NCBI GenBank assembly: GCA_028723455.1 | Contig: JAQYEW010000027.1 | Coordinates: 1-64,000, forward strand | Length of the DNA: 64,000 nt | Direction: 5' to 3' | Source: Prevotellaceae bacterium | GTDB taxonomy: Bacteria; Bacteroidota; Bacteroidia; Bacteroidales; Bacteroidaceae | Shown: piece by piece, positions 1 through 64,000 of the stretch | How positions within the stretch are numbered: the first letter of the stretch is position 1 | How the letters are laid out: each line of letters opens with the position of its first letter | Position numbers and translations under genes: made by a program | The notes under the pieces: generated by a model | The model's input: only the letters and a program-made list of their open reading frames with translations | Told to the model about the DNA's origin: nothing | Databases searched by the model: none

Positions 1-382
<382 letters not shown>

Positions 383-474
383 CCGGACTGCATTGGATAT
401 ACTTTCAGCTTCAATGTGTCTTGTATGCGTATTTGCGATACGCTTTTGCTTGTGGACTGTGTCAGACTTATTTC

Positions 475-582
<108 letters not shown>

Positions 583-592
583 TTTTCAGCGA

Positions 593-632
593 GGGAGCCG
601 AGTTCAACAGAACTTGGCTCCCTTCTTTTTGT
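593..632 (+). terminator. rRNA operon intrinsic terminator
   Basis: The inverted repeat gggagccgagttc / gaacttggctccc (13 bp with one G-U pair, short loop) is followed by ccttcttttt. It sits just after the 5S gene and before the convergent M56 gene. It is a strong Rho-independent terminator for the rRNA operon. Confidence 0.85.
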
Positions 633-651
633 TCTCATAAAATAGCTTTCG

Positions 652-2097
652 CTACTTGTCCTGCTGAATGCCAGTAGCGTAGCCGTGGATATGGCTCTTT
701 TCTGAACTTAGTTTGAAAGTAATAGGAACGATTACGTTAGAGCGTACTTTCTTGCCGTGTTCAATTGCAGGATTCCATTTCTTTGTCGCTTTGAGTACAC
801 GAACAGCTGCTGCACGGAGCGCTTTCTCGGCTAATGCTATCTTCTCGCTATCCGTGAGTTTTTCCAAATCCTCCTTCTGGTAGGCTGTAACTGTGGTTTC
901 ATTCTGGCTTGCTTTGAACTTATTATCATTGAAGGTTGTCTCAAAGTGGCTAAGTGTTCCATCTTCCTCAACGATAAATCTAACCATGACTTTCCCTTGA
1001 ATACTCGTAGAAGTTGCTATATCAGGATATTTGATATTGCGTATGAGATACTCCATTAGTTTCGCCTCTCCTCCAGGATATTCTGCCGGTCGATCGATCT
1101 TATCTTTTGAACTTGGATTCGGACTGGACGCTTCAGTAATCATTAACTTAGAGGTTGATGATTCAATGCAGCTCGGCATACCTGCGTTTTTTGTAGGTTC
1201 AGTAAATTTGGGCGTTGCAAAGGCACAAAGTGCTAAAAATGCAACTGGGAAAACGTACAAAGCCTTGCCACGCTTCCATGGATTTGTTTGTTCTTTGTTC
1301 ATCATTTTGATTCTTTTTTTTGTTTGACAATGATTGAATTGGTTTGCAAAGGTATAGGGACTTATGCTAATAGCCTTCTTTATCAGTAGGGTGGTGTATG
1401 CCCGAAGTGTGATGCCCGTGCTTAGGACGTAATCATCTGCTTCGTACTCGTGAACATCATGCAGACTTGTTCTTAGTAGATAGATGAGAGGGTTCCACCA
1501 CTGTACGATCTCAACGATTGTCAGGAGTATGATATCGTAGGAGTGGTGTGAGAGTATATGTCCTTTCTCATGTAAAATGATTTCTCTTCCGTTGGCTTCA
1601 TAATCTTTATTGCTGATTACTATGTTGTTCATCCAACTGAATGGATTTACATCTTCCAGGTGGCAGTATGTTGTTATGCCGTTTTCGTTCTCTTTCCAAA
1701 GTGTACCGCCACGGATCTGCTTTCTCATGCGATGAAATTGAATTACTCGTAGTATCAATATCGAAAGCATTCCTGTAAGGTAGAGTATGCTTAAAAGTGT
1801 AAACCATGACAGAGTGCTACTTTGGCTTGTGCTACCTGTGTTTGACGCATTTTGTTGCTTTATCGGTATGCCTATCTCTATCATTTGATATTGTGCCGTA
1901 TGGACTACAGGATGTTTGTCAAGGGATAAGTAAGAGAGATTCAGTAGTGGTAATATGAGAGAACATACTAATATACAAAGCAATATTTTTCTGTTAAAGC
2001 TGAATAGCTTCTCTTTTCCCAGCATTAGACTATAGGGAATATAAAGCAGGGCAATGATAATCGCTGACTTAATGCTGTATATCATGAGTGTTGTCAT
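652..2097 (-). CDS. M56 (BlaR1-type) membrane metallopeptidase with C-terminal TonB-like domain
   Basis: This 481-aa protein has hydrophobic segments at roughly residues 5-25, 36-56 and 97-117 and another near 280. The zinc-peptidase motif HEKGH is at 176-180, followed by the NPL and EYEAD elements typical of M56 sensors. The C-terminal third (from about residue 345, EYPGGEAKLMEYL) matches the TonB/energy-transducer C-terminal fold. M56 proteins sense an envelope signal and cleave the partner BlaI repressor; Bacteroidota often join this core to a TonB-like tail. The ATG overlaps the stop of the upstream blaI-like gene by 4 bp, indicating translational coupling. The signal sensed is unknown; nothing ties it specifically to beta-lactams. 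Confidence 0.9.
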   Translation of the reverse strand: MTTLMIYSIKSAIIIALLYIPYSLMLGKEKLFSFNRKILLCILVCSLILPLLNLSYLSLDKHPVVHTAQYQMIEIGIPIKQQNASNTGSTSQSSTLSWFTLLSILYLTGMLSILILRVIQFHRMRKQIRGGTLWKENENGITTYCHLEDVNPFSWMNNIVISNKDYEANGREIILHEKGHILSHHSYDIILLTIVEIVQWWNPLIYLLRTSLHDVHEYEADDYVLSTGITLRAYTTLLIKKAISISPYTFANQFNHCQTKKRIKMMNKEQTNPWKRGKALYVFPVAFLALCAFATPKFTEPTKNAGMPSCIESSTSKLMITEASSPNPSSKDKIDRPAEYPGGEAKLMEYLIRNIKYPDIATSTSIQGKVMVRFIVEEDGTLSHFETTFNDNKFKASQNETTVTAYQKEDLEKLTDSEKIALAEKALRAAAVRVLKATKKWNPAIEHGKKVRSNVIVPITFKLSSEKSHIHGYATGIQQDK

Positions 2098-2486
2098 ATA
2101 TTATCCTCCTCTTCATTAAGTGAAGCCAGTAGTTCTTGTATATCCTCGGGCGTGAGGTTTTCTTCTTTTACAAAGTAGCAGAACATGGATTTAAGGCTAT
2201 TTCCAAAGAAATCTTTCTTTACGCTTTCCATTGTCATGCGCGTGTATTCTTTCCTACTCACTTTTGCGATATACCATTGCGTTTTTCCCTCGCCTTCTTT
2301 TTTGAAGAAATCTACGAATCCTTTCTCATATAGTATCTTCATGTAAGTCGCAAGCGTTGTGTAAATGGGTTTGGGATCTTCGTATCTTTCAAGAATATCG
2401 CGCCCACATGCTGAATGATTGATGTCCCAAAGGATTGACATAATCTGGAATTCAACTTTGGTTAAGGTGTTATATTTTTTCTTCAT
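2094..2486 (-). CDS. BlaI/MecI/CopY-family transcriptional repressor
   Basis: A 130-aa winged-helix protein: LTKVEFQIMSILWDI at the N-terminus and TTLATYMKILYEKGFV further in are the family's DNA-binding and wing segments, and the C-terminal half is the dimerisation/cleavage region. Length fits the family (about 120-130 aa). It is first in a two-gene operon with the M56 protease, the standard repressor/sensor pair, and probably represses its own promoter. The upstream 265 bp hold no clear consensus promoter, only a weak TAATATTG-like box near 2513-2520, and contain two near-identical 14-bp direct repeats. Targets beyond its own operon cannot be inferred. Confidence 0.92.
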   Translation of the reverse strand: MKKKYNTLTKVEFQIMSILWDINHSACGRDILERYEDPKPIYTTLATYMKILYEKGFVDFFKKEGEGKTQWYIAKVSRKEYTRMTMESVKKDFFGNSLKSMFCYFVKEENLTPEDIQELLASLNEEEDNI

Positions 2487-2565
2487 AGTATTTTTTGTTT
2501 AGATTGATGTTGCAATATTAATGTCATTATTTCCATTTCTAAATCTTTCGATATAGAAAACTTTC

Positions 2566-2615
2566 GCAACCCCCGTTAATTTAACATCATTTGTTAGAAA
2601 TGCAACGCCCGTTAA
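2566..2615. repeat. pair of 14-bp direct repeats upstream of the BlaI/M56 operon
   Basis: GCAACCCCCGTTAA (2566-2579) and GCAACGCCCGTTAA (2602-2615) differ by one base and start 36 bp apart, in the noncoding gap between the divergent blaI-like gene and the CBM9-like gene. They could be regulator sites; this is inference from position and repetition only. Confidence 0.45.
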
Positions 2616-2689
2616 CGTTCGCTGTTGTTTTATGATGCTCTTCTAACTATGATTTCTGATTCATACGTCGTTTTTGTAGCTTTCTCTTT

Positions 2690-2719
2690 TTGTTTCTCAT
2701 TTTTTATTCTTTATTTTTG
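2690..2719 (+). promoter_or_regulatory. Bacteroidetes-type promoter for the CBM9-like gene
   Basis: TTG at 2690-2692, a 19-bp spacer and TATTTTTG at 2712-2719 match the -33/-7 consensus (TTTG, TAnnTTTG). The start codon lies 33 bp after the -7 box. Confidence 0.6.
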
Positions 2720-2751
2720 TTCTCTCAATCCATCAAAACAGATTATTATCA

Positions 2752-3405
2752 ATGAATACTTTAATTGTTAAGCGCCTTAATGCTGATGTAACTGAGGCCC
2801 AAGAGGTTGTATCGTTACTTGATGCGTCTTCTGTTGCTTATGAATCAATAGCAGAAGTAAATTGGGCGAAGGATTTTCCCTATGCCCCTAATGTTCATTT
2901 CCGTATAGCCTATACGGATAGCTCATTGCTCCTTCATTATCGTGTAGCTGAGGATACAGTGAGAGCCGTTACGTCCGAGGATAACGGGCGTGTGTGGGAA
3001 GATAGTTGTGTTGAGTTTTTCTCTGCTCCAGTGGGGGATACGGGCTATTATAATATGGAGTTTAACTGCATTGGTTCTGCCCTTGTTCGTTATGGTAAAG
3101 ACCGTCATGAACGTAAGTCTGCTCCACAGGATATACTGCACCAAATAAAGCGTTGGAGCAGTTTAGGCAGTGTTCCTTTTCAGGAGAAAACCTCTCAAGG
3201 TTCATGGGAAGTAGCATTGATTATCCCCTTTTCCGCTTTTTTCCTTCATGAAATACGTCCATATAGCGGGCTACGTATGCGCGCTAACTTTTATAAGTGT
3301 GGCGATTTGACAGCGAAACCGCACTTCCTTTCATGGAACAAGATTGCCGTCGATAAGCCCGATTTTCATCGTCCGGAGTTTTTCGGAGAGCTTATCTTTG
3401 ATTAA
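2752..3405 (+). CDS. CBM9-like (DOMON-like) carbohydrate-binding protein
   Basis: A 217-aa protein with no signal peptide. The central part (VHFRIAYTDSSLLLHYRV, then VWEDSCVEFFSAP, then YYNMEFNCIGSALV) has the pattern of the CBM9-like/DOMON beta-sandwich found in many Bacteroidota. It is a single-domain version, not fused to an enzyme. It stands alone on the plus strand behind its own promoter. Its stop overlaps the stop of the convergent ccsBA gene on a shared TTAA. The ligand is unknown; sugar or heme binding are both known for the fold, and the lack of a signal peptide leaves its location open. Confidence 0.75.
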   Translation: MNTLIVKRLNADVTEAQEVVSLLDASSVAYESIAEVNWAKDFPYAPNVHFRIAYTDSSLLLHYRVAEDTVRAVTSEDNGRVWEDSCVEFFSAPVGDTGYYNMEFNCIGSALVRYGKDRHERKSAPQDILHQIKRWSSLGSVPFQEKTSQGSWEVALIIPFSAFFLHEIRPYSGLRMRANFYKCGDLTAKPHFLSWNKIAVDKPDFHRPEFFGELIFD

Positions 3406-5159
3406 GCGTAGCTGTGCATGCCACCAAGCAGGTAGTTGACTCCAAAGTAAGTCATCAGTAGTGCGGCCAGACACAAAAGGCTGTAGAGACGGTAATTGCG
3501 TATGGAACGGAACCAAGGCAGGCTTTCCGTGTGTAGCGGGATACTGTATGCTATCAGTGTGATTAGCGCCCAACTTTCCTTGGGGTCCCATGTCCAGTAG
3601 GCTCCCCATGACACGTTGGCCCATACGGCTCCCAGAAAGATGCCGATGGCTAATAGGCCAACAGCCACACGCAGCAACTGACGACGGAAGAAACTGAGCA
3701 CAAGGAGGGCATAGGAAAGCATGATGATACTCACGTGGGCACTAAGCCACGGAGAGTGCAGGATAGGCATCAAAGGCGTGATCTGCGGATTGCGGTCCAC
3801 AAGCCAAGCAACGAATAGTGCAGCGATGGCAGCCAGGAGCGCTGTCCATGATTCCTTTATTTTTATTGTGGCATAAGCCACCAGGCATAGTGCTACGAAG
3901 TGCAGGGTTTCGTAGGTATTGCTTAATGGAATGTGTCCGCTTAAGTACCATCGTAATCCGAAATGAAAGATCAGGAAGGCCAGTGAGGACGCAAGTATAG
4001 GACGCTTGGGTATGCGTCGTATGAAAGAAGCAAGCAGAGACAGCGCACAGATCGCAACACCGATGATGCTCCACGGCATGCGCACGTTGAGCAGTTCTGC
4101 CTGTATGCGCGTTGTGCTCAGTTTGGCTGCGTCCGCCGTGGGTGTTTGCGTTAGTGTGCCGTTTTGAAGCATGAGGATGAGCGCTACTTTTTCATCCGTG
4201 GCCGCATTTTGTCCCATGCCACGTAGGACGGGCGTCGCTTGGCTGTAATCAATGAAATCATTGAGGCAGCGGTATCCTTTGCCTTTTTCCTTGATGAGCG
4301 GTTGTGCGTTCCATGCTTTTGGTGCCAGCGTCCAGCTTACTACGGCCTGCGTGGGTGTTAAGCCTTGAAAGTTAGGCTTGCCATACACTTTTTGCATGAA
4401 GTCGTGAGCCACTACGCCAAAGGGTACGGTTCGGTTGTTCCATATCACTGTCTGCTGTTCCAGCGAGTCGGCTTGGTGGCGCGGAATGACGGGTAAAGAG
4501 TTGTTGGCAGTGGCAGCAGACACCACGAGCAAGGCAATCAGGGCACAATACTTTCGTTTGGGCTTTATCAGGGTCAGGAGGAAACTGATCAGAAAGAGGG
4601 TATATCCCGCATAGGTTACGGGTGTGCCATAGGGGTCGTAATTAACCGTAAGGATGCTCCCTTGCAAGTCTTCGTCATAACTGGTCTGATAGAGCCGGTA
4701 GCCATGTATGCGTGCAATCTTATTCATGCTGATACGATAACTTTTTCCCTCGGATGATATCAGGCTCACATAGTCCTGTGGAGCTTGTGTTCCGGGATAG
4801 CGAACGATGTAAAAGCTGTCCAGCCGGATATATTCGGGCAGGTGTAACAGTTGGTTCTGACAGACATAACCGTCCGTGGGTACGCCTTGCCGCAGATGCA
4901 GCGTGCCGCGGTGCGAGGTCAGGGAGGTGATGAGCGCACCCAGGAGAATGACGATAAAGCTCAGGTGGAGCAGGAAGACGGCCGGGCGTTGCCATAGGCG
5001 GGCTTTGAGCATGACGGCTGTGCCACATACGACGATGGCTCCCCATAGCAGTTTGAACCACAGAGAGCCATAGATGGTTTCGCTATTGGGCAATATTGTT
5101 GATACGGCAATGACAACCGCCACGACTCCCATAAGTGCGAAAGACAGCTTTTTCATCAC
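3402..5159 (-). CDS. ccsA: Fused cytochrome c biogenesis protein CcsBA (ResB-CcsA, System II)
   Basis: A 585-aa polytopic membrane protein. The N-terminal part (to about residue 370) is ResB/CcsB-like with a HLSFIVILLGALITS segment and a periplasmic domain. The C-terminal part is CcsA, with HIPLSNTYE (His409), HSPWLSAHV (His468/475), the heme-handling WWD-type motif WGAYWTWDPKESW at 518-530 and a following His543. System II proteins export heme and attach it to CxxCH motifs of periplasmic apocytochromes. It is last in the minus-strand block whose members include one di-heme and one mono-heme CxxCH protein, its likely clients. It is short for a fused CcsBA because the CcsB part is reduced. Confidence 0.9.
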   Translation of the reverse strand: MMKKLSFALMGVVAVVIAVSTILPNSETIYGSLWFKLLWGAIVVCGTAVMLKARLWQRPAVFLLHLSFIVILLGALITSLTSHRGTLHLRQGVPTDGYVCQNQLLHLPEYIRLDSFYIVRYPGTQAPQDYVSLISSEGKSYRISMNKIARIHGYRLYQTSYDEDLQGSILTVNYDPYGTPVTYAGYTLFLISFLLTLIKPKRKYCALIALLVVSAATANNSLPVIPRHQADSLEQQTVIWNNRTVPFGVVAHDFMQKVYGKPNFQGLTPTQAVVSWTLAPKAWNAQPLIKEKGKGYRCLNDFIDYSQATPVLRGMGQNAATDEKVALILMLQNGTLTQTPTADAAKLSTTRIQAELLNVRMPWSIIGVAICALSLLASFIRRIPKRPILASSLAFLIFHFGLRWYLSGHIPLSNTYETLHFVALCLVAYATIKIKESWTALLAAIAALFVAWLVDRNPQITPLMPILHSPWLSAHVSIIMLSYALLVLSFFRRQLLRVAVGLLAIGIFLGAVWANVSWGAYWTWDPKESWALITLIAYSIPLHTESLPWFRSIRNYRLYSLLCLAALLMTYFGVNYLLGGMHSYA

Positions 5160-5160
5160 G

Positions 5161-6312
5161 TCATAAATCGGGGAACTCAGGATGCTTGCGTTGCTTGATG
5201 GCTATACATTCCATTTCGATAAGCCATGTGGGGCGGCATACGGGTGCCAAAGTGAAAACTGTCGGGATAGCGGGAAAACGCTCCCGGAACATCTGCTGTA
5301 TTACCGTGTAGTCTGCTGTGTCGCGCAGATAGACGATGATTTGCATGACATCGTCATAGCTTGCTTCAGCTTCCTCAAGCAGTTTTTCCACATTTTCCCA
5401 CATCCGACGCGTTTGCCGGACAACGTCGCCCACGTGAACCACTTCACCCTTGTTGTTGATGCTGGCGGTTCCCGAAATAAAGATATGTGCGCGGTCGCCG
5501 TATTCTACAGATGTGCCGCGCTCAAAGGTAACTCCATATTCATAAGTGGGGTTCAAATGAGTCGGTGCATAGAGGTAACGCAGCTGGGCGGGTTGTATGC
5601 CCTTGATGGCATAGGCGCCCATTTGAACCAAGGCCTTGACCTCAGCGGGATTTCCGCCAATGCCTGTGCTTGCGATGTAGTGCGTCTGGTCCGTCAGCCC
5701 CTCGCGGATGAAGTTCTCGCGGCGCGCCACGACGAGTCCGTTGTATTGCGTATCGACATCGCGCACGAAGAACCAGGTTCGTACGCAGTTGGCTTCGATG
5801 GTGGCATTAAAACCACGCAATTCCTCTTCGTAGCCTTCCAGGATTTGCATGGTTTGCGAGAAGCTGCCCCCGTTGGTACAGGTCATACCCATGCGCCAAA
5901 GATGTTCGTATCCATTATGTCCGACCACGACGGTTTCGCTTTCTTTCCGGATGGCTGTGCCACGTTGCAGGTAGAGCCATACGGCAATCTTGCTGCCGTC
6001 CAGGGGTTGCTGCTGGATGATGCTGAGGCTAACGTCAGGCTCCTCTCGCATCAATGGCTGCTGGTTGGTGCTGTCCGAGAGGAAATATCGCTTCATCACA
6101 TATTTTGCACCCTCGAATGCCGGCGTTTGGAGCAGTTGGTCCTCGGCATCATAGATGCGTCGCATCTGCATGGGGAAAAGTTCGCCGCGCGGGTCAACAT
6201 GAAGCATGATGTGCCATTCTGCCACTCCGTTGTCGGGAGCAAATGCAGCTATCTGTGCCGTAACGCCCAGATCACTGAGGTGAAGATGATTATAAGTACA
6301 GTTGTCAGTCAT
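5161..6312 (-). CDS. Two-domain Rid (YjgF/YER057c/UK114) family protein, chorismatase-like layout
   Basis: 383 aa from the MTDNCTYN start. The C-terminal 130 residues are a recognisable Rid domain (SGTASINNKGEVVHVGDVV, then VYLRD, then a terminal IEMECIAI strand with an Arg in PVCRPTW). The N-terminal part resembles a degenerate second Rid-like domain, the layout of FkbO/Hyg5-type proteins. Rid proteins often hydrolyse reactive enamine/imine intermediates; the substrate here is unknown. The ORF-track start at 6378 would lie inside the upstream cytochrome gene. The 6312 start leaves a 10-bp gap and sits 5 nt after a promoter -7 box, so a near-leaderless mRNA is likely. It lies between a c-type cytochrome gene and ccsBA. 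Confidence 0.85.
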   Translation of the reverse strand: MTDNCTYNHLHLSDLGVTAQIAAFAPDNGVAEWHIMLHVDPRGELFPMQMRRIYDAEDQLLQTPAFEGAKYVMKRYFLSDSTNQQPLMREEPDVSLSIIQQQPLDGSKIAVWLYLQRGTAIRKESETVVVGHNGYEHLWRMGMTCTNGGSFSQTMQILEGYEEELRGFNATIEANCVRTWFFVRDVDTQYNGLVVARRENFIREGLTDQTHYIASTGIGGNPAEVKALVQMGAYAIKGIQPAQLRYLYAPTHLNPTYEYGVTFERGTSVEYGDRAHIFISGTASINNKGEVVHVGDVVRQTRRMWENVEKLLEEAEASYDDVMQIIVYLRDTADYTVIQQMFRERFPAIPTVFTLAPVCRPTWLIEMECIAIKQRKHPEFPDL

Positions 6313-6317
6313 GGATG

Positions 6318-6348
6318 CAAAGTTACAAATTTTCTTCCAAAGAGCCAA
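6318..6348 (-). promoter_or_regulatory. Promoter overlapping the end of the cytochrome gene, for Rid gene and ccsBA
   Basis: On the minus strand TTG (6346-6348), a 20-bp spacer and TAACTTTG (6318-6325) match the -33/-7 consensus. The TAA of the -7 box is the stop codon of the upstream cytochrome gene. With initiation 5-8 nt after the box, transcription would begin at or next to the ATG at 6312. Confidence 0.7.
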
Positions 6349-7063
6349 TCCACTGGCGCAACAGTTGGCGTACCTCATTCACATTCTCCTTGAACTGGCT
6401 GGAGAGCACTTCGGTATGGTTGTATCTCAGGATGTTTTCTCCGCCTTCGTTCAGGATGATATTGAGTAGCGAGTTGTCCGCATCACCCCGTTTTACGCGT
6501 TTAAAGTCTGGTAGGGTTGTGCTGTTTTGGTTAACAAGGCTGGCATAGGTGCGCCCTCGGGTTAAGTCAAGCTGTGCTGCCGTGCGTCCGTTGCCACCAT
6601 GACACATGATACATGCTTTATCGAAGACCCCTTCTTGCAGGGCGCCTATGAGGCTGACATCCATCTTTCCCAGGCGCATGTAGATAGTGTCCGTGGGTGT
6701 GGCATCCTCGTACATTGACATTTGGATGGTGTGAAGACTCAGATAGCGGCGTCGCAAGCTGTTGGTTACGCAGAGTTCTACGGTGGAAATTCCGGACGTG
6801 ATGTTGCTCATCACCAGTTCCACCTGCTGTTCGCCGTCGCTTGCCGGGATGGTGCGTTGCATGACGGCATGATTGTTTTCGTTTTCATAGCCGGCCAAAG
6901 CAAGGCTATACCCCGCATCGCGAAGAGCCTGGGTACCCGTCAGCGTGGTTGTCAGCTTCACGGTGCGTCCGTTACTTTGTATGTTGACGGAATGTTCCTC
7001 AATGTCTCCGCTGTCGCAGGATGCCAGGCAGAGGAGCGACATCATGATATGTAATATCTTCAT
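6323..7063 (-). CDS. Mono-heme c-type cytochrome lipoprotein
   Basis: A 246-aa lipoprotein: signal segment followed by lipobox LASC with Cys16 as the acylation site, so it is anchored to a membrane facing the periplasm or outside. Residues 20-140 form an all-beta-looking region. A single CxxCH heme site, CIMCH, is at 151-155, followed by a cytochrome-like tail containing RGDADNSLL. It follows the OprO/P-like porin gene by 18 bp and is downstream of the di-heme oxidoreductase, suggesting an electron-transfer partner for that enzyme. I do not recognise the beta-rich N-terminal domain. Confidence 0.8.
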   Translation of the reverse strand: MKILHIMMSLLCLASCDSGDIEEHSVNIQSNGRTVKLTTTLTGTQALRDAGYSLALAGYENENNHAVMQRTIPASDGEQQVELVMSNITSGISTVELCVTNSLRRRYLSLHTIQMSMYEDATPTDTIYMRLGKMDVSLIGALQEGVFDKACIMCHGGNGRTAAQLDLTRGRTYASLVNQNSTTLPDFKRVKRGDADNSLLNIILNEGGENILRYNHTEVLSSQFKENVNEVRQLLRQWIGSLEENL

Positions 7064-7081
7064 ACGCCTCGTTGTTGTTTC

Positions 7082-8332
7082 TTAGAAGCTATACTGCAAC
7101 TGTACGCAGGCGCTGTGTGTTGTGATTCCCAGGTCGTCATTGTCCCGGTCCAGTTGGGTCTTGTGTCCGTAACGCCCCGTAAATTGGTACATGGCACTTA
7201 GTTTGAGGTTGGTGCGTGGTATGTAGTAGTTGCATACCACGGCAGGCATATTCAGGAAACCATCCTCGCTGCTTCCGTTGCGGTCCATGAAATCATAACG
7301 CAGACCCATTTGCCATGTAGGCGTAATGAAATAGCCTGCTTGTGCGTATGCTCCCCAGTAATTGAAGGTGCGGTTTGATTTCTGTCGCTTGGTAAAACCA
7401 ACGTGCATCCAATAACCCTCTGCTGCCACATACCAACGGTTGTACAGCATGGCAAATTCCACTCCCATTCGGCTGTCGTTGGTGCTTTCGCTTTCAGCCT
7501 CAACGTTGAGGCCACCGCTCAATCCCAGCAACATGTGATGTCCGCGCAGCATGTGGCGGTTTCCTTGCGTCAATGGCATGCGGCCCCACGGCATGAAGGT
7601 GATGCGTCCTGCATAGAGCAGCGAGGGGATGTGCCAATCGTCAGAGAGTGTTTTGGAGGCGATGTTGACGTTGCTGCCCGTTCCGTTCCACAGACCTAAT
7701 TCATAACCCATTCGCCAGCCTTGGGAACGTTGTCTGTTGAGGGCGAAACTGCCGTGTAGCTGCACACCCATGTCAAAGCCCGTGCCGATGTTGGGCGTAA
7801 CGGCGTTCAGCGAATAGGGCATGATGCAGGAGGCTGTGAGTGAAGTGGGGAGCGAGGGAAAGAGAGTTTCGCCCAAGGTCGTTAGATAGGCATGGGTGAA
7901 GGGTGTCTTGAACTTACCGGCGCGCAGACGTAAAGCGTCCTGAAATTTATAATCTATCCACGCTTGTTGCAGGACGTTGCCGCCCGTTGCCGCCGCATTG
8001 ATAGAGAGGTTATAGTCCAGTTTCCCAAAGGTTTTTCCCGTAAATCCCAGAATGGCATAGGGCATGGAGAAGCCACTGTTGTGAACATTGTCTTGGTTAT
8101 AGGCTTTGTCCAGACCCTCGTTGTCATAATAGTTATAGCTGCCACGTGTTTGCAGGAAGAGATAGGGTTTGAAGATGAACTTGCAATCCTTGCTTTGCAG
8201 CGTAAAACCACGGTTGTCGGCGATGCCAAGCACACCGTTCTCCATGTCGATGTGGTTGGAATCAGGTTGCTCTGTGTTTTGTGCCATCAGGGGCATCGTG
8301 CCCATCAGGGCAGCCAGGAGGATATGTTTCAT
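7082..8332 (-). CDS. Outer-membrane porin of the phosphate-selective OprO/OprP type
   Basis: A 416-aa protein from the MKHILLAALMGTMPLMAQ start, which gives a clean signal peptide; the track's 553-aa version reads back into the upstream gene. An alternative ATG at 8356 (MKSEEKKT) overlaps the previous stop as TAATG. The mature part has long amphipathic strands ending in aromatic residues and a terminal Phe, plus LRAGKFKTPF, a hallmark of the OprO/P porin family. It is in the middle of the imelysin/cytochrome block, so it may import the block's substrate. Phosphate is not implied; Bacteroidota members of this family serve varied solutes. Confidence 0.8.
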   Translation of the reverse strand: MKHILLAALMGTMPLMAQNTEQPDSNHIDMENGVLGIADNRGFTLQSKDCKFIFKPYLFLQTRGSYNYYDNEGLDKAYNQDNVHNSGFSMPYAILGFTGKTFGKLDYNLSINAAATGGNVLQQAWIDYKFQDALRLRAGKFKTPFTHAYLTTLGETLFPSLPTSLTASCIMPYSLNAVTPNIGTGFDMGVQLHGSFALNRQRSQGWRMGYELGLWNGTGSNVNIASKTLSDDWHIPSLLYAGRITFMPWGRMPLTQGNRHMLRGHHMLLGLSGGLNVEAESESTNDSRMGVEFAMLYNRWYVAAEGYWMHVGFTKRQKSNRTFNYWGAYAQAGYFITPTWQMGLRYDFMDRNGSSEDGFLNMPAVVCNYYIPRTNLKLSAMYQFTGRYGHKTQLDRDNDDLGITTHSACVQLQYSF

Positions 8333-8355
8333 TGTTTTCTTTTCTTCTGATTTCA

Positions 8356-9870
8356 TTATAGGCTTTCCAGGAATTTGATGAGTGCGCGCCGGTCGTCGCG
8401 GTGCATACGGGCAAAGATGTTTTTTGAGGCTTCGCCCTCGCCTCCGTGCCACATGATGGCCTCGGTAAAGTTGCGTGCGCGTCCGTCGTGCAGGAGATAG
8501 GTATGTGCGTTCACTTTCTCTTGCATCCCCACGCCCCACAGGGGTGCCGTGCGCCAGTCGCATCCGCGAGCCAGACCACTGACATAGTTGTCGTTCAACC
8601 CCACGCCCATGATTTCCGATCCCATGTCGTGAAGCAGGAAATCGCTGTAGGGGTGTATGGTCTGCTGGCCTAACCATGGCAGTTGTGTGCCGTTGAGCAG
8701 GGTGGCTCCTTCGGGACGTGTGTGCAGGGTGGGTACATGGCACAGATGGCAGGCGGCCTGATAAAAGTTCTTTTCACCTTGTGCAATCAGTTGGCGCTCC
8801 GTTATTTCTTTCCCCTTGTATTGTTCTTTTTGCGCCGTACGGCCTAAGCGACGGGCGGGAACGCCCAAGCCGTGAAGATAAAAATCCACGTCCTCCATAT
8901 CGCGCGTGCTTACCTCCAGGCTGCGCAGGCCGTAGCCCATCATACCCGCTTCGTAGATTTGTTTTTGTCCTTCGGATATTTCTTCGGGGAAGCGGCTGTT
9001 CGTAACGCCCATGTCGCTGGAGTATCCTAGTTCCACGGTAAGGTCGGCATGTTGTGCTTTCTGTCCGCTCAGTCCCAGTTGGCGCATACCGCGTTCTGTG
9101 ATGTAATTGGCACGGCCGCGGATGCCGTATTCGGGATAATTGCTGCGTGCAGCCAACTGTTCAATTTCGTTACGGTCCAGTGCCATCATTTGCCCCAGTC
9201 CGACGTGGCGACGTGGCATACGTACGGTTACAAAAAGATTCTCAGGACGGATTTCTTCCTGGGTGTTGCCGTAATTGGCGTACCAGTCCGTGATGGTGTA
9301 TTGAGGTAGTGCCAGCTCGTAGGAATCGCCGTCGGGGAATCTGAATTGTTCGTATTTATAACGAACTTCCAGTTTGCCCTCGGGAGTAACGCCATAAATG
9401 GTTTGGTCGTGTAGAACGCGTCCGTAGTTCTGGAAAAAGGCACCGTTTTTGCGCGTAATGTATACCAGCATGGAGCTGAAACCATGATGTCCGCTGCCAT
9501 AGACGGGTGTCCCGTCAGGGTCTGTGCCTGTTTGTGTCCACAGAGAAGGTTTCGTAATGCCCGCATTGCGATGGCAGGAGCCACAACTGTATCCTGCATA
9601 AACGGGTCCCAGCCCACCTTCTGAGGAAATAGGATTGTCGTAGAGACGGTCGCCCGTTGTAAAACGCTTGGCGATAGCAGGGATTTCAGCCACCCAGGGA
9701 GCGTCCGTGTCGTAGGCAAAGCTGGAGTTTACAAACACCGTGCTGGTGCCCGCACTCAAGGCATAGCCCTCCGGCACTTCAATGTCCTGCATGCGTATGC
9801 CGTCTTCTGTGTCGCAAGCACAGAGTGTTATCGCCAAGGCGAAGGTGAATAACAAATTGCTTTTTCTCAT
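8356..9870 (-). CDS. Di-heme oxidoreductase (DHOR, thiol-oxidoreductase-like) lipoprotein
   Basis: 504 aa. Lipobox LCAC with Cys19, then two CxxCH heme sites: CGSCH at 96-100 and CHLCH at 374-378. The wide spacing and overall length match the di-heme oxidoreductase family, a relative of MauG and bacterial cytochrome c peroxidase. Family members are often found next to imelysin genes, as here (imelysin is immediately upstream). A redox role during iron release or uptake is inferred from that context; no substrate is proven. The 105-bp gap before it contains a strong hairpin ending 26 nt before the start codon. Heme attachment would depend on the CcsBA encoded downstream. Confidence 0.9.
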   Translation of the reverse strand: MRKSNLLFTFALAITLCACDTEDGIRMQDIEVPEGYALSAGTSTVFVNSSFAYDTDAPWVAEIPAIAKRFTTGDRLYDNPISSEGGLGPVYAGYSCGSCHRNAGITKPSLWTQTGTDPDGTPVYGSGHHGFSSMLVYITRKNGAFFQNYGRVLHDQTIYGVTPEGKLEVRYKYEQFRFPDGDSYELALPQYTITDWYANYGNTQEEIRPENLFVTVRMPRRHVGLGQMMALDRNEIEQLAARSNYPEYGIRGRANYITERGMRQLGLSGQKAQHADLTVELGYSSDMGVTNSRFPEEISEGQKQIYEAGMMGYGLRSLEVSTRDMEDVDFYLHGLGVPARRLGRTAQKEQYKGKEITERQLIAQGEKNFYQAACHLCHVPTLHTRPEGATLLNGTQLPWLGQQTIHPYSDFLLHDMGSEIMGVGLNDNYVSGLARGCDWRTAPLWGVGMQEKVNAHTYLLHDGRARNFTEAIMWHGGEGEASKNIFARMHRDDRRALIKFLESL

Positions 9871-9895
9871 GAATGGCTCATTGTCTTAGCGAAAT

Positions 9896-9927
9896 GGAGA
9901 CCACTCCCCCGAGGGGATAGGGTCTCC
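9896..9927 (-). promoter_or_regulatory. Intercistronic hairpin between imelysin and DHOR genes
   Basis: The inverted repeat ggagacc / ggtctcc encloses a second pairing (tcccc / gggga). There is no T-run after it on the minus strand, so it looks more like an mRNA-processing or stability element than a terminator. It lies 26 nt before the DHOR start codon. Confidence 0.5.
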
Positions 9928-9975
9928 AGATCCAAAACAATCATTTATTGTAACGTATTATGGCTTCAAAAATAT

Positions 9976-11169
9976 TTATTCCTCCAAGGTGCGTGGCTTG
10001 CCCTGTTTGAAGAGCAGGAATTCCAGCGTATGGAAGCCACGCACGTTTTGTGCTGCCTCAACGGTCTCTTGGTTGGCACCTTCTCCATATTCTGTACCTG
10101 TGAAGTTGCCGTTATTCAGCATCGTACGTAGGGCGTTTACATCAAGCGGCCAGGAGTCCATGTTGGGGTCCAGACCCAATTCGTCAACAGGACCGAAGAG
10201 GAATGCCTCACTGGTTTCCCAGGGACGGCGTGCCGTCATCCATTGCAGTGCGGCAGCCTCGAAAGATTTGTCAATGTCCGCTTTGTTGCCGCTTTGTAGG
10301 GCAGCATTCAGTTCTTTGACACGGGTCAGCAGCGTCTGGTTCTCTTTGGCCAGATCCTCGTAAGTAGGCAGCACGACGGCATCCACATATTGTTCGATGA
10401 TGAGCTTCAGTTCGCTTTCGGGAATCTGACTCATATAGCCTTTTACCTGTCGGTCTAAAATCTCGTTAAGTTTAGCGCATGCATCCATGGCAACAAGTAC
10501 GGAACTGCTTCCGATGTGCGCGCGGAAAGGTGCTGCCATGTTCTCGATAGCGTTGTAGGCTGCGGTGATGCTGGCCTGTAGTGTGCTGTAAAGCGCGTTG
10601 TTGTTTTTCTGCATGTAGGCTGCCAGACTGTGTGTGGCAGGTGTGTTGGAACGCTGGCCGTTGATGGCATTCTGAATAGAGAGAATGTTGTTGCTGTAAT
10701 CCTCAATGGAGTGAAAGCTGTACCACGACTCTACGGCATATACGGCTTGCTGGTACTTTCCTTTCTCCCAATAATCGCGTGGTTCGCCAATCTTGGCCGT
10801 ACCCACTTCGTTGGCAATGTCCACACAACCGTCAATGATCTGTTCCGCACAGTTGATGTAGCTGGTGTAGGCTGAACCCGTGGTGGGGTTCTTGAATATT
10901 TCGGCGAAAGCAGTGCCGTTGCGGTATCTGTTTTTCCATGCCTGCTCCAGCTCTGTTGCGTCTTTCGACAAGAGGTGTGCCACCTGTACGCTATATGCGC
11001 CCCAGTTTTTACTGTTGGCTGTCGTAACACTCGTGTTCTCCTCCAGGAATTCGATGTCAGCAAGACCTTCGGGCACGGTGGGCGTTACTTTGTTGTCGTC
11101 TTTGCATGCCGTCAGTGTCAGGCCCATCGTCAGGGCTGCCGCCAAGAGTGTCGTGTACTGTTTCTTCAT
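9976..11169 (-). CDS. Imelysin-family (M75, IrpA/EfeO-like) lipoprotein
   Basis: 397 aa with lipobox TLTAC (Cys22). The C-terminal GFHTLE at 378-383 is the GxHxxE metal-site motif of imelysins, and the helical body fits two tandem four-helix bundles. Despite the peptidase label, imelysins such as IrpA, AlgP7 and EfeO bind metal and serve in iron uptake rather than proteolysis. It is second in the block, 32 bp after a porin gene and upstream of the di-heme oxidoreductase, an arrangement known in several phyla. Iron or heme acquisition is the best-supported role. No Fur-like site was identified. Confidence 0.88.
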   Translation of the reverse strand: MKKQYTTLLAAALTMGLTLTACKDDNKVTPTVPEGLADIEFLEENTSVTTANSKNWGAYSVQVAHLLSKDATELEQAWKNRYRNGTAFAEIFKNPTTGSAYTSYINCAEQIIDGCVDIANEVGTAKIGEPRDYWEKGKYQQAVYAVESWYSFHSIEDYSNNILSIQNAINGQRSNTPATHSLAAYMQKNNNALYSTLQASITAAYNAIENMAAPFRAHIGSSSVLVAMDACAKLNEILDRQVKGYMSQIPESELKLIIEQYVDAVVLPTYEDLAKENQTLLTRVKELNAALQSGNKADIDKSFEAAALQWMTARRPWETSEAFLFGPVDELGLDPNMDSWPLDVNALRTMLNNGNFTGTEYGEGANQETVEAAQNVRGFHTLEFLLFKQGKPRTLEE

Positions 11170-11201
11170 TTGGTTTTGTAATTTAAGTTGTTATTTCCAT
11201 C

Positions 11202-12500
11202 CTATTTCTTAAAGAACCATCCCGTGAAGGCTATGGCCAGGGCAAATTCGTTTTCTCGGTTGTAATTCCCGTTACCAATGCGGCGCGTGGTATAGTCTGC
11301 CTTAACGACCAAATAAGGTAGGGGGCGATAGTTCAAGCCAGCCACCCACATGGCGGTCTTTAGGCGATTGTCGGCGATCAGATTGCCGGCCATCTGCTCC
11401 TGGGCGTTGTAATATTCAAACCGGGCAAAAGGAATCAGGTCTGGCATCTTGGCATTGGTTGTGAAACTTTTGAGTCGCAAGCCCGCTTCCATGCCATAGC
11501 TTACAGCCCGCTTGGCGATGGGCGTAAGGCGGGAGTAGGGCGATTTGTTGCTTTGGCGGGTATTGCGTTGGCTCAGCAGTTCGCTGTTGCCTACATGCCC
11601 ACTCAGGATATTACCGCGAGCCGTAAGGTAACGGTTCTGATAGAGTGCGTCGATGCTCCAAAGCGTTACGGGTACGTCGAAATTGTAAGTCTGTGGTTTG
11701 TCGGCATTGGCGGCTGCATTATGTAGGTAATAAATGCTTGCTCCCAGACGCAGACCCGGAATGCCTTTGTAATGAATGCGCGCCGCATAGGCCGGAGAGG
11801 TGAAATTGTCCGCCTCAAAGAAACCCTGCTTGCCGCCTGCTACCCACGTGCCGCGGTCGAAACCATTGGCATTGAGACCGGCTATCACCATCGCCTCGTA
11901 GTCGAACGATGCCCATCGCTTTCCAAACTGACCCAGGATGCTGAGACCCGTTTCGTGCCAAGTGTTGGGGATGATGCCGGTTTCACCCTCGGGGCGCACA
12001 GTGCCGAAGTATAGGATGGGTTCGTGATGGGCGTTGTTTTGTCCGATGGGGACAATCATGTGTCCGGCACGTATCATAAAATGTTTGTTCAGGCGGTAGG
12101 TGATGTGGAATTGTTCCAGTGCCACTTCGCCGCCTTTCTCCAGCTCGGTTTCGTATTCCCCGTTCTCGGTGTTTTCCAGTTCCAGCGCACTTCCAGTACC
12201 TCCTGCCTCAAACTCAATCTCGGTGCCCAGCATCCAATGCTTGTTGAATTTGTAGTCGCCGGCGATTACAAAACGGGGAATGGAGATGGTATTGCGCCTG
12301 ATCTTGGCGTTACCGTCCGATCCTCCATAAAAGCGATTGATGCCATAATCCTTGAATTGTGCCAGCACTTCGCCATAGCCTCCCAAACGGAATCGGCGAA
12401 AGGTGTCGTATTCCGTGCTGTCTTGGTTCCATTGTGCTGTGGCTGTCGTACTGACGGCAATCAGTGTCAGTGCCATCAATGCTTTTTTTACCTTTGCCAT
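11202..12500 (-). CDS. Outer-membrane beta-barrel porin, first gene of the imelysin/cytochrome block
   Basis: 432 aa with signal peptide ending TTATAQ. Alternating strands such as FRLGGYGEVLAQF and HFMIRAGHMIVPIGQ, and a terminal aromatic strand (AIAFTGWFF), mark a porin-type barrel; the RAGHMIVPIG segment resembles OprO/P-like and other phosphate-selective porins. The promoter ends 22 bp upstream. It leads the operon-like run to imelysin, DHOR, second porin and cytochrome. Two different porins in one block suggest separate entry for substrate and partner ion, but this is speculation. Confidence 0.8.
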   Translation of the reverse strand: MAKVKKALMALTLIAVSTTATAQWNQDSTEYDTFRRFRLGGYGEVLAQFKDYGINRFYGGSDGNAKIRRNTISIPRFVIAGDYKFNKHWMLGTEIEFEAGGTGSALELENTENGEYETELEKGGEVALEQFHITYRLNKHFMIRAGHMIVPIGQNNAHHEPILYFGTVRPEGETGIIPNTWHETGLSILGQFGKRWASFDYEAMVIAGLNANGFDRGTWVAGGKQGFFEADNFTSPAYAARIHYKGIPGLRLGASIYYLHNAAANADKPQTYNFDVPVTLWSIDALYQNRYLTARGNILSGHVGNSELLSQRNTRQSNKSPYSRLTPIAKRAVSYGMEAGLRLKSFTTNAKMPDLIPFARFEYYNAQEQMAGNLIADNRLKTAMWVAGLNYRPLPYLVVKADYTTRRIGNGNYNRENEFALAIAFTGWFFKK

Positions 12501-12522
12501 TTTTGATGTTGTTTTGACGTTG

Positions 12523-12553
12523 CAAAGGTAGTTTTAATCTTTTCGGTTTGCAA
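12523..12553 (-). promoter_or_regulatory. Promoter of the imelysin/cytochrome block
   Basis: Minus strand: TTG (12551-12553), 20-bp spacer, TACCTTTG (12523-12530). This is a full match to the Bacteroidetes primary-sigma consensus with the usual spacing. The start codon is 22 bp downstream. Confidence 0.75.
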
Positions 12554-12640
12554 TACTTAAAAATAGTGAAATCAAACATCCGTCAAATACTTATTTCCGG
12601 TGACTTTTGTTTCCTTTCAGGCAAGGAGTCAATAAGACAC

Positions 12641-12667
12641 AAAAAAGGGGGAGTTGTTAACTCCCCC
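12641..12667 (-). terminator. Second of two tandem hairpin terminators after the small OMP gene
   Basis: gggggagtt / aactccccc stem with a 3-nt loop, followed on the minus strand by six T. It lies beyond the first hairpin (12706-12750) and before the block promoter, so it insulates the porin/imelysin block from the OMP gene. Confidence 0.8.
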
Positions 12668-12705
12668 TGATTGGTAATCGGCTTGTTGCTATTTTTTTTC
12701 GTGGT

Positions 12706-12750
12706 AAAAAAACATAGGATACAATCGCCTGTTTTGCGTGTTGTATCCTA
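12706..12750 (-). terminator. First terminator after the small OMP gene
   Basis: taggatacaa / ttgtatccta 10-bp stem with a 16-nt loop, followed on the minus strand by a T7 run. Located 28 bp after the OMP stop codon. Confidence 0.75.
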
Positions 12751-12777
12751 CGTTGAAAAAGGAAAAGTTATCGTTTC

Positions 12778-13314
12778 TTAGAAATTGTAGTTGATGCCGA
12801 ACTGGAGGGCATTGCCATCTAATTTGAAACCGGCGCCTTTGCTGCTCCAATAGTTAATGCCATCGTCGCTGTCGCGATAGCCCAGGAAACCAACGTGAGC
12901 CACAAAGTTCAGCTTGTCTGTCAATTCAACGGACAAACCGGGCTTTACACCTACTGCCCAAAAGTTCTGGGCATCGCCTCCATCTACTACCTTGGCCATT
13001 CCCCATTGTGCGGTAGGCTGGAGGAAGAGGTTGACGCGGTCGAACTTGGCGAAGGTCCAGCGGGCATAGGGGGCGATGGTGAAGCCATTCACTTTCAAGC
13101 CATCGTTATAGGTGTGAGCAAAGCCTACTTCGGTACCGAGATCCCATTTGTCAGAGAGATTGTAGCCCACCTCGGGAGCAATCTCCAACTGGGTTACGTT
13201 CTTGTCCCAATCACGCCAAAGACCAAGGCTACCGCCTACGTACACTTGTGCACTTGCAGTCATCGTTGCGGCTGCGAAAGCCACCATAGCAAAAATCTTT
13301 TTCATCTTTTTCAA
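12778..13314 (-). CDS. Small outer-membrane beta-barrel protein
   Basis: 178 aa with a clear signal peptide (MKKMKKIFAMVAFAAATMTASAQ). The mature part is a series of amphipathic strands (VYVGGSLGLW, LEIAPEVGYNLSDKW, FTIAPYARWTF) ending in LQFGINYNF, the C-terminal aromatic signature used by the BAM machinery. Size and pattern fit the eight-stranded OmpA/OmpX-like porin-family barrel (beta-barrel domain of the PF13505 kind). It is monocistronic, with its own -7 box and two terminators. Specific function is unknown; such proteins are usually abundant structural or small-solute OMPs. Confidence 0.82.
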   Translation of the reverse strand: MKKMKKIFAMVAFAAATMTASAQVYVGGSLGLWRDWDKNVTQLEIAPEVGYNLSDKWDLGTEVGFAHTYNDGLKVNGFTIAPYARWTFAKFDRVNLFLQPTAQWGMAKVVDGGDAQNFWAVGVKPGLSVELTDKLNFVAHVGFLGYRDSDDGINYWSSKGAGFKLDGNALQFGINYNF

Positions 13315-13358
13315 TTTTTAGGTTTTTAAAAGTGTGTTTTGTTTTTGCAATTGCACTG

Positions 13359-13366
13359 CAAATGTA
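13359..13366 (-). promoter_or_regulatory. -7 box of the small OMP promoter
   Basis: TACATTTG on the minus strand, 45 bp before the start codon. No clear TTG at the -33 position, so the promoter is called on the -7 element only. Confidence 0.5.
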
Positions 13367-13390
13367 ATATGTTTATTTTTCCGAGGCATG

Positions 13391-13448
13391 AAAAAGCGCT
13401 GTAAAAAACGGTTCATCTTACATTTATACCATTTTTTACAACGCTTTT
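13391..13448 (-). terminator. Terminator after the GH127 gene
   Basis: Long imperfect stem aaaaagcgctgtaaaaaa / ttttttacaacgctttt with an AT-rich loop; the minus strand continues in CGCTTTTT. It lies 38 bp after the GH127 stop codon and just before the OMP promoter. Confidence 0.7.
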
Positions 13449-13485
13449 CCCAATACGTCGTGTGTCTTTACCGCTTTGTCAGCAC

Positions 13486-15885
13486 TTATTTCACGCTCCA
13501 CTCATAAATTCCGCAACTTTTCTGCTCGGGTTGTTGAAATTCCAGTTTCAGGGCTTTGGTGAGTACGGGAGTGAACTGCACGGTGCAGGGTACGCCCTTG
13601 AGGCAGGGATAGTCCGTAGTGTTTCGGACGGGTTGCCAATGCCCTTCCCCGTCCCTGTAATACAGTTTCCAATGCTTGGGGACAGTACATCCGCCCCAGG
13701 GACTGTCGTCAAACCAATAGACGGTGCTTGTGCTTACGCTTTGGGCTTCCTTGAATTCGTAGCAGAGCCATTCCGTGCTGTTTTGCTTGGGCCACCAATG
13801 GGTGTAGGGCACAGAACGGTCAGCCTCGTCAGCAGGTATCAAGCGGTCGTTGATTGCAGAAAGGGCCGGTAGGCGTTCGGCACTGGCGGAAACATGGCTG
13901 CTGCTGGCAATGGTGGGCGGCAGGGCAGGCGTGGTGGCGTTCAGGTCGATGGGCAGCCAGACGGCCATGTTGCCGTTGCCACGGTGAGCCCAGGCATAAT
14001 AGGGGATGAGGACGAGGCGTTCGTCCTGTGTGGCAAGGCGTCCTTGGGTGTCGAAGCGCAACGTCTGGGCGTCGGTGGTGAGGGTTTGGACGGCGGTATT
14101 CGCAATCTCCGTTGTGCCAAGGGTGAATTTAGGCTCCTGATTGAGCAGGACGTTTAGTACGTCGCAACTGTTGTCGGGCCATTCGGCGCAATAGACAAGC
14201 GGGCCGCGTTCAATCTCTACCCTGCCTTTGTTGGCTGCCACCAACGGGCTGGCCTTTACGATGCGAGGTTCCATGTCAAGGTGAAGGCTGACACGGTCTC
14301 CCTGTTCCCATTTGCGGTCGATGATGAAATATCCGTTCACAAGTTCGGCTTCCACGGGTTTACCGTTCAGTCGGACACTGTAATGCAGGGATTTCCCGTC
14401 GGCAAAACGGTAGAGTGTGCCCGGTGCAACCTGTCCGCGCACCCAACCCGGGATACGCAAACGGAGGGCGAAGCGGCCGTTGCCCTTGGCGATGCTTATC
14501 AGTACATCGCCGTCCCACGGATACCGGGTTTCTTGCTTCACCGTCAGTTGACGGCCGTTCACCTTCACCCGGGCTTCGTTGCTTGCATAGAGGTTGACGA
14601 AAAGTGAGTGTCCCTTGACAGCATAGATGTACTGAGGCAGCGACGGCATGAAACGGGCGGCATTGCTGGGGCAGCAGGCACATCCGAACCAAGGTTGTCG
14701 CTGGTGCTGTCCCATGCTTTGAAGGGGATTGGGGTAGAAGAAGCGTCCGCCGTCGATACTGATGCCGCTGATGACACCATTATATAAGGTGCGCTCCAGG
14801 GCGTCGTAGTATTTGGCATCGCCGTGCAGCAGGAAGAGGCGGTAGTTGAGATAGACCTGTGCGATGGCAGCACAAGTCTCGCAATAGGCACTCATGTTGG
14901 GCAATTCATAATTCGCACCAAAGGCTTCGCCATGTGCCGTGGCTCCCACGCCGCCCGTGATGTAATACTTCTTGTTCATGATATTCTCCCAGATACGGTC
15001 GATAGCATGAATGTAGGCGGTATCGCCCGTGAGCGCCGCCACATCGGCCATACCCGCGTACATATATCCGGCACGCACGGCGTGTCCTACGGCCTCGTCC
15101 TGTTCCAGAACAGGCTTGTGGCTTTGGCTGTACTCCGTTCGGATGGTCGTATATCCGCGCTTGTCCAGGAAGAACTTGGCCAGGTCGAGGTATCTTTGGT
15201 CGCCTGTGGCTGTGTATAGCTTGGCAAGCCCCATTTCCGCAATCTGGTGTCCGGGTACCACGCAGCTCTGTCCGGGACGGTCGCCCACCTCGCGTGCCAC
15301 GCAGTTGGCATACTTGATGCATACGTCCAGAAGATTGCGCCTGCCCGTAGCATGGTAATGCGCCACGGCAGCCTCGCACAGATGACCAAGGTTGTAAAGC
15401 TCATGACTCAGGTCCTCTACCTTGCTCCATCGTTTGGAACCAGCCCATGCGTGGGGATACGTCGGATTTTGCGTACGTGCCGTGTAGAGATAGCCGTCGG
15501 GTTCCTGTGCACCGGCCACGACGGCGATAACGCTGTCGCAATAGGCGTCCAAGCGTTTGTCGGGATAGGTCTGCATCAGATAGGCGGCACCCTCTAACGT
15601 CTTGTAGACATCGGTGTCATCAAAACTGTAGCCACCTACTTTGAAGGTCTTGGTGGAATCCAAGAGGTGTTGGCGGGCATTGCTGAAATTGGTGTATCTG
15701 CCCTCGCTCTCGCATTTGCTGAACGCCAAGGGGATGGTTACTTCCCGGCTGGCCCGTAGGCGCTGACCCCAAAAGGATGCCGGCGCAACCTTCACGGCCG
15801 TGAAAGGGACGGGCTGGATAGGATAGTTTTGTGCCATGGCTGCCGATGCCAGCAGCCATGCACATAATAACCTGAAGCTTTTCAT
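13486..15885 (-). CDS. GH127-family glycosidase (beta-L-arabinofuranosidase type)
   Basis: 799 aa with a signal peptide ending AMAQ. The GH127 (old DUF1680) zinc/cysteine site is intact: Glu336 and Cys338 in AYCETC, and Cys404/Cys405 in GCACCPSN, equivalent to Glu338, Cys340, Cys417 and Cys418 of HypBA1, where the Cys is the nucleophile. The alpha/alpha-barrel occupies about residues 25-430; the C-terminal 150 residues look like a discoidin-type beta-sandwich (HWKLYYRDGEGHW). It acts on terminal beta-L-arabinofuranose or related sugars outside the cytoplasm. It follows ettA by only 20 bp, an odd housekeeping neighbour, and has its own terminator. No SusCD pair is nearby. Confidence 0.88.
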   Translation of the reverse strand: MKSFRLLCAWLLASAAMAQNYPIQPVPFTAVKVAPASFWGQRLRASREVTIPLAFSKCESEGRYTNFSNARQHLLDSTKTFKVGGYSFDDTDVYKTLEGAAYLMQTYPDKRLDAYCDSVIAVVAGAQEPDGYLYTARTQNPTYPHAWAGSKRWSKVEDLSHELYNLGHLCEAAVAHYHATGRRNLLDVCIKYANCVAREVGDRPGQSCVVPGHQIAEMGLAKLYTATGDQRYLDLAKFFLDKRGYTTIRTEYSQSHKPVLEQDEAVGHAVRAGYMYAGMADVAALTGDTAYIHAIDRIWENIMNKKYYITGGVGATAHGEAFGANYELPNMSAYCETCAAIAQVYLNYRLFLLHGDAKYYDALERTLYNGVISGISIDGGRFFYPNPLQSMGQHQRQPWFGCACCPSNAARFMPSLPQYIYAVKGHSLFVNLYASNEARVKVNGRQLTVKQETRYPWDGDVLISIAKGNGRFALRLRIPGWVRGQVAPGTLYRFADGKSLHYSVRLNGKPVEAELVNGYFIIDRKWEQGDRVSLHLDMEPRIVKASPLVAANKGRVEIERGPLVYCAEWPDNSCDVLNVLLNQEPKFTLGTTEIANTAVQTLTTDAQTLRFDTQGRLATQDERLVLIPYYAWAHRGNGNMAVWLPIDLNATTPALPPTIASSSHVSASAERLPALSAINDRLIPADEADRSVPYTHWWPKQNSTEWLCYEFKEAQSVSTSTVYWFDDSPWGGCTVPKHWKLYYRDGEGHWQPVRNTTDYPCLKGVPCTVQFTPVLTKALKLEFQQPEQKSCGIYEWSVK

Positions 15886-15904
15886 CTGCCGGACTGTTTG
15901 GAAA

Positions 15905-17602
15905 TCAATCGTCGGTCAGCTTGCGATAGCGCACGCGCTTCGGTTCTTCGATGCCTAAACGCTTGCATTTGTTCACTTCGTAGTCGCTGTACGAGCCTTC
16001 GAACCAATACACCTGTCCATCGCCTTCGTAGGCAAGTATGTGGGTGCAGATACGGTCCAGGAACCAACGGTCGTGGCTGATGACAACTGCGCAACCGGCA
16101 AAGCCTTCCAGACCTTCCTCCAAGGCACGCAGGGTGTTCACGTCGATGTCGTTCGTTGGCTCGTCGAGCAGCAGGACATTGCCCTCTTGCTTCAAGGCGA
16201 TGGCCAGGTGGAGGCGGTTGCGCTCACCGCCCGAGAGTACGCCGCATTTCTTTTCCTGGTCGGCACCTGTGAAATTAAAGCGAGAGAGATAGGCGCGGGC
16301 GTTAATGTCGCGACCGCCCATGCGGATGAGTTCGTTGCCACCGGAGATTACCTGATACACGGTTTCCTCGGGCTTGATGTCGTGGTGGCTTTGGTCCACA
16401 TAGCTTAGCTTCACGGTTTCGCCCACTTCAAAGGTACCGCTGTCGGCTGTTTCCAGTCCCATGATCATGCGGAACAGGGTCGTTTTGCCCGCTCCGTTGG
16501 GACCAATCACGCCCACAATGCCGTTGGGGGGCAACATAAAGTTCAGGTTCTTGATAAGTTCACGCTCGCCATAGGCCTTGTTTACATTGTGTGCCTCGAT
16601 GACCTTGTTGCCCAGACGCGGACCGTTGGGGATGAAAATCTCCAGTTTCTCCTCGCGTTCTTTCTGCTCCTCGTTCAGCATCTTGTCATAGTTGTTCAAG
16701 CGGGCCTTGCCCTTGGCCTGACGGGCCTTAGGTGCCATACGCACCCATTCCAGCTCTCGCTCCAAGGTCTTGCGGCGCTTGCTGGCCACCTTTTCCTCTT
16801 GTGCCATGCGTTTGGTCTTCTGTTCCAGCCAGCTGGAGTAGTTGCCTTGCCAGGGAATGCCCTCGCCACGGTCCAACTCCAAAATCCAACCTGCCACGTC
16901 GTCCAGGAAGTAGCGGTCGTGGGTAACGCAGATTACGGTGCCCTCGTATTGCTGCAAGTGTTGCTCCAGCCAGTCGATGCTCTCGGCGTCCAAGTGGTTG
17001 GTAGGCTCGTCCAGCAAGAGTACGTCGGGCTTCTGCAACAACAGGCGGCAAAGGGCTACACGACGGCGCTCGCCACCCGAGAGCACACCACATTTCTGGT
17101 TGGCGGGAGGACAATGCAAGGCATCCATCGCGCGTTCCAAACGGCTATCCAGATTCCATGCGTCGGTAGCGTCAATGATGTCCTGTAGTTCGCCCTGACG
17201 GGCAAACAGCTGGTTCATCTTGTTTTCGTCGCTGTAATATTCCTCCAAGCCGAATTTTTGGTTGATTTCTTCGTATTCCGCCAGTGCGTCCACAACGGAC
17301 TGCACACCCTCTTTTACCACTTCCAGGACTGTTTTTTCGTCGTCCAGGTGGGGTTCCTGAGGCAGATAACCTACGCTGTAGCCGGGAGAGAACACCACTT
17401 CGCCCTGGTATTGCTGGTCCAGTCCGGCGATGATTTTCATCAACGTACTCTTACCGGAGCCGTTGAGACCGATGATGCCGATTTTGGCACCGTAGAAGAA
17501 GCTGAGATAGATGTCCTTGAGTACCTGCTTCTGGGTCTGTTGGATGGTTTTGCTTACGCCGACCATCGAAAAGATGATCTTTTTGTCGTCAGTAGTTGCC
17601 AT
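15905..17602 (-). CDS. ettA: Energy-dependent translational throttle protein EttA (ABC-F)
   Basis: 565 aa, soluble, with two ABC ATPase domains and no membrane segments. Walker A GLNGSGKST is at 45-53 and the second, GPNGAGKTT, near 365; both have [16 protein letters not shown] signatures and [16 protein letters not shown] Walker B. The linker with ARQAKGKARLNNYDKM is the P-site tRNA interaction motif region typical of EttA. EttA binds the ribosomal E site and tunes entry into elongation according to ATP/ADP ratio. It lies 61 bp after menA and 20 bp before GH127. Confidence 0.95.
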   Translation of the reverse strand: MATTDDKKIIFSMVGVSKTIQQTQKQVLKDIYLSFFYGAKIGIIGLNGSGKSTLMKIIAGLDQQYQGEVVFSPGYSVGYLPQEPHLDDEKTVLEVVKEGVQSVVDALAEYEEINQKFGLEEYYSDENKMNQLFARQGELQDIIDATDAWNLDSRLERAMDALHCPPANQKCGVLSGGERRRVALCRLLLQKPDVLLLDEPTNHLDAESIDWLEQHLQQYEGTVICVTHDRYFLDDVAGWILELDRGEGIPWQGNYSSWLEQKTKRMAQEEKVASKRRKTLERELEWVRMAPKARQAKGKARLNNYDKMLNEEQKEREEKLEIFIPNGPRLGNKVIEAHNVNKAYGERELIKNLNFMLPPNGIVGVIGPNGAGKTTLFRMIMGLETADSGTFEVGETVKLSYVDQSHHDIKPEETVYQVISGGNELIRMGGRDINARAYLSRFNFTGADQEKKCGVLSGGERNRLHLAIALKQEGNVLLLDEPTNDIDVNTLRALEEGLEGFAGCAVVISHDRWFLDRICTHILAYEGDGQVYWFEGSYSDYEVNKCKRLGIEEPKRVRYRKLTDD

Positions 17603-17663
17603 TATTGTTTGGTTGTTAAGTTGTTTTTGTTATTGTTTGCGTTGCTCGTCTTGCGCTTTCGGT

Positions 17664-18533
17664 TCAGCGAACCAGCAAGACAGCGGTGATGAGCAGTGCG
17701 TAAAGAAAAATGTTGCGCGAAGCATTGCCGAGGGCTTCGTTCATGGCGGGGGTATGCGGCATGCGCCGCAGCAGGATGAAATATACCCCATGACACCAAA
17801 GATAAACCGCAACAATCCATGGGAATACGTGCATCAGATACAGGGCGTATCCTGCCAGCAGGCTGGCTGCAATGCCCAAAAAAAGATAGAGCCGCAGGCT
17901 TCCGCGTTCGCCCAAGAGCACACAAAGCGTACGCTTGCCGTTGGCGCGGTCCTCATGAATGTCGCGGTAGTTGTTGACCACCAGCAGCACGTCCGTTGCC
18001 AGACCCATGCCCAAGGACAGTAAAAGAACAGAAAAGGTGATTGTACCCGTTTGCAGATAATAGGTAAGCGTAACGGGGACCAGGCCAAAGAAAAGAATGA
18101 CGAGAAGGTCGCCCAAGCCTAACTGCGCCAGCAGGGTGCTGTAAAGGACGCAAAATGCAGCGCATGTCAAACCCACAACCAGCATCCAAGGGCCGCCATA
18201 ATAAATCAGGGGCAAGCCACACAATGCTGCCAGAAAGAACAGAATCGCAATGGCGCGTTTCAGTTGGCGGGCGGTAACCAAGCCCGCACTTAATGCGCGC
18301 TGAGGGCCAAGGCGGTTGCTGCCATCTCTCCCTTTCAGGCCGTCCACCAAATCGTTCACGGCATTGGCTGCCATTTGCATCAGGAGGGCAAAGCCCAAAC
18401 ACAGCAAGGCTGGCACCCATTGCCAATGGCCGTCGTGATAAGCAGCAGCCAAGGAAAGCATCACGGGAGCCATAGCCCCCGTGAGTGTCTTAGGTCGCAT
18501 GACGCCAATCCAAAGCGCGATCTTTTCTTTCAT
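17664..18533 (-). CDS. menA: 1,4-dihydroxy-2-naphthoate polyprenyltransferase (MenA)
   Basis: 289 aa from the MKEKIALWIGVMRPKTL start; the track's longer version overlaps the upstream gene. Its ATG overlaps that gene's stop as ATGA. UbiA-type prenyltransferase with the metal-diphosphate motif NDLVDGLKGRD at 60-70 and about eight to nine hydrophobic helices. It prenylates DHNA to demethylmenaquinone in the inner membrane, the penultimate step of menaquinone synthesis, the quinone used by anaerobic Bacteroidales. Other men genes are not in view. Confidence 0.92.
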   Translation of the reverse strand: MKEKIALWIGVMRPKTLTGAMAPVMLSLAAAYHDGHWQWVPALLCLGFALLMQMAANAVNDLVDGLKGRDGSNRLGPQRALSAGLVTARQLKRAIAILFFLAALCGLPLIYYGGPWMLVVGLTCAAFCVLYSTLLAQLGLGDLLVILFFGLVPVTLTYYLQTGTITFSVLLLSLGMGLATDVLLVVNNYRDIHEDRANGKRTLCVLLGERGSLRLYLFLGIAASLLAGYALYLMHVFPWIVAVYLWCHGVYFILLRRMPHTPAMNEALGNASRNIFLYALLITAVLLVR

Positions 18534-18946
18534 TCCTTCGTGCCTAAGTATTTGCTCTTTTTGTCGTTCAGCAAATCGAAGCACCGATAGGTCTTGGAAG
18601 CAGAAAGAACGGTGCGGAACTTCACTTCGTACTGCTTCTTCAGGTTCAGTTCCTTCTGGTCCGCTTCCCATTTGAGCTTCAGAAGCTTGTCAGCCTGCTT
18701 GTCGGAAAGGCTTCCAGCCTCAATCTTGGGCTTCAGGTCGTCCTTCATGTCCTCGTAGGGGGCGGTCTGTACCTTCTTCTCTTCTAAATATTTCTCCAGC
18801 AGGGGTTTCAGTTTTTTCTGCTGCGCACCATCAATGTCCATGTTCTCCAGTACATACTTCACGCGTGCGGCACGCTTGCTCTGTGCCTGTACGTTGTTGC
18901 TCAGTGCCAATGTGGCAATAAGCGCGATCAGGAAAATCTTCTTCAT
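18530..18946 (-). CDS. Small periplasmic helical protein, Spy/CpxP-like
   Basis: 138 aa with signal peptide ending NNVQAQ. The mature part is almost entirely charged helix (KKLKPLLEKYLEEKK, KQADKLLKLKWEADQ) and resembles the Spy/CpxP group of periplasmic ATP-independent chaperones or sensors, though I see no clear LTxxQ motif (closest SLSDKQ). First gene of a run to menA, coupled by a 4-bp ATGA overlap. It has its own consensus promoter. Function is inferred from shape only. Confidence 0.7.
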   Translation of the reverse strand: MKKIFLIALIATLALSNNVQAQSKRAARVKYVLENMDIDGAQQKKLKPLLEKYLEEKKVQTAPYEDMKDDLKPKIEAGSLSDKQADKLLKLKWEADQKELNLKKQYEVKFRTVLSASKTYRCFDLLNDKKSKYLGTKE

Positions 18947-18988
18947 GAGTCCGTGTTTCGTTTGTTTTCGTTAATGCTTTCTACCGAG

Positions 18989-19019
18989 CAAAGATAACAC
19001 TTTTTTGTCTCAGAAGCAA
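18989..19019 (-). promoter_or_regulatory. Promoter of the Spy-like/menA/ettA run
   Basis: Minus strand TTG (19017-19019), 20-bp spacer, TATCTTTG (18989-18996): full consensus. Diverges from the dnaB promoter, whose -33 region overlaps this -33 element. Confidence 0.75.
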
Positions 19020-19039
19020 AAAATGTCGAAAGTGTTTTG

Positions 19040-19047
19040 TACTTTTG
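19040..19047 (+). promoter_or_regulatory. -7 box of a likely dnaB promoter
   Basis: TACTTTTG, 38 bp before the dnaB start codon. No good TTG at -33; that position coincides with the -33 of the divergent promoter. Confidence 0.4.
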
Positions 19048-19085
19048 TACTCCATATTCTCTGTAATCCGTACATTATATAAATT

Positions 19086-20630
19086 ATGCCAACATCTTCA
19101 GCAGGCTCACGCGGCCGCAAAAGAAGCGAAAAGATAGTGGAGGTGCCCCAAACGGATGCCTTTGGACACAAGCAGCCGCAGCAGCTTGACTTTGAGGAGG
19201 CTGTTTTGGGTGCGCTTCTTATCGAGCAGGATGCCTATAGCCAAGTGAGCTCTTTCCTGAAGCCCGACATGTTCTATGACCACCGCCATCAGTTGATTTA
19301 CGAGGCGGTTCAGTCGTTGAGCGTAAACCAACGGCCTGTGGACGTGCTGACTGTGCCCCAATACATGGAATCACAAGGCACGCTGGAGGAAGCTGGCGGT
19401 GCTTATTACGTGGCCAAACTGGCGCAGGATGTGATTACAAGTGCGCACATCGAGTACCAAGCGAAGATTATCCTGCAAAAGTATCAGGCCCGCCAGCTGA
19501 TAACCTATGCCAGCAGACTTATTCACGATGCCTTTGACGAGACTACGGACGTTGCCGATCTGATGAACTTCGCCGAGGGGCATCTCTTTGAACTGACCCA
19601 ACAGACGCAGACTAAATCTTATTCTCAGATAAATCCAGTCATTACCCAAGCCATCGAGCAGATAAAACTGGCGGCTCAGAACGAAGGCGGCTTGAGCGGT
19701 CTGCCTTCGGGCTTTGAGAAAGTGGACAAGATGACGAACGGATGGCAGAAGAGCGACCTTATCATCATTGCGGCTCGTCCTGCGATGGGTAAGACGGCTT
19801 TTGTGCTGAGCATGGTGAAGAACATGGCGGTGGACCAGCGTATCCCCGTGGCCATGTTCTCCTTGGAGATGAGCAATGTGCAGCTTGTGAACCGCCTGAT
19901 TCAGAACGTTTGTGATATCAAGGGTGATAAGATCAAGAGCGGACAGTTGGAAAAATATGAATGGGAACAGCTGGACAATCGCGTCAACCAGTTGATTGAT
20001 GCGCCCGTGTTTGTGGACGACACACCTTCTCTTTCCATCTTCGAGTTACGCACAAAGGCGCGCCGCCTGGTACGAGAACATGGTGTGAAGATGATAATGA
20101 TTGACTATCTCCAGCTGATGAATGCCTCGGGCATGAGTTTCGGCAACCGTCAGGAAGAGGTGAGCACCATCAGCCGCAACCTGAAGGCGCTGGCCAAGGA
20201 ACTGAACATTCCCATCATCGCCCTGAGCCAGCTGAACCGTGCGACGGAGAATCGCGAGGGTTCGCAAGGCAAACGCCCTCAGTTGAGCGACCTGCGCGAA
20301 TCGGGAGCCATCGAACAGGATGCCGATATGGTATGCTTTATCCATCGTCCGGAGTATTACAAGTTGCCGGAGGAAAATGGTGTGGATATGCGCGGAAAGG
20401 CAGAGTTGATAATTGCCAAGCATCGTAGTGGTGCCGTTGGTACGGCCGTGTTGCGTTTCCATGCTGACTATGCCCGCTTCGAGAACCTGAACGCCGCCAA
20501 CAGTATTCCCGTTCCCGGAGAGCAGACCTTTATGTCGAGCATTGACCAGGCGCAGATTGATGCCATACATGCCGAGGCCGGTTCGCTGAATCTGAACCTC
20601 CCACCGATGGATAATGATGTTCCTTTCTAA
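19086..20630 (+). CDS. dnaB: Replicative DNA helicase DnaB
   Basis: 514 aa. N-terminal DnaB domain (FEEAVLGALLIEQDAYSQV at about 36-54) that contacts primase, linker, then the RecA-like helicase with Walker A ARPAMGKT at 230-237, Walker B (MIMIDYLQLM) and the DLRESGAIEQDADMV motif with the arginine-finger region. Hexameric helicase that unwinds DNA at the replication fork. No intein. First of a plus-strand housekeeping run; msrC follows after 9 bp and is probably co-transcribed. Confidence 0.97.
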   Translation: MPTSSAGSRGRKRSEKIVEVPQTDAFGHKQPQQLDFEEAVLGALLIEQDAYSQVSSFLKPDMFYDHRHQLIYEAVQSLSVNQRPVDVLTVPQYMESQGTLEEAGGAYYVAKLAQDVITSAHIEYQAKIILQKYQARQLITYASRLIHDAFDETTDVADLMNFAEGHLFELTQQTQTKSYSQINPVITQAIEQIKLAAQNEGGLSGLPSGFEKVDKMTNGWQKSDLIIIAARPAMGKTAFVLSMVKNMAVDQRIPVAMFSLEMSNVQLVNRLIQNVCDIKGDKIKSGQLEKYEWEQLDNRVNQLIDAPVFVDDTPSLSIFELRTKARRLVREHGVKMIMIDYLQLMNASGMSFGNRQEEVSTISRNLKALAKELNIPIIALSQLNRATENREGSQGKRPQLSDLRESGAIEQDADMVCFIHRPEYYKLPEENGVDMRGKAELIIAKHRSGAVGTAVLRFHADYARFENLNAANSIPVPGEQTFMSSIDQAQIDAIHAEAGSLNLNLPPMDNDVPF

Positions 20631-20639
20631 GTAAATTGT

Positions 20640-21140
20640 ATGGCAGAAGAACTGATTGTTTCGCAGGGCACGAAGGAGGATATGTACGAAACCCTCCTGC
20701 CCCAGATAGCGAGCGTGATAGAGGATGAACCGGACCTTGTCGCTAATATGGCCAATGTAAGCGCGATGCTTGCGGACACTTTCCGTCATTGGTGGACGGG
20801 CTTTTACCGTGTTCAAGGGGAAGAACTGGTGTTGGGTCCCTTTCAGGGGCCGCTGGCTTGTACACGTATCCGCCGCGGGCGTGGCGTGTGCGGCACGGCT
20901 TGGGAGCAGGCAAAGACAATTATCGTGCCCGACGTGGACCAGTTTCCAGGGCACATCGCTTGCAGCAGCCTGTCGCGCAGCGAAATCGTAGTGCCCTTGT
21001 TCCAATCGGGCAGGGTGGTGGCCGTCTTGGACATTGACAGTAAAGAATTAAACACCTTTGATGCGGTTGACGCACACTACTTGGAACGTTTGGCTGAACT
21101 AATGAGTTCATCCCTTTGTCTTTCCGCAAAAAACTTGTAA
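20640..21140 (+). CDS. msrC: Free methionine-R-sulfoxide reductase (GAF domain)
   Basis: 166 aa, a single GAF domain. The three conserved cysteines are at 74, 84 and 108 in ACTRIRRGRGVCG and HIACSSLSRSEIVVP, spaced exactly as in E. coli fRMsr (84/94/118). The enzyme reduces free Met-R-sulfoxide with thioredoxin, repairing oxidised methionine. It is 9 bp after dnaB. The promoter of pheT lies in its last codons, and its stop codon TAA is part of that promoter's -7 box. Confidence 0.92.
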   Translation: MAEELIVSQGTKEDMYETLLPQIASVIEDEPDLVANMANVSAMLADTFRHWWTGFYRVQGEELVLGPFQGPLACTRIRRGRGVCGTAWEQAKTIIVPDVDQFPGHIACSSLSRSEIVVPLFQSGRVVAVLDIDSKELNTFDAVDAHYLERLAELMSSSLCLSAKNL

Positions 21141-21145
21141 CTTTG
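21116..21145 (+). promoter_or_regulatory. pheT promoter inside the end of msrC
   Basis: TTG (21116-21118, part of TTTG), 19-bp spacer, TAACTTTG (21138-21145). The TAA of the -7 box is the msrC stop codon. The pheT ATG is 33 bp after the box. Confidence 0.7.
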
Positions 21146-21177
21146 CAAGGATTTTTGTTGAATAAACACATATTGTC

Positions 21178-23685
21178 ATGAATATATCCTATAAATGGTT
21201 GAAGGACTATGTCAGTTTCGACCTTAGCGCACAGCAAGTGGCCGACGCCCTTACCAGCATTGGTTTGGAAGTGGACGGCATCGAAGAGGTGCAAAGCATC
21301 CGCGGAGGCCTGAAGGGTATCCAGGTGGGTCATGTGCTCAGCTGCGTGCCTCACCCCAATAGCGACCACATGCACGTGTGTCATGTGGATCTGGGCGAGG
21401 GCGAACCTACGCAGATCGTCTGCGGCGCTGCGAACGTGGCTGCCGGTCAGAAGGTAATGGTAGCCACCTTGGGCACCAAGCTCTATGACGGCGACCAGGA
21501 GTTCACCATCAAGAAGAGCAAGCTGCGCGGTCTGGAGAGCAACGGAATGATCTGTGCCGAGGACGAGATTGGCGTGGGTACAAGCCACGACGGCATCATC
21601 GTTCTGCCTGAGGATACGCCCGTAGGTATGCCCGCCGCCCAATATTACAATCTGGAGAGCGATTACGTGATAGAGGTGGACATTACCGCCAATCGTGCCG
21701 ATGCTTGCAGCCACTATGGCGTAGCGCGCGACCTGTATGCCTATCTTGTGCAGCATGGCTACGAGACCCGTCTGCACCGCCCCTCCGCCGAGGCTTTCCA
21801 AGTGGATAACGAGGACCTGAATATTGATGTGGTGGTGGAGAACGGCGAGGCTTGCGCACACTATGTTGCCCTTAGCCTGACGGACTGTGAGGTGAAGGAA
21901 AGCCCCGAGTGGCTGAAGAACCGCCTTACCACCATCGGTCTGCGCCCCATCAATAACATCGTGGATATAACCAATTACATCATGATGGCCTATGGACAGC
22001 CTCTTCACTGCTTCGACGCAGATATGGTTGCTGGCCGCAAGATTGTGGTAAAGACTCTGCCCGAGGGCACACCTTTCATCACTTTGGATGGCGAGGAGCA
22101 TAAACTCAGTCAGTACGACCTGGCCATCTGTAATGCCGAGGAGCCTATGTGCATCGCCGGTGTGTTCGGCGGCAAGGGCAGCGGCACCTACGACACCACG
22201 CGCAACGTGGTGCTGGAGAGTGCTTATTTCAACCCCACTTGGATTCGCAAGAGCGCACGCCGGCACGGTCTCAGCACCGATGCTTCCTTCCGTTTCGAGC
22301 GTGGCATTGACCCCGCAGGCCAACTGTATGCCATTCAGCAGGCGGCTTTGATGGCAAAGGAACTGGCCGGCGCCAAGGTGAGCATGCAGGTGAAGGACGT
22401 TGTGGCGCGCGAAGTACCCCATCACTTTACCGTTGAGCTTAACTACGATTATGCTTTCAGGCTCATTGGCAAGCAGATCGGCAAGGAAACCATCAAGAGC
22501 ATTGTCCGCACGATGGAGATGCAGATTGTATCGGAGAGTGATGAGGATTTGACTTTGCAGGTACCCGCTTACCGTGTGGACGTGCAGCGTCCTTGCGATG
22601 TTGTCGAGGACATTCTGCGCATCTACGGTTACAACAATATCGAGTTGGGTTCACAGCTCAACAGTTCGCTCAACGTGAAGAGCGATGCGGACAACAGTTA
22701 CAAGCTGCAAAACCTGGTAAGCGAGCAGCTGGTGGGCGCCGGTTTCCGTGAAATCCTGAACAACAGCCTGCAACGTGGTGCGCTGTACGAAGACCTTGAG
22801 GCGCTGAAGCAAGAGAATTGCGTCCAACTGCTGAATCCTCTGAGCCAGGAACTGAACACCCTGCGCCAGACCCTCCTTTTCGGCGGACTGGACAGCATTG
22901 CGCGCAATATCAGCCACCGTATGCCCAACCAATTCATGTTCGAGTTCGGCAACACCTATTATTATCATGCGGAGCGTCGCGATGCCGGCATTACCGCCGA
23001 GAGCAGCAGCCGGGACTCAGAGGTGATCAGGCACATCCTGGATCCCTACAGCGAGGAACTGCACTTGGGACTTTGGGTAACGGGCAAGCGTGTCAGCGGC
23101 AGCTGGATACATGCCGACGAGGATACTACCTTCTACGAACTTAAAGCCCACGTGCTGAATATCCTTCAGCGTATCGGCGTGCCTTTTGGTGCTTTGGTGT
23201 TCGCTCAGGGCAAGAGCGACCTCTATTCCAAGAGCCTCGTAATCCAGAACCGTGGCGGAAAGACGCTTGCGGAACTGGGCATCGTTAGTACGAAGGCATT
23301 GAAACGCTGTGGCGTGCAGCAGCCCGTTTATTTTGCGGAGCTGAATTGGACCCTGCTGATGAAGGCAATCAAGAACACCAAGGTGTTGTTCAGCGAAATC
23401 AGCAAGTTCCCGGCCGTCAGCCGCGATCTGGCCCTGCTCTTGGACAAGCACGTGGAGTTCACTCAAATCGAACAGATTGCCTACGCTGCAGAGAAGAAAC
23501 TGCTGAAGGAGGTGCGCTTGTTCGACGTGTACGAGGGCGACAAACTGCCCGAGGGCAAGAAGAGCTATGCGGTGAACTTCACCTTGCAGGACAGCACCAA
23601 GACCCTGAACGACAAGGCCATTGACGCCATCATGCAGAAACTCATCAAGAACCTGACCACGCAACTACATGCCGAATTGCGTTAA
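21178..23685 (+). CDS. pheT: Phenylalanine--tRNA ligase beta subunit
   Basis: 835 aa, full length. N-terminal MNISYKWLKDYVSF, an EMAP/tRNA-binding domain (IQVGHVLSCVPHPNSDHMHVC), B3/B4 editing domains (PINNIVDITNYIM; RFERGID), B5 domain, catalytic-like core and a C-terminal ferredoxin-like anticodon-binding domain (FPAVSRDLALLLDKHV). It pairs with PheS, not in this window, as is common in Bacteroidales. Editing of Tyr-tRNA(Phe) resides in B3/B4. yebC follows after 35 bp. Confidence 0.97.
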   Translation: MNISYKWLKDYVSFDLSAQQVADALTSIGLEVDGIEEVQSIRGGLKGIQVGHVLSCVPHPNSDHMHVCHVDLGEGEPTQIVCGAANVAAGQKVMVATLGTKLYDGDQEFTIKKSKLRGLESNGMICAEDEIGVGTSHDGIIVLPEDTPVGMPAAQYYNLESDYVIEVDITANRADACSHYGVARDLYAYLVQHGYETRLHRPSAEAFQVDNEDLNIDVVVENGEACAHYVALSLTDCEVKESPEWLKNRLTTIGLRPINNIVDITNYIMMAYGQPLHCFDADMVAGRKIVVKTLPEGTPFITLDGEEHKLSQYDLAICNAEEPMCIAGVFGGKGSGTYDTTRNVVLESAYFNPTWIRKSARRHGLSTDASFRFERGIDPAGQLYAIQQAALMAKELAGAKVSMQVKDVVAREVPHHFTVELNYDYAFRLIGKQIGKETIKSIVRTMEMQIVSESDEDLTLQVPAYRVDVQRPCDVVEDILRIYGYNNIELGSQLNSSLNVKSDADNSYKLQNLVSEQLVGAGFREILNNSLQRGALYEDLEALKQENCVQLLNPLSQELNTLRQTLLFGGLDSIARNISHRMPNQFMFEFGNTYYYHAERRDAGITAESSSRDSEVIRHILDPYSEELHLGLWVTGKRVSGSWIHADEDTTFYELKAHVLNILQRIGVPFGALVFAQGKSDLYSKSLVIQNRGGKTLAELGIVSTKALKRCGVQQPVYFAELNWTLLMKAIKNTKVLFSEISKFPAVSRDLALLLDKHVEFTQIEQIAYAAEKKLLKEVRLFDVYEGDKLPEGKKSYAVNFTLQDSTKTLNDKAIDAIMQKLIKNLTTQLHAELR

Positions 23686-23720
23686 TCATAACAAAAACAT
23701 AAAAATATCATACAAAAACA

Positions 23721-24449
23721 ATGGGAAGAGCATTTGAATACCGCAAAGCAGCCAAGATGAAACGTTGGGGCCACATGGCCAAGACATTTACGCGTCTGGG
23801 CAAGCAGATTGCCATTGCAGTAAAGGCAGGCGGTCCCGAACCCGAGAATAACCCCGCGCTGCGTAGCGTCATCGCTGTCTGCAAGCGCGAGAACATGCCC
23901 AAGGACAACATCGACCGCGCCATCAAGAACGCGATGGGCAAGGACCAGAGCGACTACAAGAGCGTTACCTACGAAGGATATGGCCCCCACGGCGTTGCCA
24001 TTCTGGTGGACACGCTTACGGACAACACCACGCGTACCGTGGCCGATGTGCGCAGCGTATTTAATAAGTTCTCCGGCAACATGGGCACCACGGGCAGCCT
24101 TTCTTTCCTCTTCGACCACAAGTGCGTGTTCACTTTCAAGCAGAAGCCCGGTATGGATATGGATGATTTCGTACTGGAAATGATTGATTACGGTATGGAC
24201 GAGGACTTCGACATCGACGAAGAAGAGGGCACAGTTACCATCTATGGCGCACCCTCCAGCTACAACGAGATCCAGAAGAAACTGGAGGCTGACGGCTACG
24301 AGGACGTTGGCGGCGAGTTCACCTATATCCCCAACGACACCAAGGCCGTTACAGCCGAGGAGCGTGAGACCATTGACAAGATGGTGGCTAAGTTGGAGGA
24401 TTTCGACGACGTGCAGACCGTTTACACCAATCTGGCACCTGAGGCTTAA
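23721..24449 (+). CDS. yebC: YebC/PmpR-family (TACO1) protein
   Basis: 242 aa with the family's N-terminal block (MGRAFEYRKAAKMKRWGHMA), a KAGGPEPENNPALRSVI segment and KRENMPKDNIDRAIK, followed by YEGYGPHGVAILV. Members were long annotated as DNA-binding regulators; work on TACO1 and YebC shows a role in relieving ribosome stalling on proline-rich stretches. Complete length. Same strand as pheT and followed by an intrinsic terminator. Confidence 0.95.
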   Translation: MGRAFEYRKAAKMKRWGHMAKTFTRLGKQIAIAVKAGGPEPENNPALRSVIAVCKRENMPKDNIDRAIKNAMGKDQSDYKSVTYEGYGPHGVAILVDTLTDNTTRTVADVRSVFNKFSGNMGTTGSLSFLFDHKCVFTFKQKPGMDMDDFVLEMIDYGMDEDFDIDEEEGTVTIYGAPSSYNEIQKKLEADGYEDVGGEFTYIPNDTKAVTAEERETIDKMVAKLEDFDDVQTVYTNLAPEA

Positions 24450-24471
24450 GCAGGCGGCAGAACCCCCGAAT

Positions 24472-24514
24472 AATGCTGTTTTGTGGCAAAATGTCATAAG
24501 ACAGCATTTTTTTT
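24472..24514 (+). terminator. Terminator after yebC
   Basis: aatgctgt / acagcatt stem (24472-24479 with 24501-24508), followed by a long T-run. It separates pheT-yebC from gdhA. Confidence 0.75.
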
Positions 24515-24547
24515 GCTCTTCCGCGTACGTTGTATCGGAATAAATCC

Positions 24548-24555
24548 TATATTTG
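24548..24555 (+). promoter_or_regulatory. -7 box of the likely gdhA promoter
   Basis: TATATTTG, 54 bp before the gdhA ATG. A TTG is present 15 bp upstream, closer than the usual 19-21, so -33 recognition is doubtful. Confidence 0.45.
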
Positions 24556-24609
24556 TCCCATATTACAACAACAAAACGTAAGTATAACCAAATACTAAAT
24601 CTTACAACC

Positions 24610-25947
24610 ATGGACATTAAGAAAATCATGCAACAGCTGGAGGCCAAGCACCCTGGCGAGAAAGAGTACCTGCAGGCCGTAAGCGAAGTGCTAATGAGCA
24701 TCGAGGAGGTGTACAACCAGCACCCCGAGTTCGAGAAAGCGAAGCTTATCGAGCGCCTTGTCGAGCCGGAGCGTATCATCACCTTCCGTGTGCCTTGGGT
24801 GGACGACAAGGGCGAGATTCAGGTGAATCTGGGCTATCGTGTGCAGTTCAACAGCGCCATCGGCCCCTACAAGGGCGGTCTTCGTTTCCATGCGAGTGTG
24901 AATCTCTCTATCCTCAAGTTCCTGGGCTTTGAGCAGACCTTCAAGAACGCCCTTACAACCCTGCCGATGGGAGGTGGCAAAGGCGGTAGCGATTTCAGCC
25001 CCCGCGGAAAGAGCGATGCCGAAATCATGCGTTTCTGTCAGGCCTTCATGAGTGAGCTTTACAGACATATTGGTCCCGAGATTGACATTCCCGCCGGCGA
25101 TATCGGTGTGGGTGCACGTGAAATCGGCTATCTTTTTGGTCAGTACAAGAAACTTACCCGCGATTGGAGCGGTGTGCTTACGGGCAAGGGGCTCTCTTAT
25201 GGCGGCAGCCTGATCCGTCCCGAGGCTACGGGCTTTGGCGGCCTCTATTTTGTCAACCAGATGTTGCAGACACGTGGCATCGACATCAAGGGCAAGACGG
25301 TGGCTGTGAGCGGTTTCGGCAATGTGGCCTGGGGTGCTGTAACGAAAGCCACACAATTAGGAGCCAAGGTGGTTGCCATCAGCGGTCCCGACGGTTATAT
25401 CTATGACCCCGACGGCATCTGTGGCGAAAAGATCGACTATATGCTGGAGTTGCGCAACAGCGGCAATGACATCTGCCAGCCCTATGCCGACGAGTTCCCC
25501 GGCGCAACCTTCGTTGCGGGCCGGAAACCCTGGGAGGTGAAGTGCGACATCGCCTTGTGCTGCGCCACACAGAACGAGCTGGATGGCGAGGATGCCAGAC
25601 TCCTGATTGCCAACGGCGTTCAGTGTGTGGGTGAAATCAGCAACATGGGCTGCACGCCCGAGGCTATTGACGCCTTCGTTGGTGCCAAGATGCTGTACGC
25701 TCCCGGTAAGGCCGTGAACGCAGGCGGCGTTGCCACCAGTTGTCTGGAGATGAGCCAGAACGCCATGCACATCAGTTGGAGCGCGGAGGAAGTGGACCAG
25801 AAGCTGCACCAGATCATGAGTGCCATCCATGCGCAGTGCGTAACCTACGGCACGGAGCCTGACGGCTATATCAACTACGTGAAGGGCGCCAACATCGCCG
25901 GCTTCATGAAGGTGGCCAAGGCCATGATGGCGCAGGGTGTCGTTTGA
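24610..25947 (+). CDS. gdhA: NADP-dependent glutamate dehydrogenase
   Basis: 445 aa from MDIKKIMQQLEAKHPG; the track start at 24553 adds 19 unlikely residues. Substrate-binding domain with YKGGLRFHASVN and LPMGGGKGGSDF (catalytic Lys region), then a Rossmann domain with AVSGFGNVAWGA. Length of about 445 aa matches the hexameric NADP-type enzyme (GDH type I). It assimilates ammonia into glutamate, a main nitrogen route in Bacteroidales. Single-gene unit: terminator upstream and a very strong one downstream. Confidence 0.96.
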   Translation: MDIKKIMQQLEAKHPGEKEYLQAVSEVLMSIEEVYNQHPEFEKAKLIERLVEPERIITFRVPWVDDKGEIQVNLGYRVQFNSAIGPYKGGLRFHASVNLSILKFLGFEQTFKNALTTLPMGGGKGGSDFSPRGKSDAEIMRFCQAFMSELYRHIGPEIDIPAGDIGVGAREIGYLFGQYKKLTRDWSGVLTGKGLSYGGSLIRPEATGFGGLYFVNQMLQTRGIDIKGKTVAVSGFGNVAWGAVTKATQLGAKVVAISGPDGYIYDPDGICGEKIDYMLELRNSGNDICQPYADEFPGATFVAGRKPWEVKCDIALCCATQNELDGEDARLLIANGVQCVGEISNMGCTPEAIDAFVGAKMLYAPGKAVNAGGVATSCLEMSQNAMHISWSAEEVDQKLHQIMSAIHAQCVTYGTEPDGYINYVKGANIAGFMKVAKAMMAQGVV

Positions 25948-25968
25948 TTTCTCCTGTGTAGATTATTA

Positions 25969-26032
25969 GGCGGGTCTTGCGGTTGAACATTTTTTCCTGG
26001 TGTTCATAGCCGCAAGACCCGCCTTTCTTTTT
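25969..26032 (+). terminator. Strong terminator after gdhA
   Basis: ggcgggtcttgcgg / ccgcaagacccgcc is a perfect 14-bp stem with an inner tgaaca/tgttca pairing, followed by tttcttttt. Starts 22 bp after the gdhA stop. Confidence 0.92.
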
Positions 26033-26514
26033 GTCATCTTTTCCCTGATTTTCGCTTACATTCTGACTTTCCAAAATTGTTCTTGACGCCGTTCCTTGCG
26101 GCTGAGCCTGACATTCTTTCCGAATTTTCGTGTTTTAACAGGTGCTGGTATTCAGTCGTTTATGTTGTCCTCTGGCATTGGGCGTTCCTCAATTAACACG
26201 TGAAAAGCCCTTTTCTGGGCAAAATCGAATCAGGTATTTCATCAAAAACATATATAAGAAATCTCCAAAACATATATTTGATTGGTTTGAATCATCTATA
26301 TGTTTCGTTTTCAGCTTCGGAAATCCTCTGAAAACGCTTTCGGAATGCTTCTCGGTTCTCTAAAAGAGAAATCTTCGTACAACTTTCGGAAATATCATTT
26401 TGGGTAAAAACCCTTTGTTTTGCTTTCATTCTGATTTTGCGAATACGGGGAAAACCAAGCCGATGTTTCGTTGCCTGGTGATGAGGCACCTCCAAACAGG
26501 GATGGTCGGACCAA
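26033..26514. other. Noncoding AT-rich stretch between convergent genes
   Basis: No convincing gene: the two ORFs here (26142-26363 + and 26292-26495 -) have no recognisable motif and overlap on opposite strands. There is a loose 22-bp periodicity: AAAACATATAT at 26245 and again at 26267, and CTTCGGAAAT/CTTTCGGAA at about 26315, 26337 and 26383. It lies downstream of both flanking genes, so no promoter is expected. Confidence 0.5.
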
Positions 26515-27627
26515 TTAGATGCTGGGCGTCCAGCTCACCAGATCATCAACGATTTTGTCGTTGTCGTCCGTGATGTCCAAGATGAGGTTTCTGTATTTTC
26601 CCCGCTCTACAAGGTCCTGAATCAGCGGATAGACGGGCATTTCACGCGTCCAATAATCTGTGCCTAAGAAGATCATCGGACTGGAATAACCGAAACTGAG
26701 ATAGTGGTTTTGTACCGCCTCTTGGAAGATTTCCTGCATGGTGCCGGCACTGCCGGGCGTGAAAACGATGCCGCCCATCGCCAGCGTCAGGATGCCGTCC
26801 TCGCGGATGCTGTTGTCAAAGTATTTTGCGATGTGTGTGGCTAACGGTGTGGCGGGCTCATGTCCATAAAGCCAGGTGGGGATGCCCACGCTGTAATAGG
26901 TGTTTTGCGGGAATCGCCCGCGCACTTTCAGCGCCGCTTCCAGCCAGAGAGGGTCGGTAAACTCCGCCGCCTCGGACAGCAGGCTTAGGGCTTCCTGTAG
27001 TTCCGTATCGCTGCGCCCGGCCATCCATGCGCCTAAGTGGGTGGCTTCCATAGCGCCCGGTCCGCCTCCGCTTATCATGAGTTTGCCGCGTTCGGTGAGA
27101 GCTTTTGCCATGCTGGCTACGGTGGCGAAGCGAGGGTCGTTGCGTGCGATGGCATGGCCGCCCATAACGCCCACGACATCCGTTTCCTTATAAGCCGATA
27201 GAAACTCGTGCAGGGCGCTGCTGATGCTATGGTCGTGCAGTGTGCGGGCCAGGGTTTCCTTGATGTCCGTACTCCGTTTGCCGAATTCCAGGTAATGCTT
27301 GTAAACGCGTTGGTCGTAACAAGACTTCATGCTTTCGGGCTGGCCTGCCTGATAGTTGTCGTAGAGGTCGTCAGAGGTATAGAGGGTGCTGCGGAATGTG
27401 AACAGCTCGCCCATATTGGGAAAGACAAGGCTGTCCGCAAGTTTGCACTTTAGCCCGTGAGGCATTTTGCATCCAATGAAAAGACAACCCCTGAAGGTGT
27501 AGTTGAGTGCCTCCTGGGGTATGGTGATTCCTTGAAATGCCGTGCGTTTGATATGTTTGTCCCGGTGGGTTTCAAATAGTTCCAGGCAATCCTCCAAGGT
27601 AAGTATCTTCCGATAGTTTTGGCGCAT
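26515..27627 (-). CDS. LOG-family (lysine-decarboxylase-like) protein with N-terminal extension
   Basis: 370 aa. The C-terminal part is a Rossmann-like LOG/TIGR00730 domain with SGGGPGAMEA at 186-195 and PGSAGTMQE at 291-299 (usual PGGxGTxxE, here Ser for the second Gly). LOG proteins are phosphoribohydrolases acting on cytokinin-type nucleotides or on AMP-like nucleotides (PpnN). The first 150 residues are an unrecognised domain, making it longer than plant-type LOG (about 200 aa) and closer in size to PpnN (about 450). It starts 6 bp after the yihY-like stop and is surely co-transcribed. Substrate unproven. Confidence 0.82.
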   Translation of the reverse strand: MRQNYRKILTLEDCLELFETHRDKHIKRTAFQGITIPQEALNYTFRGCLFIGCKMPHGLKCKLADSLVFPNMGELFTFRSTLYTSDDLYDNYQAGQPESMKSCYDQRVYKHYLEFGKRSTDIKETLARTLHDHSISSALHEFLSAYKETDVVGVMGGHAIARNDPRFATVASMAKALTERGKLMISGGGPGAMEATHLGAWMAGRSDTELQEALSLLSEAAEFTDPLWLEAALKVRGRFPQNTYYSVGIPTWLYGHEPATPLATHIAKYFDNSIREDGILTLAMGGIVFTPGSAGTMQEIFQEAVQNHYLSFGYSSPMIFLGTDYWTREMPVYPLIQDLVERGKYRNLILDITDDNDKIVDDLVSWTPSI

Positions 27628-27633
27628 AGGGTC

Positions 27634-28959
27634 TTATGTTTTTTCTGTTCCGGCCATGGGCTTGTCCCCGTCTTTGAGACAGGCATCCCGGCGCAGATGC
27701 AGGATGTTGTGCCATTCCGTGTTGCCCTTTGTCCAGAGATAGGAAAGGTGTCCCGTGCCGTTTTCGTCAAGTTGCCGGATGATATGGTTGGCGGTTAGCC
27801 TGCTCAGGTCTGTCGCGGGCTGATAACAGCTTTCCGTCCCTTCCGTGTTGTATATTTCGCAGAGCAACTTGGCTTGTGTCATTTCCGCAACAAGTCCGCT
27901 GACCAATGTCTCGGGCAGGTGGGTGTCCTGTGCCAAGGATTGCACGCTGTAGGGAGTTTCCCCTTCCGCAAAGCGCTCGCATATCCGGCGCATGAGCAGG
28001 AGGCATACCGCATCGTGGTTGGCGCGGGAGAGATTGCGAATGTCATGCGTGAAGAGATAATCGTCGCCATGCTGGGAGGCATAGCAGAGCTGGCCGCAGA
28101 AGAGGCAAATATACCACGAGAACTGCATCCAAAGCATGAATAAGGGCAGGGCTGCAAAGGAGCCATAGATGGCGTTGTAGCTGGAAAGCTCGAACTGATA
28201 CTTAAAATAAAGGAATTGCAACACCTGGAACAGGATGCCGGCCAGCAGGCCAGGAGCCAATACGTGGCGCCATCTTACGTTCGTGTTGGGCATGTACTTG
28301 AAGAGTGCCGTGAAGGCCAGGGCTGCCAACAGGAGGGGGGAGTAGCGCATGATGAATTTCATCGTGCCGGAGATGACGATAAAGTCGGCATACTGGCCGG
28401 CGACGGTGGACAGGATGACGCTGAAACCGGAGGTTACGATGATAAGCAGGGGAAAGAAAAAGAAGATGGCCGTATAGTCAAACACACGCCGATAGATGTT
28501 GCGCGAGGTGGGCACGTGCCAAATGGTGTTGAATGCGCTTTCGATGCTGCTGCTCAAGTTCGTAACCGTAAAGACCAGAAACAGAAGGCCGGCACCCAAA
28601 AATACGCCGCTATGTGTGTGGTCGATGTATCGGTCCACGAAATTCAAGACTATTTCGCTGGTGTGCTGATTGCTGCCGGCACTGATGTTTTCCCGCATCC
28701 TCTGCTCGATTTCATTGCCCAGGCCAAAGCCGCGTGCGATGGCGAAGATAATGCTCAGGATGGGGACCAAGGCCAGCAGGCAGTTGTACGTCAGCGCAGA
28801 GGCGAAATTGGGAAGATTGTTCTGGTCGAAGCATTTGATGGTAATCACCAGCCGACGCAGCGTCCAAAGCGCCAAACGGGGGGCAGGGCTCAGCAGACGT
28901 TCGTCCGTCGTCCAAATGTCCTCTTGAAAGAAATTTCCTATCTGCTTGGCTGTTATCAT
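27634..28959 (-). CDS. YihY/virulence-factor BrkB family membrane protein
   Basis: 441 aa from MITAKQIGNFFQED; the track start at 29019 lies inside rnpB and is rejected. About six hydrophobic helices between residues 45 and 305, with FASALTYNCLLALVPILSI typical of the family (formerly called RNase BN), and a C-terminal cytosolic winged-helix-like domain of about 130 residues (SVQSLAQDTHLPETLVSGLV). Inner membrane; function is not established for the family. The start is 22 bp after the rnpB 3' end with no promoter between. Confidence 0.88.
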   Translation of the reverse strand: MITAKQIGNFFQEDIWTTDERLLSPAPRLALWTLRRLVITIKCFDQNNLPNFASALTYNCLLALVPILSIIFAIARGFGLGNEIEQRMRENISAGSNQHTSEIVLNFVDRYIDHTHSGVFLGAGLLFLVFTVTNLSSSIESAFNTIWHVPTSRNIYRRVFDYTAIFFFFPLLIIVTSGFSVILSTVAGQYADFIVISGTMKFIMRYSPLLLAALAFTALFKYMPNTNVRWRHVLAPGLLAGILFQVLQFLYFKYQFELSSYNAIYGSFAALPLFMLWMQFSWYICLFCGQLCYASQHGDDYLFTHDIRNLSRANHDAVCLLLMRRICERFAEGETPYSVQSLAQDTHLPETLVSGLVAEMTQAKLLCEIYNTEGTESCYQPATDLSRLTANHIIRQLDENGTGHLSYLWTKGNTEWHNILHLRRDACLKDGDKPMAGTEKT

Positions 28960-28981
28960 TGCGTTGTGATGTTTCAAAAAA

Positions 28982-29410
28982 GAAACGCAGATTGACTGTA
29001 AGCCGGGTTCTGTAACCATGCCAACGAACCTGATGGACCGTGCATGGCGCCTGTCATTTATCCACGACCGCTGTTGCCAGCGGCCTCTATCGTTCTACCC
29101 TCCGGCAATCGGGCAGGGGGCTACCCTCAAGCGCCGGTTTACATGAACTTTCAACTTCCGGTCGGCACAGCACCATTGTCGCCAATGGCCTGGTGGGCTC
29201 TTACCCCACCTTCTCACCCTTACCCTCGGCAGCATGCCTGGCGGCACACAGAACCGTGGGCGGTTCTTTTCTTCTGCACGGCACTGACCCTCGCGAATCA
29301 CTCCTATATTAGGGAGCGGACACCCTCTGTGTTGCCCGGACTTTCCTCTCGCTCGTCTCTGTCCTTTCGGAGGAGGCTTGCCAGCGGCAGGCTGTCACAA
29401 TCTGCGTTTC
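28982..29410 (-). ncRNA. rnpB: RNase P RNA (bacterial type A)
   Basis: On the minus strand the sequence contains GAGGAAAGTCCGGGC, the universally conserved P4/CRI block, near its 5' part, and ACAGAACCCGGCTTAC close to the 3' end, the other half of the P4/CR region. The ends pair as P1: GAAACGCAGATTG with CAATCTGCGTTTC. Length of about 429 nt fits Bacteroidales type A RNA. It matures tRNA 5' ends with RnpA. A full consensus promoter lies immediately upstream. A T6 run directly follows the P1 3' strand. Confidence 0.95.
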
Positions 29411-29417
29411 AAGACTA

Positions 29418-29448
29418 CAAATATAGGTCTTTCCTTTGGCCTATACAA
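29418..29448 (-). promoter_or_regulatory. rnpB promoter
   Basis: Minus strand TTG (29446-29448), 20-bp spacer, TATATTTG (29418-29425), ending 8 nt before the P1 5' strand, so the RNA starts at the promoter without a leader. Confidence 0.85.
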
Positions 29449-29509
29449 CATTAGGTTCGTTTTTCCGCTTTTTTAGGAAAGGAAGCGGTAAAAATATAAG
29501 TGTTCGGTT

Positions 29510-29539
29510 TTGTCATCTTTAAGGCTTTCCTTATCTTTG
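29510..29539 (+). promoter_or_regulatory. lepA promoter
   Basis: TTG (29510-29512), 19-bp spacer, TATCTTTG (29532-29539). Divergent from the rnpB promoter. The lepA ATG is 55 bp after the -7 box. Confidence 0.75.
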
Positions 29540-29593
29540 TAGATTGAAGAAAATTGGCAAATAACAATTCAAAAAGTTTAGATTCATACATCC

Positions 29594-31378
29594 ATGCAAA
29601 AGAACATACGCAATTTCTGTATCATAGCCCACATCGACCATGGTAAGAGCACCCTGGCGGACCGCCTGCTGGAGTACACCCAGACCATTCAGGTTACGGG
29701 AGGGCAAATGCTGGATGATATGGATTTGGAGAAGGAGCGTGGCATTACAATCAAGAGTCATGCCATTCAGATGGCATACGAACTGAATGGAGAAAAATAT
29801 ATCCTCAACCTGATTGACACTCCGGGCCACGTCGATTTCTCGTACGAGGTGAGCCGTAGCATTGCCGCCTGCGAAGGTGCGTTGCTGATTGTGGACGCTA
29901 CGCAGGGGGTGCAGGCGCAGACCATCTCGAACCTGTACATGGCCATTGACCACAATCTGGAGATCATTCCCATTGTCAATAAATGCGATATGCCGAATGC
30001 CATGCCCGAGGAAGTGGAGGATGAAATCGTTGACCTTATCGGTTGCGACCGCAAGGACATCATCCGTGCCAGCGGCAAGACGGGTATGGGCGTTGAGGAT
30101 ATTTTGAAGGCCGTCGTGGAACGTATTCCTGCTCCCAAAGGCAATCCAGAGGCTCCCTTGCAGGCGTTGGTGTTCGACAGTGTGTTCAATAGCTTCCGTG
30201 GCATCATCGCTTATTTCAAGATTGTCAATGGCAGTCTGAAAAGTGGCCAGAGCGTGAAGTTTATCAATACGGGGAAGGAATACAAGGCGGATGAGATCGG
30301 CGTGTTGAAGATGGATATGGTGTCCACGAAGGAATTGACCTGCGGCAACGTCGGTTATATCGTGAGTGGTATCAAGACGGCAACGGAAGTGAAGGTGGGC
30401 GATACGCTGACCACCACGGAGAATCCTTGCAAAGAGGCCATCGCGGGCTTTGAGGAGGTAAAGCCCATGGTGTTTGCGGGTGTTTATCCCATCGAGACGG
30501 AAGATTTTGAAAACCTGCGCGCCAGCCTTGAGAAATTGCAGCTCAATGATGCCAGTCTGACGTTCCAGCCCGAAAGCTCTGTTGCCTTGGGCTTTGGTTT
30601 CCGTTGTGGCTTCTTGGGCTTGCTGCACATGGAAATTGTGCAGGAGCGCCTGGATCGCGAATTCAATATGGACGTTATTACAACCGTGCCCAACGTATCG
30701 TACCGGATTTATGACAAACATGGTGTGATGCAGGAGGTACATAACCCCGCCGGTATGCCCGACCAGACGCTCATAGACCATGTGGAGGAGCCTTACATTC
30801 ATGCCTCGGTCATTACGACCACGAATTTCATAGGCCCCATCATGACGCTCTGTCTGGGAAAGCGCGGCGAACTCATCAAGCAGGACTACATCAGCGGCAA
30901 CCGGGTGGAGTTGCAGTATCGGATGCCTTTGGGTGAGATTGTGATTGATTTCTACGACAAGCTGAAGAGTATTTCCAAGGGCTACGCTTCGTTCGATTAC
31001 CATCAGGACGGCTTTCGCCCCAGCAGACTGGTGAAGTTGGATATCCTGTTGAACGGTGAGCCTGTGGATGCCTTGAGCACGCTGACGCATGTGGACAATG
31101 CGGAGACCTTCGGACGTCGGATGTGCGAAAAGCTGAAAGAGCTGTTGCCCCGTCAGCAGTTTGATATTGCCATTCAGGCAGCCATAGGCGGAAAGATTAT
31201 TGCCCGTGAAACTGTAAAGCAGCTCCGCAAAGACGTTTTGGCCAAGTGCTACGGCGGCGATGTGAGCCGTAAACGTAAACTATTGGAAAAGCAGAAGAAG
31301 GGTAAGAAACGCATGAAGCAGATTGGCAACGTGGAAGTTCCCCAAAAGGCCTTTCTTGCAGTGCTTAAATTGGATTAA
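29594..31378 (+). CDS. lepA: Elongation factor 4 (LepA)
   Basis: 594 aa, full length. GTPase domain with [13 protein letters not shown] (G1), RGITIKSH (G2), [12 protein letters not shown] (G3) and NKCDMPNA (G4), then EF-G-like domains II, III and V and the LepA-specific C-terminal domain with basic [16 protein letters not shown]. It back-translocates stalled ribosomes or aids initiation and assembly; the physiological role is debated. Followed after 45 bp by a Crp-family gene on the same strand. Confidence 0.97.
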
Positions 31379-31423
31379 CAGCGCTTAGCGCACGAATAAC
31401 CTACCATAGAAAAACCAGAGACT

Positions 31424-32023
31424 ATGCCACAGACAGTGATTCATACGCGGGACATTGCACGCGATATGGCTAACATCTATTGCAGACTTTCCCCCATGGG
31501 TGTCGAGGCCCTGGCTCGCTTACTTACGCCTATCAAGGTGGTGAAGGGTGAAACCTTGGTTCACGAGGGACAGGTGTGTCCAAGTATGTTTTATGTTCAC
31601 AAAGGCATGGTGCGCCAATATTATTACAAGAATGGCAAGGACGTAACGGAACACTTCAGTTTCGAGGGCCGTATCTGCTTCTGTATCGAAAGTTTCCTGA
31701 AGCAGGAACCAAGTAAGCTGATGGTGGAGGCTTTGGAAACCAGTCTGGTCTATGCTTTACCTTACGAGGAACTGCACGTGGCCATGATGCAGAATTCCGA
31801 GATTGAACTTTTCTACCGCAAGGTGCTGGAGCATGCGCTGATGAGCAGTCAGGAGCATGCCGACAGCCAACGTTTCGAGAACGCTGCCGAACGTTATATG
31901 CGCCTTATGCGCACCCATCGTGAAATCGTCCTGCGTGCCCCGATGGTCCATATTGCCAGTTTCTTGCAAATGACACCGGAGACACTCAGCCGTGTGCGTA
32001 AGTCTACGCAGCAGGCAGACTGA
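31424..32023 (+). CDS. Crp/Fnr-family transcriptional regulator
   Basis: 199 aa. N-terminal cyclic-nucleotide-type beta-barrel (VVKGETLVHEGQVCPSMFYVHKGMV), dimer helix, then a short C-terminal helix-turn-helix whose recognition region is APMVHIASFLQMTPETLSRVRK. The cysteine pattern does not give an Fnr-type iron-sulfur cluster. Effector and targets are unknown. Probably co-transcribed with lepA. It ends 1 bp from the convergent permease stop, with no space for an intrinsic terminator. Confidence 0.9.
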   Translation: MPQTVIHTRDIARDMANIYCRLSPMGVEALARLLTPIKVVKGETLVHEGQVCPSMFYVHKGMVRQYYYKNGKDVTEHFSFEGRICFCIESFLKQEPSKLMVEALETSLVYALPYEELHVAMMQNSEIELFYRKVLEHALMSSQEHADSQRFENAAERYMRLMRTHREIVLRAPMVHIASFLQMTPETLSRVRKSTQQAD

Positions 32024-32024
32024 T

Positions 32025-33614
32025 TCAGTAGAACAGAGGAATCAGGAATACGCTGAGCAGGAAGACGATGAGGTTCAGTGGCAGACCCACTTTCAAGAAA
32101 TCCTGGAACTTGTAACCACCCATGCCCTGAACAATGAGGTTGGTCTGGTACCCGATAGGCGTACTGAAAGACGCACTGGCGGCAAAGCAAATGCAAATAA
32201 AGAAGGGTGTGGGGTCCATGCCCAATGTGCTGCTTATGCTTAGTGCCAATGGGAAGGCCAGGGCTGCCGCGGCGTTGTTGGTAATAAGTTCAGTGAATAG
32301 GTTTGTAATCAGATATAGTGCCGCCAGCATGATGTAGATGCCGCGTTCGCTGTGGCGCGCCATTTGTGCCAGGTCAACGATACGCTCGCCCACCATGTCC
32401 GCAAAACCGCTGTTCGTCATGCCGCGGCTGATGGCAAAGGCACAGGCGATGGTTATGAGTACGTCCCAAGAGATGAACTTCGTATAGCGGCGCGGAGAGA
32501 ATATGCCTGTCCATGCCATAATCACGGTGGTTACGGCAGCACAGAAGAACATATCCACTTGAAGGTTGGGAAGCAGGGCACTGACGGCAGGCAGTTCTCC
32601 TACAGTGGCCCCCAGAATCATCAATACAACAAGCACCAGGGTCAGCCATTTCTTGCGCGAACCCATGGGCACTTCCACCTCTCCCAGCTTGTTGATCATA
32701 AGGAAGACGCGACTGTCTTTCCATGCGGTGTAAAAACTTTCATCGGCCTCTACGATCAGTGTGTCCTCTTTTGTAAGGCGTGTATTCATAAAATCGCCCC
32801 TCAAGGGTTGTCCGCTACGCCGGATGGCCTTCACATTGGCACCATAATGGCGATAAAAGTCAAAGTCGCGCAAGGTGCGATTGATGCCGGGGAAACGGGG
32901 CGTAATCATAACCTCCATGAGCATCATTCCGGGAGGCAGATGTTTGTTGGTTTCCTCCTCTTCTTCTCCGCCTTCGCGATGGTCCGGCAGCAGCATGGGG
33001 GCAATCATGACCAGATAGAACAGACCGGTCAGACAGATGAACAGGCCAACACGACTAAGTTCAAACATACCTAACGTATGGCCGCCGGTCTGAACGTTGA
33101 TTAGTCCGCTTTGCAGGCTATCCTGGATCATGCCGTCAACAACGAGGTTGGTGCTGGTTCCTATCAAGGTTGTCATGCCTCCCAAGATGGTAGCGTAGCT
33201 CAGGGGAATCAGGAATTTTGAAGGTGGCAGGTGCATCTTCCTGGCCCAGTTTTTAATCATGGGTGCAAAGATAACCACGACGGGTGTGTTGTTGAGGAAG
33301 GCTGAAAGGCTGCTTACAATGGGCAGAAAGCGAAGATTGCTTTGTTCCACACTGATTTTCTTTGTGGGAAGCAGGGAAAAGATGATACGCTCGAGAACGC
33401 CGCTTTTGCGTACTCCCTCGCTTACCAGATAGAGCATGGCAACCGTTATCATACCTTTGTTCGAGAAACCGGCAATGGCCTCGCCGGGCGAGATGATGCC
33501 AAGGAGCATCATCAGTATGACAGCGGAAAAGAGGATGAGTCCCGGACGCATGCGGTCCATTACCAGACTTACGAACATGCCCACAATAATCAGGCTGACG
33601 AAGAATATCTGCAT
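32025..33614 (-). CDS. SLC13-type (DASS) anion permease with a central TrkA-C domain
   Basis: 529 aa with about 11 hydrophobic helices. Signature-like FLNNTPVVVIFAPMI and GTSTNLVVDGMI in the first half and ITNNAAAALAFPLALS and SFSTPIGYQTNLIV in the second are the paired SNT/NT motifs of the SLC13/DASS fold. A soluble region at about 235-325 (EVMITPRFPGINRTL, LTKEDTLIVEADE) is a single TrkA-C (RCK_C) domain between the halves. It likely takes up sulfate or dicarboxylates with Na+; substrate cannot be read from sequence. Monocistronic with its own promoter. Confidence 0.88.
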   Translation of the reverse strand: MQIFFVSLIIVGMFVSLVMDRMRPGLILFSAVILMMLLGIISPGEAIAGFSNKGMITVAMLYLVSEGVRKSGVLERIIFSLLPTKKISVEQSNLRFLPIVSSLSAFLNNTPVVVIFAPMIKNWARKMHLPPSKFLIPLSYATILGGMTTLIGTSTNLVVDGMIQDSLQSGLINVQTGGHTLGMFELSRVGLFICLTGLFYLVMIAPMLLPDHREGGEEEEETNKHLPPGMMLMEVMITPRFPGINRTLRDFDFYRHYGANVKAIRRSGQPLRGDFMNTRLTKEDTLIVEADESFYTAWKDSRVFLMINKLGEVEVPMGSRKKWLTLVLVVLMILGATVGELPAVSALLPNLQVDMFFCAAVTTVIMAWTGIFSPRRYTKFISWDVLITIACAFAISRGMTNSGFADMVGERIVDLAQMARHSERGIYIMLAALYLITNLFTELITNNAAAALAFPLALSISSTLGMDPTPFFICICFAASASFSTPIGYQTNLIVQGMGGYKFQDFLKVGLPLNLIVFLLSVFLIPLFY

Positions 33615-33646
33615 ATTTGGAATTCTTGTTTGTTTTTTTCAGGGTA

Positions 33647-33676
33647 TAAAGATAGAATATTTTGTTGAAAGGACAA
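33647..33676 (-). promoter_or_regulatory. Promoter of the SLC13 permease gene
   Basis: Minus strand TTG (33674-33676), 19-bp spacer, TATCTTTA (33647-33654), one mismatch from the -7 consensus. Start codon 32 bp downstream. Confidence 0.55.
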
Positions 33677-33693
33677 AAAACGCAAGGGTTTAT

Positions 33694-33724
33694 TTGGCTG
33701 TTTCGACCTTTTGTTTTAATTTTG
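33694..33724 (+). promoter_or_regulatory. tRNA-Thr promoter
   Basis: TTG (33694-33696), 20-bp spacer, TAATTTTG (33717-33724), 12 bp before the mature tRNA 5' end. Confidence 0.75.
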
Positions 33725-33736
33725 CACTCGGTTATC

Positions 33737-33809
<73 letters not shown>

Positions 33810-33813
33810 CTCC

Positions 33814-33848
33814 GGAGAGGTTCGCAAGTAATTGTGAACCTCTTTTTC
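33814..33848 (+). terminator. tRNA-Thr terminator
   Basis: agaggttc / gaacctct stem (33816-33823 with 33836-33843) followed by ttttt. Confidence 0.85.
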
Positions 33849-33867
33849 TTGCCCTTGACGGATAACA

Positions 33868-33901
33868 ACAAAAAAGGGGAGCCTTCGCGTGAAGACTCCC
33901 C
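33868..33901 (-). terminator. Terminator after the M6 protease pair
   Basis: Minus strand GGGGAG-CTTC / GAAG-CTCCCC hairpin (one mismatch) followed by six T. It lies 21 bp after the stop codon of the downstream protease. Confidence 0.85.
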
Positions 33902-33921
33902 TGATAGATGTTTATAAGCGA

Positions 33922-36285
33922 TTACTTAATCACTACTTTCTTGCCGTTCAGGATGTAGAGGCCTTGTGCGGGACGACCGCTGATACGTCTGCCGTTCAGG
34001 TCGTAAAGTGCACTGCCCTTGCCTTGTGCCTCGATGCCGTGGATAGCGTTGGTCTGGCCAACGATGATGATATTGCTGGCGGGGCTGCTGTAGCTGCCCT
34101 CCAGGGCATATACCACGTAGGTGTAGGTCTTCGTTGCGTCAAGTTCTGTGAATGTTGCGCTGGTGCCTTCAACAATCTGCTCAACGGTCTTGTTGCCGCC
34201 TTTCTCCACTTTCACTGCGGCAATGTATGCGCGCTTGGTAGCCTTCATCTCAATCTTCATCTCGCTACCGTCTCCCTCGAAATAAAAGGTACGTGTAGCC
34301 AAGTCCTTGTCCAAGGGAATCTCACCAATGGTCTTGCCTGCAATGGAAACGGTCAGTGTGCCACCGTCTGCATCGCCTGAGCTATTCACCCAAGATGCGG
34401 CAGTGATGGTAACACTTGTATTGCCTGTGGTTTTGAATGAGGGCGTTGCCAGTTCACCAGCCACCTTGCCGGTGCCGATTTTAGTACCCAAAGCTCCAAC
34501 GTACACCTTCGTGCCTGTCCATCCGGGCATGGTGGTGTAGCTGTCCAGTTGAGAGGCCAGGTCGGTGCTGCCGTCCTTATCTGCTTTTAGCTTGTTGAAG
34601 TCCTCGTTGATGATGGTTGTGATAACCGGATTATCATTCTTCTCAGTTACGACAACGCGGTATTTCGTTGCGCCCTCTGCTTGCTGCCAGTTGGCGGTAA
34701 AGCTTGTGGGAGTTACATTGGTGGCATCCAGGGCTACGGGTGTAGCGATGTTCTTGTTTCCGGCAACAAAGCTGATGGTTCCGTCTTCATTCTGTTTGAT
34801 GTCGCGGATGGGGAAGTTCAGGAACATCCTGCCATCGCTGTTCTCATTGTACAGGATGGCGGCGGGGCTGCTGGTGTTTGTCAGTTCCGTCTTGCCGGTC
34901 TGGGGCCATGTGTCTTCTCCCTCGCTGTCCTCAGAGGCTTTCCCATCAGCGGGAATAATGGTCATGCGCTGGCGCGTTTCGGTGTTGTTCACCTCGTTCT
35001 GCATCCAAACGTCGGCATCATAGTCCAAGTGAAGCACGAGCATGCCTGCGGCCTCCAGTTCGCTATCCCAATCCTCAGCCTGTCGATTCTCCAGAAGGTA
35101 ATACTCGTCCCTGTTCTTTTGGTTGTAGATAATGTAAGCCTGTGCCTGGGAAGAAAGGGCAGGCAGGGCGCTTACCTCTGTGAAGGTGGTCAGCTCCGTG
35201 GGTGTCAACCATCCTGCTTCCTTACGCTGGTAGCTGTTATAGCCGGCGGGGATGTAGCTCATGCCGTTGTATGAGCCGCTGCACATCAGGTCCCATGAAC
35301 CCATTCCATAGTTTACTCCGTCTTTGTCTTCGGTATCGTAGCTGTCGGGGAATCCCAAGCAGTGGCTGAACTCGTGGCAGGCGGTGCCGATGCCGTCCAA
35401 AACGGGTTTGCCATTAGCATCCCTGAAGTCATCCTTGTCATTCAGACCGCTGCCCATCAGTTCGTTGCTGCACGCATAGGTATTGATTTTTACGCCATCC
35501 CTCGTGAGTGGACCCTTCTTTGCAGACTCCAGATCCCATTCGTGGGGCCAAATGGTGTTGGCGGGCGCACCCTGTGCCTGGCCATAACCGGCATAGATGA
35601 CATACACCTGTTCTACCTCGCCGTCGCCGTCCCAGTCATAGTCTTTGAAGTTCACCTGGCTATCTACCAGGTCGATAGCTTCAACGACCATACCGGCGGC
35701 GTCAGCATCTTCGCCTTTACCACCATTGTCCGCACCATAGCTGGCCATGCTCTTGCTCAGGTTGACGGGGCCAACAACGTTAAAGTCGATGTCCAGTTTG
35801 TTATAGCTCTGTGCCAGGAAATAATCACGCACGGAGCCAATTCCCAATGTGCCAATCCCGGGTACCTCATTCTTGTACCCCTCTTTGCTGAAGGCGTCTT
35901 TCAGATTGCTCTGGGCAAAGGTGAACTTTGTGTCGGTAAAATTCACAAGGATGACAAGTCCCTTCTTGTTACCACTCAGTGCTTTGGATTTACGCATCTT
36001 CTGTATGCGTTGCGCACGGCGTGTGTTTTTTGCTTGTATGCGTTTCTGAGCGCGTGCTTTTCTTGCTACGCTGTCAACGATAGGGCTGAGTGTGCCGTCG
36101 CTCTTCAGTTCGTAGCGAATCCCATTTGTACCCTTCCAATAATGTCCGTGTTCGTCACCCGCCAAAGTGGCTGTAATCTGCTTGCCATCGGCCAAAGTAA
36201 AGGTGCGCGTTATGCGCTTGGCGGGGACGGCAAAAAGGCTGGCAGCCATCATGATGGCTGCTGCCAGAGAAAAAAATCTCTTCAT
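33922..36285 (-). CDS. Secreted M6-family metalloprotease with T9SS-type C-terminal sorting motif (copy 2)
   Basis: 787 aa. Signal peptide (MKRFFSLAAAIMMAASLFA), a propeptide-like basic region at about 70-105 (KARAQKRIQAKNTRRAQRIQ), then an M6 catalytic domain with the extended zinc site HEFSHCLGFPD at 304-314 and a calcium-type DWDGDGEVE at 218-226. A fibronectin-III-like domain (ALDATNVTPTSFTANWQ) and a jelly-roll-like domain follow. The end, ALYDLNGRRISGRPAQGLYI...KKVVIK, fits the T9SS type A sorting domain, implying export and surface attachment. It lies 29 bp after a paralogous protease gene. Protein degradation outside the cell is inferred. Confidence 0.88.
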   Translation of the reverse strand: MKRFFSLAAAIMMAASLFAVPAKRITRTFTLADGKQITATLAGDEHGHYWKGTNGIRYELKSDGTLSPIVDSVARKARAQKRIQAKNTRRAQRIQKMRKSKALSGNKKGLVILVNFTDTKFTFAQSNLKDAFSKEGYKNEVPGIGTLGIGSVRDYFLAQSYNKLDIDFNVVGPVNLSKSMASYGADNGGKGEDADAAGMVVEAIDLVDSQVNFKDYDWDGDGEVEQVYVIYAGYGQAQGAPANTIWPHEWDLESAKKGPLTRDGVKINTYACSNELMGSGLNDKDDFRDANGKPVLDGIGTACHEFSHCLGFPDSYDTEDKDGVNYGMGSWDLMCSGSYNGMSYIPAGYNSYQRKEAGWLTPTELTTFTEVSALPALSSQAQAYIIYNQKNRDEYYLLENRQAEDWDSELEAAGMLVLHLDYDADVWMQNEVNNTETRQRMTIIPADGKASEDSEGEDTWPQTGKTELTNTSSPAAILYNENSDGRMFLNFPIRDIKQNEDGTISFVAGNKNIATPVALDATNVTPTSFTANWQQAEGATKYRVVVTEKNDNPVITTIINEDFNKLKADKDGSTDLASQLDSYTTMPGWTGTKVYVGALGTKIGTGKVAGELATPSFKTTGNTSVTITAASWVNSSGDADGGTLTVSIAGKTIGEIPLDKDLATRTFYFEGDGSEMKIEMKATKRAYIAAVKVEKGGNKTVEQIVEGTSATFTELDATKTYTYVVYALEGSYSSPASNIIIVGQTNAIHGIEAQGKGSALYDLNGRRISGRPAQGLYILNGKKVVIK

Positions 36286-36314
36286 GTTTTGTTAGTAAAT
36301 GATTTTAGAAATTA

Positions 36315-38144
36315 TTAAATGATAATTTTATTGCCTTTTATAATGTAGATTCCTTTCGTCAGGGCGTGGGGGAGCACCCGTTCGCCATGAAGGTTGTATA
36401 TGATTGTGGGATTGTCTTTAATTCGCTGGGCATTTATGCCCGTGGTGTTGAGTTCAAACCAATCACTCCATGGACTGGTGAGGTAATCTTCTGGACTGTC
36501 TGCCAGTGCGCGTGCTCTCAGTCTGAGGTTACGCTCCTGCGGCAGATCAGACAGCATGAAGGCGATGGAGGACCCGCTGAACTGTTGCAGGAGCACGTCG
36601 CCCTCGTACACTTCCAATTCGTATTTTGTGGCGTTCTCCACAACGGTTACCGCAAAGCCATCTTCGGTGTCTACGGGACTGATGACGGGTGCGGACAGCT
36701 GTCCGTTGGTACGGAAGCATAGCGTAACGGTTCCGTCGCTGTGCTCCATGATGTTACGGATGGGTTGTCCCATAAACTGACGGGCGGTGAAAACGGTGGC
36801 GGCGGGAGTGGTCTCATCTGTCAGGTTATAATTCAACTGGTCGCCGGGCCACAGCCAGCCCTGCATGGCGGCTATCCACGCATTTTGTGTGGTGCCGGGG
36901 CGTCCGACGGTGTTGTAGTTGTTGTTGGCCGGAATGAATGTCATGCACTGGTGGTTTTGCATGCGGTTCACGGTGTTGGCGTTCCAGCGGGTTGCCTGAT
37001 AATCGACGTGCAGGATTTGCAGTCCGTGGCTGCGACGTGCCAACACGGCATCTGCGCCAAAGGCTTGGCGGTTCTCTAAGGTGTAGTATTCGTTTGCGTT
37101 TTCCGGGTTCACAATCTTGTAGCCCTTGCCGCCCCGACTGATGGGTTCAAGGGTAAGCAGACAGGGTTCCGTGAGTGTCTCCAAAGGACGCCATCCCATG
37201 AAGTCGCGCTCATAGGCCGTGTAGCCGCAAGGATTCTTGTTGTTGTTGATATAAGCCCCGTAGTCCATCAGGCTCAGTATGTCCATGGCGTCGCCGTCGG
37301 GGTTACTCTTCGTGTCATAGAAGTCGGGCAGCCCGATGGCGTGGCTCATTTCGTGACAGAAAGTTCCGATGCCGTCGGGACGCGTAGATGTGATGACACC
37401 ATTCTCACGGCCGGCCACCAGCCGTTCGGCAACGCAGCCGTATCCGGCAAAGGTGATGCCGCCCACTGTGATGCGTGCAGTGCTCTCCTTGGGCCAGATG
37501 TCGGTTGTAACTTTGCTGTTGTTCTCGCCCAGACCGGCGTAGAGGAAGAACACCATATCCACGACACCATCCGCATTGTTGTCAAAATCGTTCCATGTGG
37601 TAAAACCTACCTCCTGGGCTTTCTGAATAGCCTGGGAATAGAATTCATTGATTTTAAGGTCTTTGCTTGTGTTGCTGGCGTTGTTGGCACCGTAATAGGC
37701 CGTGTTGTTGTCCAGGGTTACGGGGCCGATGACGGTGAAGTGGGGCTGGAAGATATTGTCGCTTTGTTCCGCAAAATATCCTTTGACCGAGTGGCTGTTT
37801 CCATCAATGGGGTTGCCTTGCGCGTCGCCATTGAAAAATGCCGTGTAGTGGGTGTTGATTTCGGATGCGTCGCTGCTGGGAGTGATGAATTTCGTGTCGG
37901 CAAACTGCACCAGGATGACCGGCACATGGGGACTTCCCTGTGCTTTCATGGGTGCCGTCGCTTGGCTGCCTATGTAGCGTGGTCCGCCGGGGGTGTACGC
38001 CGGAGTGTCGAAATGGATGAAACATTCGGGACGACGAATGTCTTTCCAATCCGGAAAGTCTTCCTGAGCATACGCTAAAGGACTGATACCTAAAGCTACA
38101 TATACGAGTAGAGACTTAATAGAAAATATAAATCTTCCTTTCAT
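36315..38144 (-). CDS. Secreted M6-family metalloprotease with T9SS-type C-terminal sorting motif (copy 1)
   Basis: 609 aa. Signal peptide ending SPLAYAQ, then the M6 domain with HEMSHAIGLPD at 264-274 and a DFDNNADGVVD calcium-type loop at 187-197. A short beta-sandwich follows, and the C-terminal TIIYNLHGERV...KGIYIIKGNKIII tail fits a T9SS type A sorting motif. It lacks the long propeptide and the fibronectin-like domain of the downstream paralogue. First gene of a two-gene unit with a full promoter upstream and a terminator after copy 2. Confidence 0.87.
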   Translation of the reverse strand: MKGRFIFSIKSLLVYVALGISPLAYAQEDFPDWKDIRRPECFIHFDTPAYTPGGPRYIGSQATAPMKAQGSPHVPVILVQFADTKFITPSSDASEINTHYTAFFNGDAQGNPIDGNSHSVKGYFAEQSDNIFQPHFTVIGPVTLDNNTAYYGANNASNTSKDLKINEFYSQAIQKAQEVGFTTWNDFDNNADGVVDMVFFLYAGLGENNSKVTTDIWPKESTARITVGGITFAGYGCVAERLVAGRENGVITSTRPDGIGTFCHEMSHAIGLPDFYDTKSNPDGDAMDILSLMDYGAYINNNKNPCGYTAYERDFMGWRPLETLTEPCLLTLEPISRGGKGYKIVNPENANEYYTLENRQAFGADAVLARRSHGLQILHVDYQATRWNANTVNRMQNHQCMTFIPANNNYNTVGRPGTTQNAWIAAMQGWLWPGDQLNYNLTDETTPAATVFTARQFMGQPIRNIMEHSDGTVTLCFRTNGQLSAPVISPVDTEDGFAVTVVENATKYELEVYEGDVLLQQFSGSSIAFMLSDLPQERNLRLRARALADSPEDYLTSPWSDWFELNTTGINAQRIKDNPTIIYNLHGERVLPHALTKGIYIIKGNKIII

Positions 38145-38175
38145 GGACTTAGAGTACTAAAAACAGGTCATTTTG

Positions 38176-38207
38176 CAAAGATACGGAAAATTATAATAAA
38201 CCCCCAA
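38176..38207 (-). promoter_or_regulatory. Promoter of the M6 protease pair
   Basis: Minus strand TTG (38205-38207), 21-bp spacer, TATCTTTG (38176-38183). The start codon is 32 bp after the -7 box. Confidence 0.7.
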
Positions 38208-38701
38208 ATTTTTCGTTTTTTTTCTTATTATGGTATTTTTCGACAAAAGACACATTTAATCAGATCAAAACAAAAATTTAATTTGGATGATTCTTATATG
38301 ATAGTTATTTTCTTCTTTTTTTGTGTACCTTCCTTGGCCTTACATCGAATGTAAGCCGTCCCAAAGATGAATGAATGATACCCGGAGAGAAAAAGATCAA
38401 TGATTATATTTCTTTCAAGGGGTCGCCGGAAATAAAACCGACGAAAATTTATGCCCTCATCACAAGAAACTCCTTTTAAAAAGATGCCCAACTGGATCTT
38501 ACTTATATGCGCTGGTTAAGGATGCTACTTTGAATTTCTCTGAGACATTCCAACTTCCGGCGGGGCGGGCAACGAAATACTGGGTTCATTCCTACGCTGC
38601 GTCTTTACAATTCGATCCCCGGCAATCATCTCTTTTGTTTGAGAAAAGAAGTCGGTTCTTCACGACTTCAATAAAGTATGATAAGCAAGTTCGCTGGTTC
38701 G
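38208..38701. other. Noncoding stretch between the M6 pair and the GH16 gene
   Basis: About 490 bp without a convincing gene. ORFs 38294-38491 (-) and 38530-38754 (+) lack motifs, and the latter runs into the GH16-side hairpin. A small inverted repeat gaagtcg/cgacttc is at 38648-38669. The part at about 38350-38640 is richer in GC than the flanks and could encode a structured RNA, but I cannot name one. Confidence 0.4.
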
Positions 38702-38739
38702 GCAAGACAGTAAGCACTATTTGGCGCTTACTGTCTTGC
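38702..38739 (-). terminator. Hairpin after the GH16 gene
   Basis: gcaagacagtaagc / gcttactgtcttgc is a perfect 14-bp stem with a 10-nt loop, 19 bp after the GH16 stop. The minus strand has no T-run behind it, so it may end transcripts with Rho or act as a 3' stability element. Confidence 0.6.
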
Positions 38740-38757
38740 TTCCTTAATATATGAGTC

Positions 38758-41700
38758 TTACTTAACAATGAACTTGCGTCCGTTTTGTACGTAGAGTCCT
38801 TTGGTTTTTCCTCTGGTGGGGCGGCCGCAGAGGTCATAAATCGGAGGTTGGGCTGTGAAGCCGGCTTTCACGTGTTCCACATCGTTGAGGGGAGAGAGTT
38901 CATAGGCACGTACCCAATCGAAGCGTGTCTCGTAAACAAAATCGGGATCGTAATGCGCCGCCCACTCTCCACGGCCTACGCTTTGGTTTAAGATAAGGTG
39001 GAAGGCTTTGTCGTAGGGCCATTGACCTTGCCCTAAATCACTCTGGTTTGTACTCTTGGCATAAGAAAAAACCTCCTCACCGTCTACGTACCAGGTCAGC
39101 TTGTCGGCTTCTTTCAGCAAACCGTAGGTGTGCCATTCGCCGTCCTGGGTACACGCAAATTCGAACGTGGACCGAGGTTGGCCGTTTTTTTTCAGATTGT
39201 AGGTCCAATTACTGTGAACGGTATGCCACGAACTGTTGCGTTCGTCGATGGTCTCCCAAATGTCAATCTCGCCACAGGTAGGCCAACCGCCGGTCATGTC
39301 CATGGGCATCATCCAAAAGGCGGGAAAGTTTCCTACATGGGGCTTGGTCAGTACGCGCGCCTCCACATAACCATGCAGGAGCGCATAGGATTTGGCGCTC
39401 TCGCGCATTCCTGACAGCGTGGGCACTTTGTCCGTAGGGTCGAACACGTTTTTGCGTGCCTGGCACACCAGCGATCCGTCCTGCACGAAGGTTACGTTGG
39501 GGTCTGAACTGATGAATCGTGCCCACGTTGCGTTGCCGCGCTGGCGTACGCTCCACTTGCTGTCGTCAATGCTTGTCCCGTTGAATTCATCCGCGAACAC
39601 CTGTTGCGTTGTGGCGGCCTCGGTTGGCTCGAATGCAGCCAGAATACGCACTGTTCCAAACATGTTGTTGTAACCTATGTTCAGGCGGCTGTCTGAGCCA
39701 ATCTCCATTTCCTCTTCAAACCATTGGGTGATGCCCCCCGACTGTTGTGCTCCATCCAGATTGTGTCCATAGCGAACACGGGCTTTCCCGTTAATCTGAT
39801 AACCGGATTGCAGAGGCTGGGCAATGAGGCCCAGAAACTTGTAGGCATCCGTTGCTACGGGTACGCCCTTAGTCGTGAGCGCTTGCCCGTTGACGTATTT
39901 CAAACGGCTGATGAAACGGCCGTGGGTGATGTCGCTGATCACTTTTGTCTTGGGTGCATGCAGGTTGACAAGAAAGAGGAACTGATATTGCTCCGTCTGC
40001 CACAGGGCGCGAAAGATACCTTCCACATGGGTGGGAAGTACGCCCGTATGTCGCTCTGTCGCTTGGCTGAAGTGCCCGTCGCGGTTGTAATCAATGTACA
40101 GCTGGCCAGGAATGCTGGGCTGAAGTTCCTGACCGTGCGTAAAACCCACCATACGTTCCTGGGTGAAGTCTTGCAGTGAGTGGCTATTGTCCGTAAGGGT
40201 GTAGCTGCGATTTGCCAGACTGATGCCGGTTCCGTTCAGTTCGAGCGTGGAAATGCGGTCGTGCTCTACCGCATGGTCGTCCAATTCCACGATGTTTTCC
40301 TGCACCATCAGTCCTTCCAGACGCACTTCCCCATAGCCCATGAATTCGTCGGGAAGCGTCAGTTCGTTGTCAACAAACGCCGTGGCGGGAATGGTTGCGG
40401 TAAAGAATTGTGGATTGTCGTTCAGCAGCGAGTCGCCCGAAAGATGGTAGCCATAGGTAATGCGAATGCCGTTGTGGGTAAACCCGGGGGCGGGCATCAT
40501 CCTGATGCGTAGCGGACTGTTACTGTGCATTGTCAGATTGCTCACTGCTTGGCTCGTGGAAGCGACCACGATGTCCCCGTTCAGCTGGCTGGCGTTCACT
40601 AATGTTTCGCTGGAACGCACGTTCAGCACTACGTCGGCAATGCCGCCGCCGTTGGCGGTTATCAGGTTGTTGCTGGTGCTGTTACCGGCAGGGTCCAATG
40701 TGCTCCAGTCTACCTTAAAGCGCATGCGGTAGATGCCGGGCTTGGTTGTCTGGGGGACGGTGAAGGCCGGTAATTGGTTGGCAACGCGGTTGCCATTGCC
40801 TACGTCCTCTCCCAAGCTGTTGCGCCAGGTGTTGTTTACGTTGCCACCGTTGTAGCTTACTATTTCGCTGTTGGCAGCCGGCGTGCCGTCTGTGTTTACG
40901 TCAAAAGAGAATTTGCCGTCTTGGTTCCAGTCGACATAGGCAAAAGCCCCCATCCATGTGCCCGTATAGTTCACGCTGGGAGTGATTTTCTGCCCTGCGT
41001 TCACGCTGATGGGGGCCTGGCTGCTGATGAGGTTGTTATAGATACGGCCGGCATCTGTGGGCAGGGTGTAAAGGTTTGTTCCCACGCTTAGGCTGACACT
41101 GTTGAGATGGCGGTCCGTGCGGCTGTTGGCATGGTTCTCTTCAAAGCTTAGTGTGTAATTGCCGGTAGCGAAACGAGGCGTGTTGCTGTCGGTGATTTCT
41201 ATCTGGTCGATGTAGCAGGCGAAGTCCTCGCTTAGATTGCTGCGGTCGGCCACGTCGGGACATATCACAAGCGAATGGATGTCTATGCCGTTTTTGGTGG
41301 GGTCGGCATAACTGAAACCTTTGATTTCAAAGACAGCGTCCACCCATCCGTTGGCCTTGGTGTTGGCTTTGTATAAGCTCCATGTCTGCTCCACCTCGGC
41401 GCTCTGACCGGCGCGTTCGCTGCGCTTGCCTAAGGTGATGAGCATCATGCGGCTATCAGAAACAGGGCGGTTTATCATCACGTGGACGTAGCGTGGCTCT
41501 TTGGTCAGGCGGAACGTCTCCTTCAGGTCTACGCGCAAGCCCGCAAGATTGCTGCCGTAGCGAGAACGCTGGAAACCGACAATCTTTGCGGTGGTATTGG
41601 GTTGCAGGCCGGTTTCCGGGTCTGCCGCCGTCAGGTGATTGTCAATCACCTGTACGGCCGGACTTATGCGCCCGTCGCGCAGAGGACTGTCGCTCCAGCC

Positions 41701-41829
41701 GTCATAGACGGAAACGGATTTGAAATCGTTGGTGTCGAAGGTGATGGTTTGTGCGCAAACCGTGCTCCAAAGCATGCTTTGCACACTTAATAAGGCAACG
41801 GCCTGAAGGTATCTGTGTGTTTTTTTCAT
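38758..41829 (-). CDS. Secreted GH16 beta-glucanase with GEVED-type domain and T9SS-type sorting motif
   Basis: 1023 aa with signal peptide. Residues 25-215 form a beta-sandwich of unknown type, followed by a GEVED-like domain around 215-400 (AYVDWNQDGKFSF), further beta domains (a second YIDYNRDGHFS repeat), then the GH16 catalytic domain from about 745. The active site GEIDIWE is at 853-859 (nucleophile Glu854, Asp856, acid/base Glu859). The end, PIYDLCGRPT...KGLYVQNGRKFIVK, fits a T9SS sorting motif. GH16 enzymes cleave beta-1,3/1,4-glucans or marine galactans; laminarinase-like is most likely. It follows GH29 by 36 bp. Confidence 0.88.
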   Translation of the reverse strand: MKKTHRYLQAVALLSVQSMLWSTVCAQTITFDTNDFKSVSVYDGWSDSPLRDGRISPAVQVIDNHLTAADPETGLQPNTTAKIVGFQRSRYGSNLAGLRVDLKETFRLTKEPRYVHVMINRPVSDSRMMLITLGKRSERAGQSAEVEQTWSLYKANTKANGWVDAVFEIKGFSYADPTKNGIDIHSLVICPDVADRSNLSEDFACYIDQIEITDSNTPRFATGNYTLSFEENHANSRTDRHLNSVSLSVGTNLYTLPTDAGRIYNNLISSQAPISVNAGQKITPSVNYTGTWMGAFAYVDWNQDGKFSFDVNTDGTPAANSEIVSYNGGNVNNTWRNSLGEDVGNGNRVANQLPAFTVPQTTKPGIYRMRFKVDWSTLDPAGNSTSNNLITANGGGIADVVLNVRSSETLVNASQLNGDIVVASTSQAVSNLTMHSNSPLRIRMMPAPGFTHNGIRITYGYHLSGDSLLNDNPQFFTATIPATAFVDNELTLPDEFMGYGEVRLEGLMVQENIVELDDHAVEHDRISTLELNGTGISLANRSYTLTDNSHSLQDFTQERMVGFTHGQELQPSIPGQLYIDYNRDGHFSQATERHTGVLPTHVEGIFRALWQTEQYQFLFLVNLHAPKTKVISDITHGRFISRLKYVNGQALTTKGVPVATDAYKFLGLIAQPLQSGYQINGKARVRYGHNLDGAQQSGGITQWFEEEMEIGSDSRLNIGYNNMFGTVRILAAFEPTEAATTQQVFADEFNGTSIDDSKWSVRQRGNATWARFISSDPNVTFVQDGSLVCQARKNVFDPTDKVPTLSGMRESAKSYALLHGYVEARVLTKPHVGNFPAFWMMPMDMTGGWPTCGEIDIWETIDERNSSWHTVHSNWTYNLKKNGQPRSTFEFACTQDGEWHTYGLLKEADKLTWYVDGEEVFSYAKSTNQSDLGQGQWPYDKAFHLILNQSVGRGEWAAHYDPDFVYETRFDWVRAYELSPLNDVEHVKAGFTAQPPIYDLCGRPTRGKTKGLYVQNGRKFIVK

Positions 41830-41865
41830 TTTGAAAAGATTTGTTTGACGGGGTGGTTGGAATGG

Positions 41866-43383
41866 TTAGAAGACACTGATGTTGTTCATTAAGGGACAGG
41901 CACGGCTGTCAAGGATGGTTATCCGGAGGTATTGGGCGCTGTAGCCCGTGCTGTAACTTGCCGATGTGCTGCCGTTCAGGGGGATGATTCGCTTGTAGCC
42001 GACGGTGGTCTGTGCGATGTTGCCACCGCGTGGTGTCCAGTTTGTACCGTCCGTGCTGGTTTCAATGCGGAAAGCCTTGATGCGTTGCCCTAAGCGGATG
42101 GGCTCTTGGAGCATAACGTAGCGGAGCGTCTTTGGACTGTCCCAGCGCAGTGTGATCTGTGCTGACTTTTCGCCGTCAGGAGCAGCCCAATAGGTGTTCT
42201 TGTCCGCATCTGTGAGGTTGGACGCGGCGTATGTCTTTGTTGCGCCGTTGCTTCGTGTGGTGTTAGCCTCGATGGTGGCCTGTGTCGCCAGATTGCGATC
42301 ATCTCCCAATCTGTTGTTGAGCATGATACCCAGTTGCCTGAGTGTATTCGTTGTGGCAGTGGGCAGCATGCCACGCTTGTCGGGAGGGCAATTAAGAATG
42401 AGTGTGGCATTGCGCCCTACGGTTTCCAGATACATCTGGAACAAGCGCTCTGCGCTCATCACCGACTCTCCTTCGTGCCAGAACCAACCGGCATCAGTTG
42501 CTTTGGCATCGCTTTCGCCGGGTTCCCAGTACCAACCATTCTCCATTCCCGAATTCAGGGCGTTCCGGTCGTTGTCGTTGCTTGCATAATCAATCATGGA
42601 CCAGTTCGTTTCGCCGGCAAAGCCTGCTTCGTTGCCGATCCAGCGGGCCTCACCGCCCACGCCCCACATGACACAGTCGGGCAACACACGATGCACAGAG
42701 TCGCGCAAGTTGGGTATGTCATAGTAAATGCTGGCATCGATGCTGCGTGTGCCGCCGGCTCCACCATAGTAGCCGTCGCCACCATTGGCTCCGTCGAACC
42801 ACATCTCGAATTGGTCATTGCCATATTTTGTCAATTCGGCACACTGGCGTAGGAAGACATCTGTAACATAATTGTCCTGTCCGTAAAACGCCGAGTTGCG
42901 GTCCCAAGGAGAAACGTAAAAACCATATTTCATGCCAAGTTCTTTGGCTGCCTTGGCAAAGTCGCGGGGAATATTCGTCTCCCTGCCGAATCCGTTGCCA
43001 GACCGCGTAACATTGTGCGTGGTGGTTTCCGTGGGCCAGAGGCAGAATCCGTCATGATGTTTAACGACGGCAATGCCACCTTTCATGCCCGCTGCTTTCG
43101 CGGCCTCGAGCCATTGCCTTGGGTCGGGTGCCTGTGTGGGGGCGAAAAGGCTTTCCGGTTCGTCGCCATTGCCCCATTCCCTGCCCGTGTACGTGTTCAT
43201 GCCATAATGGAAGAAAGCATAAAATTCCGTCTCGTTCCACATGATTTGTCGCTCGTTGGGAACGGGATGCACAGGCAGTGGTTCATTCTCCGGGTTGCTT
43301 AGGTGTTGTGTGTTGAGGCTTAGTTGGCCAAAAGCAGCCAACGGTGCCAGACACAGCATCGAAAATAGGGTTTTTCTTTTCAT
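41866..43383 (-). CDS. GH29 alpha-L-fucosidase with C-terminal discoidin-like domain
   Basis: 505 aa with signal peptide ending AAFGQ. GH29 barrel motifs: YAFFHYGMNTYTGREWG, GIAVVKHHDGFCLWPT, and EMWFDGANG with nucleophile Asp197. The last 130 residues form an F5/8 type C (discoidin) domain (TYAASNLTDADKNTYWAAPDG), often used for sugar binding. It releases alpha-L-fucose from glycans, periplasmic or at the surface. It lacks the T9SS-type tail carried by the downstream GH16. First gene of the GH29-GH16 unit with a full promoter. Confidence 0.92.
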   Translation of the reverse strand: MKRKTLFSMLCLAPLAAFGQLSLNTQHLSNPENEPLPVHPVPNERQIMWNETEFYAFFHYGMNTYTGREWGNGDEPESLFAPTQAPDPRQWLEAAKAAGMKGGIAVVKHHDGFCLWPTETTTHNVTRSGNGFGRETNIPRDFAKAAKELGMKYGFYVSPWDRNSAFYGQDNYVTDVFLRQCAELTKYGNDQFEMWFDGANGGDGYYGGAGGTRSIDASIYYDIPNLRDSVHRVLPDCVMWGVGGEARWIGNEAGFAGETNWSMIDYASNDNDRNALNSGMENGWYWEPGESDAKATDAGWFWHEGESVMSAERLFQMYLETVGRNATLILNCPPDKRGMLPTATTNTLRQLGIMLNNRLGDDRNLATQATIEANTTRSNGATKTYAASNLTDADKNTYWAAPDGEKSAQITLRWDSPKTLRYVMLQEPIRLGQRIKAFRIETSTDGTNWTPRGGNIAQTTVGYKRIIPLNGSTSASYSTGYSAQYLRITILDSRACPLMNNISVF

Positions 43384-43414
43384 GATTTTGGGAATAGATT
43401 TATTGTCCGGTAAG

Positions 43415-43445
43415 CAAAGTTACATTTTTTCTTTCAAAAACGCAA
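43415..43445 (-). promoter_or_regulatory. Promoter of the GH29-GH16 unit
   Basis: Minus strand TTG (43443-43445), 20-bp spacer, TAACTTTG (43415-43422). The start codon is 32 bp after the -7 box. Confidence 0.75.
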
Positions 43446-43491
43446 CAATTGGCTTATAATATATCAATTATGACTTGGGAACAGTTGTTGC

Positions 43492-43533
43492 AGAAAAAAA
43501 CAGCCTCGAAAGTCAGACAGGACTTTCGAGGCT
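43492..43533 (-). terminator. Terminator after the calycin-like gene
   Basis: Minus strand AGCCTCGAAAGTC / GACTTTCGAGGCT, a 13-bp perfect stem with a 6-nt loop, then a T7 run. 43 bp after the stop codon. Confidence 0.92.
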
Positions 43534-43575
43534 AATGCCATATTGACGCTTGAGCCTGATATTTGGCGAAGGGGC

Positions 43576-44178
43576 TTATTTTACAAACTTTTTACCGTTC
43601 CTGATAACGATACCCTTCTTGTCTTTGGTGGAGGTCAGGCGTCCTTGGAGGTCGTAAGTAAGCTCGCCTTGCTCGATGGCCTTTACGTCCTTGATGCCTG
43701 TGGCAACGCGGTCGTAGGTCAGGGAGGCGATGTAGGTGGCAGGTATAGGCATGCGTCCGTATTTGAAGGTAACGTCAACGGAGAACACGTTGCCGGCAAC
43801 GTGCGAATAGGACGCACTGTTCAGGACGCCGCTGATGGTTTTCTCCGTTCCGTTGTCGTCGACGGTGCAAGTGAACTCCTGTCCCGCCTGGAAGGTTACG
43901 GTGCGGTCCTCGGCCATGGTGAATTTAGCCCCTTGAATGGTGAATCCTTTCATCGTCATTCCCATGGGAGTGTAGACCATTGTGGGAAGGGTGATGTCCC
44001 CGTTGTTCATGCCGTTCATCTTAAAGATGAGAGTGTCCTGTGCGATCTCGATCCAAGAATCATCCATACCCTTGACGCCAAGCGATGATTTACCGGTGAA
44101 GACAAGGTTGCCATGCATCTGGGCGATGGCGGGAATGCTCATGCCTAAATAGGCGAGCATGGAGAGAATCTTTTTCAT
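43576..44178 (-). CDS. Secreted calycin-like beta-barrel protein with T9SS-type sorting motif
   Basis: 200 aa with signal peptide ending PAIAQ. The main part (25-150) is a run of short strands matching the calycin-like domain seen in Bacteroidota (PF13944-type): NLVFTGKSSLGVKG, KFTMAEDRTVTFQAG, VDVTFKYGRMPIPATY. The C-terminus TYDLQGRLTSTKDKKGIVI...KKFVK is a T9SS type A-like signal. Calycins usually bind small hydrophobic ligands such as lipids, porphyrins or siderophores. It starts 24 bp after the TonB-dependent receptor and shares its terminator, so the two likely handle one ligand. No ligand can be named. Confidence 0.78.
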   Translation of the reverse strand: MKKILSMLAYLGMSIPAIAQMHGNLVFTGKSSLGVKGMDDSWIEIAQDTLIFKMNGMNNGDITLPTMVYTPMGMTMKGFTIQGAKFTMAEDRTVTFQAGQEFTCTVDDNGTEKTISGVLNSASYSHVAGNVFSVDVTFKYGRMPIPATYIASLTYDRVATGIKDVKAIEQGELTYDLQGRLTSTKDKKGIVIRNGKKFVK

Positions 44179-44202
44179 TCTTTGTTTGTTTTTATTGGTT
44201 TT

Positions 44203-46689
44203 TTAGAATCTAATCGTGAGGTCTGCTCCTACGTGACGAGGCTCGTTGTATTGGGCGTATTGTCGTTTGGCACTGATAAAATAAAAGGTGTGGTAAGCAT
44301 TATTTGTCAGGTTTTTAGCCCAAAGGCTCAGCGTACCCCATTGGGTTTCCAACAGGAGTCGTGCGCCCAACTGCGCCTGAAAATTCTGGCGATGCAAGTT
44401 GTCTTCGGTCCAATAGAGTTTACCGTAACCGTTCGTGTTCACACCAAGAGAGAGGTTCCTTAGATACTTGTGTTGAAGGGGTAAGGTGTAGGTGGCTTCC
44501 GCAAATACGGTGTGCTGAGGCACGAAAGGAACATTGTTGCCATCATAGTTATTGCCGCTTCCGTCGTCATAACGTAAAAAGGTGGCACGTGTGAAGCCAT
44601 AATTGACAAGGAGGTTCCATCGGTCAGTTGGGCGATAGTGCATGCTCAGTTCGCCACCCCAACTTAAGCTCTTGCCTGCATTCACCATCATGCGGCCCAG
44701 TCCCGAGGGTGCAAAACGAGAAATCTGCTGGTCGTGGATAGTGCTTAGAAACAGAGACGCATCAAGCATGAATCGGTTGGTGGGGTTCAGATGCGCCCCC
44801 AATTCATAGTTCCATGAGTGTTCTGGCTTGTAGACCACCTGGTCCGTGGTTGGACGTCGGCTTTCGGGCATTCCGCGTTCCATCATCTGCTTGACATAAT
44901 CCTTGAAGGGAATCTCATCACCCGCTACCTTGGGATTGGGATCCCAAAGGGTCTGGGGAAAGGTGTTGTTGCCCTTGGCTCCTTCGGCGGCGATGTAATC
45001 AATGTAGTTCCCTAAGCCTGTTTTGATGCCGTTCATCATTTCCTTGCGCATGGCACCCTGTATGAGGTCGCTGAACATTTGGAGATTATAACCTCCGGAG
45101 CGCTGTCCCACGGCTATGCTGGCATAGACGTTGTTATTGGCGTCGAAGTCGTATTGCAGAGCCAACTTGGGTAGAAGATGGATGTAGTTGCGGCGTAGCG
45201 TCCCATTATACCGGATATCGCAGGTCATGTCCTGCAGGTCAACGGCCATGGCGGGATTGCTGCTGTTGGGCATGCTGAATCCATAAGCCACGTGGGCCGG
45301 GCTGTCGAAGCGCATGCGCTGATTCTCATAGTTCAATCGCAGGCCTGCCGTCAGTGTAAACGCATCGGCGGGCTTGTAGGTTATCTGATGAAAGAGGGCT
45401 GCGCTCAGCATGGGCGTGTGGTAGATGCCCTCCATGCGTAGATGGTCGCCCCGGAAATTCACCTGCATGCTTTCGAATCCCATGAGCCGCATCATGGTCA
45501 TGCGCTCGTTGGTTTGGATGTTGGGCATGTTGGTGTTGATGTTGCTCTCCAACCATCGAAGGCCATCCGTGTAGAATGTTACGGGACCATTGGTCCTCAT
45601 GGTTTGTCCCATCAAACTGGCGCCTGAAAGCCATTGCCACCGGCCGGTGCGCTGGCTGCGGAAAATAATCTCCTGGCTGGCGCTGTGCAGGCGTTGGCGC
45701 TGCATCAGGCTATAAATGTCCGCGCGAAGAAAATCTTGGTCTAAGAACATGCGGTCGCGCAGATGCTGATAGCCGGAAATTGCATTCATCTTCCATCCGC
45801 GGCCCTGGTACTCGATGTTGGCCCCTATGTTCAGGAGCGAGCGGCGATAGTTGCTCTCGCGGTTTTGGGAGATTTTCCCGATGAGTTGGGCATATTGTTC
45901 CTCGCTTCCCTCCTGGGCTCCCAGATAAAAATAAGGATAGGCTGCCTGACGGTTGTGGTCGTAGCTGACGGAGAAGTCCATCTTGAGATTGCTGGTGGGC
46001 AAGAGGATGCCACGCATACGTCCGCCTGCGCTGTGTGTGCGGTCTACGCTGCGTCCTGTGGTTGTGTTTTCCCAAAAGCCGGAGGTTCCTTCAGCGTATG
46101 CACCCGCGCTGAAGGCAAAGGACTTGCTGATGCGATGGTAGTGCGTAAGGCTGACGGTCCTGCGGAGGTTACCGGAATTGAAGGACAGATGGGCGTCCGT
46201 TCCCTGATAGCGGAAAGGGTTTTTGGTGTGTACCTTGATAATGCCTCCCATGGCGTTGCGACCATAGAGGGTGGCTTGCGGACCGCGTAAGACATCCACA
46301 CGTTCTATGTCATAGAAATTGAAATCAAACGAGGACTTGTCGGCGTAGGGTACGTTGTCTACGTACATGGCCACGGCAGGAGTGCCCGAACGTGAACCTA
46401 CGCCTCGGACATAAATTGAGCTTGTAAGGCGCGAGCCATAGTTGGGGATGAAGAGATTGGGAACCAGTGTGCTTACGTCCTTTAACGTCTTTATCTGATG
46501 ATTGCGTAGCTGGCTGATGGAGGAGGAACTGACGGGCTGGGCCTGCAGTTGCCCCGACTCCTTAGGCGAACTGACGATTTCTACCATTTCCAATTCAGCA
46601 GGAGCCAGACTGTCGGCTACTTCTGCTATGGGCATGGAAAAGCATAGGGTCGGAAAAAGGCTCAAGGCCATTATCAGTCGTTTGCACAT
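44203..46689 (-). CDS. TonB-dependent outer-membrane receptor (non-SusC type)
   Basis: 828 aa with signal peptide. The plug begins at about residue 45 with LKDVSTLVPNLFI and contains SSIYVRGVGSRSGTPAVAMY and RVDVLRGPQATLYGRNAMGG, the classical plug signature. A 22-strand barrel follows to the end (ADLTIRF). There is no CarboxypepD-like N-terminal extension and no SusD partner, so it belongs with iron-complex/siderophore/vitamin receptors rather than glycan importers. Operon partner is a secreted calycin-like protein. Ligand unknown. Confidence 0.92.
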   Translation of the reverse strand: MCKRLIMALSLFPTLCFSMPIAEVADSLAPAELEMVEIVSSPKESGQLQAQPVSSSSISQLRNHQIKTLKDVSTLVPNLFIPNYGSRLTSSIYVRGVGSRSGTPAVAMYVDNVPYADKSSFDFNFYDIERVDVLRGPQATLYGRNAMGGIIKVHTKNPFRYQGTDAHLSFNSGNLRRTVSLTHYHRISKSFAFSAGAYAEGTSGFWENTTTGRSVDRTHSAGGRMRGILLPTSNLKMDFSVSYDHNRQAAYPYFYLGAQEGSEEQYAQLIGKISQNRESNYRRSLLNIGANIEYQGRGWKMNAISGYQHLRDRMFLDQDFLRADIYSLMQRQRLHSASQEIIFRSQRTGRWQWLSGASLMGQTMRTNGPVTFYTDGLRWLESNINTNMPNIQTNERMTMMRLMGFESMQVNFRGDHLRMEGIYHTPMLSAALFHQITYKPADAFTLTAGLRLNYENQRMRFDSPAHVAYGFSMPNSSNPAMAVDLQDMTCDIRYNGTLRRNYIHLLPKLALQYDFDANNNVYASIAVGQRSGGYNLQMFSDLIQGAMRKEMMNGIKTGLGNYIDYIAAEGAKGNNTFPQTLWDPNPKVAGDEIPFKDYVKQMMERGMPESRRPTTDQVVYKPEHSWNYELGAHLNPTNRFMLDASLFLSTIHDQQISRFAPSGLGRMMVNAGKSLSWGGELSMHYRPTDRWNLLVNYGFTRATFLRYDDGSGNNYDGNNVPFVPQHTVFAEATYTLPLQHKYLRNLSLGVNTNGYGKLYWTEDNLHRQNFQAQLGARLLLETQWGTLSLWAKNLTNNAYHTFYFISAKRQYAQYNEPRHVGADLTIRF

Positions 46690-46718
46690 TGCTCTGTGTC
46701 TTTTTACCTTAACATTTG

Positions 46719-46726
46719 CAAAGATA
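46719..46726 (-). promoter_or_regulatory. -7 box of the TonB receptor promoter
   Basis: TATCTTTG on the minus strand, 29 bp before the start codon. The expected -33 position falls inside the rho terminator hairpin. Confidence 0.55.
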
Positions 46727-46763
46727 ATAAAAAAAAAGAAGCTACGGACTCTCCGTAGCTTCT
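46727..46763 (-). terminator. rho terminator
   Basis: agaagctacgga / tccgtagcttct, a 12-bp stem with a 3-nt loop, followed on the minus strand by a T-rich tract; the plus strand also ends in ttttt, so it can act both ways. It directly abuts the TonB receptor -7 box. Confidence 0.85.
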
Positions 46764-46798
46764 TTTTGAAAAATGCCCGAAACTTGGAAGGCGGGTAC

Positions 46799-48577
46799 TT
46801 AAGAGTTCAGCGTAAGCAAGAATTCCTCGTTGTTGCGGGTGCGCGCCATGCGGTTGTTCAACTCGTTCATGGCCTCGATGGGATTCATGTCGGACAATAC
46901 CTTGCGCAGCATCCACATACGGTCCAGTGTGCTTTTGTCCATCAGCAGGTCGTCGCGGCGGGTGCTGCTGGCGACGATGTTCACAGCGGGGAAGATACGT
47001 TTGTTGGCCAGTGTGCGGTCCAACTGCAACTCCATATTGCCGGTGCCCTTAAACTCCTCGAAGATCACCTCATCCATCTTGCTGCCTGTGTCGGTAAGCG
47101 CGGTGGCAATGATGGTTAGCGAGCCACCATTCTCGATGTTACGGGCGGCACCGAAGAAACGCTTAGGCTTGTGCATGGCGTTGGCATCCACACCACCTGT
47201 GAGCACTTTGCCACTGGCGGGTGTAACGGTATTGTAGGCACGTGCCAGACGTGTAATGCTATCCAGGAAGATAACGACATCCTGACCACATTCTACCATG
47301 CGTTTGGCTTTCTCCAAAACGATATTCGCAATCTTTACGTGTCGCTCTGCGGGTTCGTCGAACGTAGAAGCGATAACCTCGGCATTCACAGTGCGTGCCA
47401 TGTCTGTTACTTCCTCGGGACGCTCGTCGATGAGCAGCATCATCAGATAGGCCTCGGGGTGATTGCGGGCAATGCTATTGGCAATATCTTTCATCAGCAT
47501 GGTTTTGCCCGTTTTGGGCTGAGCCACGATCAGTGCGCGCTGTCCCTTACCAATAGGCGAGAAGAGGTCAACTACACGACTGGAAATGGAATCGCTGCCA
47601 TCTCCCTTGCAAAGGGTGAACTTCTCTTCGGGGAAGAGGGGGGTCAGATGTTCAAAGGGGCTGCGGTCCCGAGCGATATTTGGGTCGCATCCGTTGACAC
47701 GTAATATAGATGTGAGTACGAAGTAGTGATCGTTTTCGCGTGGAGGACGGATGGCTCCTTTGATAACGTCGCCCGTCTTCAAACCCAGGCTGCGTACCAT
47801 CGCTTGTGGCACAAAGACATCATCAGGGGAAGAAAGGTAGTTGTAGTCGCTGGAACGCAGGAAGCCAAAGCCTTCGTTCATCACTTCCAGTACGCCTTCG
47901 CTGGTGATGAGGTCTACAAAATCGAATTTCTCAACCATTGGCTGAGGACGTCTCGGACCTTGTTTCTCCACAACCTCTTCCATGTCGGGTGCAGCCTGAA
48001 GTCTCTCCTCCGATTCGGCAGGCTCCTCCGTATCTTGCATGTTGATGACGGGTACGTCCTCCAATATAATGAAATCAGACTCTTCTTCATTGTTGTCGGC
48101 GGACGATGCAACGGGATTGGTGGACTTGGTTTCGTTGTTTGAATCTTGGGCCTCTTCCTGTGCCTGTTCGATGGCAGGAGGGGTTTCCGCTTCCGTCTTG
48201 CTTGGGCGGCCGCGTTTCTTTTTAGGTGCTTCCGCAGGCTTTGCAAGAGGCTTTCCCTCTGTTTGCTCCGTACTGTCTTCTGCTTCAGGTGTGTTCTCCT
48301 CGTTTGAACTTACTTGGCTTTGAGGGCTGGCAGACTTCTTCCGCTTGGTTGTAGCTGTCGCCTTTTCCGCTTTTTCGGTCTCAACGTCCGACTTGCGTGG
48401 GCGGCCACGACGCTTTTTCTCAGGCTCTGGCTGCTGTTGAGATTCCAGTTCTGATTCGCGATCAATGATATTATAAATAAGAGAGGGAATGTCTTCGGTA
48501 ACTTGTGCGCCTATTTTTTTGCACAACTCCACCAATTCCATAGGGTCCATGCTCTCCAGTTCGGATTTTGTATGCAT
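46799..48577 (-). CDS. rho: Transcription termination factor Rho with long disordered insertion
   Basis: 592 aa, about 170 longer than E. coli Rho. Residues 1-45 are the Rho N-terminal helix domain; residues about 45-215 are a Lys/Glu/Pro/Ser-rich low-complexity insertion with two AT-hook-like cores ([10 protein letters not shown] and [10 protein letters not shown]). The RNA-binding cold-shock domain ([12 protein letters not shown]) and ATPase domain (Walker [10 protein letters not shown]-loop and R-loop) follow and are intact. The insertion is typical of Bacteroidota; in B. thetaiotaomicron a disordered Rho region drives phase separation needed for gut fitness. Promoter overlaps that of the divergent ABC-F gene. 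Confidence 0.96.
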
Positions 48578-48655
48578 GAGTTTTTTCTAAAAAAGATGTA
48601 GCTAAAATAGTTGTAAAAAAGACCCACATGGGGGCTTCGTAATAATTCTATGCTG

Positions 48656-48686
48656 CGAAGTTAGATGTTTTTCTTTGAACTACCAA
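48656..48686 (-). promoter_or_regulatory. rho promoter
   Basis: Minus strand TTG (48684-48686), 20-bp spacer, TAACTTCG (48656-48663), one mismatch in the -7 box. Leader of about 75 nt. Overlaps the plus-strand promoter at 48675-48704. Confidence 0.55.
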
Positions 48687-48704
48687 GCAAATTGGTTAAA
48701 TTTG
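48675..48704 (+). promoter_or_regulatory. ABC-F (uup) promoter
   Basis: TTG (48675-48677), 19-bp spacer, TAAATTTG (48697-48704). The -33 element lies inside the rho promoter, so the two polymerases would compete. Confidence 0.7.
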
Positions 48705-48745
48705 CACTTCGTTTTTACTATTATTAAAAAAAGAACCAATTCTGT

Positions 48746-50548
48746 ATGGCAATTTCAAACCCATATCTGCAGGTGGATGGTCTGACGCGACGCATCGGAG
48801 AGCGGGTGTTATTTGAGAATATATCTTTCAGTGTCGCGGAGCGTCAGCATATCGGTTTGATTGCCAAGAACGGCACGGGCAAGACCACTTTATTGAATAT
48901 CCTGGCTAAGGGGGACAGTTATGACGAAGGAAGCGTGGTTTTTCGCAATGGGCTTAGGATAGGTTTTCTGGAGCAGGTGTCTCATCTGCCCATGGAACTG
49001 AATGTCTTGGATGCTTGCTATTGGAGCCTGAATCTTGACCGGATGGATGAAGAGGAGGCCCAAAGATACCGTGTGCGCGCCAAACAGGTGCTGACGAAGC
49101 TGGATATTACAAGGCTTGACCAACCGCTTTCACAACTCTCCGGTGGCGAACTGAAGCGGGTGTCGCTGGCCAACGTGTTGATTGTAGAACCTGATCTGCT
49201 GATTCTGGACGAACCTACGAACCATCTGGATGTAAAGATGATCGAGTGGCTGGAGGGATTCCTTTCGCGGTCGTGCATGACACTCCTGATGGTTACTCAC
49301 GACCGATATTTCTTGGACCGTGTGTGCGATCAGATCTTGGAACTGGACAACCAGACCATATATAGTTATAAGGGTAATTATGCTTATTATCTGGAGCAAC
49401 GTCAAAGTCGTCTGGAGAGCACGAACGCTCAGATTCAACGGGCCAATAACCTTTACCGTACGGAATTGGATTGGATGCGTCGCATGCCTCAGGCACGGGG
49501 ACATAAGGCCCGCTATCGCGAGGAAGCCTTTTATGAATTGGAAAAGGTGGCGAAGCAACGGATGGAGGAGAGGCGTGTGCGCTTGCAGATAAAAAGCAGC
49601 TATATAGGTTCAAAAATCTTTGAGGCGGAGTATGTGAGCAAGCGCTTTGATGACAGAATCATCCTTAAGGATTTTTATTATAATTTCTCGAGGTTCGAGA
49701 AAATGGGTATCGTAGGAGCCAATGGTGCGGGCAAGAGTACTTTCGTTAAAATGCTTTTAGGCGAAGTTAAGCCGGACAGTGGCCGCTTCGTGATTGGTGA
49801 GACGGTTCGTTTCGGCTATTTCAGTCAGGAGGGAACGAAGTTTGACGAGGATATGAAGGTTATCGATGCCGTGCGTCGTATAGCGGAATATGTGGACTTG
49901 GGGGGTGGACGCCAACTGACGGCCATGCAGTTCCTCCAGCATTTCATGTTCGAGCCTCAGCAGCAACAGGATTATATTTATAAGCTCTCCGGAGGTGAGC
50001 GTCGTCGTCTGGATTTGTGTCTTGTCTTGATGCAGAGTCCCAACTTCTTGGTGTTGGACGAGCCTACGAACGATTTGGATATTGTTACCCTTCAAGTGTT
50101 AGAGGAGTATCTTCAGGACTTTCAGGGTTGCGTGATTGTTATCAGCCACGACCGTTATTTCATGGATAAGGTGGTGGACCACTTGCTCGTATTCCAAGGG
50201 GATGGCGAAGTGAAGGACTTTCCCGGAAACTATACACAATACCGCGTGTGGAGTTCGCTTCCCGAGAACAAAGCAGTGTCAACCGGCAGCATATCTCCGG
50301 CGAATACCGAGCAGCGACAGCAGCCTCGCGAAAAGAAACGTCTCTCGTATCGCGAAAAACAGGAGTTCCAGCAATTAGAGACAGAGATTGAGCAGCTGGA
50401 AGCGGAAAAGTCTCAAATCGTTGAAGCGCTGAGTGGCGGTACCATCAGTGTGGAGCAGATTGAACAGATGAGCAAACGACTGCCGAAATTGGAAGAGGAA
50501 CTGGATGAAAAAAGTATGCGCTGGCTGGAATTGAGTGAATACGTATAG
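48746..50548 (+). CDS. uup: ABC-F ATPase, Uup type
   Basis: 600 aa, soluble, two ABC domains. Walker [13 protein letters not shown] near 36-47 and [12 protein letters not shown] near 325, signatures LSGGELKR and LSGGERRR, Walker B DEPTNHLD and DEPTNDLD. The C-terminus (from about 520) is a coiled coil ([21 protein letters not shown]), the Uup-type C-terminal domain. ABC-F proteins act on ribosomes; Uup has been linked to precise excision and ribosome rescue. No antibiotic-resistance ABC-F features are evident. panB follows after 31 bp. Confidence 0.9.
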
Positions 50549-50579
50549 CATAAATAATTACACAAAAAATAGTAACACA

Positions 50580-51395
50580 ATGGCATATTTGTCAGACGAA
50601 AAGAAGAAAGTAACTTCACAGATGTTCATCGAAATGAAACATCGTGGAGAGAAGATAACCATGCTAACGGCCTATGACTACACGATGGCAAGCTTGTTGG
50701 ACCAAGCGGGTGTGGATGCCATACTGGTTGGCGACAGTGCCAGTAATGTAATGCAAGGCAACATGACCACGTTACCCATTACCGTTGATGAGATGATCGT
50801 CTATGGGCGCAGCGTTGCCAAGGCATGTAGCCACGCCTTGGTGATTTGCGACATGCCTTTCGGATCCTATCAGGCAAGCCGAGAGGAGGGCGTGCGCAAC
50901 GCCATTCGCATTGTTAAGGAAACGGGTTGTGATGCTGTAAAGTTGGAGGGTGGTTCGGAAATAATAGAAACGGTACGTGGTATCATCCATGCTGGCATAC
51001 CCGTTTGCGGCCATTTGGGATTGACACCCCAAAGCGTGAATAAGTTCGGAGGTTATGGCTTACGCGCCAAGGAGGAAGCCGAGGCGCAAAAACTTTTGGA
51101 TGATGCTCTGATGTTACAGGCGGCAGGTTGCTTTGCTGTCGTTCTGGAGAAGATTCCCGCTGCCTTGAACAAAAAAGCATGCGAGATGCTGCACATTCCC
51201 GTTATCGGTATTGGTGCGGGTGCATCTGATGGCCAGGTGTTGGTGGGGCAGGACATGCTGGGAATGAATCAAGGCTTTGCCCCTAAGTTCCTCCGCCGCT
51301 ACGCTGATGTGGCCACGGTCATTCAGAATGCCGTCAAGCAGTATGTCCAAGATGTCAGAAACGCCGACTTCCCCAGTATAGAAGAAAGTTATTGA
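50580..51395 (+). CDS. panB: 3-methyl-2-oxobutanoate hydroxymethyltransferase
   Basis: 271 aa from [16 protein letters not shown]; the track start at 50535 overlaps the end of uup. TIM-barrel PanB with [30 protein letters not shown] (Mg-binding Asp), LEGGSE and [17 protein letters not shown]. It makes ketopantoate, the first committed step of pantothenate/CoA synthesis, from 2-ketoisovalerate and methylene-THF. Cotranscription with uup is likely from the small gap. Confidence 0.96.
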
Positions 51396-51425
51396 TATTT
51401 TACGTGTATTTTGTACCGCTAAAGT

Positions 51426-51456
51426 TTGTTGGAAAATAAAAAAAGATTTACATTTG
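51426..51456 (+). promoter_or_regulatory. Promoter of the fasciclin/SusCD locus
   Basis: TTG (51426-51428, in TTTG), 20-bp spacer, TACATTTG (51449-51456). Leader of about 72 nt before the first ATG, long compared with neighbouring genes and a possible site for post-transcriptional control. Confidence 0.7.
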
Positions 51457-51533
51457 CCATCACAGTGTGTTAAATACACTGAAACGCGATCGTTCTTACA
51501 AACAAAAATGCTGGTAGTAATACACGTATTATC

Positions 51534-54365
51534 ATGAGAAACAGTTTTATACAACGTCGTACGCGTCGTATTCTGTGTTATTCCTTTGCCATAGGCCTAA
51601 TGGGTTCTACGTTGGTGGGTTGCGAGGACGACCTGCTGACAGGAACGCCCTCGTGGTTGGGGGAGAGTATCATGGGTGAGCTGGAACGTAGAGGAAACTT
51701 TACGGAAACCATCAAGCTTATCCGTGCCCAGGATGAGGACTATGAGTCCGTCTTGAGTAAAACGGGAAGTAAAACCGTTTTTGTGGCTGACGATGCCGAG
51801 TGGGCAAACTTCTATCGCAACAATGCATGGGGAGTAAAGAGCCTGGATGCGCTGACGGAGTCGCAAAAGAAACTGCTCTTTAAAGGGAATATCATAGATA
51901 GTCCCTATTTGGTAGAGCAGTTAGGTAATATTCCAAGCACAGGAGCCGAGCTTCCTCCAGAGGGCACCTGTATGCGTAGGCGTAGTTCTGTTGATATCAT
52001 GGATAGCGTTCCATTGGTGTCTGCCGTTGAATTTCCGGTGATCAATCCTGTTCGTATCGAGAAGAACAGCGGTAAGCAGGTTGACCACTGGCAGCGTCTG
52101 CGTGGGAAGAGTCATGCTTATATCCTCAATAGCGACAACCCGGCTCCGATAATTCATTTCATGCCCAAGTTTATGCAGGTAAATAACATTTCGAGCAATG
52201 ATGTTGAATTCCTGACGAATGGACAGATTAAAAGCAATGGGGATGCCTTTATCAATGGCCGTGTCATAAAGGAAGCTGACATTACGGCTCAGAACGGCTA
52301 CATTCATGTAACGAATGGCGTGCCAGTTCCCTTGGAGAATCTGGCGACGATTATTTCCAACCATCCCGACTTTACGATTTTTAGCCGCTTGCTGAACCGT
52401 TTCAGCTATCCTCATTTTGACGAGGAGCTGAATACGGAGTTCCAACGTCAGCGTGCTACGGAAGACACGGTTTATGTAAGGCGTTATTTCAACGACCAGC
52501 AGGGTGGCTATGCGCTGTCGCAGTATGATGCAAATGACGGAGGCAACCGCGTAACCAATGTGCTGCCTTATGATCCGGCGCGTAACTTATATACATTGTA
52601 CAGCGGTGGTGGCAATATCACATGGCAACAGGACGCTGCCGTGATTCTTGTACCTACGGACAAGGCCATGATGGAGTACTTGAAGGGCGATGGTTCCGAC
52701 CTTCAGGAACGCTATGCCACGTCAGGTCCTGGGCAGACGGCCTGGGATAATGCTCCAGATGAGGTCGTTTTGCCTTTGCTGCGCAATGTTATGCTTACGA
52801 GTTTGAAGGCTGCCATTCCCAGCCAGTTTGGCAGTATCAACAATACGGCTGCGGAGCCGATGGGAGTGAAGAAAGCGGATATTGACAGCGTGCTGTGGGC
52901 TTGCAACGGTATTGTCTATAAAACAAATAAAGTATATGTTGCGCCGGAGTATTTGAGTGTATTCTATCCTGCCGTTGTCCGTGCCAACGAGGATTTGGGT
53001 CTCTTCTATACCGTTGTGTCTTATGACAATGGAGTTGCTGGTGGTGAAGGCTTCCAAGCCTATATGAACAGCATGGGCACGAAGTATAGTCTTATTATGC
53101 CCACGGACAAGGCCCTGCAGACTTACTACGACCCTGTTACCCGCAATCGGGGAACTGTGGCACGGCCCACTTCCGTTGCCTACAAGTTCCGTACGAACCT
53201 CTTGGGACGAATTGCCGCTGATGCTTATCTTGTTGATTGGGACAAGGTTGACGATATGGGACGCCCCGTGATCGCGAATGACATTTATACTACGAAGGTG
53301 CCTTCGTCCAGCCTTTCCCCTAACAGCGAGAATCAGAGCGATGATGCCTTCAACCATTTCAAGGATATCATCAACAGCTCCTTGGCAACCAGTATGTTCA
53401 CGCCAGGACGTAGGTTCTATCAAGCCCGTAACGGTGGTCCTGTTATTGTACAATGGAATGGAAACCGTGTGGAGGGCGTCGCAGGCAGCTTCCAGTACGA
53501 GCGTGGCTACTTTATTCCCGTAACCGAGACTTTTGACAAGAGCAACGAGGGTAATGGCTTTACCTATATTGTGGATCAGGAGCCCCTGATGAGCACCACG
53601 CTCAGCCCTTATGCCGCATTGAACGATACGGCCGCATACAAAGGCGTATTCCGTGAGTTTGCGGCTTTGTTGGACGCAACGCCTTACGTGATGAATAATG
53701 ACGGAGCGGGCCACCCGACAATGGATCGGGCCATCAACCTCTTGAATAACTATCATTACACGATTTATGTGCCAACGAACCAAAGTATCCGTGCGTTAAT
53801 CGATAGCCATCGTTTGCCCTCGGCCGATAATATCCTGCGCGTGAGGGAACTGCTTGCAGACAAGAGTATAGATCTTAGTCTGGAGGAGGATTCGTTGCTG
53901 AAGGCTGAATTGGAAAAGATGCAGACCGTTGTCAACAACTTCGTTACCTATCATATTCAGGATAACAGCGTTTTTGTAGAGGGCGCCAACTATTCCAATC
54001 AGGCCTTTGAAACCGCTTGCCTGGACCCGGAAACGGAGCGTTTCTCGAAACTTACTGTTAACTACAACTTGGGCGGACAGCTCACGGTAAGGGATAATCT
54101 GCAAAACGTTCGTACCGTAAGCAACACAACCAATAATATCTTGGCGCGTCAGTATTATTTCTGTGTGAACAAAACTGGTTCTGCGACTTTGCAGACAGCA
54201 ACGCAGTTCTATACATCGTCTTTTGCCGTGCTCCATCAGATTGACGCCCCCCTCTTCCCCAACAACCACTCGCTGTATAGCGCAGACGATTATAACAAGG
54301 TGGAGGAGATTATAGCAAAATACACCAACGCTTCAGGAAAATCCGTTAGACGTTATCGCAAATGA
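51534..54365 (+). CDS. Fasciclin (FAS1)-domain lipoprotein, first gene of the SusCD locus
   Basis: 943 aa with lipobox LVGC (Cys30). Repeated FAS1-like elements: KTVFVADDAEWANFY near 80-95, YSLIMPTDKALQTYY around 520-535 and YTIYVPTNQSIRALI around 742-756, each followed by an F1/F2-type HxxxD-poor segment such as VNNFVTYHIQDNSVFV. So probably three or more degenerate fasciclin repeats. FAS1 domains mediate adhesion or glycan contact. The last codons overlap the susC start by 4 bp, so translation is coupled. It likely serves as a surface glycan-binding partner of the SusCD pair; ligand unknown. Confidence 0.78.
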   Translation: MRNSFIQRRTRRILCYSFAIGLMGSTLVGCEDDLLTGTPSWLGESIMGELERRGNFTETIKLIRAQDEDYESVLSKTGSKTVFVADDAEWANFYRNNAWGVKSLDALTESQKKLLFKGNIIDSPYLVEQLGNIPSTGAELPPEGTCMRRRSSVDIMDSVPLVSAVEFPVINPVRIEKNSGKQVDHWQRLRGKSHAYILNSDNPAPIIHFMPKFMQVNNISSNDVEFLTNGQIKSNGDAFINGRVIKEADITAQNGYIHVTNGVPVPLENLATIISNHPDFTIFSRLLNRFSYPHFDEELNTEFQRQRATEDTVYVRRYFNDQQGGYALSQYDANDGGNRVTNVLPYDPARNLYTLYSGGGNITWQQDAAVILVPTDKAMMEYLKGDGSDLQERYATSGPGQTAWDNAPDEVVLPLLRNVMLTSLKAAIPSQFGSINNTAAEPMGVKKADIDSVLWACNGIVYKTNKVYVAPEYLSVFYPAVVRANEDLGLFYTVVSYDNGVAGGEGFQAYMNSMGTKYSLIMPTDKALQTYYDPVTRNRGTVARPTSVAYKFRTNLLGRIAADAYLVDWDKVDDMGRPVIANDIYTTKVPSSSLSPNSENQSDDAFNHFKDIINSSLATSMFTPGRRFYQARNGGPVIVQWNGNRVEGVAGSFQYERGYFIPVTETFDKSNEGNGFTYIVDQEPLMSTTLSPYAALNDTAAYKGVFREFAALLDATPYVMNNDGAGHPTMDRAINLLNNYHYTIYVPTNQSIRALIDSHRLPSADNILRVRELLADKSIDLSLEEDSLLKAELEKMQTVVNNFVTYHIQDNSVFVEGANYSNQAFETACLDPETERFSKLTVNYNLGGQLTVRDNLQNVRTVSNTTNNILARQYYFCVNKTGSATLQTATQFYTSSFAVLHQIDAPLFPNNHSLYSADDYNKVEEIIAKYTNASGKSVRRYRK

Positions 54366-57300
54366 AAACATTTAGATTTTTTCTCGTGCTGGCTCTCATG
54401 GCAGTTGCCGGCAGTGCTTTCGCTCAGATAAATCGCGTCAGCGGAAGTGTCTCTGATGAATATGGGGAATTGCCTGGCGTTCAGATACGCGAGGTGGATG
54501 CCAGCAACCGTACGGTGAATGCCACCGTTTCGGACGGAAACGGTAATTTTACCATGACCGTGAAGGATGCCCAGCGTAACAAACTTGTCATCACCTGCGT
54601 TGGTATGAAGCCTCATACCATCAAGCCGATTACCAAACAGGTGTATAAGATTCTTTTGCATCCTGATGTCAAGGAGATGCAGGTGCTTAATGTCGTTGCC
54701 AAGAAGATGGTAAAGACGAGTGGTCTGTCCATCCCTGAACGCGAAATCAGTTTCTCTCATCAGGGCTTGGATGCCAAGGAGTTCGAAGGATTAGGCATTA
54801 CCTCTGTGGATGAGGCTCTGCAGGGACGTATTGCCGGTTTGGACATCGTTTCCAACAGCGGCGATTTGGGCGCGGGAACGCAGATGCGCCTGCGTGGTGC
54901 CTCTACGGTTTCTACGCTTACCAGCAATGAGCCGCTGATTGTTGTGAACGGAGACATTGCAACGGATATCGACCAGACGAATTTCGATGTGGCTACGGCT
55001 ACGGAGGAGAAGTTTGCCGAGCTGCTGAAAGTGAATACCGAAGACATCTTGGACATTAAGGTCTTGAAGGATGCTTCGGCAACGGCAATTTGGGGTACCC
55101 GTGGTGCGAATGGTGTAATTGAGATTACAACCAAACGTGGTAAGCGTGGTCCGGCTCGTGTGTCCTATTCCGGAAAATTGACCGCCACCTATCAGCCTGC
55201 TGGTATCAAGATGCTGAATGGCGACCAATATACCATGCTCATGAAGGAGGCCTATTTCAATCCGCATTTGAGCGATACGGAGGGTGATATTCCCGAATTC
55301 AACTATAACTATGACGGTTTCTCGGAAGCTTACATGTACGATAACAATACGGATTGGGTGGACTTGGTAAGCCAGACAGGTTTGCGTCAGAACCACTATC
55401 TGAGTGTAACGGGTGGTGACGAGAAAACACTGTTCCGTCTCAGTGGCGGCTATGACCACGAAACCGGTACCATTATCAAACAGGTGCTCAACCGTTTCTC
55501 GACACGTATGGCTTTGGACTACTATGTAAGCGACCGTATAAAGATTATCTCTGATTTCTCGCTTACATACACTGACAACGACCGTAACTACGATGCCCTT
55601 TTGGCTCATGCCTACACCAAGATGCCTAATCTTTCGCCCTATTACGAGTACGAGAACGGGGTGCCAAGCAACGACTATTATTATATGTTGCAGAATGCTG
55701 CTGGCGGCACGAAGAAATTGGATGACCAAAAGGACAACCCTAACCTTTTGGCAAGCGCCAATCTGGCGAAGTTCACCCAGCGAACCTATAATCTGGCTCC
55801 CAGATTGGAGTTGGAGTACAAGCTTTTGGGTCTTGATGATTCAAAGCACCAGTTGAAGTATAACGGTATGGTTTTCATTAACGTCAGCAACCAATACGAC
55901 GATAAGGATTACCCCCAGGAACTGAAAACAATTAACCAATTGGATGCACACTCTTCGTACAGTTATAGTGCAAAGAGTTTGAGTTTTACCACTCGTCATA
56001 GCCTGAACTACGTTCCTAAGTTTAAGAATGAGGACCATTTCATGACAATGCTGGCACGCTTCGAGCTTACCAGCGGCAGCAATAGCAGCCAGAGTACGGA
56101 CGCCTCTCGTTTGCCAAGTGGTATCAGTTCGCCCTCTGCGGGTGGCCTCATCGGCGGAATGGGTTCCGGATTTGGCCAGTGGCGCAGTATGTCGTATTTG
56201 TACACGACCCACTATTCTTGGAAAGGCCGTTATATGATTGACGGAACCTTGCGTATGGATGGTACCACGAAGTTTGGCCCCAACCGCCGTTGGGTCTATT
56301 CTCCCGCACTTTCTGCCCGTTGGAATATCATTGACGAACCTTTCATGCAAGCAGTTCGCGAAAAAGCCAAGGTAAGTATGCTCTCGGTGCGTCCGGGATG
56401 GGGTAGGGTAAGCAACCAGCCCGGCCAGGACTATTTGTATATGAACAAGTACACGACAGGGCTGCGTTATCTGAACACGGTAAGTATGAATTCCAGTGGT
56501 TTGAAGTTGACAAACCTGGGTCCTGAGTACGTCTCCTCTTATAATTTAGGTTTCGACCTCGGTTTCTTTGATGACCGTATCCGTTTCGTATTGGATCTTT
56601 ATTCCCGTAAAACATCCGATATGCTGATGGCTAAAGCCGGTATTCCCGGCAGCACGGGTTATTCTTCGCTTGAGGTGAAGAATGTAGGTGGCATGAGGAA
56701 CACGGGTTGGGAGTTTAATATCAACGGCAACCGGCTTTTGAAGAAAGGCAAGTTCTCTTTGGATTTCTACGTGAACTTTGCCAATAACCGCAACGTCATT
56801 ACCTCTATGGATGCCAATATCCTGGAGAATCTGAATAATGATTTTTCTCAGAAGAACCGTGATGTACTGCAACGTGTGCAGATTGACAATCCCTTCGGCA
56901 GTATCTATGGTTTCCGTTCCAAGGGAGTCTATCAGTATGCTTATTCTACCGCAGAGCGTATTGCCAAGGAAGACGCTAAGAATGGTACGCACGTGCTTCA
57001 GGACAATATCGACCGTGGCATGACCTATCCCATCGCCCTGAATGCCGACGGTAAGGTGGTTTTGGACGAGAAGAGCCTGCCCAAGCAGATGGCTTTCTGC
57101 GTGAGTGAGAATAATCCGCAGGGGCTTGGCCGTTTTAACGGTGGTGATGCCATGTACGAGGACGTTAACAATGACGGACAAATCAACGAGTTGGACATCG
57201 TTTATCTGGGCAATTCCTTGCCTAAGCTGACGGGTGGTTTTGGCTTGACCCTCAACTATGGACGTTGGCGCTTAGGTGCTCAGTTCAATTACCGCATTGA

Positions 57301-57721
57301 TTATGATATCTATAATTTGGCTCGCTTGGATATGGAGAGCATGATTGGCAATAACAACCAAAGCCAGGCAGTGAACTATCGTTGGAGGAAGGAAGGCGAC
57401 GTTACGAGTATTCCGCGCGCATGGCACGGCAGTGCGGGCATCCCCAACTACAACACGCTGGTGAGCGACCGCTTTATTGAGGATGGCACTTTCCTGCGCC
57501 TCAATTATCTACAGCTGAGCTATAGTTTCGACAACAAACTGGTTAAAAAATGGCACATGAGCGGCTTGAAACTCTACGCCAGTGCCAACAACTTGTTCTG
57601 TCTGACGAAATACTCCGGTGTGGACCCGGAAATCAGCTACGGAGGATATGGTATCAGCACCGATGCTGCCAAAACGCCTCGCAGCCGTTCGTGGACATTT
57701 GGCCTTAATATCGAATTCTAA
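54362..57721 (+). CDS. SusC/RagA-family TonB-linked outer-membrane transporter
   Basis: 1119 aa. Signal peptide ending AFAQ, a CarboxypepD-like domain at about 25-100 (ELPGVQIREVDASN), an N-terminal connector, a TonB plug (QMRLRGASTVST; RGANGVIEITTKRGKRG), then the barrel ending GLNIEF. Length and motifs are those of SusC, which forms a lidded pair with the SusD protein encoded 21 bp downstream and imports glycan fragments or peptides through TonB energy. Substrate is not readable from sequence. Confidence 0.95.
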   Translation: MKTFRFFLVLALMAVAGSAFAQINRVSGSVSDEYGELPGVQIREVDASNRTVNATVSDGNGNFTMTVKDAQRNKLVITCVGMKPHTIKPITKQVYKILLHPDVKEMQVLNVVAKKMVKTSGLSIPEREISFSHQGLDAKEFEGLGITSVDEALQGRIAGLDIVSNSGDLGAGTQMRLRGASTVSTLTSNEPLIVVNGDIATDIDQTNFDVATATEEKFAELLKVNTEDILDIKVLKDASATAIWGTRGANGVIEITTKRGKRGPARVSYSGKLTATYQPAGIKMLNGDQYTMLMKEAYFNPHLSDTEGDIPEFNYNYDGFSEAYMYDNNTDWVDLVSQTGLRQNHYLSVTGGDEKTLFRLSGGYDHETGTIIKQVLNRFSTRMALDYYVSDRIKIISDFSLTYTDNDRNYDALLAHAYTKMPNLSPYYEYENGVPSNDYYYMLQNAAGGTKKLDDQKDNPNLLASANLAKFTQRTYNLAPRLELEYKLLGLDDSKHQLKYNGMVFINVSNQYDDKDYPQELKTINQLDAHSSYSYSAKSLSFTTRHSLNYVPKFKNEDHFMTMLARFELTSGSNSSQSTDASRLPSGISSPSAGGLIGGMGSGFGQWRSMSYLYTTHYSWKGRYMIDGTLRMDGTTKFGPNRRWVYSPALSARWNIIDEPFMQAVREKAKVSMLSVRPGWGRVSNQPGQDYLYMNKYTTGLRYLNTVSMNSSGLKLTNLGPEYVSSYNLGFDLGFFDDRIRFVLDLYSRKTSDMLMAKAGIPGSTGYSSLEVKNVGGMRNTGWEFNINGNRLLKKGKFSLDFYVNFANNRNVITSMDANILENLNNDFSQKNRDVLQRVQIDNPFGSIYGFRSKGVYQYAYSTAERIAKEDAKNGTHVLQDNIDRGMTYPIALNADGKVVLDEKSLPKQMAFCVSENNPQGLGRFNGGDAMYEDVNNDGQINELDIVYLGNSLPKLTGGFGLTLNYGRWRLGAQFNYRIDYDIYNLARLDMESMIGNNNQSQAVNYRWRKEGDVTSIPRAWHGSAGIPNYNTLVSDRFIEDGTFLRLNYLQLSYSFDNKLVKKWHMSGLKLYASANNLFCLTKYSGVDPEISYGGYGISTDAAKTPRSRSWTFGLNIEF

Positions 57722-57742
57722 TTCCTTAGGGACATAACAAAG

Positions 57743-59581
57743 ATGAAAATACTGTCAAACAAACTCCATAAGACGATGGCCTTAGTAGCCGTCAGTCTTT
57801 CGCTCTGCGGCTGTTCCGATTTCTTGAACATCGAGCCAAAGACCATTGTGTCTGAGGATAATTTCTGGAACGAGAAGCAGGACATAGACCAAATGGTAGC
57901 CGGTGCTTATGTAAGCATGCAGGGCCGTGGTTTCATTGAGCGTTGCCTGATGTGGGGCGAGACGCGTAGCGACAATATTGCCGAGGGCTTCAAGACTTCG
58001 GATAATGTCAATATCTACCGTGTTCTGCGCGAGAATCTGCTCTCTACGAATGTATATACCGATTGGAATTCTTTTTATAGCTTGATAAACCGTTGCAATA
58101 CGATTATCGAGCGTGCTCCTCAGGTGAGCGAGAAGGATCCCGTATATACGGAAAGCGACGTGCGTGCTACCATTGCCGAGATGAAGGCTTTGCGTTCGCT
58201 GAGCTATTTCTACCTTGTGCGTGCTTTTAAGGATGTGCCATATTACACCTATGCCGTTGAGAAGGACGACGAGGTACAGGATATTGCACCTTCAAATGGA
58301 GATTCCATTGTCTCGGCGCTGATTGCGGATTTGGAAGGCTGTGTAGGTGATGCCTTGAAGGCTTTCCCCGATGACAAGAGTCAGGAATATAACACCACGA
58401 AGAACCGTATCACTCAGAATGCCATCTATGCGCTTTTGGCTGACCTCTGCCTGTGGAACGGCGATTATGCCAAGACGGTGCAGTATGCCCAATACGTGAT
58501 CGACGCCAAGGTGAAGGAGTACCAGGAGGAATACAGCCATCGCAGTTCATTCTCTGCGGACAATGTTTCACTGTTCAAGCATGTCAATGATACATACAGC
58601 ACGGTAGGCTATCCTCTTTATCCCTGTTTCTCCGGCACGGGTTCTACGGCCGTCTATGGTTATGATTTCAACCGTATCTTTGGTGGCGACCAGAATAGCT
58701 TTGAAAGTATCTTCGAGTTGGCGTTCAATTATACCAAGGGAAGCACGGCTTATAGCGCCAATCCTGCCTTCGCCTATCTCTTTGGCAACTACTTTCTGGA
58801 AAAAACGAATGACGTGGAACCTAATGCCGGCCAGGGCATTTTGGGTGTGAATCCCGCTTTGCTGAGCGATATTTCGTCTAACAACGTAGGTAAGTTCTTC
58901 ACGCGTCGTGATGTGCGTTATTTTACAAACATCAATAACCCTGCGCTTTCAAAGGGACAGGGCGAGTACTCCATTGGCTATCCTCAAAAGTATGTTGCTT
59001 ATTCGCTTAGTGAGAATGATAACGTTACATCGCCCCTGGGCACCTTGTTCGCGGGTTCTTACCTCTTGGATGCGAATCGCAATTTCATTTTCTACAGGCT
59101 GACCGATGTCATGCTGATGCAGGCGGAGGCTTTGTGCGAACTGGGCAGTGTGGATGCGGAGGGTAATCCCGATGACAATTTGAAACACGCATTCTACCTT
59201 ACTTGGGCTGTGAATCGCCGGAGCATTATGGAGAGTTCGACAACCACGGAGGTCAGAACCTATGAGTTACAGCTGAAGAATGTAACATCCCAGGAGATGA
59301 TGAGGGAACTGGTGCTGAAGGAGCGCCGTCTGGAATTGATGTTCGAGGGGAAACGTTGGTTTGACCTCCTGCGTCAGTGTCATCGCCAGAAGAACACCGA
59401 TTATATCCGCTACCGGGTGAGTGCCAAGAGTACCTCGGGCAGTTCTTCCAATCTTTTCACAAACTACGAATCGCTCTTCTGGCCTTATAACAAGACCGAG
59501 GTTAAGAATAACAAACTCCTAAATCAGAAGCCTTATTATGGCGATGAGGGCGATGAGGGTAATTTCTCTACGACAAGATAA
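57743..59581 (+). CDS. RagB/SusD-family surface lipoprotein
   Basis: 612 aa. Lipobox LCGC (Cys24), N-terminal SusD segment (DFLNIEPKTIVSEDNFW), TPR-like helical scaffold (YFYLVRAFKDVPYYT is typical) and C-terminal KERRLELMFEGKRWFDLL, the RagB/SusD signature. It caps the SusC barrel and binds the ligand. It directly follows SusC and is followed by two fasciclin-type lipoproteins. Confidence 0.95.
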   Translation: MKILSNKLHKTMALVAVSLSLCGCSDFLNIEPKTIVSEDNFWNEKQDIDQMVAGAYVSMQGRGFIERCLMWGETRSDNIAEGFKTSDNVNIYRVLRENLLSTNVYTDWNSFYSLINRCNTIIERAPQVSEKDPVYTESDVRATIAEMKALRSLSYFYLVRAFKDVPYYTYAVEKDDEVQDIAPSNGDSIVSALIADLEGCVGDALKAFPDDKSQEYNTTKNRITQNAIYALLADLCLWNGDYAKTVQYAQYVIDAKVKEYQEEYSHRSSFSADNVSLFKHVNDTYSTVGYPLYPCFSGTGSTAVYGYDFNRIFGGDQNSFESIFELAFNYTKGSTAYSANPAFAYLFGNYFLEKTNDVEPNAGQGILGVNPALLSDISSNNVGKFFTRRDVRYFTNINNPALSKGQGEYSIGYPQKYVAYSLSENDNVTSPLGTLFAGSYLLDANRNFIFYRLTDVMLMQAEALCELGSVDAEGNPDDNLKHAFYLTWAVNRRSIMESSTTTEVRTYELQLKNVTSQEMMRELVLKERRLELMFEGKRWFDLLRQCHRQKNTDYIRYRVSAKSTSGSSSNLFTNYESLFWPYNKTEVKNNKLLNQKPYYGDEGDEGNFSTTR

Positions 59582-59598
59582 CGTTGATAGCATATACA

Positions 59599-61743
59599 AT
59601 GATGAAACTACATAGAAAACTGTTTTTAGCGCTTTCGCTGATGGCATGTGGCATGCTGGGCTTGTCCCTGAACGCTTGTTCTGACGATATTCCCGCAGAC
59701 AAGTACTATACCTTTACGGGGCAGATGATGAGCGATTACCTGAAGGAGAATGCACAGTACAGCGAGTTCGTGGCTATTGTGAACCGAGCCAGCGGCAGCC
59801 AAAGGGGCGTCAACCTCATGGATTTGATTTCCACCTACGGCCAGTTCACTTGTTTTGCTCCCGACAACGATGCGGTGGCTGCTTTTCTTAAGCAGGGCGG
59901 CTACGCCAGTGTCAGCGATATTCCCGCTGATGTCTGTGATACGATTGCCCGTACCCATTTGCTCAATGGCCGGGCATATAATACGCAGGACATGGTGGGC
60001 AGCAACTCGTTGAGCACCGTGAACATGAACGACCGCTACCTTCAGGTGCAGCAAGGTTATGTGTTTCAGGGAGAGGATGGACTTCCCGTCTACACCACGG
60101 ATACGCTTGCCATCGAGGGGAAGGAAGATATTCGTTCCACGTTCCGTTTGAACCGCAGCGGATACATCGCCTATAACGAGGCAAATGATTCTGTCGAGAA
60201 TGGCATCATCCACCATGTTACTGCCGTCCTTTCTTCTTCTAACCAGGTGGTCAGCGACTTGTTGGACGACAATCCGGGTGTGAAACTTTTCAATCAGGCG
60301 ATGCGTCTCACGGGTATATCTGCCTGGATGCGCGAGCGTGTAAAGGACGAGAGCTGGAATCCGGATGCCTATGAGCCTCGCAGCGTGTATTCCGGTGCGC
60401 AGTATGACTACTGTCATATCCCCGAAACCAAGAACTATGGTTTTACCGTTTTTGTCTGCCCGGACTCCGTATTGCAGAAACGGTATAAGATTACGGATAT
60501 GCAGTCGTTCTATGATTATGCAAGAGGCATTTACGGTGGAGAGCAACTCGACGTAAACGATGCCGCCAACGCCGGCAAACTGATGGAAAAATCAAGTCCC
60601 TTGCGCCGCCTGATCGCTTACAACATCCTGAACACAAAGGCCATGTACGACAATCTGGTTTGTCTGACCTCTATTGACAAGACCCTCATCAATCCTACGA
60701 CGTGGTACGGTACGTTGGACAGTTTGACGAGCATCAAGGTAGAGAAACTGACGATGACGCGTTATATCGACCGAACGGCCGGTGATGTTCAGAACGATAT
60801 TTACCTGAATCGTGGCGACATGAAGCGTGGTAGCACCACGCGTGGCATTCATGTGCTGAGCAAGATGGACGAGGATTATGAAATCGAAGGCGTGAATGGT
60901 GTGTACTATATTACCAACGGCCTGGTTGATTATGGCCAGAAGACGAAGGACGACGTCTTCAATACGCGTATGCGCGTGGATATGTATTATATGTTCCCCG
61001 AACTGATGACGAACAATATCCGGGACGGACGCACGCAGAACCGCATCGCCGACTCCAACAACCCCGACAAGACAGTTACCTCGCCCAACTATTGGTTCCC
61101 CAATGGCTATTTGGATAACGTCAAGGTGAACGAGGATGGTATTTTCTTGTTCCAAAGCCAGCATAACACGTATTGGAGCTACGAGGGCGACGAATTCAAT
61201 CTGGCCAGCGACGTTAATAGCTATGATATTGAGTTCAACCTGCCCAGTGTGCCCAGCGGCACTTATCAGATTCGTCTTGGATTCACCGCTATGGCCACGC
61301 GTGGCATCTGTCAGTTCTATCTGGATGGTGTGCCCCAGGGTGTCCCCTTTGATATGCGTAGCGACAATTTCATCACGCGCACCGGTTGGTTCCCCCTTAC
61401 GGGCAATCATGGCTATGATGCCGAGGAACTGGAGGCCGCAAAGAAGAATATGCACAACTTGGGATGGTATCACGGCCCGCGCAGCGCATACAACGTTATA
61501 GGCGAGGGGCATCCTGATGATTATTCCGACCGCAGCTATTTCTGTAATAGTGGGGATGGCGGGCATGCGATTGTACGTTACGTTTTGGGAACGGCCAATC
61601 TGGACGAGAATGTTCAGCACCGTGTGCGAATCAAGAGTGTATGGGCTGTTGGAACGGCACTCGTAATGCTTGATTACTTTGAACTTGTCCCCAAGAGCGT
61701 ATATGGCGTGGAGAGTGCGGGCAAGGCCGAAGACGACATGTAA
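59599..61743 (+). CDS. Fasciclin-domain lipoprotein with C-terminal CBM-like domain
   Basis: 714 aa from the ATG at 59599 (a second ATG follows directly); the track's start at 59584 is a TTG. Lipobox LNAC (Cys27). FAS1-like segments FTCFAPDNDAVAAFL and YGFTVFVCPDSVLQK mark at least two fasciclin repeats in residues 35-430. The C-terminal 200 residues (YDIEFNLPSVPSGTYQIRLGF, then ICQFYLDGVPQG) look like a jelly-roll carbohydrate-binding module. It may present glycan to SusD. It is 17 bp after susD. Confidence 0.78.
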   Translation: MMKLHRKLFLALSLMACGMLGLSLNACSDDIPADKYYTFTGQMMSDYLKENAQYSEFVAIVNRASGSQRGVNLMDLISTYGQFTCFAPDNDAVAAFLKQGGYASVSDIPADVCDTIARTHLLNGRAYNTQDMVGSNSLSTVNMNDRYLQVQQGYVFQGEDGLPVYTTDTLAIEGKEDIRSTFRLNRSGYIAYNEANDSVENGIIHHVTAVLSSSNQVVSDLLDDNPGVKLFNQAMRLTGISAWMRERVKDESWNPDAYEPRSVYSGAQYDYCHIPETKNYGFTVFVCPDSVLQKRYKITDMQSFYDYARGIYGGEQLDVNDAANAGKLMEKSSPLRRLIAYNILNTKAMYDNLVCLTSIDKTLINPTTWYGTLDSLTSIKVEKLTMTRYIDRTAGDVQNDIYLNRGDMKRGSTTRGIHVLSKMDEDYEIEGVNGVYYITNGLVDYGQKTKDDVFNTRMRVDMYYMFPELMTNNIRDGRTQNRIADSNNPDKTVTSPNYWFPNGYLDNVKVNEDGIFLFQSQHNTYWSYEGDEFNLASDVNSYDIEFNLPSVPSGTYQIRLGFTAMATRGICQFYLDGVPQGVPFDMRSDNFITRTGWFPLTGNHGYDAEELEAAKKNMHNLGWYHGPRSAYNVIGEGHPDDYSDRSYFCNSGDGGHAIVRYVLGTANLDENVQHRVRIKSVWAVGTALVMLDYFELVPKSVYGVESAGKAEDDM

Positions 61744-61781
61744 TTTCTAATCCTGTGAAAAAACGATAAGAGAAGTAAGAT

Positions 61782-63605
61782 ATGAAACTCAAAGCTTATA
61801 CCAGAATAGCATCCTTGGGCTTGTGCTTTGCCATGCCCGCTTTATGGATGTCATGTACGGACACTTGGGACGAGCATTACGGCCGGCAATCCGCTACGGC
61901 CTGGGCGAAGTCGAATTTGTTGGCGGGTATTGCCGATGACCCTTCGCTAAGTAATTTTGCCCGTGTCATTCAGTCTGTAGGTGCCAGTGATATGCTCCGT
62001 GCCGACCAACAGTACACGGTGTGGGCTCCCCAGGGTCTTACCAGCGCTCAGGCGGACAGTATTATCGCCGTCTATGAGCAGGACAAAGCCGAGGGACGCC
62101 AACTTAAGGACAATCGTGCGATGACGCAGTTCGTACAAAACCACATCAGTTTGTTTTCGCATCCCGTAAGCTCCCTCACGAACGACACCATCAAGATGTT
62201 GAACAGCAAATTTATGCACCTTGTAGGTTTGAGTGCCACCTCCGGCACCTTAAAGAGTGCGCCTTTTTCCGATGGTATAGCCACAGAGAACGGTATGCTT
62301 TACAAGATTGATGCGCCTTTACCCTTCGAGCCTAACGTGCGTGAATATCTGGAGCAGCATAGCGATATGGACAGCCTGGTGAATTTTATCAAGCGTTTCG
62401 ACGAATACGAGCTGGACGAGAAAGCTTCGGTGGCCGGTCCCATTGTGGATGGCAAGACCCAGTATCTGGATTCGGTAGTGTACCTTACGAACCGTCTGTT
62501 GGACAGCTATGGCTATATCCAGCGCGAGGACAGTTCCTATCTCTTGCTGGCTCCCACCAATGAATTATGGGCCAAGCAGTTGGATGACTATAAAAAGTAT
62601 TTTGTTTATACAGAAAATATCGCCGGACGCGATTCCTTGCAGGACATCATGGCCAAGTCCGGCATCATCTCGGGCAATTTCTTCAATACCAGCCTGCGGA
62701 ACAGCTACAATCGTGCTCCTATGGATTCGTTGTGCAATACCATGTATTCTCTGTTCCAAGGCAGCCTGCCCCGCACCAATGTCTATTACAAACCGATGGA
62801 AACCATTTTCGCCGGTTTGGACAGACAGCAGTGTAGCAATGGCGCAGTGTACGTCGATCCGAAGGGTGCAATTTCCCCTTATACAACCTTCATGAGTCGT
62901 AGTAGTTTGCTTGCATATTACAGTAGTAATTTCATCATCCCGACGGAAGTCAAGAACGGTGTGGAGAGTGAGACGCAGACCGTAATGCGCTTGGAATATG
63001 AGCTGTATGCCGACCCCACCATGACATCGCTGTTCCGCACTTATCCTTATCTGGATGTTGTGTCGAACAGCAGCAGCGCCCAGTCCGAAATGAATTTCCG
63101 TCTGCATGGGGTGCTTTCGGGTTGCTATTACAATATCTATATGGTTACGATTCCTGACCAGGAAACCTTCCTGCCCGGATGGTACCGTATCGGTTATCGT
63201 GTGGCCAATACCAATGGCGGCTTCCAAAACCCCAACAACCCCGCGCAGGAAAAAACGCTGCGTTATTACGAGAATCCCAATCCCGTTAGTCCGGACATTG
63301 CCAACTATGCTGACATGACGGGTAACAAAGCACAGTATTTTGTGAGTTCTGCGGAAAAGGTGGATACGATTCTGGTGCAGAGCGCCGTGCAGTTTCCCTA
63401 TGCCAGTTATGGCCAGGAGGAGCCTACCGTAAAACTGACGGTAAGCACCTACGGCCGTTCCAATCGTAAAGGGCGGTCCTATACCAGCCGTTTGCGCCTG
63501 AACAGCTTCATCCTTGTTCCTTTTGCTACGGAAGAAGAGGCTAAGGCCGCTGCCATGAATTTTGATGCGATCAATGACGACATATTGGCTAACAAGGAAA
63601 AGTAA
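61782..63605 (+). CDS. Fasciclin-type lipoprotein, second copy after SusD
   Basis: 607 aa. Lipobox WMSC (Cys25). FAS1-like elements YTVWAPQGLTSAQADSI with TQFVQNHISLFSHPV at about 85-125, and YLLLAPTNELWAKQLDDY at about 250; the C-terminal part (NIYMVTIPDQETFLPGWYRI) is an unassigned beta domain. Related in layout to the other fasciclin lipoproteins of the locus but divergent. It ends 6 bp before the next SusC-like gene, so it may belong to a second SusC/D-type module. Confidence 0.75.
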   Translation: MKLKAYTRIASLGLCFAMPALWMSCTDTWDEHYGRQSATAWAKSNLLAGIADDPSLSNFARVIQSVGASDMLRADQQYTVWAPQGLTSAQADSIIAVYEQDKAEGRQLKDNRAMTQFVQNHISLFSHPVSSLTNDTIKMLNSKFMHLVGLSATSGTLKSAPFSDGIATENGMLYKIDAPLPFEPNVREYLEQHSDMDSLVNFIKRFDEYELDEKASVAGPIVDGKTQYLDSVVYLTNRLLDSYGYIQREDSSYLLLAPTNELWAKQLDDYKKYFVYTENIAGRDSLQDIMAKSGIISGNFFNTSLRNSYNRAPMDSLCNTMYSLFQGSLPRTNVYYKPMETIFAGLDRQQCSNGAVYVDPKGAISPYTTFMSRSSLLAYYSSNFIIPTEVKNGVESETQTVMRLEYELYADPTMTSLFRTYPYLDVVSNSSSAQSEMNFRLHGVLSGCYYNIYMVTIPDQETFLPGWYRIGYRVANTNGGFQNPNNPAQEKTLRYYENPNPVSPDIANYADMTGNKAQYFVSSAEKVDTILVQSAVQFPYASYGQEEPTVKLTVSTYGRSNRKGRSYTSRLRLNSFILVPFATEEEAKAAAMNFDAINDDILANKEK

Positions 63606-63611
63606 TCGGTT

Positions 63612-64000
63612 ATGAAAAAGACAATCCTTTCTATATTCTCTCTTCTCGTAATCTGCCCTGTTAGCTTGTTCGCGCAGGAGGATGCGGATGCGGCACAGCA
63701 GATCGAACGCAAGGTACAGAAGAAACTGGATGTGCGCGAAGTAAAGGGTCGCGTGGTTTCTCAGTTGGCACATCAGCCCTTGGCCGGTGTCTTGGTTCAG
63801 GCAGTGGGCTATGACGGCTATTCAACGCTTACGGAGGAGGACGGAACCTTCAGTCTGAACGTGCCTGTTTTCTGTAACTCGCTGAGCGTTACGATCCCTG
63901 GTTACAACACCGTGCGTGTCAGTGTCGAGACGGCGGCGAACGGCAGAGACATAATCTTGCAGAGCGACAAGAGCTATGCTTTTTATACTGGTGGCGAGAA
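63612..64000 (+). CDS. SusC-like TonB-linked outer-membrane protein, N-terminus (cut by window end)
   Basis: Not in the ORF track because no stop is reached. The 129 visible codons begin MKKTILSIFSLLVICPVSLFAQ (signal peptide), then a CarboxypepD-regulatory-like domain (VKGRVVSQLAHQPLAGVLV, TEEDGTFSLNVP). This is the usual front of a SusC/RagA transporter, but plug and barrel are outside the window. Same strand and 6-bp gap to the fasciclin gene imply operon continuation. Confidence 0.75.
   Translation, partial: MKKTILSIFSLLVICPVSLFAQEDADAAQQIERKVQKKLDVREVKGRVVSQLAHQPLAGVLVQAVGYDGYSTLTEEDGTFSLNVPVFCNSLSVTIPGYNTVRVSVETAANGRDIILQSDKSYAFYTGGE

Follow-up and report, generated by a model that had tools for sequence, protein, structure and literature searches.

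A set of seven genes, encoding two SusC/SusD pairs and three lipoproteins with fasciclin-type (FAS1) domains, is a fixed unit spread over at least 15 families of Bacteroidota. It was encountered at the end of the window, i.e. the whole 64,000-bp stretch of DNA that was analysed (bases 1–64000 of the 69,083-bp contig C27 of a 2.5-Mb draft genome, G000). SusCD importers and FAS1 proteins are each of a known kind, the FAS1 domain being known chiefly for its part in adhesion in animals and plants; what is new is their combination, two SusCD pairs with three FAS1 lipoproteins, in one fixed set of seven genes.

In general terms, the module very probably imports a plant glycan. Stated in full, it is taken to be an outer-membrane uptake module for a plant cell-wall glycan, most likely RG-I-type pectin or its side chains, combining two SusCDs with FAS1 proteins that act in binding or as a scaffold, and to this reading we assign a probability of about 0.6. 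The observed basis is the gene content, the FAS1 fold, the fixed gene order, the co-divergence of the genes and the linkage to plant-glycan enzymes in relatives; we infer that pectin is the substrate in the query genus and that all parts join in one physical complex.

Organization of the operon

All seven genes lie on the forward strand in the order FAS1A-SusC1-SusD1-FAS1B-FAS1C-SusC2-SusD2, with intergenic distances of −4, 21, 17, 38, 6 and 37 bp, the maximum thus being 38 bp. FAS1A (51534..54365) encodes a 943-amino-acid lipoprotein built of a FAS1 array and shares an ATGA overlap with SusC1 (54362..57721), a SusC/RagA TonB-dependent transporter, which is followed by the SusD/RagB lipoprotein lid SusD1 (57743..59581). 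FAS1B (59599..61743) is a lipoprotein that combines FAS1 domains in its N-terminal part with a CBM-like β-sandwich at the C-terminus, and FAS1C (61782..63605) is a lipoprotein with an N-terminal FAS1 domain followed by a C-terminal region. FAS1B could start at a TTG at 59584 (719 residues) or at an ATG at 59599 (714 residues), the latter being preferred by the ortholog alignment. SusC2 occupies 63612..64000 of the window; the whole gene (63612–66833 of the contig) encodes 1073 amino acids with the Plug and CarbopepD_reg_2 domains. SusD2, a protein of 700 residues matching Pfam SusD_RagB, is encoded beyond the window, at contig positions 66871–68973.

The preliminary description of this DNA listed six genes, namely a FAS1 lipoprotein of 943 residues, SusC, SusD, a FAS1 and CBM-like lipoprotein, a further FAS1 lipoprotein and a SusC-like gene, all of which are present in that order and at those sizes. 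It had the locus begin at 51426; the locus is real, but its first gene begins at 51534. Both of its SusC-like genes were confirmed, while a second SusD had been overlooked, as had the fixed set of seven genes. The operon is counted as seven genes because the contig beyond the window adds the rest of SusC2 and a second SusD. The extension past 64000, proposed earlier as a way to find enzymes or regulators, therefore yielded the second SusD but neither an enzyme nor a regulator, as positions 64001–69083 comprise the remainder of SusC2, SusD2 and then the contig end. No glycan enzyme or regulator was found next to the operon up to position 69083, and the statement that the visible part lacks a glycosidase and an HTCS/ECF regulator still holds to that point.

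The FAS1 lipoproteins

All three lipoproteins score above the Pfam Fasciclin (PF02469) cut-off of 22 bits in the HMM search that had been suggested for them, with 36.7 bits for FAS1A (in two stretches), 30.4 for FAS1B and 27.9 for FAS1C. PDB searches with single FAS1 sequences gave nothing useful, so family profiles were needed; their best matches are TGFBIp for FAS1A (5.5e-25), periostin for FAS1B (1.4e-12) and TGFBIp for FAS1C (1.2e-8). The NCBIfam scan provided no name for these proteins. The presence of FAS1 in all three, claimed earlier, is thus supported by both Pfam and the TGFBIp/periostin profile matches, and for FAS1A and FAS1B also by the fold.

FAS1A and FAS1B were also modelled with AlphaFold (pLDDT of 80.0 and 81.8, respectively), and Foldseek recognized the FAS1 fold in both. 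The FAS1A model matches TGFBIp with an E-value of 2.2e-18 over 894 columns, nearly its whole length, and aligns with the four-FAS1 proteins TGFBIp and periostin over ~890 columns. The FAS1B model matches TGFBIp/periostin and, in addition, MiXBM, a xanthan-binding module, and CBM35. The label “CBM-like”, given in the preliminary description to the end of this protein, is fair because it is the C-terminal domain that matches MiXBM and CBM35. FAS1C is related to FAS1B (hhalign probability 93.8).

In the query, the residues after the lipobox cysteine read EDDLL (FAS1A), SDDIP and TDTWD. These acidic residues resemble the lipoprotein export signal (LES) of B. fragilis, SDDDD (PMC5080379), and suggest that the FAS1 lipoproteins may be surface-exposed. 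A lipobox regular expression run over the modules gave noisy output and is too crude as a test. The proposal that the FAS1 lipoproteins occupy the position of SusE/F or of surface glycan-binding proteins (SGBPs) is supported.

The SusC and SusD proteins

SusC1 belongs to TIGR04056 (657.5 bits). Its closest match in the PDB is 8aa4, a SusC homolog from the utilisome series (1.3e-86), while RagA is matched at 8.8e-39; RagA is therefore not the closest of the solved SusC proteins, as it would be for a RagAB-type peptide importer. SusD1 scores 79 bits with SusD_RagB and 54.5 bits with SusD-like_3, and SusD homologs in the PDB were also matched.

The tandem SusC/SusD pair that defines a polysaccharide utilization locus (PUL) occurs twice in the query operon. 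CAZymes, another mark of such loci, were not seen in the operon, on the contig to its end or beside the genus orthologs, and are present in related modules and in a second copy on contig C13 of the same genome. A linked HTCS or ECF/anti-sigma regulator was not seen at the query.

Distribution and conservation of the module

The identical seven-gene order agrees in 48 of the 53 module reads, which come from 15 families inside and outside Bacteroidales (39 complete with identical order, nine agreeing but cut by the fetched stretch); the remaining five are rearranged, one gene short or one gene longer. When the order and the phylum were searched with profiles, the unit turned up in 12 further Bacteroidales families and in two that are not Bacteroidales. 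Two tandem modules with an HTCS regulator between them are found on contig C7 of genome G168 (L130, L150–L151), where FAS1A is last in the first module and FAS1B last in the second.

The pairwise distances of all seven genes correlate across modules (r 0.86–0.97). For SusC1 and SusC2, r is 0.94 in a diverse set, a value reached by none of 2000 permutations. The correlation points to co-inheritance and would fit a joint function, although shared descent alone could give the same result.

The seven-gene tree places G171_C33 and G353_C34, two modules linked to the rhamnogalacturonan lyase PL11, as sister group of the query clade (support 1.000). The next clade out contains the xylan-linked modules, and pectin-linked ones make up much of the tree's other half; the labels “PL1-like” and “CE12” on this tree are guesses. 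The module on contig C445 of G118 (L147, L177) branches within the non-Bacteroidales f122 clade. G118 is a Bacteroidales draft of 800 contigs with 5% contamination; either a binning error or horizontal transfer may explain the placement.

In most genomes of the genus that were read, the orthologs sit downstream of panB (ketopantoate hydroxymethyltransferase; 50580..51395 on the forward strand in the query, identified from sequence alone), a syntenic neighbor that probably does not belong to the system. Most of these panB-type loci also show the ATGA overlap between FAS1A and SusC1, in line with the translational coupling proposed earlier; outside the genus the overlap does not occur.

The fixed place next to panB, where catabolic neighbors are absent, might also indicate a housekeeping role in the envelope, for example in a BAM-like or other outer-membrane assembly complex with SusCD-like parts, and surface lipoproteins are indeed found in the BAM of Bacteroidota (PMC12611786). 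Such a role is extremely improbable, since the module is missing from many genomes and from one whole clade of the genus, its relatives are located in catabolic loci, and the BAM complex described in that work has no reported FAS1 protein.

Enzymes encoded near related modules

The enzymes found beside related modules point mostly to pectin. The module of G361 is accompanied by GH105/88, two GH28, PL22, GH106, GH2 and GDSL and SASA esterases, that of G606_C13 by GH106, PL22, GH95, a GDSL esterase and GH88, and that of G089 by PL11, GH28, GH105/88, GH35, GH43 and SASA. The neighbors in G387 are RhaT, an aldolase/dehydrogenase protein resembling rhamnose catabolism, and GH2. PL11 is present in G353 and G171_C33 together with a GH_cc protein or GH43; GH106, GH29 and GH116 are found in G118, GH88 in G134, and GH78 and GH95 in G226. 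GH51 is located near the modules of G279 and G138, the former also having GH105. Two related modules, G171_C54 and G351_C32, are held by xylan loci: both have GH67, and the first also GH10, GH115 and GH43. Because of these two, the module by itself does not dictate the substrate. For three modules of family f124, the stretch read contained no recognized enzyme for plant glycans.

Within 25 kb of modules, PL11 was observed six times against 0.93 expected (P 0.0004) and GH88/105 seven times against 2.05 (P 0.005), an enrichment that weakens to P 0.015 and 0.019, respectively, when counted at the level of loci. PL1-like ORFs of G128 and G606 (“AFPGAEG..”), for which Pfam gave no confirmation, and a CE12-like gene in G504, guessed from the beginning of its sequence alone, were left out of the evidence. 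A long type of PL11, of ~1500 residues, recurs beside or apart from modules (L156:4305-8828, L158:4143-8663, L174:13516-18012, L212:9018-13619); three of the four carry PATR repeats according to Pfam, and one has a T9SS tail.

The preliminary description considered the import of a non-glycan. This could be a peptide or host protein, or the operon could be an adhesion system with FAS1 as the adhesin, given that FAS1 proteins elsewhere are adhesion proteins, that the query locus has no adjacent carbohydrate enzyme and that RagA is among the SusC homologs matched. Both are distinctly unlikely. Related modules of many other families adjoin GHs, PLs, CEs, rhamnose catabolism or an HTCS, the second module of the query genome has a GH43 and a GH_cc protein directly upstream, SusC1 is nearer to 8aa4 than to RagA, and FAS1B ends in a CBM-like domain.

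Enzymes in the query genome and its genus

After SusD2, no enzyme or regulator was recognized in any of the genus orthologs read, and the genes found there vary between genomes. As no enzyme adjoins the panB-linked module in the genus, the enzymes probably lie elsewhere, an arrangement raised earlier as a possibility and now favored: contig C14 of G000 encodes a homologous PL11 of 1534 residues, with a GH_cc protein beside it, which shares 47% identity with the PL11 linked to the module of G171 and 43% with that of G353.

The orphan position in the genus would also be expected of a relic, a PUL core stripped of its enzymes and no longer serving a defined substrate. That is very unlikely, since many diverged species have kept all seven reading frames intact, which implies selection.

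Uptake of a pectin by a functional module is in line with the distribution of PL11, which is encoded in 20 of 20 genus genomes with a panB-type module versus three of 17 without it (37 genomes, P 1e-7); on the PheT tree this co-occurrence is nearly one event (mostly one event plus G022) and is therefore supporting evidence, not independent proof. GH10 is found in 18 of the 20 and nine of the 17 genomes, respectively (P 0.023), and both co-occurrences are phylogenetically confounded.

The second copy comprises all seven genes in diverged form (~33% mean identity) and is located at ~56.7–75 kb of contig C13 (L061–L062), between the GH43 and GH_cc genes and, downstream, ileS, the latter identified by sequence only.

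The same machine might serve another plant glycan than RG-I, such as glucuronoxylan, arabinoxylan or arabinan. The xylan-locus modules with GH67 belong to the clade next to that of the query and its sisters, GH51/GH43 adjoin several other modules and GH43 the C13 module, and G000 itself encodes GH10. This is nonetheless unlikely, as the modules nearest to the query carry PL11 and the link of the panB-type module to GH10 is weaker than that to PL11, confounded as both are.

A solo FAS1B-like gene on contig C68 of G000 (~0.6–4.5 kb; L063, reversed 15497–19391) is divergent from a sulfatase-like gene. There is no SusCD in the stretch read, whose far side is near the contig end. A similar partial gene is found at the end of L071 (G045).

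Proposed mechanism

With RG-I-type pectin as the preferred substrate, the operon would provide two different SusCD “pedal-bin” transporters, TonB-dependent, and three surface FAS1 lipoproteins. FAS1A, with its periostin-like array, FAS1B, with FAS1 and CBM-like domains, and FAS1C would take over the work of SusE/F-type SGBPs, holding the polymer on the cell surface and perhaps bridging both transporters. The chain would be cut by lyases and hydrolases, secreted or on the surface, whose genes lie elsewhere in the genome, for example the PL11 on C14, and the fragments imported through SusC1D1 and SusC2D2, energized by TonB.

A bolder proposal, which we hold tentatively and at somewhat less than even odds, is that the four-FAS1 lipoprotein scaffold, the two different SusCDs and the CBM-bearing FAS1 proteins form one assembly that co-imports fragments of two kinds, both derived from a single branched acidic plant polysaccharide, and so represent a widespread and so far undescribed class of machine.

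Relation to known systems

Stable complexes of SusCD with SGBPs are known for the levan and dextran systems of B. theta (PMC7618045). These utilisomes and other Sus-like PULs share with the query a SusC, a SusD lid and extra surface lipoproteins in one operon, the latter in a presumed SGBP-like role. The query differs in having two non-identical SusCD pairs, FAS1 accessory lipoproteins and no local surface hydrolase or regulator. RG-I/pectin PULs of Bacteroidota resemble the related modules that have PL11, GH28, GH105, GH106, PL22 and esterases, whereas the query module has no enzymes beside it.

The FAS1 array is shared with TGFBIp, periostin and insect fasciclin I, and FAS1A matches four-domain animal proteins nearly end to end; however, it is a bacterial lipoprotein of only ~12–14% identity to them and is coupled to a TonB-dependent transporter. 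Prokaryotic FAS1 proteins are typically single-domain according to a review (PMC6032426). The C-terminal domain of FAS1B is similar to CBM35 and MiXBM in predicted fold, at only 11–14% identity.

No description of a seven-gene FAS1/double-SusCD module was found in the open-access literature searched. The module makes FAS1 a fixed part of what is probably a nutrient importer, in the same order over 15 families, and offers a testable unit for studying the use of branched plant glycans by Bacteroidota. It may account for “orphan” fasciclin lipoproteins of gut and rumen genomes, and can serve as an annotation marker for loci otherwise taken as two separate enzyme-less SusCD pairs.

Other genes in the window

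Genes for GH127, GH16 and GH29 are located on the reverse strand at 13486–15885, 38758–41829 and 41866–43383, ~8 to 38 kb from the module. The reverse strand also encodes, close to rho, a TonB-dependent receptor that has no SusD partner (44203–46689), and two adjacent large secreted proteins resembling M6-type metallopeptidases (33922–38144).
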